IMG/VR virus record: IMGVR_UViG_3300043469_000452
Coordinates: 1 to 22,860 of that record
DNA from: a virus
Strand: one strand, 5' to 3'
DNA: 22,860 nucleotides
A program made the translations under genes and the position numbers. The notes under the pieces were generated by a model, which made no database searches, was not told where the DNA came from, and was given only the letters and a program-made list of their open reading frames with translations. Every line of letters starts with the position of its first letter. Within the stretch, counting starts at the first letter, position 1. This document shows positions 1 to 22,860 of the stretch, one piece after another.

Positions 1-2
1 TC

Positions 3-203
3 ATTGATGCCAACTGCAACGACTGCAAGCACATGAAAAGGGATTTAGATAGGCTAAATCTTCACCGCAAATCATACGAGGGTACTGGGTTAATGGATGG
101 TTTACAGTTTGGCAAATGCGAAAAGCTAAACAAAGACATTTCGTTCATCCCTAACACCTGCCAATTAGATACACAAGAATGTTTTGAACACAGGAAATTA
201 TGA
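3..203 (+). CDS. Cys-rich hypothetical protein (5' truncated by window edge)
   Basis: The frame is open from the window edge to TGA at 201-203, giving 66 residues of a C-terminal fragment. It has six cysteines, including an NCNDC cluster near the start and single Cys residues spread to the end, plus a final HRKL. That spacing suggests metal binding, but no family is recognised with certainty. The stop overlaps the start of the next gene as ATGA (200-203), which implies translational coupling to ninG. The true start lies outside the window. Confidence 0.7.
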   Translation: MDANCNDCKHMKRDLDRLNLHRKSYEGTGLMDGLQFGKCEKLNKDISFIPNTCQLDTQECFEHRKL

Positions 204-799
204 AACAAAAAAAGTGCAAACAATGCGGTGAGCGATTCATGCCTGAATATAAAACCACACAAGTGGTATGCAGTTATAAGTGCGCAGTTATAAGAGCAGG
301 CGAAAAGCTAAGGGAGGCCCGATTCAAAGAGATTAAAGAAAACGTATTGACTATTTCGGATTATTACAAAGTTTTGCAGAGTAAGGTAAACCACATAGCC
401 CGATTGATAGATAAAGGGGAGTTGTGTATCAGTTGCCGTAAACAATCCAAAAAAGAAAACGGAGGGCATTTTCACGCGGTTGGTGGGAATCATTCGCTAA
501 GGTTCAACCTTCACAACCTATTTCAGCAATGTGAGGCGTGCAATACTCATAAACACGGCAACATAGACAATTACCGAAAGGGAATAATTGAAGTGTACGG
601 ATTCCAACAAATGGAATATATCGACAATCTAAAAGCTATCTATCCAGAAATGATACTAACTAAAGACGATGTTAAAGTTTGCATCAAAACGGCAACGGCA
701 ATCGTTAAAGAGTTGATTGCTAAAAATGAAATCTATCATCCTGAAATCAGATTGAAATTACGGACTAAGTACAACGAACAAATAGGTATTTACTTATGA
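200..799 (+). CDS. ninG: NinG-like recombination protein (Rap family)
   Basis: This 199-residue protein matches the lambda NinG/Rap pattern. An N-terminal zinc-ribbon-like element has C6, C9, C24 and C28. A second Cys pair (CISC) follows, then the core GGHFHAVGGNHSLRFNLHN leading to QQCEACNTHKHGN, the NinG signature with His, Asn and Cys residues that resemble an HNH-type metal site. Lambda Rap is a structure-specific nuclease that acts on recombination intermediates such as D-loops and Holliday junctions. The gene starts at ATG 200 inside the ATGA overlap with the upstream gene and is itself followed by an ATGA overlap at 796, so it sits in a tightly coupled early operon. The family call is strong; the in vivo role is inferred from the family. 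Confidence 0.9.
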   Translation: MKQKKCKQCGERFMPEYKTTQVVCSYKCAVIRAGEKLREARFKEIKENVLTISDYYKVLQSKVNHIARLIDKGELCISCRKQSKKENGGHFHAVGGNHSLRFNLHNLFQQCEACNTHKHGNIDNYRKGIIEVYGFQQMEYIDNLKAIYPEMILTKDDVKVCIKTATAIVKELIAKNEIYHPEIRLKLRTKYNEQIGIYL

Positions 800-978
800 T
801 TCGCCTATCAGATTATGAATTCATATTCGATGAAGAGTTATTTGTCTCAGGTCACAGGGCAATGATAGACAATGAAGATATGCCGATGAAAATTAAAGAG
901 CCTTATATTCAGCGACTTGAAAGATATTTTAAAGTTGTTAACGAAAAATCAAAAGAAAATATTAAGTTTGAAAAATGA
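796..978 (+). CDS. Small acidic hypothetical protein
   Basis: A 60-residue acidic protein with no recognised domain. The evidence for expression is context: ATG 796 overlaps the ninG stop as ATGA, and its own stop overlaps the next start (975-978) in the same way. The sequence is charged and probably soluble, with no signal peptide or membrane segment. A function cannot be assigned. Confidence 0.65.
   Translation: MIRLSDYEFIFDEELFVSGHRAMIDNEDMPMKIKEPYIQRLERYFKVVNEKSKENIKFEK
963..970 (+). promoter_or_regulatory. Possible Bacteroidota -7 element TAAGTTTG
   Basis: It fits TAnnTTTG and lies inside the preceding reading frame, 4 bases before ATG 975. No TTG is found at the expected distance upstream, so it may be a chance match. 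Confidence 0.25.
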
Positions 979-1124
979 AAAACAAACGCAAAGGTAAAGG
1001 CAGGCCAAAGAAAGAGGCAACCAAGATAGTAGGAACACGCATCCCTATAAGAGTTGAAATGGAGTTCAGGCTTCACGCAAAGGCGTTTACTGATAGAAAA
1101 GAAAATCAAACTTTTGAATTATAA
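975..1124 (+). CDS. Small basic protein with AT-hook-like / short ribbon-helix-helix-like features
   Basis: A 49-residue ORF in an ATGA overlap with the upstream gene. The N-terminus is very basic with a GKGRPKKE core resembling an AT-hook, followed by TRIPIRVEMEFRLHAKA. That arrangement (a short beta-strand followed by a helix) resembles the first half of CopG/Arc ribbon-helix-helix proteins, but the protein ends before a full second helix. It may be a minimal DNA-binding protein or a truncated regulator. TAAGTTTG at 963-970 lies four bases before the start and could give it a separate transcript. Confidence 0.55.
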   Translation: MKNKRKGKGRPKKEATKIVGTRIPIRVEMEFRLHAKAFTDRKENQTFEL

Positions 1125-1144
1125 AACCTTTTAACAAAAAAAAC

Positions 1145-1246
1145 ATGAACGTATTTGAAGCCTTATTTTTATTCATTGCCATCTGTTGATTGGCATTTAT
1201 GTACCTTGTAGAATCTTTAATCGAAGGAGGTGGGGATGAAAACTGA
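1145..1246 (+). pseudogene. Micro-ORF for a single-pass membrane peptide, interrupted by in-frame TGA
   Basis: ATG 1145 follows an A-rich leader and reads MNVFEALFLFIAIC before TGA at 1187-1189. Past the stop the frame continues as LAFMYLVESLIEGGGDEN to TGA at 1244-1246. Reading the TGA as Trp would give one continuous hydrophobic helix of about 20 residues in a 33-residue peptide. The simplest explanation is a TGG-to-TGA nonsense change in a small membrane protein gene. TGA is used as a normal stop by many neighbours, so recoding is unlikely. The C-terminal GGG codons overlap the Shine-Dalgarno sequence of the next gene. Confidence 0.35.
1225..1230 (+). promoter_or_regulatory. Strong Shine-Dalgarno AGGAGG for the gene at 1236
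   Basis: AAGGAGG lies 5 bases before ATG 1236. This decides the start in favour of ATG 1236 over GTG 1230. It stands out because most genes in this window have A-rich leaders without a clear Shine-Dalgarno sequence, as is usual in Bacteroidota. Confidence 0.6.
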
Positions 1247-1820
1247 AATTGTAAACTTTAAAAACGCAATCCAAACTGAAAGCAATCTCGAGTTAGCATA
1301 TCTATGCTGCAAAGGTTATGCTCGTAAATTAGTATTTAATGTTTTGAACTTTGATTCAAATACTATCCAGGATTATTTCGATGCAATAGGTGCGTGTCGT
1401 ATTCTATTTACCTTTAATCAGGTTGAACTAGCACGAGAATTGAACTATAAGATTGGAAGAAAGTTAGTTGAATCAAATCCTGAATTTACAAATTGGTTTA
1501 TAATCGTAGCATCATCCCTAGAGTGGCCAATCGTAACAATACAACCAAACGAATGCGTAAAAGGTCAAGATGCGGTAATTGAAGAGTATCGCACCCACGC
1601 AGACTTTGAGGGAATCATTGAAGTGAGTTGGTATCGCAAACCAATTGGCAACGAATCGATAGATCAAGACTTGTGCAATGAAACAATCATACTTAAAAAA
1701 CATTTGTTTGACTTTATAGACGAGCAACACCCGGGCGAACAACCTGCAAGCATGGATGAGGACTTGACTGAGTACATAGCTGAGTATATCAAATCAGGCG
1801 AATTGATTTATACGGAGTAG
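1236..1820 (+). CDS. Hypothetical protein, 194 aa
   Basis: ATG 1236 is chosen because it has ideal spacing to an AGGAGG at 1225-1230; an in-frame GTG at 1230 is the alternative. The protein is acidic, mostly helical in appearance in the first half, with Trp-rich patches near the middle (NWFIIVASSLEWP) and an acidic C-terminus. No signal peptide or obvious catalytic motif is seen and the family is not recognised. It lies in the early/accessory block after ninG and ends with TAG before a 92-bp intergenic stretch, so it may close that transcription unit. Confidence 0.65.
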   Translation: MKTEIVNFKNAIQTESNLELAYLCCKGYARKLVFNVLNFDSNTIQDYFDAIGACRILFTFNQVELARELNYKIGRKLVESNPEFTNWFIIVASSLEWPIVTIQPNECVKGQDAVIEEYRTHADFEGIIEVSWYRKPIGNESIDQDLCNETIILKKHLFDFIDEQHPGEQPASMDEDLTEYIAEYIKSGELIYTE

Positions 1821-1853
1821 CCAAGGGTTGTATTGTGTGGTCTGGGCTATTGA

Positions 1854-1879
1854 GTGTAGGTGCTGTTAGCAGATGGCAC
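1854..1879 (+). repeat. Left arm of imperfect inverted repeat flanking the gene at 1913
   Basis: The arm contains GTGTAG, a 5-base gap, GTTAGCAGA, two bases and GCAC. The reverse complement of the same series occurs at 2218-2244, with a 6-base gap. The longest perfect block is 9 bp. It lies in the 92-bp intergenic space after the 1236 gene. Confidence 0.5.
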
Positions 1880-1882
1880 GGT

Positions 1883-1904
1883 TTAATTAGTAAAACTTAA
1901 TTAG
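1883..1904 (+). repeat. Two direct copies of TTAATTAG upstream of the gene at 1913
   Basis: TTAATTAG occurs at 1883-1890 and again at 1897-1904, 14 bp apart start to start, just before ATG 1913. It may be a regulatory site, but AT-rich composition makes chance plausible. Confidence 0.3.
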
Positions 1905-1912
1905 AAATACAA

Positions 1913-2218
1913 ATGGAAAACTCGAAACAAAGTGAAGCATTCTTTGAAATGTTCACTCAAGTAAGGAAAGAAATTGCAAACGAAAACGGATACCACTTAG
2001 CAACTGCAATAATGAAAACTTTTGACAGGTGGAATATGTGGCAAACTGGTATGCCTGAATTTGATGGTAAATATCTTGCGTTAATTGAACATGAACAAGA
2101 ATGTAAGAACGTGTGGAAGTATCAAGAAGTAGTTGATTGCATCTTTAACAACTGGGTATTGAAAGATAAACAAAAAGTAATTGGATGGAAAAAATTGTCA
2201 AACGAAGACGGTCAGTAG
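1913..2218 (+). CDS. Hypothetical protein, DUF551-like C-terminal part
   Basis: A 101-residue soluble protein. Residues about 45-94 hold TGMPEFDGKYLALIEHE, later NNWVL and finally KVIGWKKL. The order of PE-x-G-x-Y-L, a central Trp and a terminal W-x-x-L resembles DUF551-type phage proteins; this comparison is from memory and tentative. The gene starts after an A-rich leader and is bracketed by an imperfect inverted repeat (1854-1879 and 2218-2244), whose right arm begins in the last base of its TAG stop. Its function is unknown. Confidence 0.6.
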   Translation: MENSKQSEAFFEMFTQVRKEIANENGYHLATAIMKTFDRWNMWQTGMPEFDGKYLALIEHEQECKNVWKYQEVVDCIFNNWVLKDKQKVIGWKKLSNEDGQ

Positions 2219-2244
2219 TGCTTTCTGCTAACTATTCGCTACAC
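2218..2244 (+). repeat. Right arm of imperfect inverted repeat flanking the gene at 1913
   Basis: It contains GTGC, two bases, TCTGCTAAC, six bases and CTACAC, the reverse complement of the blocks at 1854-1879. ACGAACCA then occurs twice (from 2243 and from 2260), a short direct repeat before the next start. Confidence 0.5.
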
Positions 2245-2267
2245 GAACCAAAAAAGTAAACGAACCA

Positions 2268-2528
2268 ATGATAACACGGATTAACGATATACCTTCAGAT
2301 AGAATAACCGATTGTGAATTTATCATCATAACTCACAGAATCGGGAATTACTTTATGAGCGGTGATGATTGTTTTAGATCAGACGGGAGGCAACTAAAAA
2401 TGATTAGGTGTGGAAATTCCAACGGCTATAAGCTAAACGGGTTATTCAGGTCGCTTACATGGATTAAGTACCACAGGCGATTGAGTATAGATATTTGGTT
2501 ACGACATTTTGAAATATTACCTTTTTAA
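2268..2528 (+). CDS. Hypothetical protein, 86 aa
   Basis: An 86-residue basic protein rich in aromatic and Arg residues, with the stretch GNSNGYKLNGLFRSLTWI near residue 50. No domain is recognised. Start ATG 2268 follows an A-rich leader (AAAAAAGTAAACGAACCA), as for neighbours. Its stop (2526-2528) falls between the -33 and -7 elements of the next gene's promoter, so transcription of the next unit probably starts right at its end. Confidence 0.6.
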   Translation: MITRINDIPSDRITDCEFIIITHRIGNYFMSGDDCFRSDGRQLKMIRCGNSNGYKLNGLFRSLTWIKYHRRLSIDIWLRHFEILPF

Positions 2529-2537
2529 TTAAATTTG
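2507..2537 (+). promoter_or_regulatory. Bacteroidota-type promoter for the gene at 2541
   Basis: TTTTG at 2507-2511 (TTG at 2509-2511), an 18-bp gap and TAAATTTG at 2530-2537 match the known TTG / TAnnTTTG consensus. ATG 2541 begins only 3 bases after the element, so the transcript should be leaderless or nearly so. Confidence 0.65.
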
Positions 2538-2540
2538 AAT

Positions 2541-2744
2541 ATGCAAACAGTAAAACTAAAACCAACAATTCAGCTAAACGATAGCGAGTTACTAGACCTG
2601 ACATTCACAGTTGAAACAGGCGTGTATGAAGTAGTACACACGTTTCCTAAAGGCAACACAGTCCGACACGTAAGCAATCAGGAATCAACAGCTATTGAGA
2701 AATTTAATGAGATTTGTAAAAACTATAATGTAAAAGTAAAATGA
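2541..2744 (+). CDS. Hypothetical protein, 67 aa
   Basis: A 67-residue soluble protein with alternating polar and hydrophobic residues suggesting beta structure. ATG 2541 is preferred over the in-frame TTG at 2535, because TTG 2535-2537 is part of the promoter -7 element. The stop overlaps ATG 2741 of the next gene as ATGA, so the two are translationally coupled. No family is recognised. Confidence 0.65.
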   Translation: MQTVKLKPTIQLNDSELLDLTFTVETGVYEVVHTFPKGNTVRHVSNQESTAIEKFNEICKNYNVKVK

Positions 2745-3013
2745 AAAAAAATCAAATATTAAAATCGGTACTCATGGTAGTGCTTATCAAATTTATCATG
2801 GTGCTAGGTGCAGTATTCGTGGTGACTATGTTACTCAATGGATATGTAGATAATCCAAATGCATTGTTTATAGTGGCTGCTTGCTTCGCATTCATGCCTC
2901 TATTCGCTGCATTATCACGATTAGTAGAAACACTTCAGAATATTATAAACCTTCGTGAGAACATCGCTAAAGCGGTTAAAAACGAAAACAAAGAGTACAG
3001 GGATAGTCTATAA
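2741..3013 (+). CDS. Small inner-membrane protein, two transmembrane helices
   Basis: A 90-residue protein with a basic N-terminus (MKKNQ), a hydrophobic segment at about residues 8-33, a short polar loop with YVDNPN and a second hydrophobic segment at about 41-60. A charged, probably helical C-terminal tail of 30 residues follows. The topology suggests N and C termini in the cytoplasm. It is not placed in the lysis cluster, so a holin role is unlikely; an exclusion or membrane-anchoring role is possible but unproven. It is coupled to the upstream gene by ATGA. Confidence 0.65.
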   Translation: MKKNQILKSVLMVVLIKFIMVLGAVFVVTMLLNGYVDNPNALFIVAACFAFMPLFAALSRLVETLQNIINLRENIAKAVKNENKEYRDSL

Positions 3014-3017
3014 TTAT

Positions 3018-3025
3018 TATATTTG
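3018..3025 (+). promoter_or_regulatory. -7 element TATATTTG for the lipoprotein gene
   Basis: A perfect TAnnTTTG lies 4 bases before ATG 3030. No TTG is seen at the usual -33 spacing. The position implies a leaderless or near-leaderless transcript. Confidence 0.5.
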
Positions 3026-3029
3026 CAAT

Positions 3030-3341
3030 ATGAAATACTTATTAATCATAATCATGCTGCTAGGTTTGGGATGCAAAAAAGACATCGAACAACCTGCAAC
3101 CGTTCAAAAACAATTAGTACAAGTGAAAGTAGTTACAGTAGGGGGTACATGGTTAACCATTAACGGCATATCACGAATCAAATCAAATCAGACCTATGAT
3201 GTAATGATGTATAGGGGTGACACGCTAAAATACTCAGCTATGGGAGGCGTTACTTATATTGAGACTGACATCATTCAAGATACTACCATAACACGTTACA
3301 AGGGCTATAAGACGCTTGATATTAAATATATTGTAAAGTAA
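3030..3341 (+). CDS. Predicted lipoprotein, possibly surface exposed
   Basis: ATG 3030 gives a 103-residue protein with a textbook lipoprotein signal: MKYLLIIIMLLGLGC, lipobox Cys at residue 15. A longer reading from 2955 would run through the previous gene in another frame and bury the signal. The residues after the Cys are KKDIE. Lys at +2 and an acidic residue at +3 resemble the lipoprotein export signal described in Flavobacteriia, so display on the cell surface is plausible. The rest looks beta-rich (QVKVVTVGGTWLTING). It has its own promoter just before the packaging genes. Phage lipoproteins of this size often block superinfection or change the host surface; that role is inferred. Confidence 0.75.
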   Translation: MKYLLIIIMLLGLGCKKDIEQPATVQKQLVQVKVVTVGGTWLTINGISRIKSNQTYDVMMYRGDTLKYSAMGGVTYIETDIIQDTTITRYKGYKTLDIKYIVK

Positions 3342-3347
3342 AACATT

Positions 3348-3764
3348 ATGGCAAGACCATTTGGAACAAAAGCAATTGGAACACCTGAAAAATTGTGGGA
3401 ACTATTTGAGCAATATGCAAAAGATACAAAAGGAAACCCGATTTTAGTTCAAGACTTTGTAGGCAAAGACGGTGACGAGGTGTATCGTAAGAAAGAAAGA
3501 CCGTTGACAATTGACGGTTTTGAATGTTGGTTGTTTGAAAAAGGGTTTATAGGCGATTTAAGCCACTATTTTGCAAATACAAACAATTCATACACAGATT
3601 ATTTAACCATCTGTCACGCGATAAGAAAGGCCACAAGAAACGACCAAATCAATGGAGGCATGGCAGGTATCTACAACCCAAGCATCACACAACGACTAAA
3701 CGGATTGGTTGACCAAAAGTCAATTGAAGTAAAGGAGCAAATGCTGTTTCCTGATGTGCCATAA
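3348..3764 (+). CDS. terS: Terminase small subunit (gp3-like DNA-packaging protein)
   Basis: This 138-residue protein has features common to Bacteroidota phage small terminases. There is an N-terminal MARPFGTKAIG and LWELFEQY helix, a central PLTIDGFECWL helix-turn-helix-like segment, and C-terminal NPSITQRLNGLVDQ. It would bind the packaging site and load the large subunit onto phage DNA. Its position just ahead of the large subunit, separated only by an HNH gene, supports the call. The pac or cos site was not identified. Confidence 0.85.
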   Translation: MARPFGTKAIGTPEKLWELFEQYAKDTKGNPILVQDFVGKDGDEVYRKKERPLTIDGFECWLFEKGFIGDLSHYFANTNNSYTDYLTICHAIRKATRNDQINGGMAGIYNPSITQRLNGLVDQKSIEVKEQMLFPDVP

Positions 3765-3770
3765 ATTACT

Positions 3771-3778
3771 TATATTTG
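3771..3778 (+). promoter_or_regulatory. -7 element TATATTTG for the HNH gene
   Basis: A perfect TAnnTTTG lies 3 bases before ATG 3782. No clear -33 TTG is present. It suggests the endonuclease brought, or gained, its own promoter. Confidence 0.5.
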
Positions 3779-3781
3779 AAT

Positions 3782-4279
3782 ATGGAAAAATGGAAACAAA
3801 TAACATACGCTAAACTATATGAGGTTAGCGATTGTGGTAATATCAGGAGGATAGGTACTACAAAAAATTTAAAAGGGTCAAAGACTGGCACAAGGGGTGG
3901 AGTTCAAAGATATAAGTGCCATGGGATAATTGACAATAATGGTAGGCGCACATTCAATATGACACATAGAATAGTTGCAATGCATTTTTTGCCAAACCCA
4001 TTAAACCTACCTCAAGTAAATCATATAGACGAAGACAAAAAAAATAATAGTTTGAGTAATTTAGAATGGGTTTCAAACAGAGAAAACTCAAGGCATTCTA
4101 ATAAAAGAAAAATAAAACAATTGGATATGCAAGGTAATTTAATAAAAATTTGGGGGTCTTTATATGAAATTGGGGATAGCGGATTTAATAAGCCACAAGT
4201 GTCTATGTGTTTAAATAAAAGGTTTAATTCAGGATATTTAGTAACACACCATAAAAATTTTAAATGGGAATACTTATAA
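3782..4279 (+). CDS. HNH homing-type endonuclease with NUMOD4 domain
   Basis: A 165-residue protein. An N-terminal NUMOD4 element (EKWKQITYAKLYEVSDCGNI, residues about 2-21) precedes an HNH_3 core with VNHIDEDKKNNSLSNLEWVS and the following NRENSRHS. A C-terminal NUMOD1-like DNA-binding part starts KIKQLDMQGNLIKIW. Such enzymes nick or cut DNA and often spread as free-standing homing genes. ATG 3782 is chosen because the in-frame TTG at 3776 is part of the -7 element. It separates terS from terL and ends one base before the terL start. HNH proteins beside terminase genes can take part in packaging in some phages, but the NUMOD layout fits a homing enzyme better. Confidence 0.9.
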   Translation: MEKWKQITYAKLYEVSDCGNIRRIGTTKNLKGSKTGTRGGVQRYKCHGIIDNNGRRTFNMTHRIVAMHFLPNPLNLPQVNHIDEDKKNNSLSNLEWVSNRENSRHSNKRKIKQLDMQGNLIKIWGSLYEIGDSGFNKPQVSMCLNKRFNSGYLVTHHKNFKWEYL

Positions 4280-4280
4280 G

Positions 4281-5459
4281 ATGTTTATCAGGACAACCGC
4301 AATAAATAAACTATTAAAGCTATCTAAGCGTATCAAGATTATAAGAGGCGGAACGAGTGCGGGTAAGACTTTTGGGATTTTGCCAATACTGATTGACAGG
4401 GCAACCAAACAAGCGGGTTTGGAAATATCGGTAGTAGCCGAAACAATCCCACATTTAAGGCGTGGTGCAATCAAAGACTTTCTAAAAATAATGCAGCAAA
4501 CAAACCGATTCTTTGACCAGAATTGGAATAAGACATTACTTACCTACAAGTTTGCAAATGGTTCATTCATTGAGTTCTTTAGTGCCGAGCAACCCGATAA
4601 ACTAAGAGGGGCAAGACGCAATATCCTATACATTAACGAGTGCAACAATGTTGACTTTGAATCCTACTCACAGTTAGCTATAAGGACATCAAATGAAATT
4701 TGGTTGGACTATAACCCCGTATCGGAGTTTTGGGTTGATAGTGAATTGCTAAACACATCAGACAAAGACGTGCAGCTACTTGTATTGACTTATAAAGACA
4801 ATGAGGCACTTGAACCTTCAATTGTTAAAGAGATTGAAAAGGCAAGAGATAAAGCAGCTACGTCTGACTATTGGCGTAATTGGTGGGCTGTTTATGGATT
4901 AGGCCAAATCGGAAAGGTTGACGGATTAGTGTTTACAGATTGGTCACAAATCGAAACAATACCAACAGGAGCGAAGTATATCGGAACGGGGATGGACTTT
5001 GGGTTTACGAATGATCCAACAACTGTCATTGATGTTTATTCACAGGATGGCAAATTGATAGTTGATGAAGTTGTTTATGAAACGGGTTTAACCAATCAAG
5101 CCATTTACAATCGGTTAAAAGATGAACCGAGATATAAACAAAAGTACATCATTGCAGATAGCGCAGAACCTAAGTCAATAGCAGAACTTCAAGCAATGGG
5201 ATTATCTGTATTAGGTGCTGATAAAACAGGAGGTATCAACTCAACTATTGATGTTTTGCAGCGTTATCACATTCAAATAACGCAAAGGTCAGTAAACACA
5301 ATAAAAGAGTTTAGGTCTTATAAATGGCAGACCGATAACCAAAACAAGGTAACGAATAAACCAATTGACCACATGAACCATGCTATTGACGCTTTGAGGT
5401 ATTGCGTTGGGTATTACATTCGCTCAAAGGGTGCAACTAAATCATTTGGTAGTTTTTAA
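4281..5459 (+). CDS. terL: Terminase large subunit
   Basis: A 392-residue packaging ATPase-nuclease. Walker A is GGTSAGKT at residues 23-30. A Walker B-like strand ILYINE ends at the catalytic Glu120, with Asn119 in the place often held by Asp. The C-terminal RNase H-like nuclease has MDFGFTNDPT (Asp239), IIADSAEP (Asp293) and HMNHAIDALRY (Asp370), giving the expected acidic triad. It cuts concatemeric DNA and pumps it into the prohead through the portal. ATG 4281 lies one base after the HNH stop, so the two are probably translationally coupled. The next gene starts after a 48-bp gap with a palindrome and a -7 element. Confidence 0.95.
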   Translation: MFIRTTAINKLLKLSKRIKIIRGGTSAGKTFGILPILIDRATKQAGLEISVVAETIPHLRRGAIKDFLKIMQQTNRFFDQNWNKTLLTYKFANGSFIEFFSAEQPDKLRGARRNILYINECNNVDFESYSQLAIRTSNEIWLDYNPVSEFWVDSELLNTSDKDVQLLVLTYKDNEALEPSIVKEIEKARDKAATSDYWRNWWAVYGLGQIGKVDGLVFTDWSQIETIPTGAKYIGTGMDFGFTNDPTTVIDVYSQDGKLIVDEVVYETGLTNQAIYNRLKDEPRYKQKYIIADSAEPKSIAELQAMGLSVLGADKTGGINSTIDVLQRYHIQITQRSVNTIKEFRSYKWQTDNQNKVTNKPIDHMNHAIDALRYCVGYYIRSKGATKSFGSF

Positions 5460-5460
5460 A

Positions 5461-5503
5461 ATGATATCATAAATCTATAATAGACATTTAAATTTTAATT
5501 TTG
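5461..5503 (+). promoter_or_regulatory. Tail-operon promoter with upstream palindrome ATGATATCAT
   Basis: The palindrome ATGATATCAT is at 5461-5470, within AAATGATATCATAAA at 5459-5473, which is repeated exactly at 12934-12948. A -7 element TAATTTTG lies at 5496-5503, 25 bp after the palindrome, and ATG 5508 follows 4 bases later. There is no TTG at the normal -33 position. If transcription starts about 5 bases after the element, the palindrome is centred near -42. Confidence 0.55.
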
Positions 5504-5507
5504 TTTT

Positions 5508-5978
5508 ATGCTAAGAATCACATTTGAAACGATTTCAGGGGAGCAGAAAGAAATAGAAGTACCAACAACATGGAGTGACATAACATGGACTAGGTTTGTT
5601 GAATTGGATAATATGAAGTTTGAAAATGAGATTGAAAGGCTATCTGCGTTTTCAGGTGTGAATATTAATCTGTTGATGAATAATTTATCATTGATTAGTA
5701 CATTATACACAGCTTGTCAATTCATGTACGATGACTTGACTGAGTTTATGTATTGCAAACAAAAGTATAAGACCTTTGAAGTAGCAAGTGATGATTGGGG
5801 AAAGATTGAAACGGCAAAGAAAGCCATGCTAGTTGAAGGAAATTGGTCAGGCGGTAGTGAGGTTGTGAAGTTGTATGCGGATGAGGACATAAGTAACAAA
5901 CCATGTACTGAGGCAATTGGAGTTGTCGCTTTTTTTTTGAACAAATTCAACGATTTTTTGAGCAGTTCAAAGACTTAA
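5508..5978 (+). CDS. Tail assembly chaperone-like protein, zero-frame product
   Basis: A 156-residue protein beginning MLRITFETISGEQKEIEVPTT that is not recognised by a strong motif. Two points suggest a tail assembly chaperone (lambda G-like). It lies among tail genes, and its frame ends (5976-5978) shortly after a run of nine T at 5930-5938, past which the -1 frame stays open for another 90 codons. The short zero-frame tail after the T run reads LNKFNDFLSSSKT. It is the first gene behind the palindrome promoter. Against the call, it is separated from the tape measure gene by four other genes, whereas chaperone genes normally sit next to it. Confidence 0.7.
   Translation: MLRITFETISGEQKEIEVPTTWSDITWTRFVELDNMKFENEIERLSAFSGVNINLLMNNLSLISTLYTACQFMYDDLTEFMYCKQKYKTFEVASDDWGKIETAKKAMLVEGNWSGGSEVVKLYADEDISNKPCTEAIGVVAFFLNKFNDFLSSSKT
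5930..5936 (+). promoter_or_regulatory. Candidate -1 ribosomal frameshift site T_TTT_TTT
   Basis: Zero-frame codons at 5931 and 5934 are both TTT and are preceded by T5930, the classical X_XXY_YYZ heptamer inside a T9 run. A slip back by one base enters the open -1 frame. TTTGAAC (5936-5942) and GTTCAAA (5965-5971) are perfect inverted repeats, but the stem would start inside the site, too close for a typical stimulator. Confidence 0.55.
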
Positions 5979-6208
5979 ACGGCAGCGATGTAGATGAAGA
6001 TGAGATTGCAGCAGGTGTAGAAAGGTTAAACGTTTTCGGGGTGTTCGCTACAATGGACACTTTGACTAATGGTGACTTATTGCTACATGATAAGTATTGG
6101 AAATTGCCTGCTCAATTAGTCTATACGAAATTGTTATACGATAAAAAGGTAAGGGATTTTCAAAAAGACTTAACTAAAATAAAAGAATTGAATGCTAAAC
6201 ACAAATGA
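5936..6208 (+). CDS. Tail assembly chaperone-like, -1 frame extension (GT-like)
   Basis: After a -1 slip at the T9 run the frame reads on from 5936 for 90 codons to TGA 6206-6208. It includes an acidic DVDEDEIAAGVERL segment and a C-terminal part with DKYWKLPAQLVYTKLLYDKK. This looks like real coding sequence: amino-acid use is balanced and it fills the otherwise empty 5979-6191 gap. The fusion protein would be about 233 residues. There is no good early start for separate translation; the first in-frame ATG is near 6053. The alternatives are transcriptional slippage on the T run, or a homopolymer sequencing error. It overlaps the next gene by 17 bases. Confidence 0.6.
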   Translation, partial: FEQIQRFFEQFKDLNGSDVDEDEIAAGVERLNVFGVFATMDTLTNGDLLLHDKYWKLPAQLVYTKLLYDKKVRDFQKDLTKIKELNAKHK

Positions 6209-6695
6209 CGTTTTAAATAAGGTAGGCCAAAGATTAGTTGAAAAAATTAAGGCTGCTTTGAGCGAAAAGGATTTGACTGGTTACGGGCCGAGTGTGGCAA
6301 CAGGCAACCTTATAAACTCCATTCGTTATGAAGTGGATAGTCAAGGCGTGACAGTGTTTGGGTTAAAGTATATCGGGGCTTTAGAAAACGGCCGCAAACC
6401 AACGGAAAACGGTGGCAACGGGGAACTTAGGGCGAAGATAAGACAATGGATTGATGTGAAGGGGATAGAACCAGATGGGATAAGTAAGGACAGTTTAGCG
6501 TATCTTATTACTCGTAAGATTCACAGAGAGGGTACAAGCATCTATCAAAGGAATAACGGTGAAAGTAGCGGGTTGTTAGATGATGTTTTGACGGATCAAA
6601 CTATAAAAGAATTAAGTCAGGAATTAATGTTTGCATACGTTACCGATATTAAGAGCGAAGTGAGAAAAGAAATACCAATTAAAATGTTAGCATAA
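6192..6695 (+). CDS. HK97 gp10-like tail completion / head-tail joining protein
   Basis: A 167-residue protein with the gp10-family pattern. An N-terminal helix is followed by ATGNLINSIRYEV and a strand-turn GVTVFGLKYIGALENGRKP. The middle part is ELRAKIRQWI, then AYLITRKIHREGTSIYQ. Members help complete the tail or join it to the head. The start overlaps the frameshifted chaperone end (stop 6208), and its TAA overlaps the next start as TAATG. The family call is from motif memory. Confidence 0.7.
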   Translation: MLNTNDVLNKVGQRLVEKIKAALSEKDLTGYGPSVATGNLINSIRYEVDSQGVTVFGLKYIGALENGRKPTENGGNGELRAKIRQWIDVKGIEPDGISKDSLAYLITRKIHREGTSIYQRNNGESSGLLDDVLTDQTIKELSQELMFAYVTDIKSEVRKEIPIKMLA

Positions 6696-7471
6696 TGAGT
6701 GCAGTCACAACTTTAACAAGGCCGAGTGAATGGGAATCCGTTTATAATCCGTATCTGATTTATAACTTTTACTTGAATTATACAGCAGGCATATTTGATT
6801 TATTGGTTACAACGGGCAAGGTTACTGTTTTACTTTCACCTATGGGCATATTTAAGGTAAACGATATATTCACATTTACACATTCAGCAAATCAATACTC
6901 AGTAAGGATAACTAAAGAGGCAACTCTTACAAGTGGTGCTGAGGGTGTGTTTATCTATGGAAGTTTAGCGAATGCAACCTATACGAATAAAACAATTGAG
7001 GCCACAACGTTTGAGCCTTTGGAGTTAGTTTTAAAAGCAGGTCATTTGAGTACCGATTTGACATTAACTGAAATAGCAAGGTTTAAAGCAATAGCACGAA
7101 AAGAGGCATTAAACCCGTTGTCATTTCCTTACATCAATAAATATACAGTAGATGTCAATGGATATTTGCAGGACTTTTTTAGGAACATACAACCTCCTCC
7201 GATAACAGCAGCATTGGTTGTATCAACAGGGAATCGAATAGATGACAAACCTTTGTATTGCCAATATCAATTATACTATGTGTATGCAGGAATTGAGCAA
7301 CCATTAGGAGGGTGTTACAATTCGATTTATTCATGTGTTGAAAATATAAATGCAAGTGGATATGTAACGGCATTGAACGCTTTAAGAGTTGGGAATGTTG
7401 ACGGGTTTCCTGCATACACGTCTTTATACTCTCAATTAGTTGGTAGCAGATTAAATACAAGTAAGATATGA
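6695..7471 (+). CDS. Tail structural protein, unknown (258 aa)
   Basis: A 258-residue protein beginning MSAVTTLTRPSEWESVYNPY. It looks beta-rich, with many aromatic residues, and has FPYINKYTVDVNGYLQDFF near residue 150. No signal peptide. Its place between the gp10-like gene and large tail-tip proteins, and overlap with both neighbours (TAATG before, ATGA after), point to a distal tail or baseplate part. I do not recognise a named family. Confidence 0.6.
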   Translation: MSAVTTLTRPSEWESVYNPYLIYNFYLNYTAGIFDLLVTTGKVTVLLSPMGIFKVNDIFTFTHSANQYSVRITKEATLTSGAEGVFIYGSLANATYTNKTIEATTFEPLELVLKAGHLSTDLTLTEIARFKAIARKEALNPLSFPYINKYTVDVNGYLQDFFRNIQPPPITAALVVSTGNRIDDKPLYCQYQLYYVYAGIEQPLGGCYNSIYSCVENINASGYVTALNALRVGNVDGFPAYTSLYSQLVGSRLNTSKI

Positions 7472-8385
7472 GAAGTTTTTGTTTTAGGGGTGTCGGGGAT
7501 GATGTTACATTTACACCAAGCTATCCATTTGGGGCAACTGATTTTGAGATATTGGATAATACGTTTCCATCATCAAGTGTAAACAATACGACTGGTGAAG
7601 TTAGTTTAGATATTGACCTTGTCAATCCTGGTATTTACTACATCACAATAAAATACACAATAGGCGAAACAGACTATTATTTTAGTGAGCAAATAATTAT
7701 AACTAGTTGTGAGGTTCAGTTGTTGCAGGATGAAATAAGTATTTGTGCTAATGGGCCATACTTGTATTTTCAAATGTCATTTGTAGGGGGTGAAACTTAT
7801 GATGATTTTGAATATATTTCAACAACATTAAGCGGTGATGTTGGTATTTCTGAAAACGGGCTTATTCATGTTAAGGGTTCAATAGAGGAAGTAGGCCCTC
7901 AAGATTTCGTATTCAGTGCAGGTGACACTGAGTTCACTCTAACCGTAAACGTAGTAAGTTGTCCAACGCCTACCGTTTCGGCTATAACAGAATGTCAAAA
8001 AGATGTTATCGGAATAGTATGGGTAAATCAAGAGGGTGGCCGTCAATCGTATTGGTTTGGTCAGGTTAAGGATTTCAAGATTAACCAACAAGGGGGCAAG
8101 ACTTATGAAAATAGTTCAAAAGAATTAAGGTACTTTGACAAAGGCCGTGTATCGAATGGAGTTAATATATTTCAGGAGTTTATACCACTTGAACACGTTA
8201 CTGCAATAGCTAGTCTTAAGAATAGCATTCAGGCGTGGGCGTGTACTAACATTGAAGAGTTTAGCACATATAAGGCAATAATTATAGATGAGGATTCATG
8301 GGTATTGCGAAGGACTAATGACAGATTTTACAGTGCTGCATTTCAGTTTGAATATGCAAAAGAGATAACCATTCAAAGACAATGA
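7468..8385 (+). CDS. Tail-tip/baseplate-like protein with Ig-like N-terminal region
   Basis: A 305-residue protein. The first ~170 residues look like one or two beta-sandwich repeats (for example PGIYYITIKYTIGETDYYF and the similar Ig-like tract ending EFTLTVNVVSC). The C-terminal ~130 residues hold IVWVNQEGGRQSYWFGQVK and WACTNIEEFSTYKAIIIDED, a compact domain that fits virion tail-tip proteins. The gene begins in an ATGA overlap with its upstream neighbour and ends in one with the next gene, so it is part of the continuous tail operon. A receptor-binding role is possible but not shown. Confidence 0.6.
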   Translation: MRSFCFRGVGDDVTFTPSYPFGATDFEILDNTFPSSSVNNTTGEVSLDIDLVNPGIYYITIKYTIGETDYYFSEQIIITSCEVQLLQDEISICANGPYLYFQMSFVGGETYDDFEYISTTLSGDVGISENGLIHVKGSIEEVGPQDFVFSAGDTEFTLTVNVVSCPTPTVSAITECQKDVIGIVWVNQEGGRQSYWFGQVKDFKINQQGGKTYENSSKELRYFDKGRVSNGVNIFQEFIPLEHVTAIASLKNSIQAWACTNIEEFSTYKAIIIDEDSWVLRRTNDRFYSAAFQFEYAKEITIQRQ

Positions 8386-10292
8386 CAGAACTATACATCA
8401 ATGGTATATTAGTTGATTTGGATGATGTTATTGCACTCAGTAAAGCAATAAACGATTTAGGTCAAATTGAATCTAGAGAGGGCGAATATTCAAATACGAT
8501 TGAATTGAATATGACTAAAACTAATTGTAACGCATTAGGCCACATTCAAGATATAAACAGCATTTCACAAATCACAAAACAAAATAACACGTTTGAGATT
8601 TATGATGATGGGATTTTAGTTACGAATGGAATTGCTAGGGTGTTATCTGTTTCAGATACATTTGAAGTTCAACTGTATGGAAGTAACAGCGATTGGTCAA
8701 TATTGATTGAAAACAAGTCATTGCGTGAATTAGACTTTAGCGATTTAAACTACAATCTAACCTATCCAAATGTAATTGCAAGGCGTTTATTATTGGCTGA
8801 CTTATGTTGCCCGAATGTTTGGTATGGTGCATTTTTCGCAGCGCCTACTCAATGGACACCTTTAGACTTTTTACCAGCTATTTATTTCCCACAAATATTT
8901 GAAAAGATATTTACTCAGATTGGATTTACACTTGACATGAACTTGTCAACATTGAATCAGACTTTGTATAATAAATTGATACCGATATTTTCACATAGGA
9001 AATTACCACAAGGGAACGAGGGAATTGAATTTAAGGGAACATTCACAGCAGCCGATAACGGGGGAGCAGGTTATACGTTATCACCTGTTTATTTGGGTGG
9101 CGATTATTGTGAATACATTTCAGACTACACTATTTTATCAAACGGGTTTCCATTGACGGGTAAAGGCGTAAGTTTCGTTTCAGGTGCAAGTCCTTCGATT
9201 GATAGTATTACAGATGTTTGTCAAAGGCTAGTTGGTTACGTTTCATTTACGATAACAGCACAAGCAGCACCATATGATGTTGAATTAAGAGCAGCAGGCG
9301 TAACAGCTATTGGAGCAGTTGAAGTATTCGCAGCAGGAACTTATAGAATAGATTTTGATGTTACAAATCCAGACCAAATATTCTCACCTCATTTAGTATT
9401 TACAGGAACTTTGTCAGGCAATTACAGAATAGTAGGAGGCGAATTTACTTTTTATAATCGTGATGCTGTGAGGTCATCAGTTAGATGGGATGGCACTAAT
9501 GAGTTTGTAGTTCATGCTTCACAATCTTTGCCCGATATTAAGCAGTCAGAATTTTGTCAAACTGTTTTTTCATTGTTCGGTTTAGTAAGTACAACAGATA
9601 CGATACTAAAAAAAGTAACAGTAAATGAACTTGACAAGATTATTGCAGACATACCAAACGCTGAAGATTGGTCAAACAAAATAGACTTAAGTGAGGACAT
9701 TGAAATACTATTCGATTTTTGGGACGACTACTTTAGACGTAACAACTTTATTTATAAAAATGATGATAAGGACTTACTTGTTGCAGGTAGTGGCTTAGGT
9801 GATGGGTATATTGATTATGATAGTAATTATGTAGACCAAGAAGGTGAAGTAATTGAATTGCCATTCAGTGCAATTGCTAGGGATGAAAGTTTAACACCTG
9901 ATTTGGCTTCATGTAGTTCACGTTTCTATGGTGACTTAAATTGGAAAATAGGTTACACAACTGTAACGGCTAACAACCTCATCACAATGAATGGACAAGC
10001 AGCACCAACACAATCGCTTGAAGTATTCTTTGATGATTTGCACTTTAATATTTTGATTGAAAGAAATTACAAGCTATTAAAGAAAGCATTGGAAAACAGT
10101 ATAGCTGCAAAGGTTTTGTTTCGTTTAACGAGGTTTGATTATGAAAGCATGGATTTTACTAAGCCTATATTTTTAAACGTTCAAACAAAAAGAAACGGCC
10201 TTTTAAGAGGGCATTTCTATGTTAATAAGATTGAGCAGTATATCGTTGGTGAATTTGATTCATGTTGGGTTACGTTAATAAAAATTGATTAA
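8382..10292 (+). CDS. Large tail-associated protein (baseplate hub-like)
   Basis: A 636-residue protein starting MTELYINGILVDLDDVIALS. The N-terminal region with GQIESREGEYSNTIELNM resembles the start of Bacteroidota phage tail-tip or hub proteins. The middle is beta-rich and may include a jelly-roll-like insert (about residues 200-370). The C-terminal part returns to mixed alpha/beta with FDFWDDYFRRNNFIYKN. No peptidase motif is obvious. It is one base apart from the tape measure gene (stop 10292, ATG 10294), placing it at the tail tip module. The exact homologue is not named. Confidence 0.6.
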   Translation: MTELYINGILVDLDDVIALSKAINDLGQIESREGEYSNTIELNMTKTNCNALGHIQDINSISQITKQNNTFEIYDDGILVTNGIARVLSVSDTFEVQLYGSNSDWSILIENKSLRELDFSDLNYNLTYPNVIARRLLLADLCCPNVWYGAFFAAPTQWTPLDFLPAIYFPQIFEKIFTQIGFTLDMNLSTLNQTLYNKLIPIFSHRKLPQGNEGIEFKGTFTAADNGGAGYTLSPVYLGGDYCEYISDYTILSNGFPLTGKGVSFVSGASPSIDSITDVCQRLVGYVSFTITAQAAPYDVELRAAGVTAIGAVEVFAAGTYRIDFDVTNPDQIFSPHLVFTGTLSGNYRIVGGEFTFYNRDAVRSSVRWDGTNEFVVHASQSLPDIKQSEFCQTVFSLFGLVSTTDTILKKVTVNELDKIIADIPNAEDWSNKIDLSEDIEILFDFWDDYFRRNNFIYKNDDKDLLVAGSGLGDGYIDYDSNYVDQEGEVIELPFSAIARDESLTPDLASCSSRFYGDLNWKIGYTTVTANNLITMNGQAAPTQSLEVFFDDLHFNILIERNYKLLKKALENSIAAKVLFRLTRFDYESMDFTKPIFLNVQTKRNGLLRGHFYVNKIEQYIVGEFDSCWVTLIKID

Positions 10293-10293
10293 T

Positions 10294-12582
10294 ATGGAAG
10301 AGACTATAATTTACAGGATTGAGATTGACCAAGAGCAGTATATTAAGGATATTGTCGATGTTAAAAAACAGATTGACACATTAACTCAAAAACAAAAAGA
10401 ACTTGACACAACAACTCAAGAGGGCGCAATAGCATATCAAGAGAACGCAGCGTCTATTCGTGCTTTAAAGGCCGAGCAAACGCAATTGAGTAAAGTAATT
10501 GATAATTCCATAATCACTAGAAATAAAGAAATAAAATCAATCAATGAAGCTAGGGCAAATGTAAAGTTATTAACTAAGCAAAGAAATGAACTTGATATAT
10601 CAACTGAAACAGGGCGTAAGAAATTAGAAGAGTTAAACGGTGCATTGGATAAAAACAACAAGTTTATAAAAGACAATGTAGACCAATATACTCAGCAAAA
10701 AATAAACATTGGAAACTACGCAAGCGCATTGCAAGGATTAGGTGGGCCGTTGGGAAATTTCGTGGGTAAGCTATCCAATTTAAAAGATGGATTGGAACAA
10801 ACTAAAAAAGGAATTGACGTAAGCAAAGCAGGTTTTAGTGGGTTCAATGGAGTTATCAAAGCTAGTGCGATTGGTGTATTAATTACTTTAGTTGGTGGGC
10901 TTATTGCAGCGTTCACAAAGTTTGAACCGTTAATGGATAAACTAAAAGCAGCGTTTGCAGGAATCAATGCAGTTGTTGATGTGTTTGTTGAACGTATGAC
11001 TAGAGTGGGGCGTGGGTTAGCTGAAATAATGCAAGGCAACTTTTCTGAGGGTATAGACCAAATAAGAAATTCATTTGATGGGATGGCTGCGCAAATGGAG
11101 GCAAGCGCAAAAGCCGCATATGATTTAAGTGAGGCATTAGATGCGATTGAAGATAGACAAAGAGCACAAATAATCATTAACGCAGAGGTAAGTAAACAAG
11201 TTGACCAATTACTTTTACAATCTAAAAACAGGGCATTAAGTGAAAAGGAAAGATTGGCCTTGTTAGATCAAGCGGGTAAACTTGAAAGGGCGAATTTTGA
11301 GCAAGAGAAAAAACTGTCTCAGGATTCTTACAACAACTATCTTGAAACAGTAAGACTAAAAACGCAGCTATCTAAAGAGGAACTAGAGGAACTATTAACC
11401 AACACTAATAGACGTGAGGAATTAGAGAAAAGAATCGGAACGGTGCAGGGCGAAGAGTTGGACAAGTTAGCTAACATGAAAGCAGCACAGATACAACTTG
11501 AAAGCGAAACTATAAACGTAGAGGAGAAGATTGCAAATAGGCGTTCACAGTTATTAGAGAAAGAGCAGGCCGAAAGAGATAAGCGTCAAAAGGAACGTGA
11601 GGCAAAAGAAAAGAAAGCAGCAGATGACGCACTAAAAGCCCAACAAGAACGTTTCAAAAGACAGCAGGCAATATTTGACCAAACGAATGAATACATTGCA
11701 CAAAAGAATCAAGAACAACTAGACGAGATTACTTTTGTAGAGAATGAAAAACAGTTGAAATTAGTCGAAGGTTTGATTTCTCGAAATGTAACACAGCAAC
11801 AATATGATGCAGCGTTGTTACAGATTAAGTCTGATTCATTAGCAGCCGAGCGTGAGTTATTGATTAAGAACGGTGAAGATACCACAGCTATTGATTTAGA
11901 GATTGCTGAAAATAAATTAGCTATTCAGAAGAAATCAGAAGAGGACACTAAAAAAATAAATGATGCCACACTACAAGCTAATATTCAAGCAGCACAAGCA
12001 GCTCAGGGTATTATAGCTGAAACGGCAGCATTAGCAGAAGGTAATAATCAATTAGCAAAAGCAGCAGCGTTGGCAAATGTAGGTGTAAACTTAGGTACTG
12101 CAATTGCAAACTTGACGGCCACAACATCAGCACCAACACCTGACAATTTAGTGACGGGTGGTGTGAGTGGATTCATAAAATATGCAACGGGGATAGTTCA
12201 AATATTATCAGCAGTAAATCAAGCACGTTCATTGATTGGAGGTGCAGCAGCAGGGGGAGGTTCATTCAGGACTAAAGGCCCGACTATGTTATTAGTTGGT
12301 GACAATCCGGGCGGAGTTGAAGAGATAAACGTTAAACCAATTTCAGGACGTGGCAAAACAGTTGTTAATCCAAAAGGTAATTTAGTGAAGATGGCAGGAG
12401 GTGGCACTATGATAGCAGATGGAGGAGCGAGTGCAAACAGAGCAAGTAGTGCAACAGTTGCACAGTTCAATATGTTGGAAATGTTAAAGAGAATACCAGC
12501 ACCTGAGTTGAAGATAACTGAATTAAACAGAGTTCAAAAGAACGCATCTAAAGCAGTTAAAGTGTCATCGCTAGGGCGTTAA
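10294..12582 (+). CDS. Tail tape measure protein
   Basis: A 762-residue protein that sets tail length and leaves the tail during DNA entry. ATG 10294 is preferred over TTG 10285, which overlaps the preceding gene. Residues 1-150 are charged coiled coil (DTLTQKQKELDTTTQEGAI). A hydrophobic segment, ASAIGVLITLVGGLIAAF, lies at about 190-207. A long Lys/Glu/Gln-rich coil at about 290-560 is followed by Ala-rich helices and a Gly-rich C-terminal domain starting GGAAAGGGSFRTKGPTM. At about 0.15 nm per residue the tail would be near 115 nm (inference). It ends tail-to-tail with the minus-strand gene, overlapping it by 12 bp. Confidence 0.9.
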   Translation: MEETIIYRIEIDQEQYIKDIVDVKKQIDTLTQKQKELDTTTQEGAIAYQENAASIRALKAEQTQLSKVIDNSIITRNKEIKSINEARANVKLLTKQRNELDISTETGRKKLEELNGALDKNNKFIKDNVDQYTQQKINIGNYASALQGLGGPLGNFVGKLSNLKDGLEQTKKGIDVSKAGFSGFNGVIKASAIGVLITLVGGLIAAFTKFEPLMDKLKAAFAGINAVVDVFVERMTRVGRGLAEIMQGNFSEGIDQIRNSFDGMAAQMEASAKAAYDLSEALDAIEDRQRAQIIINAEVSKQVDQLLLQSKNRALSEKERLALLDQAGKLERANFEQEKKLSQDSYNNYLETVRLKTQLSKEELEELLTNTNRREELEKRIGTVQGEELDKLANMKAAQIQLESETINVEEKIANRRSQLLEKEQAERDKRQKEREAKEKKAADDALKAQQERFKRQQAIFDQTNEYIAQKNQEQLDEITFVENEKQLKLVEGLISRNVTQQQYDAALLQIKSDSLAAERELLIKNGEDTTAIDLEIAENKLAIQKKSEEDTKKINDATLQANIQAAQAAQGIIAETAALAEGNNQLAKAAALANVGVNLGTAIANLTATTSAPTPDNLVTGGVSGFIKYATGIVQILSAVNQARSLIGGAAAGGGSFRTKGPTMLLVGDNPGGVEEINVKPISGRGKTVVNPKGNLVKMAGGGTMIADGGASANRASSATVAQFNMLEMLKRIPAPELKITELNRVQKNASKAVKVSSLGR

Positions 12583-12789
12583 ATATTTGGTAGTTGAATC
12601 TATTATCTCATCCACTTGCTTGTTTTTAGTTGCAAGCATTTCGTGATATATTTCATCTCTACTAACGCCTCTTTGATTGGCGACCATTTCTGCAACGTAT
12701 AGCATTATCACATCCACACTTGCACGAGTTGAAATAGCACTTATGAGCGTTTCAGATGTGAAGTCTATTTTTAGAATGTCATTGCTCAT
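12571..12789 (-). CDS. Small unknown partner of the ribbon-helix-helix protein
   Basis: A 72-residue protein starting MSNDILKIDFTSETLISAIS, with a helical middle (VDVIMLYVAEMVANQRGVSRDE) split over two helices and a basic/polar end. It starts in an 11-bp overlap with the stop of the upstream minus-strand gene, so the two are translationally coupled. No toxin family is recognised and the length and charge give no firm hint. It could be a co-regulator, an anti-regulator or a toxin-like partner. The end overlaps the tape measure gene by 12 bp. Confidence 0.65.
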   Translation of the reverse strand: MSNDILKIDFTSETLISAISTRASVDVIMLYVAEMVANQRGVSRDEIYHEMLATKNKQVDEIIDSTTKYLTP

Positions 12790-12925
12790 TTAAATACTTT
12801 TTAGCTAATTGCACAAGGGCCTTATTCATTGATAAGCCTTTTTCATTGCATTTCTTTTTGAAATCAGATTTTAACTTATGATGAAACCTGACTATTAATG
12901 TTGATTCAATTTTTTCTCGTGTCAT
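12779..12925 (-). CDS. Ribbon-helix-helix (Arc/CopG-like) DNA-binding protein
   Basis: A 48-residue protein: MTREKIES, the strand TLIVRFHHKL, then helix SDFKKKCNEKG, turn and second helix SMNKALVQLAKKYL. This strand-helix-helix plan and length fit the Arc/CopG fold, which dimerises and places the paired strands in the DNA major groove at palindromes. ATG at 12925-12923 is chosen over a longer reading to 12967 because that would include the promoter and palindrome. The palindrome ATGATATCAT (12936-12945) lies 10 bp upstream of its start and is the obvious candidate operator. It is one of only two minus-strand genes in the window. Confidence 0.75.
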   Translation of the reverse strand: MTREKIESTLIVRFHHKLKSDFKKKCNEKGLSMNKALVQLAKKYLNEQ

Positions 12926-12935
12926 TGAAATATAA

Positions 12936-12978
12936 ATGATATCATAAAACAAATATAGTATTATCAAAATTAAATTTG
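12936..12978 (+). promoter_or_regulatory. Head-operon promoter with upstream palindrome ATGATATCAT
   Basis: The palindrome is at 12936-12945, inside AAATGATATCATAAA (12934-12948). A -7 element TAAATTTG is at 12971-12978, 25 bp after it, the same spacing as at 5461-5503. No TTG is at the expected -33 position. The first shared 13 bases of the gap also include C at base 5 and ATAG at bases 10-13. ATG 12994 follows 15 bases after the element. Confidence 0.55.
12950..12957 (-). promoter_or_regulatory. Minus-strand -7 element TATATTTG for the ribbon-helix-helix operon
   Basis: CAAATATA on the + strand is TATATTTG on the minus strand. Its presumed start site, about 5 bases downstream, falls at the edge of the palindrome 12936-12945, so a protein bound there should block this promoter. 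It lies 13 bp from the divergent + strand -7 element. Confidence 0.5.
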
Positions 12979-12993
12979 TATATAATTATTCAC

Positions 12994-14130
12994 ATGGCAG
13001 AATTAAATATTTTCGGTCAAATCGGTAAAACAGCATCAGACGAAGATGTTGTTGAATCATTCACAGCAGTTGACATGGCTGTTTTTTTGTCTGCTAACAA
13101 CATGGATAGTTCACACACTATCAATATAAAGTCAGGCGGGGGATATGTTGAGGAGGGCTTTGAGATTTATGATATGTTGCGTTCAAGTGGTAAACACATT
13201 ACAACCATAGCACAACAAGCAGATTCAATTGCAAGTGTTATATTTTTAGCAGGTGACATTCGTAAGATGTCAAAGAATGCAAAACCGCTTATTCACTTTC
13301 CTTTTTTAGAAAACTTTTTCATTGATAGGGCAACCGCTCAAGACTTTGCCGAAATACACAAGGGAATCAAATCACTTGAGAATAAAATACTATCAATATA
13401 CATAGAGCGTACAGGTGCGAACAAACAGACACTTGAACTAATCATGTCAAAGAACGAAAGCATTGATGCAACTTTATTTCATAAACTCGGTTTTGCAACT
13501 GAGTTAACTGATAGTGAAGTTGTCAATCAATATAAAGCAATCGCAAAATCAATAAATAATAATTCACAAATGGACAAAAAAGAGTTAACCTCATGGCTTA
13601 CTAAATTGGAAGACATGATTAAAAACCTCGTTAAATCGAAGGTTAAAAATTTAGCTATAATGCTAGAAGATGGATCAACAGTAGTACATATTCAAACAGA
13701 AGAGGAATCAGCAAAAGTTGGTGACACTGTATGGATGGATGAAGAGTACACGGTGGCAGCACCTGACGCAACTCACGTTTTAGAAAACGGTTTGCAAGTG
13801 GTAACAATTGACGGTGTAATTACCGAAATCATTGAGCCTATGGCAAAGAAAGATGATGAAGATGTTGAAGCATTGAAAGCCGAAAACGAAACTTTGAAAG
13901 CCGAGATTGAAACATTGAAAGCATCTAAAGCAGAAGCCGAAAACAAGTTGCAATCATTTGCTAAAGCTAAAGCCGAGAATGAGAAATCATTGTCAGCAGT
14001 AAAAGCAGAATTTGAAAAGTTGCAAGCAATGGTACTTGACATTAAAGATGAAAAGAACGAATTGCCTGTAAGCAAAGCACAAGAAGATTTGGAGTACAGA
14101 CGTAAACTGAGAAACATTAACAGAGCGTAA
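12994..14130 (+). CDS. Prohead protease (ClpP/S14-like) fused to a scaffold-like coiled coil
   Basis: A 378-residue protein; ATG 12994 is used because an upstream TTG at 12976 falls in the -7 element. Residues 1-190 are a ClpP-like fold. INIKSGGGYVEEGFEIYDML precedes QQADSIASVIFLAGD with probable catalytic Ser78, and PLIHFPF with His101; the third triad member is not assigned. Residues about 195-285 form a linker domain. Residues about 288-350 are a strong Glu/Lys/Ala coiled coil (ALKAENETLKAEIETLK) typical of a scaffold or delta region. Together they would direct capsid assembly, then be cleaved. It is the first gene behind the divergent promoter and precedes the capsid gene. Confidence 0.85.
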   Translation: MAELNIFGQIGKTASDEDVVESFTAVDMAVFLSANNMDSSHTINIKSGGGYVEEGFEIYDMLRSSGKHITTIAQQADSIASVIFLAGDIRKMSKNAKPLIHFPFLENFFIDRATAQDFAEIHKGIKSLENKILSIYIERTGANKQTLELIMSKNESIDATLFHKLGFATELTDSEVVNQYKAIAKSINNNSQMDKKELTSWLTKLEDMIKNLVKSKVKNLAIMLEDGSTVVHIQTEEESAKVGDTVWMDEEYTVAAPDATHVLENGLQVVTIDGVITEIIEPMAKKDDEDVEALKAENETLKAEIETLKASKAEAENKLQSFAKAKAENEKSLSAVKAEFEKLQAMVLDIKDEKNELPVSKAQEDLEYRRKLRNINRA

Positions 14131-14132
14131 TT

Positions 14133-14315
14133 ATGCCAATACTTAAAAGTCATATTTCATTATTTCCATACGGCCCACAGTGCAAGGAAATAAAAGGCGA
14201 AGTAACAGAATCAATGGCAGCTTATCTGATTGAATCAGGTCATGCAGTTGCTGAAGATTTTGAGCAAGTCGAAGTAAAAGAAACAAAGTCAAAAACAAAA
14301 AAGAACCAAAAATAA
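14133..14315 (+). CDS. Small hypothetical protein in head module
   Basis: A 60-residue protein starting MPILKSHISLFPYGP. The first ~45 residues form a compact acidic unit with AAYLIESGHAVAEDF; the last 15 are a Lys-rich tail (KETKSKTKKNQK). It lies 2 bp after the protease and 1 bp before the capsid gene, so it is surely co-expressed with them. Small proteins here are often decoration or assembly factors, but nothing in the sequence proves it. Confidence 0.65.
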   Translation: MPILKSHISLFPYGPQCKEIKGEVTESMAAYLIESGHAVAEDFEQVEVKETKSKTKKNQK

Positions 14316-14316
14316 A

Positions 14317-15489
14317 ATGAAAAAAACAATCCTCTCAATCCTTGTAACATTGCTAAGTGCAGTTGTACTTGGTAGCGTGGTTGCTCCCTTCATTGGAGTT
14401 GATGCCAATGTCGTTATCGGAGTAACATTTTTTAGTGCATTTGCTTTATCAATTGCATTTCCTAAGTTATCACAAACAGTTAACAACTTGACCTATTCTC
14501 CTATTCAGTTTCTAGGGCCATTCTATGAGGAAATCATGAATGAGATTCTATACATGAATGGAACAGTAAGCGGAGGTCTTGTAAGATTTATTGACAGTTT
14601 AAATACTGAAACTGTAATCACAGAATCAAACATTACAGGAGCAGAACAAGCATACGTAGAAACCCCAGCAGGAACTGAATCATCAGGCTCATTAACTTTC
14701 GCAGATAAGATTTCAAGACCTTTTCAGTTTATGATTTACGAAAGGTTTTCACCTAATTCGTTTAGATTTACTAGATTCGCAAAACCAAACGGAAGTGATA
14801 CAGCATTCCCTAAAGTTACAGACGAGTTTGCAAGATTCGTTTTAGATAGATTTGGTAAATTAGAATCACAAAAAATGGAAGCTAGATTTTGGAACGGTGC
14901 AACGGCAGCCACAGCAGTAGCAGCAGCAGCATTAACACCCGGAACAGGTCAAAACGCAATTGGTGCAGCAGAACAAACATACATTGCAGCAGCTCCTGTA
15001 ACATTGATAGATGGTATATTGACTAAATTAATCATGTCATTTAGTGTGACTAAGAGGCGTATCAAAGTAGCAGGAACACCATTGACATCATCAAACATTG
15101 CAACAGAAGTCGCTAAAGTTTACGCAGCAATCTTGCCACAATTGTTACAACCTGCATACTCAGAAGAAATCACAATGTTTATGCCTCATAACTGTAAGCA
15201 GTTAATCAACGCGTTCAACCTTGCAGCAACATACAGAGATTTGTTCACAGTAGACAACGGTAAATACTACTATGGAGGTGTTAAGATTGAGTTTGTACCA
15301 TTGCCAAACAATGCAATTATATGCGGTAAGAAATCAGATTTAATTTGGGCTTGTGACATCACAGATGCAACAGCTAATTTGAAGATTGATTTTATTGCAA
15401 ATGATTCTGAGCAAATGTTTATCAAAGGGCCATACACTCAAGAAAGTGCATTTGTTCAAGCTCAGCAGTTTGTTGTTTACGTAGGTTAA
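14317..15489 (+). CDS. Major capsid protein with hydrophobic N-terminal extension
   Basis: A 390-residue protein placed directly after the protease-scaffold gene, with a plausible HK97-type layout. TFADKISRPFQFMIYERF fits an early structural strand, and later parts include PFQF-like, EEITMFMPHNCKQLI and a C-terminal GPYTQESAFVQAQQFVVYVG. Unusual is the first ~50 residues, with two hydrophobic stretches (about 5-25 and 31-49) that look like membrane helices or a signal peptide. It could be a delta-like region removed by the protease or a temporary membrane anchor. Start ATG 14317 is 1 bp after the previous stop. Confidence 0.8.
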   Translation: MKKTILSILVTLLSAVVLGSVVAPFIGVDANVVIGVTFFSAFALSIAFPKLSQTVNNLTYSPIQFLGPFYEEIMNEILYMNGTVSGGLVRFIDSLNTETVITESNITGAEQAYVETPAGTESSGSLTFADKISRPFQFMIYERFSPNSFRFTRFAKPNGSDTAFPKVTDEFARFVLDRFGKLESQKMEARFWNGATAATAVAAAALTPGTGQNAIGAAEQTYIAAAPVTLIDGILTKLIMSFSVTKRRIKVAGTPLTSSNIATEVAKVYAAILPQLLQPAYSEEITMFMPHNCKQLINAFNLAATYRDLFTVDNGKYYYGGVKIEFVPLPNNAIICGKKSDLIWACDITDATANLKIDFIANDSEQMFIKGPYTQESAFVQAQQFVVYVG

Positions 15490-15508
15490 TCTTTAATCAA
15501 AAAATATT

Positions 15509-16099
15509 ATGAGTTATCCAAGTTGTTTTAACCTTACTAACTTAGCAGCGTCTTGTGACGCTGTTAAGAAAGTAGGTGGAGTAAAATCACGCTTTTGGAT
15601 TGGACAGAAACCCGACATTGCATCTCTAACATTTGGAACTAATGGTGAAGTCACAGCAATGACTTTAACAAGTGGTAAGAAGTTAGGTAGATATGAGGGC
15701 GTTCAATTTAAGAATACAGCACAATTCGATGTTGTGCCGGGTGAAAATAGAAATATGTTCACTCAAACTTTTACAGGTATTTTGTTCTACAAAACACAAA
15801 TTGAACTTGAGCATATTGAAAAATTGTTCAATGCGAATAGAATGTTTGTGATTGTGGAAACGGAAGCAGGCCAATTGAAAGCATATGGTATAGATCAAAA
15901 TCCTTATAAGGCTGCTGATTTAGGCCCTGAAAGAGGTTTGAATATTTCAGCAGGTACAGGTTCTGAAGGTGTTTTGTTAGCTGATACCACAGGCGTAACA
16001 GTTACAATGGCAGCCGATTTTTACAACCCTACAAAGTTGTATAAACCTGCAACAGCAATCGCCACAGTTATCGCAGAATTAGACGCATTATCAGCATAA
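15509..16099 (+). CDS. Tail tube protein, copy 1
   Basis: A 196-residue protein starting MSYPSCFNLTNLAASCDAVK, with KKVGGVKSRFWIGQK, then GEVTAMTLTSGKKLGRYEG and FKNTAQFDVVPGENRNMF. The order of a short strand, a TxxxGKK hairpin and a beta-rich barrel is typical of tail tube subunits in Bacteroidota siphoviruses. It lies just after the capsid gene and is followed after 4 bp by a clear paralogue. Hexamers of the protein would stack around the tape measure. No sheath gene is nearby, so the tail should be non-contractile. Confidence 0.75.
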   Translation: MSYPSCFNLTNLAASCDAVKKVGGVKSRFWIGQKPDIASLTFGTNGEVTAMTLTSGKKLGRYEGVQFKNTAQFDVVPGENRNMFTQTFTGILFYKTQIELEHIEKLFNANRMFVIVETEAGQLKAYGIDQNPYKAADLGPERGLNISAGTGSEGVLLADTTGVTVTMAADFYNPTKLYKPATAIATVIAELDALSA

Positions 16100-16103
16100 G
16101 ACT

Positions 16104-16772
16104 ATGACTTATCCAAGTTGCCACGATTTAACGAATTTAAATGCAAGTTGTGACGCTATCAAGAAAGTTGGTGGCGTTACAGCTCGTGTTTGGATTGGTA
16201 AAAAAAGAGACTTTATAGACAAGACAGCGCAGCAATATCTGTTATTTTCAGATCCGTTGGCTATATTTGGTTATGATGTTTGGGTATTATACTTTGATGC
16301 AGTATTAGCTAGTGTAACTGAGTTGGCCTATTTTGAGGGTGTTCAGTTGAAAAACACAGCAGGCTTTGAAGTAGTTGCGGGTGCAAATGTAAACGCATAT
16401 AATCACAACGTAAATCTAGTTTTATTCAACTACACTCAACAGGACATTGCAAAGCTAAACACTCTAATGGTTGATGAAGATATGGTTGTGTTTATTGGAA
16501 CTGAAAGCGGTTCAGTTAAGGCATACGGATTCGATTATGATGATAACAACGACTTGTCAAGCAGACTAGGCATGAAAGTAATTCAGGGTACAGGATTAGA
16601 CCCAGTAGAGTTACAAGGTGAAGTTGGTGTTACATTGCAATTGCAAGCAATGAATATGACAAAGGCACCTTTAGTATTAGAGTCCGTTTATGAAGAGGAT
16701 GGAGCAAATCAGTTGACGGATTATCAAGACATAATTGACAGCTTGAATTTGTTAGCTGCGAATAATGCTTAG
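16104..16772 (+). CDS. Tail tube protein paralogue, copy 2
   Basis: A 222-residue paralogue of the preceding gene. MTYPSCHDLTNLNASCDAIK and KKVGGVTARVWIGKK align almost residue for residue with the first copy; EGVQLKNTAGFEVVAGANVN and the GSVKAYGFD segment also match. It is longer because of an insertion around residues 45-70, and its C-terminus (SVYEEDGANQLTD) diverges. It may form a minor tube or tail-end component, or both may build one mixed tube. Its stop overlaps the next start by 8 bp. Confidence 0.7.
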   Translation: MTYPSCHDLTNLNASCDAIKKVGGVTARVWIGKKRDFIDKTAQQYLLFSDPLAIFGYDVWVLYFDAVLASVTELAYFEGVQLKNTAGFEVVAGANVNAYNHNVNLVLFNYTQQDIAKLNTLMVDEDMVVFIGTESGSVKAYGFDYDDNNDLSSRLGMKVIQGTGLDPVELQGEVGVTLQLQAMNMTKAPLVLESVYEEDGANQLTDYQDIIDSLNLLAANNA

Positions 16773-17091
16773 TGGTTTTTATAACACAGATAAGTCGTAT
16801 ATTGTTGCCGAAAATAAAAGGCTGTTTGGAGTAGATGTTTGCCCGACTTGTCATGGACAGTTGGTTGATGCTTACAACAGACTGAACACATATTTAAAAA
16901 ACGAAAATATCATGGCAAAAAAGGAAGTAGTAAAAATAGAAAAACCTAAAACAGGTTATAAATTAAAATCCGAGTTTATCGGTTCAACTTACGTTAATGG
17001 TACGGTTGAAATAAAGTTGAGTGAAGTTGATTTGAGCGAGGTTGAAAAGTTGTTTACTGAGCAAGAAATCAAAACATACTTTGACAGCTAA
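16765..17091 (+). CDS. Hypothetical protein with CxxC motif, 108 aa
   Basis: ATG 16765 overlaps the tail tube stop by 8 bp. The first ~50 residues include NKRLFGVDVCPTCHGQLVDA, with a CPTCH motif suggesting a metal-binding or redox site. Residues about 50-108 begin MAKKEVVKIEKPKTG and form a separate beta-rich, acidic-ended unit. An internal ATG at about 16912 could start that second unit alone, so the gene may encode two products or be a fusion of two small proteins. It lies just before the portal gene. No family is recognised. Confidence 0.6.
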   Translation: MLSGFYNTDKSYIVAENKRLFGVDVCPTCHGQLVDAYNRLNTYLKNENIMAKKEVVKIEKPKTGYKLKSEFIGSTYVNGTVEIKLSEVDLSEVEKLFTEQEIKTYFDS

Positions 17092-18460
17092 AACATCCAT
17101 ATTAGGCGTACTTAAAAGAGTAGTAGATAAGATTGCTATTGTTAAAGAAAACAAAGGCACTAAAGTCTATGAAAATACTTTTGCAGGGGAACTTGTAAAG
17201 GCCTGCATGAATAGTGGAACATCTCGTATCTGCATTGAACGCAGGGCGTCTTATATTTATGGAGGGGGTTTTGTTGATGAAACATTAGCAGAAACTAAAG
17301 CGAATAAAAAACAAACCTTTGCGAAACTACTTGCAACAAGTTCACAGAACACAGCTATTTTAAAGGCTGTTTGTTACCGTGTAATGGTAGACCATAACGG
17401 TGATATATTCGCAATTTACAACGTACCAGTCGATAAGGTAGATAGAACTTCAGACAATCGTTTTAGATTTAATCCAACTAAAAATACGGATAACTTTGAT
17501 AGGACTTTAGACAAGTTTTATGACGAATTTAATCCGCAAATGTCACCACAGCAAAGAGCTGTTGAATTACAAAAAGAGTTACAGAAATACGGCACACAAC
17601 AAGGCCGTTTTGTTTATGTGTTTAATCAAGGGATTGGACAAGAATACTATTCAATACCTCCCGCTTATAGTGGAATTGAGGACATAAAAACAGATGCTCA
17701 GTTGTCGAGTTATGAACTTGAGAATTTAGAAAACGGATTTATGCCGTCTGCTGTACTTACTTTAATCGGTAAGGTAGATGATACGATTATAAATGAGCAA
17801 ACGGGCAAGACTGAGAAGGATGAATTGACAACTAATTTATCAAACTTTACGGCAAAAGAAGGAGGCCGTGCAAGGTTGTTAGTAATGGCAGCCGATACTA
17901 AAGAGCAAGTACCTGTACTTCAACAAATGGATGCAAGTAAAATACTTGACGGACTAGATAAGATTACAGACAGAGTAGGGCGCAAAGTTTGCAGACTGTT
18001 TGAAATTCCCCCCGTATTAGCAGGGTTTGAAGATGCTAGTATATTAGGCTCAAATCAAACATTCAAAAACGCTTTAACGATACTTCAGCACTCAGTTAAA
18101 AAAGACCAAGATTTAATCATTGAGGCGTTAAATATTATTTACCCAACTTACAACTTTGAGATTAAGCAATTACAATTGATTGACTACATCCCTGCTGAAG
18201 TTATGGCTAAGTTGACTGATGATGAATTAAGAGGTTTAGCAGGTTATGAACCACTTGAATCTGATATAGATGGTAACACGGTAACAATGGCCGAGCGTTT
18301 AGGAGTTGGTGGAACACAAGCATTGGTTGCTACATTGAGCGATCCATTATTAACACCTGAGCAAAAACAAAACGCATTAGTAATATTATTCGGTTTATCA
18401 ATTGAGGATGCTATGAAATTAGCTCCAAAAGTTGTGATGCCATATGAAGGTTTAAAATAA
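17081..18460 (+). CDS. Portal protein
   Basis: A portal-like protein of about 459 residues. No ATG lies at a suitable N-terminus, so TTG 17081 (reading MTAKTSILGVLKRVVDKIA) is chosen, 11 bp inside the end of the upstream gene; an earlier TTG at 17042 is possible. Middle motifs include CIERRASYIYGGGFVD, KAVCYRVMVDHNGDIFAIYN and RFVYVFNQGIGQEYYSIPP. The later RVGRKVCRLFEIPPVLAGF with EDASILGSNQTFKNA is characteristic of Bacteroidota phage portals. It forms the dodecameric channel bound by the terminase and neck. It lies downstream of the capsid gene, not next to terL. Confidence 0.85.
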   Translation: MTAKTSILGVLKRVVDKIAIVKENKGTKVYENTFAGELVKACMNSGTSRICIERRASYIYGGGFVDETLAETKANKKQTFAKLLATSSQNTAILKAVCYRVMVDHNGDIFAIYNVPVDKVDRTSDNRFRFNPTKNTDNFDRTLDKFYDEFNPQMSPQQRAVELQKELQKYGTQQGRFVYVFNQGIGQEYYSIPPAYSGIEDIKTDAQLSSYELENLENGFMPSAVLTLIGKVDDTIINEQTGKTEKDELTTNLSNFTAKEGGRARLLVMAADTKEQVPVLQQMDASKILDGLDKITDRVGRKVCRLFEIPPVLAGFEDASILGSNQTFKNALTILQHSVKKDQDLIIEALNIIYPTYNFEIKQLQLIDYIPAEVMAKLTDDELRGLAGYEPLESDIDGNTVTMAERLGVGGTQALVATLSDPLLTPEQKQNALVILFGLSIEDAMKLAPKVVMPYEGLK

Positions 18461-18467
18461 AAAAGAA

Positions 18468-18548
18468 ATGAGTACACAAACTAAAACTATTGAAATTGAA
18501 ATCGGTGATGCAGAATCTCAAACAGCAGTTGTAACAGTAGGGCCATAA
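18468..18548 (+). CDS. Micro-protein, 26 aa, between portal and connector
   Basis: ATG 18468 starts a 26-residue reading frame, MSTQTKTIEIEIGDAESQ then TAVVTVGP, ending TAA at 18546-18548. It is preceded by an A-rich AAAAAGAA leader and its stop overlaps ATG 18548 as TAATG, the same coupling as other genes here. The alternating strand-like IEIEIG sequence is not random-looking. The function is unknown; it may act mainly to couple translation. Confidence 0.5.
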   Translation: MSTQTKTIEIEIGDAESQTAVVTVGP

Positions 18549-19171
18549 TGGAAGCGATCATAGCTAAAACAGATTTGAATATGTGTCCTCGTTGGAGTGA
18601 CAACATTAAAGATGAATGGATTAATCCGCTTTTAAGCCAAGCGTGCGAGTATTCATTTTATGACACTATTAGTCAAAGTCTGTATAATGCTATGCTTACA
18701 TTTTACAATGAGTGGGATGAGAATGTATTCGACTTAGCTGATTCATATGTATTGAATGATTATACTTTATATTCAGGTAGTATCTACAAATGTATATTAG
18801 GTTACTCAGGGCCAACAACAGACACGCCTCCACAAGACCCTACACATTGGGAAATTAATGAACTAGGCAATTTTTACTATCAATTTGCAAGGCCGTATTT
18901 GGTTTATAAAGCCTATCAAAAATTCTTGCTATGGCATGGGAAACACATTGCACAAAGCGGATTTAGAAAGCATACGGATAATACTTCATTTGAAATTAGT
19001 TCAGATGAGCTAGGTTATATTATGGGAGATGTGCGAGGTGTTATTTCGGTAAAAGAAACAAAGATGCTGAATGAATTAAATACTAAAGATTATACATTCG
19101 ACACGGTTGTATATTTAAAGAATGAGAACGTAAAAGAAAGCAGGGGAGGTATTCAAATATTCGGGGTATGA
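18548..19171 (+). CDS. Head-tail connector / adaptor-like protein with CBM-like insert
   Basis: A 207-residue protein directly after the portal, where the adaptor is expected. It resembles DUF6712-type Bacteroidota phage proteins: N-terminal DEWINPLLSQACEYSFYD and a C-terminal helical region with KAYQKFLLWHGKHIAQSGF. Residues about 60-104 carry a separate small module with SYVLNDYTLYSGSIYKCI, then PPQDPTHWEI. That Y-x-G-x-x-Y ... P-x-x-W pattern resembles carbohydrate-binding modules of families 5/12. The stop overlaps the next start as ATGA (19168-19171). Confidence 0.65.
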   Translation: MEAIIAKTDLNMCPRWSDNIKDEWINPLLSQACEYSFYDTISQSLYNAMLTFYNEWDENVFDLADSYVLNDYTLYSGSIYKCILGYSGPTTDTPPQDPTHWEINELGNFYYQFARPYLVYKAYQKFLLWHGKHIAQSGFRKHTDNTSFEISSDELGYIMGDVRGVISVKETKMLNELNTKDYTFDTVVYLKNENVKESRGGIQIFGV

Positions 19172-20487
19172 CATACAGTGAAGTAGTTACATTAATTGAA
19201 CAAGTCGCAAACACCGTTAACGCTAATGGTGTTTTTTTTCATGGGCGAAATTATGATACTTCATTAGAGTATGGTGATGTGTTTCCTCAAATTCAATTAT
19301 ACCCATTTACGCAAGATAACTTTGGCGATAATTTCAAAAGAAATAATTTACTCATATCGTTTTTGATTGAGGATTCTCACGATTATACATTAGCACAACG
19401 GCAAGCATTGATAAATCAAATGGATGTTTTGTCATTAGCATTTGAAACAGTTTTAAGAACACAAACAGTACAGATTGAAACCATAAGGCGTGAACCTCAA
19501 TTCATGACTTTGATGGGAAACTTGACAGGGATAGCAATGAGAATATCATTACTTACACCTGACTTATGCGCTGCACCTGTACCGACATCACCAGTCAACA
19601 CAGTAGCACCTACTATTTCACCGAGTGGAGTTCAACCTGTTGGAACTTTATTTACTGCAAGCGTTGGAACGTGGGTGGGGACTTTGCCTATTACTTATGA
19701 ATATAGATGGACACGAAACGGAACGCCTATTAATTTGGCTACCAATTCCACTTATACGAGTGTGAATGCGGATGAAGGTAGTACGATTAGGTGTGAAGTA
19801 AGGGCAACAAATGACTATGGAACTTCAAGTTATGTGGCAAGTAGTAATTCATCATTGTGCGGAGCGGTACCAGTGAACACAGTAGCCCCTGTAATAAGCG
19901 GAAATACTACTTTAGGTAGTACATTAACAACAACAAATGGAACGTGGACAGGAACGGCAACAATTACTTTTGGTTATCAGTGGAAACGCAATGGAACTAA
20001 TATCAATGGAGCGACTAATTCAACTTATGTATTAGCTGTTGCTGATAGTGCTGCAAGTATTACGTGTCAAGTTACGGGAACTAATTCAATAGGTACGGGA
20101 AATGCTACATCAAACACGATAATGGCAGGGAATTATGCACCTTCAAACACGGTCGCACCTACATTAAGTCCGAGCGGTTCACAAGTTACGGGAACGGTTA
20201 TCACATTGGGCAATGGAACATGGAGTGGTGCAAGCCCGATAACATATGAATACAGATGGACTAGGGATAACGTGGTAATTAGTGGCGAAACTGCAAACAC
20301 TTACACTATATTAGCAGGTGACGATGGAACGGTAATTAAAGGACAAGTAAGGGCTACAAATGCAGCAGGTGTAAGTTCATATGTAACAACTTCAAATCAA
20401 GTTGATGCGGTGAATGCGGTCACTTTGGTTTGGGGAACAGCATCACCACAAAATTGGGGAACAGCAACAGCAAGTAATTGGGGATAA
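19168..20487 (+). CDS. Tail terminator/neck-like protein fused to three Ig-like repeats
   Basis: A 439-residue protein. Residues 1-140 (MTYSEVVTLIEQVANTV; FPQIQLYPFTQDNFGD) form a compact domain that, by position after the connector, could be a tail terminator or neck protein. Three Ig-like repeats of about 90 residues follow, starting at residues 143, 236 and 326. Each has NTVAP, GTW(V/T/S)G, a YRW/YQW-x-R strand and an (A/G)TN end. A short tail with TLVWGTASPQNWGTATASNW closes the protein. The repeats probably project from the virion and may bind glycans or the cell surface. A fusion of neck-like and Ig-like parts is unusual but the frame is unbroken. Confidence 0.7.
   Translation: MTYSEVVTLIEQVANTVNANGVFFHGRNYDTSLEYGDVFPQIQLYPFTQDNFGDNFKRNNLLISFLIEDSHDYTLAQRQALINQMDVLSLAFETVLRTQTVQIETIRREPQFMTLMGNLTGIAMRISLLTPDLCAAPVPTSPVNTVAPTISPSGVQPVGTLFTASVGTWVGTLPITYEYRWTRNGTPINLATNSTYTSVNADEGSTIRCEVRATNDYGTSSYVASSNSSLCGAVPVNTVAPVISGNTTLGSTLTTTNGTWTGTATITFGYQWKRNGTNINGATNSTYVLAVADSAASITCQVTGTNSIGTGNATSNTIMAGNYAPSNTVAPTLSPSGSQVTGTVITLGNGTWSGASPITYEYRWTRDNVVISGETANTYTILAGDDGTVIKGQVRATNAAGVSSYVTTSNQVDAVNAVTLVWGTASPQNWGTATASNWG
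19594..20400 (+). repeat. Three tandem Ig-like coding repeats (93 and 90 codons apart)
   Basis: Homologous segments begin near 19594, 19873 and 20143 and share the encoded NTVAP, GTW-x-G and TN motifs. The DNA copies are diverged, with repeats 1 and 3 the closest pair by eye (both encode PSG, PITYEYRWTR and GVSSY/GTSSY). Confidence 0.75.
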
Positions 20488-20509
20488 TAATAAATAAAAC
20501 AAAACAGAT

Positions 20510-21043
20510 ATGGCAAATTTAAGCGGTCAAAACATTGGCACAAATTACAAAGGAATACTAAACTTAGGCAGCACAATTAACACTGCATTAAGTGGAACAT
20601 TGCAAGCTATTACAGATGGAGATGGTAACGCAAGTCCGCTACAGTTAAGCAGTAGCGAAATCAGTGTTGGCTCAATTTCTGGGGCTAAACTTGCAGTAAA
20701 GGGGAATGGGTCATCATTTGCAACATTTTCGTTTATTGTACAGAACAGTTCAGGCGCTAATTTGCTTCGGATTAGGGATGATGGGCAAATTTTCGCTGAG
20801 GGTGGTGGAGCATTTAGTTCAGCAGGTATTACTGGTACGGCCTATGGTTTGTTTGGCCCATTGGCGGCATATGATGCAAGTGCTGTGGTTGTAATGGGCT
20901 CAACAACACAAGGATTTTTACCACCAAAAATGACAACTACACAAAGAGATGCAATAGGAAGCCCTTCTGAGGGACTTGTTGTTTATAACACAACTACAAA
21001 AGTTTTAAATTTCTACAACGGTAGTGTGTGGGCTGCGGTTTAA
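20510..21043 (+). CDS. Tail fibre-like structural protein
   Basis: A 177-residue protein rich in Gly, Ser, Ala and Thr. The first two thirds are beta-repeat-like with NLSGQNIGTNYKGILNLGS. The C-terminus carries a motif common in Bacteroidota phage fibres and surface proteins: TTQGFLPPKMTTTQRDAIG, then GLVVYNTTTKVLNFYNGSVW. In related proteins this segment ends fibre chains and may help trimerisation or attachment. It lies after the Ig-repeat protein and before the lysis module. The host receptor is not predictable. Confidence 0.75.
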   Translation: MANLSGQNIGTNYKGILNLGSTINTALSGTLQAITDGDGNASPLQLSSSEISVGSISGAKLAVKGNGSSFATFSFIVQNSSGANLLRIRDDGQIFAEGGGAFSSAGITGTAYGLFGPLAAYDASAVVVMGSTTQGFLPPKMTTTQRDAIGSPSEGLVVYNTTTKVLNFYNGSVWAAV

Positions 21044-21068
21044 CAAGATAACTTAATTACTCAAAAAT

Positions 21069-21359
21069 ATGATACAAGCAACAGGAACAATTACAAAACA
21101 GGATGGAGTGACAACTTTCGTCAATCCTCTTTTAAATGTCTCCCACAACAACTCTTGTTATGGGAAACCGCAAACATTAGCAGCTCAAGTGGTTGTAATG
21201 ACAACAGTAGGAGAACAGACATTTGCACAACCAATCATTTATGGAGAAATATTGATGTGCTTATACAACGTAAACAATCCCACATTCGAGGGTGCTCAGT
21301 TGTTTTTAAAAGAACAACTCGAAAAAGCATTCCCAACCGTAACATTTAAAATAGTATGA
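21069..21359 (+). CDS. Hypothetical protein, 96 aa
   Basis: A 96-residue protein starting MIQATGTITKQDGVTTFVNP, with no signal peptide or membrane segment and two or three strands suggested before a helical C-terminus (FEGAQLFLKEQLEKAF). The start follows an A-rich leader and the stop overlaps ATG 21356 as ATGA. It sits between fibre and lysis genes. No family is recognised; a small virion or fibre-assembly role is only a guess. Confidence 0.6.
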   Translation: MIQATGTITKQDGVTTFVNPLLNVSHNNSCYGKPQTLAAQVVVMTTVGEQTFAQPIIYGEILMCLYNVNNPTFEGAQLFLKEQLEKAFPTVTFKIV

Positions 21360-21523
21360 AAATAATATTAGAACTAGATGTAAATGAAGTTCAATTAATA
21401 TTGAATGGATTAGGCGAATTGCCTGCTAAAATTAGTATTGAAACGATACTTAAAATTAAAGCAGAAAGCGAAAAGCAAATTGCAGAGTTTGAAACTAAAC
21501 CAATACTAGAAGAAGATGTTTGA
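21356..21523 (+). CDS. Small helical hypothetical protein, 55 aa
   Basis: ATG 21356 lies in an ATGA overlap with the previous stop and the frame ends TGA 21521-21523, overlapping the next start by 8 bp. The 55 residues read MKIILELDVNEVQLILNGLG, then a helical part rich in Lys, Glu and Ala. Similar short proteins are common between fibre and lysis genes of Bacteroidota phages (recollection). Function unknown. Confidence 0.6.
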   Translation: MKIILELDVNEVQLILNGLGELPAKISIETILKIKAESEKQIAEFETKPILEEDV

Positions 21524-21860
21524 AAACGAATTAGCACAATGGATAGTAGTTGCATTGATAGGGGTTATTACCTACTTTTTAAAGCAACTACACACAGACA
21601 TCAGAAAGCATTCTGAAAGGGTGTTTGCATTAGAGAAATCCTATATTGAACTTAGTCAAAAGTACATGACAGTCGAACAAAGACAAGTTACAGACATGAT
21701 GAATATCACAAAGATATTTGAGTTGAAATTGGAAGGTGTGACTAAGCAACTAGAACACATGAACAATAATCTAAAATCGCAAAACAATACTGCAACCATG
21801 CAGAAGATGTTAGAGATAATTGAAAGCGATATAATCAATCACAAGAATGAAAATAATTGA
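21516..21860 (+). CDS. Membrane-anchored coiled-coil protein in lysis cluster
   Basis: A 114-residue protein with one N-terminal transmembrane segment (about residues 9-25, WIVVALIGVITYFL) and a long charged helical tail likely to form coiled coil. The layout resembles holin-accessory or spanin-like proteins (haemolysin XhlA-type), anchored in the inner membrane with the coil outside the bilayer. It overlaps both neighbours (8 bp before, 14 bp after), so it is expressed with the holin candidate. The precise role is inferred from location. Confidence 0.6.
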   Translation: MFENELAQWIVVALIGVITYFLKQLHTDIRKHSERVFALEKSYIELSQKYMTVEQRQVTDMMNITKIFELKLEGVTKQLEHMNNNLKSQNNTATMQKMLEIIESDIINHKNENN

Positions 21861-22098
21861 CGAATTTCTTTTAACACTATCCAACAAAAAAAGCCTACTC
21901 AGTTCAAAAAGAATAGAAAGGTTTGCGGTGTTTAGTATTATGTTAGCTTCAACTATTGGATATGTTGTTACTCACTTAATAAAATGTTCAATGACTTCAA
22001 CTGACCTTATGTTAGTAGTTGGCGGATGGTTAAGTTATGCGGGGTTTAATACTTTACAAATTAAAAAAGATAAACAGAATGAAACCGAAAATCAGTAA
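21847..22098 (+). CDS. Holin candidate, two transmembrane helices
   Basis: An 83-residue protein with a basic N-terminal region (SNKKSLLSSKRIERF), two hydrophobic segments at about residues 26-44 and 52-70, and a highly charged C-terminal tail (KKDKQNETENQ). Size and topology match class II holins, and it lies directly before an endolysin gene that it overlaps by 20 bp. It would open the inner membrane at the end of infection. No family-specific motif is recognised. Confidence 0.7.
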   Translation: MKIIDEFLLTLSNKKSLLSSKRIERFAVFSIMLASTIGYVVTHLIKCSMTSTDLMLVVGGWLSYAGFNTLQIKKDKQNETENQ

Positions 22099-22504
22099 GC
22101 ATATAACCTATCACGAAGCCACGTTCAGTTCAACTGCATCACGTTTGAAGATTAACAACGAGCCTAGCGAAGATGTTTTAAACAACATGAAGCTAGTAGC
22201 AAAGATGTGTTTTGAACCGATTAGGGAGTGGTATGGCAAACCGATTATGATTAACTCATTCTACCGTTCACCTGAATTAAATAAGGCCGTTAAAGGTGCT
22301 AAAAATAGCGACCATGTAAAAGGGTTTGCAATTGATTTAGATACACCTAGTAATGCTGAGAATAAAAAGTTATTTGAGTGGTGCAAAAAGAACTTGAAAT
22401 ACTCTGAATTAATCTGGGAGTACGGCAACGAAAGCGGGCCTGATTGGGTGCATATTAGTTATGATCCAAATAACTTAAAGCAACAAGTCTTATACATAAA
22501 GTAA
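22079..22504 (+). CDS. Endolysin, peptidase M15-like
   Basis: A 141-residue protein with no signal peptide. Motifs NSFYRSPELNKAV (residues 59-71), SDHVKGFAIDLD (77-88, zinc ligands His79 and Asp86) and WVHISYD (His125) match M15-family peptidases (D-Ala-D-Ala carboxypeptidase-like, Pfam M15_3). It should cleave cell-wall peptide links after the holin opens the membrane. ATG 22079 is chosen; a frame-extending ATG at 22037 would add 14 residues encoded within the holin gene. It is the last protein gene in the window. Confidence 0.85.
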   Translation: MKPKISKHITYHEATFSSTASRLKINNEPSEDVLNNMKLVAKMCFEPIREWYGKPIMINSFYRSPELNKAVKGAKNSDHVKGFAIDLDTPSNAENKKLFEWCKKNLKYSELIWEYGNESGPDWVHISYDPNNLKQQVLYIK

Positions 22505-22505
22505 T

Positions 22506-22606
22506 TAGCAACGGGGCAAACAATTAATTCAATTTTAAACTAACGGGTTTGAAGTTGTGAAAATTTGTTACTTTTTTGCAGGGGTGTTAAAAAGTCCCCG
22601 TTGTTA
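22506..22606 (+). ncRNA. Possible structured 3' region / terminator with alternative helices
   Basis: TAGCAACGGGG (22506-22516) can pair with CCCCGTTGTTA (22596-22606) in an 11-bp stem with one G-U, enclosing about 80 nt. The same CCCC (22596-22599) can instead pair with GGGG at 22581-22584 in a local hairpin. It follows the endolysin stop directly. A T-rich stretch follows. It may be a termination structure or a regulatory RNA; no known family is recognised. Confidence 0.35.
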
Positions 22607-22629
22607 TTTTCTAAATTTAATTATATTTG
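22601..22629 (+). promoter_or_regulatory. Promoter for a small RNA
   Basis: TTG at 22601-22603, an 18-bp gap and TATATTTG at 22622-22629 match the Bacteroidota consensus exactly. It is one of two promoters in the window with both elements. Confidence 0.65.
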
Positions 22630-22633
22630 TGGC

Positions 22634-22699
22634 CTCATGTTTTCATAAGGTTTGTTAAATTAAAGCAGAAAGGACACCTCGAAAGGGGTGTTTTTTTTT
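22634..22699 (+). ncRNA. Predicted small RNA of about 65 nt with own promoter and terminator
   Basis: It starts about 5 bases after the -7 element and ends at a terminator. At the 5' end CCTCATG (22633-22639) and CATAAGG (22644-22650) pair over a TTTT loop with one C-A mismatch. A mostly single-stranded middle (about 22651-22673) follows, then the terminator stem. No coding frame longer than a few codons exists in it. The target is unknown. It may regulate phage or host mRNA, or form part of a row of short RNA genes with the tRNA-like element. Confidence 0.5.
22674..22699 (+). terminator. Intrinsic terminator of the small RNA
   Basis: ACACCTC (22674-22680), a GAAA tetraloop and GGGGTGT (22685-22691) form a 7-bp stem with one T-G pair, followed by a T run to 22699. 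This is the clearest terminator in the window. Confidence 0.8.
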
Positions 22700-22711
22700 G
22701 TGCAAAAAGTT

Positions 22712-22719
22712 TATATTTG
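22712..22719 (+). promoter_or_regulatory. -7 element TATATTTG for the tRNA-like gene
   Basis: A perfect TAnnTTTG ends 10 bases before the acceptor-stem start at 22729, so transcription should begin close to the mature 5' end. The block AAAAGTTTATAT (22705-22716) is repeated at the window edge (22849-22860). Confidence 0.5.
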
Positions 22720-22728
22720 AATCGAAAT

Positions 22729-22839
22729 AGTTGGGTGGCGGAATTAGACGCTAATGTGGTAAGGTGTATTGCCTTGAATCAATTCGATTAGGTTGCCTGC
22801 GAAGTTTACACCGTGCAAGTTTCAATCTTGCCCTAACTA
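22729..22839 (+). tRNA. tRNA-like cloverleaf (class II, Leu-like), atypical
   Basis: A 7-bp acceptor stem (AGTTGGG 22729-22735 with CCTAACT 22832-22838) and a T stem (GCAAG 22815-22819 with CTTGC 22827-22831) are in correct register. TGGCGGAATT...AGACGC (22736-22751) resembles a tRNA-Leu D arm. Unusual points: the D loop lacks the usual GGT, so G18 and G19 are missing; the T loop is TTTCAAT, without C56; and 63 nt separate D and T arms. In that part GGTGTA (22763-22768) pairs with TACACC (22807-22812) around an inner AATC/GATT hairpin. No normal 7-nt anticodon loop with T33 is found and no CCA is encoded. It may be a degenerate tRNA, a tRNA mimic or a novel RNA. Confidence 0.4.
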
Positions 22840-22848
22840 TTTTAATTT

Positions 22849-22860
22849 AAAAGTTTATAT
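22849..22860 (+). repeat. Start of another copy of the promoter block at window edge
   Basis: AAAAGTTTATAT at the end of the window is identical to 22705-22716, the block that leads into the tRNA-like gene's -7 element. Another short RNA gene probably starts just outside the window. Confidence 0.4.

Follow-up and report, generated by a model that had tools for sequence, protein, structure and literature searches.

The sigma-A promoters of Bacteroidota contain -7 and -33 elements, and for Flavobacterium johnsoniae the -33 element is reported as not identifiable (PMC7366714). In F. psychrophilum, the element TAnnTTTG spans -12 to -5 and 5.5% of the mRNAs are leaderless; the same source describes promoters of ECF sigma factors with a CGT box at -10 (motif SM6) (PMC9723704). 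Viral ribbon-helix-helix (RHH) proteins also act as repressors (PMC5569661). The titles and abstracts that we searched contained no description of the timing of late genes in Bacteroidota phages.

We analysed a viral DNA of 22,860 nt (IMG/VR record IMGVR_UViG_3300043469_000452, positions 1 to 22,860), which is called the window below and whose host probably belongs to the Bacteroidota. A preliminary description had proposed that an identical palindromic box stands at the same distance from the promoters of the tail block and the head block, and that one phage factor controls both structural operons.

The box pair and the predicted promoters

An exact search of the window for the 15-mer AAATGATATCATAAA yielded the two described copies and no third (Table 1). 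The equal distance was also confirmed, i.e. each palindrome is followed by a gap of exactly 25 nt and then by TAnnTTTG. With up to one mismatch the 10-mer ATGATATCAT has two matches in the window (1.31 expected from shuffles), and with up to three mismatches the 15-mer has four (3.47 expected). The AAA-N-C and ATAG motifs that were said to occur at equal offsets in the two gaps are real, and the gaps agree at 14 of 25 positions. For comparison, all pairs of the 25-mers preceding the 38 TAnnTTTG matches of the window (34.6 expected, i.e. chance level) have a mean agreement of 6.9 (sd 2.26), and 14 agreements are reached by 3 of 703 pairs, with the box pair counted among them. From the box through TAnnTTTG, the two sites have 33 of 45 bases in common.

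Table 1. Positions of the features discussed in the text
Feature	Position	Strand	Remarks
Left box AAATGATATCATAAA	5459..5473	+	at terL stop codon; palindrome 5461-5470; centre -42.5 from predicted +1 at 5508
Right box AAATGATATCATAAA	12934..12948	+	palindrome 12936-12945; centre -42.5 from predicted +1 of the head promoter
TAATTTTG, sigma-A type -7 element of the tail-block promoter	5496..5503	+	ATG 4 nt further on
TAAATTTG, -7 element of the head-block promoter	12971..12978	+	predicted +1 at 12983
TATATTTG, possible -7 element of the divergent RHH promoter	12950..12957	-	predicted +1 at 12945
First gene of the tail block	5508..5978	+	frame change at a run of 9 T; reading continues in another frame to 6208
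First gene of the head block, Clp-type head maturation protease	12994..14130	+	PF00574, E 1.4e-15; phrog_94, E 1.2e-23
48-aa Arc-like RHH protein, candidate box-binding factor	12779..12925	-	phrog_582
72-aa protein	12571..12789	-	overlaps the RHH gene; no family over cut-off
90-aa ORF where the sister phage L003 has a sigma-like gene	2741..3013	+	no Pfam match over cut-off

A repeated palindrome of 10 bp is common as such: it occurred in 1014 of 2000 Markov-1 sequences, 22 of the 161 related loci described below contain one, and the window has a second one, TGCAATTGCA. Repeats of at least 15 bp around a palindrome were found in 13 instances in 2000 Markov-1 sequences, and a repeated 10-bp palindrome with TAnnTTTG at one common offset was found in none of 1500 Markov sequences. 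Across viral contigs the 15-mer occurs in at least 119 stretches, and none of those listed has TAnnTTTG at offset 25. The combination of the palindrome, 25 nt and TAnnTTTG has 78 matches in viral contigs, of which only two, identical in sequence (L242 and L261), lie outside reading frames of at least 80 codons and are followed by a gene start. Two further ideas about the box were discarded, i.e. avoidance of EcoRV sites (GATATC occurs twice in the window, 3.6 expected, which is unremarkable) and a role in recombination at a module border (matching DNA of L003 ends inside terL near 5023, away from the box).

Both sites have TAnnTTTG near a gene start, as is typical of Bacteroidota sigma-A promoters. 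A TTTG near -33 is lacking in both promoters, and the earlier statement that neither has a TTG at that distance was confirmed. This absence is weak evidence, because the element is reported as not identifiable in F. johnsoniae (PMC7366714). The ATG follows TAATTTTG so closely that the tail-block mRNA is probably leaderless, if TAnnTTTG spans -12 to -5. Of 34 starts that were picked by hand, some with the elements already in view, five have a TAnnTTTG that begins 11 or 12 nt ahead (0.05 expected); three of the 34 are not ATG. The start at 12994 differs from these five in that the element begins 23 nt ahead. With the same assignment of TAnnTTTG, the box centre is at -42.5 from both predicted start sites, in agreement with the position near -42 given in the preliminary description. 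The activator sites of class II activator-dependent promoters are centred near -41.5, and -42.5 is an unusual placement for simple repression.

The RHH protein and the divergent cassette

The head block is preceded by two genes on the other strand. The long gene ahead of this cassette (10294-12582) is met convergently at its end by the 72-aa gene. A gap between plus-strand genes that is longer than the 393 nt of the window is present in 1 of 34 relatives (L065, 706 nt).

The PHROG profile matches of the 48-aa protein all carry the name "Arc-like repressor" (phrog_582, E 7.3e-5; phrog_228, 0.0067; phrog_3180, 0.04), and its sequence profile thus assigns it to the RHH family. In Pfam nothing exceeded the cut-off, the best matches being Complex1_LYR (E 0.0098) and ParG (E 0.082), which we take to be an RHH family, and matches to DinJ/RelB were weak (E 0.14 and 0.054). 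Proteins of the RHH family form dimers with an N-terminal strand ahead of two helices, and they bind specific operators that are often palindromic and often lie at their own promoter. An AlphaFold monomer model based on the single sequence has helices at 3-28 and 33-47 and is devoid of an N-terminal strand; a structural search with it gave nothing significant (one PDB match, E 9.3).

The palindrome of the right box sits at the predicted start site of the gene for this candidate binder, and the box spans +1 to +10 of the putative divergent promoter on the other strand. Both the Arc-like family match and this overlap with its own predicted start favour the earlier suggestion that the RHH protein is the factor, which we regard as plausible and somewhat more likely than not; it would bind the boxes and may activate.

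Several related candidates were considered and rejected. A type II toxin-antitoxin pair does not fit, i.e. the 72-aa partner matches no toxin family and the RelB_DinJ match is far under the cut-off. Another small RHH-like ORF (975-1124) has matching DNA in L003 (80% identical), which has no box. Among phage records, MT835899 alone matched the RHH protein at E 0.1 or better; the match falls in a gene of 85 aa that looks DinJ/RelB-like by eye, the DNA is GC-rich, and the record has no box.

Searches of viral contigs by peptide patterns confirmed no relatives of the RHH protein, of the first tail gene or of the protease, and phrog_582 was matched in none of 18 records. A search of 395 genomes from the phylum to which one Chitinophagales genome belongs, run without a positive control, gave no match to the RHH protein.

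Tail and head junctions and sigma-like genes of related loci

The search for the box was extended to the relatives, as had been proposed, and gave no copies there: the box was found in none of 161 related loci, i.e. the best 80 of 84 terL relatives, the best 80 of 184 capsid relatives and one genome locus, with a few contigs common to the terL and capsid sets. The distantly related structural module of L043 has a TAnnTTTG (TATCTTTG) in the same place, 4 nt before the ATG of the matching tail gene, and no box. The counterpart of the first tail gene is an ORF of 251 aa in L043, in which tblastn found only the second part (6041-6208, 44%), and the first part was matched by eye. The sister phage L003 is 80-93% identical to parts of the early region of the window.

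Within a genome, a short, genome-specific element tends to recur at the tail junction and the head junction. In a permutation test with 26 non-redundant loci of 43, in which 40 nt were compared, tail and head junctions had more sequence in common when they came from the same genome than when they came from two genomes (mean 14.1 versus 10.2, reached in 0 of 20,000 permutations; the base composition of each genome was uncontrolled). The own pair ranked first in 7 of the 26 loci and fourth or better in 15, and it ranked from 15th to last in L005, L049, L052, L078, L356 and L353. The window ranked ninth of 26, because the box falls outside the 40 nt compared. A motif trained on tail junctions was enriched at head junctions (p 2.8e-4, 24 versus 133 sequences), with the four top head scores (L298, L360, L356 and L361) representing T-rich stretches at other positions.

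One such element is CGTTAT. Of 136 occurrences with a gene start in the next 24 nt, 95 lie exactly 6 nt before the ATG; for unique sequences the figure is 31 of 63. Among the 27 loci that have both a terL and a capsid match, nine, from about four lineages, carry it at both junctions (L292, L308, L314, L321, L324, L325, L335, L358 and L359, with one L335 copy at 7 nt). The window has no exact CGTTAT 6 nt before an ATG, and matches with one mismatch occur at chance number. The Flavobacterium phage FPSV-S2 (terL 54%) has no CGTTAT six bases before the ten starts examined. The matched junctions of the relatives imply that joint control of tail and head genes fits the wider group.

Genes resembling ECF sigma factors were found upstream of terL in 40 of 52 loci, based on a model from 16 sequences to which 9 of the 40 positive loci had contributed one, and with redundancy among the loci. 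The 12 loci without a match include the window and L043. A profile of ten of the sigma-like proteins matches SigL, an ECF sigma factor of solved structure, over 147 positions (E 1.5e-7), and the expected sigma regions 2 and 4 were recognised among the relatives. The best Foldseek matches of a model (pLDDT 69.7) were ECF sigma factors (E 1.9e-4, TM 0.3-0.4). Among nine of the proteins scanned, PF04542 exceeded the cut-off in two and PF08281 in one, and L370 matched no family; in a set of 18 records, PF08281 by itself was matched in 3, in one of them above the cut-off. Phrog_1740 was matched in 17 of 50 and the alignment A2 in 30 of 50, and several of the proteins belong to phrog_31712, a family without assigned function.

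In the lineage with the most CGTTAT (L308, L320 and L324), A2 gave no match and phrog_1740 only weak ones, in two of the three records, and a 140-aa ORF without a Pfam match lies at the place of the sigma gene. The sigma-like gene of L003 (L003:5265-5741) encodes a protein that has no Pfam sigma match on its own. In the window, none of three profile searches found a sigma-like gene ahead of the terminase genes; as the record is possibly a fragment, one could lie outside the window.

A predicted joint switch, its alternatives and known systems

We propose that the two sites represent a matched pair of late promoters, each with a sigma-A type -7 element that would be read by the host polymerase and an identical palindromic operator centred at -42.5. 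One phage DNA-binding protein, most likely the 48-aa Arc-like RHH protein, would occupy both boxes, and its binding would jointly switch transcription of the tail block (from 5508) and of the head block (from 12994). On the right, the protein would also cover the start site of its own gene, which would give autorepression and free the overlapping head promoter. The protein and its boxes could take the place of an ECF-type sigma factor and its matching promoters, a system that many relatives seem to carry. Joint control of the tail and head operons is very probable, and the single phage factor suggested for both in the preliminary description fits the promoter placement as well as the matched junctions of the relatives; that interpretation is partly supported, and no relative found keeps the box. 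Activation of the structural promoters is a serious possibility, close to an even one, and repression is a lesser possibility, with activation being somewhat more likely. The whole reading, including the replacement of a sigma factor, has in our view an even chance of being right.

As points against the best reading we note that no relative with the box or the RHH gene was found, that the link to sigma factors is uneven, and that repression fits the same sites. Further points against it are the boxless tail promoter of L043, the RHH monomer model that lacks the strand and a significant structural match, the absence of a Pfam match over the cut-off, and the chance that a sigma-like gene lies outside a fragmentary window.

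Among the alternatives, which are partly compatible with each other, repression of all three promoters by the RHH protein survives best, although we consider it somewhat doubtful. It would keep the tail and head blocks off until late and limit the level of the protein itself, by hindering polymerase contact or by spreading along the DNA. The family name of phrog_582, "Arc-like repressor", is in line with this, and the archaeal RHH protein SvtR represses its own promoter and binds a structural-gene promoter (PMC5569661). The location of the right box at +1 to +10 of the predicted RHH promoter would also suit a repressor. Against it stand the unusual placement for simple repression and the identical spacing at the tail promoter; no divergent gene needs blocking there, and this spacing is more readily explained by contact with polymerase.

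It is unlikely that the boxes are bound by another factor, i.e. a protein of the host or one that the phage encodes outside the record, and that the RHH gene merely adjoins one of them. The record may be a fragment and no conservation ties the RHH protein to the box, but the overlap with the predicted start of the RHH gene is as expected for an autoregulator. In addition, the factor is probably carried along with the structural module, since L003 shares the early region and has no box.

Less likely still is that the two promoters owe their likeness to duplication of a regulatory stretch on entry of the divergent two-gene cassette before the head block, leaving the box functionless at one place. 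The agreement at 33 of 45 bases goes beyond what the box requires, and L043 has co-directional genes between the long gene and the protease and no divergent cassette. However, the identity is complete within the box and lower around it, suggesting selection on the box, and in the relatives, too, these two junctions tend to carry matched elements.

A chance repeat of an AT-rich palindrome is very improbable, in spite of the frequency of such repeats in about half of the Markov sequences, given the common TAnnTTTG offset and the position of both copies in the two gaps that lead the structural blocks. Even more remote is an RNA hairpin or terminator at the block borders, which would suit a palindrome after the terL stop codon, but the palindrome lacks a loop, the two copies fold differently, and the z-scores of folding were 1.14, 0.36 and 0.18.

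For the whole group of tailed Bacteroidota phages, a more speculative and less probable reading is an architecture of paired, nearly leaderless tail and head promoters that vary by lineage together with a phage ECF-type sigma factor encoded beside the terminase; in the window, the sigma factor would have been lost and replaced by host sigma-A promoters with the RHH protein and its box, while the architecture was kept. If true, this would be a natural swap of a late-gene regulator with retention of the paired promoters. The box pair offers a concrete switch for one phage that is open to testing, and the relatives offer a family of sigma-like proteins, for each of which a cognate pair of promoters is predicted. 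The specificity of regulators and promoters could thus be compared across lineages, and the pairs could serve as orthogonal promoters for the phylum.

The proposed switch resembles the phage Arc-type RHH repressors (phrog_582), among them Arc and Mnt of P22, in having a small RHH-type protein and a possible operator at its own promoter between divergent promoters; it differs in that a second, identical site leads a distant structural block and that both sites have the activator-like position of -42.5. SvtR of SIRV1 shares autoregulation and binding at a structural-gene promoter, and AvtR of AFV6, which activates and represses a neighbouring gene, can be likened to the RHH protein of the window (PMC5569661). 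Their promoters are archaeal, whereas those of the window are bacterial promoters of the sigma-A type in front of two multi-gene blocks. The two sites, and four genes upstream of terL, have the -7 element of Bacteroidota sigma-A promoters; in contrast to those promoters, the two sites have no TTTG at -33, and five of the six elements begin 11-12 nt before the ATG, so that the mRNAs would mostly be leaderless, compared with the 5.5% given for F. psychrophilum. The CGTTAT elements and sigma-like genes of the relatives look like the ECF-sigma/SM6 class (PMC9723704), and the window has neither.

Paired boxes ahead of the tail and head blocks

The 15-nt box AAATGATATCATAAA is present in two copies in the window, one ahead of the tail block and one ahead of the head block, and its 10-bp palindrome has no third copy in these 22,860 bases, even with up to one mismatch allowed; the record is possibly a fragment of the genome. 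The preliminary description had noted apparently only two copies, at the same distance from a TAnnTTTG element (a sigma-A type −7 element), and both points are borne out, with 25 nt between the palindrome end and the element at each site. From box to element, 33 of 45 bases are identical between the sites. A repeated 10-bp palindrome is by itself common (1014 of 2000 Markov sequences), and a repeated palindrome with TAnnTTTG at a common offset was found in 0 of 1500. Among viral contigs, the palindrome-25-TAnnTTTG arrangement has 78 matches, only two of which (L242 and L261, identical in sequence) have a gene start downstream and lie outside a frame of at least 80 codons.

Features of the window and of related loci
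Feature	Position	Strand	Remarks
Left box	5459-5473		starts at the terL stop codon; heads the tail block
Right box	12934-12948		between the long gene and the head maturation protease
HNH endonuclease	3782-4279		between terS and terL; HNH_3 above cut-off, NUMOD4 slightly under
terL	4281-5459		mosaic
Long gene	10294-12582		no PHROG match
Two-gene cassette		minus	between long gene and protease; ribbon-helix-helix (RHH) protein and 72-aa protein of unknown function
Head maturation protease			phrog_94, PF00574
Portal gene			in head block; phrog_11226
Capsid gene	14317-15489		named by place; PHROG match is a family of unknown function
Sigma-like genes of relatives	L003:5265-5741; L371, L372, L373, L374, L376, L377, L378, L379		near terminase genes

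The 48-aa RHH protein matches phrog_582 (Arc-like, E 7.3e-5), and its predicted monomer gave no useful structural match. The long gene is taken as the tape measure, judged by length and place. Compared with a 251-aa ORF of L043, a distant relative of the structural module, the first tail gene shifts frame at a nine-T run (5920-5950), which may be an assembly error or a programmed frameshift. The first part of a 439-aa protein (19168-20487) resembles a 138-aa L043 protein (35%, range by eye), and its later repeats match tail and Hoc-like families. A 49-aa basic ORF at 975-1124, RHH-like by eye only, has no Pfam match; a DNA stretch of the sister phage L003 is 80% identical to this region.

According to an extract of PMC9723704, the sigma-A element TAnnTTTG of Flavobacterium psychrophilum occupies −12 to −5. 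By this rule, the predicted starts are 5508 (the A of the ATG) for the tail block and 12983 for the head block, and both boxes would be centred at −42.5, in line with the earlier estimate of about −42. On the minus strand, TATATTTG (12957-12950) is a possible −7 element for the RHH gene; the start predicted from it is 12945, and with that start the right box would span +1 to +10 of the RHH transcript. Of 34 gene starts, 5 (0.05 expected) have a TAnnTTTG beginning 11 or 12 nt upstream of the ATG, a figure that flatters because the starts were hand-picked, some after the elements were known, and three are not ATG. The distance is 11 nt for the HNH endonuclease gene; the head promoter is an exception, with 23 nt.

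Junctions and sigma-like genes in relatives

The boxes of the preliminary description stand in the window and were not found in the relatives compared: 0 of 161 loci (the best 80 of 84 terL relatives, the best 80 of 184 capsid relatives and one Chitinophagales bacterium locus) contain the box. In the same loci the RHH protein has weak matches (best E 0.21), and a search of 395 genomes of that bacterium's phylum, run without a positive control, gave none. L003 is 80-93% identical in DNA to parts of the early region and 83% identical to terL across 4293-5023. No DNA match was found beyond 5023, including past terL, and therefore the two structural modules seem to have parted through exchange inside terL; no box lies within the 33.5 kb of L003. 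L043 has TATCTTTG 4 nt upstream of the ATG of its matching tail gene, a promoter slot without the box, and a methyltransferase-like gene between terL and that gene.

The gene order terminase, tail, long gene, head is kept in many relatives. When the 40 nt upstream of the tail and head blocks were compared (the window's box falls beyond them), own-genome pairs had a mean score of 14.1 and cross-genome pairs of 10.2, an excess reached in 0 of 20,000 permutations over 26 non-redundant loci; the fit is not universal, some own-genome pairs having low ranks. Shared elements include TTAACGCTATA (L037), TTTAAACGTTAT (L308), CAATCGTTAATTA (L066), GATTGATATATACT (L072) and TTTATACTT (L003). In one large set the element is CGTTAT, which across the 161 loci stands exactly 6 bases upstream of ATG in 95 of 136 cases, and in 31 of 63 unique sequences (22 after 85% identity reduction). 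These cases are found where tail, head and later genes begin (L003-L082, L281-L361), and 9 of 27 loci with terL and capsid matches have CGTTAT at both junctions. In this slot the window has TAATTTTG. CGT at −10 is described as a mark of ECF sigma factors in F. psychrophilum (extract of PMC9723704). CGTTAT may be a near-leaderless phage promoter that has a further element ahead of it, e.g. GATACA or AACAAA by eye.

In many relatives, a sigma-like gene (147-180 aa where read out) precedes the terminase genes. Pfam sigma-70 region 2 or 4 scored above cut-off in three of nine such proteins, with no Pfam match for L370 and no Pfam sigma match for the L003 protein alone; eight of the nine matched phrog_31712, a family of unknown function, or the sigma-factor family phrog_1740. 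Against solved structures, a profile of these proteins found ECF sigma factors (SigL, E 1.5e-7), as did the profile of the alignment A2 (E 2e-4), and ECF sigma factors are the best matches of a modest structural model (pLDDT 69.7). A2 has matches in 30 of 50 records and none in the CGTTAT-rich L308, L320 and L324, two of which weakly match phrog_1740. Of the 52 loci that extend 2.5 kb or more beyond terL on its upstream side, 40 matched a joint model in that stretch, 9 of the 40 having contributed to the model; the window and L043 had no match there. The L003 gene directly follows the homolog of window 2541-2744; in the window, a 90-aa ORF occupies the place of this gene.

Proposed control of the structural blocks

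The most economical reading is that in these phages the tail and head blocks are driven from paired promoters under a single phage regulator. In relatives an ECF-type sigma factor often seems to play this part, with promoters specific to the lineage; in the window, host sigma-A promoters would be combined with the palindromic box, the adjacent RHH protein being the likely regulator. A bolder version, that the relatives' promoters co-vary with the ECF sigma factor and that the window lost its sigma gene and replaced it by sigma-A promoters with RHH protein and box, is tentative and rather doubtful, because of L308, L320 and L324, the lack of a Pfam sigma match for the L003 protein, and the possible fragment status of the record: a sigma-like gene could lie elsewhere in the phage.

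For the RHH protein, we somewhat favour activation of both promoters through putative binding at the boxes, because of the −42.5 position, the exact spacing that occurs twice, and a tail promoter without a divergent gene to repress. Among the titles and abstracts found on RHH proteins that activate late or structural genes of phages, on promoter motifs and TAnnTTTG in flavobacterial or other phages, and on phage sigma factors, none described a comparable system of control. Repression through putative binding at the same boxes is quite possible, and the extract of PMC5569661 offers precedents: SvtR is a repressor of its own gene that also binds the promoter of a structural gene; AvtR likewise represses its own gene, and on a neighbouring gene it acts as both activator and repressor.

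Follow-up and report, generated by a model that had tools for sequence, protein, structure and literature searches.

The tRNA-like RNA at positions 22729-22839 (+) of the IMG/VR record IMGVR_UViG_3300043469_000452 (hereafter the window RNA, the window being the whole stretch of 22,860 nucleotides analysed) is best explained as belonging to a widespread family of phage RNAs with a tRNA(Leu)-like shell and, where a tRNA has its anticodon arm, an unrelated, fast-changing structured domain. Members share a common anatomy with covarying stems, are restricted to phages, and keep or lose the contact between D loop and T loop (the elbow) on both sides together. Pattern scans identified 110 distinct RNAs of 67-240 nt on 103 viral contigs, a large family with a hypervariable centre that the initial annotation of the window had missed.

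Genomic setting of the window RNA

The source record is a linear virus sequence of 22,860 bases, and PHROGs matches to terminase, portal, head protease and endolysin identify it as a tailed phage. The window RNA is located approximately 225 bases downstream of the endolysin gene and 21 bases short of the contig end. It is preceded by a hairpin (Table 1) that probably serves the lysis gene upstream as an intrinsic terminator. This hairpin has a predicted fold of -11.3 kcal/mol and is followed by nine T residues; one listing gives the stem on the minus strand only. TAnnTTTG is the -7 promoter motif of the Bacteroidota, and the promoter-like element upstream of the window RNA matches this motif. 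TAnnTTTG also occurs 6-10 nt upstream of two other members of the family (L180 and L058) and, counted within 30 nt upstream, in six members as compared to 0.95 expected. The promoter region is repeated exactly in the 12 bases at the contig end, where a further transcription unit, either an RNA or a gene located beyond the contig, could possibly start. A synteny check of the neighbouring endolysin identified 13 relatives without the RNA, which indicates that it is an accessory gene. Furthermore, the neighbourhood comparison revealed no neighbour gene conserved around family members and no defence or toxin genes recurrently linked to them.

Anatomy of the window RNA

The window RNA contains a 7-bp acceptor stem that abuts a 5-bp T stem without a gap, as in tRNA, and both stems are present as the initial annotation had described them. 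The TG dinucleotide at 22736-22737 is followed by the D stem GCG/CGC (22738-22740/22749-22751), which encloses an 8-nt loop, GAATTAGA, at the place of the tRNA-Leu counterpart GAATTGGTAGA. The T stem GCAAG/CTTGC (22815-22819/22827-22831) closes the loop TTTCAAT rather than TTCRANN. The G18-G19/U55-C56 elbow is hence missing on both sides, in agreement with the previously noted loss of the D-loop GGT and of T-loop C56. An anticodon arm (5 bp, 7-nt loop) is absent and the centre comprises 63 nt, including the arm GGTGTA/TACACC with its inner hairpin that had been recognised as the replacement.

Table 1. Features of the window RNA and its surroundings (positions in the window).
Feature	Position	Strand	Remarks
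Probable intrinsic terminator of upstream lysis gene	22672..22700	+	hairpin ACACCTCGAAAGGGGTGT followed by T9
Promoter-like TATATTTG	22713..22720	+	matches TAnnTTTG, 8-9 nt upstream of window RNA
Complete tRNA-like RNA, from acceptor to discriminator A	22729..22839	+	
Acceptor stem 5' strand AGTTGGG	22729..22735	+	7/7 paired, one G-U
U8-G9 and D arm GCG-GAATTAGA-CGC	22736..22751	+	without G18/G19; D loop family-wide
Single-stranded centre segment TAATGTGGTAA	22752..22762	+	identical in 5 phages
Centre helix P3 5' strand GGTGTA	22763..22768	+	three P3 pairs with changes on both sides
Inner hairpin GCCTTGAAT..ATTAGGT	22771..22793	+	conserved TG bulge
Conserved centre strand TGCCTGCGAAG	22794..22804	+	
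Centre helix P3 3' strand TACACC	22807..22812	+	
U48 equivalent, Levitt partner of A15	22814	+	T in 109/110 members
T arm GCAAG-TTTCAAT-CTTGC	22815..22831	+	without U55-C56
Acceptor stem 3' strand CCTAACT	22832..22838	+	CCA not encoded
AAAAGTTTATAT	22849..22860	+	exact repeat of promoter region 22705-22716, cut by contig end

ARAGORN called neither a tRNA nor a tmRNA in the window, and a search against Rfam at the gathering threshold gave no matches in it. In a relaxed Rfam search, the tRNA model (RF00005) scored 21.5 bits against a cut-off of 29 bits, with the anticodon region represented by a 40-nt gap. These results exclude an ordinary tRNA in another register, an outcome that would have contradicted the initial annotation. 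The fold stability of the window RNA is unremarkable (z -1.4), and due to this weak thermodynamic signal the case for it rests on comparative evidence.

A phage-borne family with a conserved tRNA-like shell

The D-arm 17-mer GTGGYGGAATTAGACRC was scanned across viral contigs and found in 76 stretches, most of which display a 7-bp acceptor, TG, a D arm lacking GG, a variable centre and a T arm that runs directly into the 3' strand of the acceptor. Additional scans with a T-arm pattern and with D-loop variants brought the viral set to the 110 RNAs. When closure was defined strictly, a full acceptor and T arm was formed by 39 of the 63 distinct viral D-arm hits, compared to a mean of 1.5 when downstream parts were swapped among loci, none when they were shuffled, and two of 55 chromosomal hits. 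This closure test is the unbiased one, as the rows of the covariation alignment described below were partly chosen by pairing. The 17-mer occurs in 54 stretches in 257 Gb of prokaryote genomes, only two of which are real members, both on contigs of metagenome-assembled genomes (MAGs; Prevotella and Saprospiraceae). Since viral closure lies far above the swap, shuffle and chromosomal controls, the family is real and essentially phage-borne. BLAST searches with the family ends against named phages were dominated by chance coding matches or ordinary tRNA-Leu and yielded one true member, in virus vir555 (L161, BK063671.1) with Methanomicrobiales as listed host. In this genome, an annotated hypothetical protein (vir555_00017) overlaps the tRNA-like RNA, and the coding call is probably wrong. 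Several phages encode two such RNAs in tandem, and ordinary tRNA-Leu genes are present in some of the member-bearing phages. No description of such RNAs was found in Rfam or in the open-access literature, subscription papers being outside the scope of the search.

In an alignment of 53 members with the centre masked, 99.9% of cells are paired and 12 of 15 pairs are changed on both sides, compared to none of 500 shuffles, and in the family acceptor stem covariation extends to all seven pairs. The stems are therefore conserved with covariation in relatives, which supports the earlier view of a constrained molecule. Position 48, directly 5' of the T stem, is T in 109 of 110 members, a base never required by the first scan, and T8, A14 and A15 are nearly invariant. 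In tRNA, U8-A14 and A15-U48 are core contacts. The conservation of T48 together with T8, A14 and A15 indicates that both contacts, which are of types described for tRNA (PMC4810234), are retained in the family. The T stem GCAGG is strongly kept, and the acceptor sequences vary. CCA is encoded at the exact position in eight of 70 members (about one expected), and A is the commonest discriminator (34/70). A covariance model of the shell (R1), of the kind the initial annotation had suggested, recovers members but assigns low scores to those with long centres. Extra hairpins were observed within the D loop of one member (L016, reverse strand near 1744) and within the T loop of three others (L028, L039 and L002).

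A hypervariable centre

The 70 centres compared fall into 59 sequence clusters and range from 20 to 193 nt in length, and the acceptor classes GAGCGYG, AGCAAGG and AGTCAGG each recur with quite different centres. The window centre was found in four further distinct RNAs (L011, L177, L179 and L180) and thus in five phages in total. Across these RNAs, its helix and inner hairpin show compensatory changes, and two unpaired strands, TAATGTGGTAAG and GCCTTGAA, are invariant. On average, centres fold slightly better than shuffled sequences (mean z -0.7, p 2e-9), and the window centre itself is not unusually stable (z -0.3). Twelve minimal members of 67-70 nt (L005, L012, L040, L235, L239, L240, L246, L308, L310, L349, L363 and L385) have centres of only 20-23 nt, mostly consisting of a short hairpin. 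Members of this class mostly carry the acceptor GAGCGYG and a hairpin loop ACAA or CATAA, followed by GAAAGTT, GGAAGGT or TGTAGTATT.

No long antisense complement to centres was found within the window, and the two unpaired strands of the window centre have no conserved complement in 118 genomes of one phylum. Pairing between GGTAA and TTGCC could form a pseudoknot in the centre, for which covariation is absent and which is not claimed here. L177 and L180 share a conserved hairpin, GCTYG-GAAAGA-CRAGC, with one compensatory change, directly 5' of the tRNA-like RNA. Furthermore, four contigs (L016, L022, L072 and L395) share a further tRNA-like RNA without a normal D arm (e.g. L072:4960-5065 +), which comprises the acceptor TGGGGCG/CGCTCCA, GGCACTGGGTGTGCGGAAACAGCGACGTGTAGAG and the T arm AAGGTTCGAATCCTTT; Rfam searches of L022 and L072 did not recognise it.

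Coupled presence and absence of the elbow contact

All 12 anticodon-less members with D-loop GG have T loops of the TTCGA type, and U55-C56 is kept in only two of 58 members without GG (Fisher p 9e-12, shared ancestry ignored). In the wider set, T-loop C56-R57 is present in 12 of 12 members with GG in the D loop, 12 of 13 with a single G (GT) and 12 of 51 with TT; the association of C56-R57 with any D-loop G has a p value of 6e-8, likewise with shared ancestry ignored. The paired loss of D- and T-loop contacts that had been noted for the window RNA is thus a rule across the family. TT D loops occur mostly with T loops of the form TAnnCAAT, GT with TATCRAAT and GG with TTCRA. The centres of L011 and L180 are identical (61/61 nt). 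L011 combines the D loop GAATTAGA with the T loop TAAAAT and has no canonical elbow, and L180 carries the D loop GAACGGTAGA and the T loop TTCGAAT, which constitute a canonical elbow. One centre is therefore reused on shells with and without the contact. The RNA at L002:8081-8175, called as tRNA-Pro(agg) by ARAGORN, appears to be anticodon-less with a canonical elbow and is located beside another member.

Proposed function and alternative explanations

We tentatively favour the explanation that these RNAs are natural tRNA scaffolds bearing a variable payload RNA. The RNA would be transcribed from its own promoter, and its shell would lead host tRNA maturation enzymes to trim and protect the ends, by analogy with engineered tRNA scaffolds, in which a foreign RNA inserted at the site of the anticodon arm is obtained in stable form in bacteria (PMC3753655). 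The central domain would be the payload, acting in trans on a target that may vary by phage, e.g. a host factor or a defence component; action in trans is likely, since no neighbour gene is conserved. The elbow is recognised by the ribosome, RNase P, RNase Z and several synthetases (PMC4810234), so that an RNA without it should escape much of the traffic handled by this machinery. However, since RNase P and RNase Z are among these readers, loss of the elbow could weaken the required maturation, and the trimming of the ends of elbow-less members is the weak point of the scaffold model. Covarying ends against 59 clusters among 70 centres, the constraint on the window centre in five phages, the encoded CCA, the near-universal U48, the tandem pairs and the recurrence of one acceptor class with different centres all argue for a payload-bearing scaffold. 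The centres of 20-23 nt, which leave little room for a payload, the two window-centre strands without conserved host complement and the ordinary stability of the window centre argue against it.

A mimic or decoy role, as proposed in the initial annotation, is possible, but the scaffold mechanism is favoured. As a decoy, the shell would sequester or inhibit a host enzyme or toxin acting on the tRNA acceptor, CCA end, T arm or core while real tRNAs are spared, with the centre being a mere spacer or escaping counter-evolution. The conservation of the shell while the centre changes freely, the minimal members that are almost shell alone, and the strongly kept T stem next to varying acceptors are consistent with this reading, and a role as competitive inhibitor has been proposed for YrlA RNA (PMC7790460). 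Nevertheless, we regard it as unlikely, given the strong constraint on the window centre in five phages and the missing recurrent link to a defence or toxin gene. Compatible with both scaffold and decoy, the altered elbow might represent a replacement contact (e.g. D-loop U17 with T-loop A55) preserving the L shape, with processing enzymes still reading a tRNA. The matching of D-loop and T-loop classes points in this direction, but the TT-class D loops vary too little for covariation of an exact pair, and such a contact appears quite unlikely. It is improbable that the RNA serves as an aminoacyl carrier outside the codon table, charged for instance by leucyl-tRNA synthetase (LeuRS) and delivering its amino acid to rescue or to a reaction outside the ribosome. 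Charging by LeuRS does not depend on the anticodon, and the Leu-type D arm, the prevalence of A as discriminator and the occasionally encoded CCA would suit such a role. However, the elbow, which LeuRS contacts (PMC4810234), is missing, the discriminator base is unconserved and the acceptor stems differ widely.

An RNA resembling tmRNA or Y RNA would combine a tRNA domain with another functional domain and use a partner such as SmpB or Ro60, and the family shares this overall plan of an anticodon-less tRNA domain plus a second domain. Like tmRNA, it has tRNA-like ends, a long insert replacing the anticodon arm and a CCA that is sometimes encoded, and YrlA (RF02553), a bacterial Y RNA, is likewise noncoding with a tRNA-mimicking domain and has been reported in phages too. 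In contrast to tmRNA, the family has no tmRNA match in Rfam or ARAGORN, its centres of 20-23 nt are too short for a tag frame and its D domain differs. The YrlA model did not match the window, neither tmRNA nor YrlA gave an Rfam gathering match in 27 loci holding or neighbouring members, no other Rfam model matched, no conserved Ro-binding module was seen, and a Ro60 (TROVE) gene was detected in none of 36 member contigs, many of them fragments, with a positive control. We therefore consider this relationship highly improbable. A degenerate tRNA-Leu gene or pseudogene, or the remnant of a tRNA attachment site, is barely credible: the Leu-like D and T arms and the ordinary tRNA-Leu genes in some of the same phages would fit, but all stems show compensatory changes, U48 is maintained, the elbow is coupled and many independent centres exist. 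No integrase was identified in the window, those in seven of the 36 member contigs are distant from the RNAs wherever positions were compared, and host tRNA genes carry TTCRA T loops that differ from those of the family. The earlier proposal is thus partly supported: the covarying stems and the coupled elbow favour an RNA under constraint that has taken on another role over one in decay, and the suggested attachment-site remnant is not supported. The evidence disfavours decay, an attachment site, a tmRNA and a Y RNA alike.

Relation to known RNAs and significance

The family shares with tRNA-Leu (RF00005) the 7-bp acceptor, U8, the 3-bp D stem with A14-A15, the 5-bp T stem, A15-U48 and, in its commonest form, discriminator A. 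Unlike tRNA-Leu, the window RNA has a 63-nt centre instead of an anticodon arm, lacks G18/G19 and U55-C56, and remains below the cut-off of the model. tRNA-like noncoding RNAs are few, and tmRNA, Y RNA and the tails of plant viruses have each opened a field. Metazoan mitochondrial tRNAs without an elbow are known, which have lost the same D-loop/T-loop contact as the window RNA but retain an anticodon arm and decode codons (PMC4810234), whereas the phage RNAs have no such arm. The engineered tRNA scaffold (PMC3753655) likewise keeps the acceptor, T and D arms and has an arbitrary RNA substituted for the anticodon arm, but it is man-made with an intact elbow, while the phage RNAs occur naturally and in many cases have no such contact. 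We thus regard the phage RNAs as a new family within a known kind, the tRNA-like noncoding RNAs, with a set of features undescribed in Rfam and the open-access literature searched.

With more than 100 members and a hypervariable core in a conserved tRNA shell, the family represents a naturally occurring equivalent of the tRNA scaffold used in the laboratory. Rfam models do not cover it, with the exception of some canonical-elbow relatives that exceed the RF00005 cut-off. L011 and L180, which share a centre and differ in the elbow, provide a clean comparative test of the purpose of the G19-C56 contact. More speculatively, and somewhat unlikely in our judgement, phages might use the family as a modular tRNA-shaped display, in which co-loss of the elbow keeps the shell out of translation and fast-evolving domains, sometimes several per phage, are probably directed against host functions or defences. 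If the centres do target host defences, they would constitute a new pool of RNA counter-defences.
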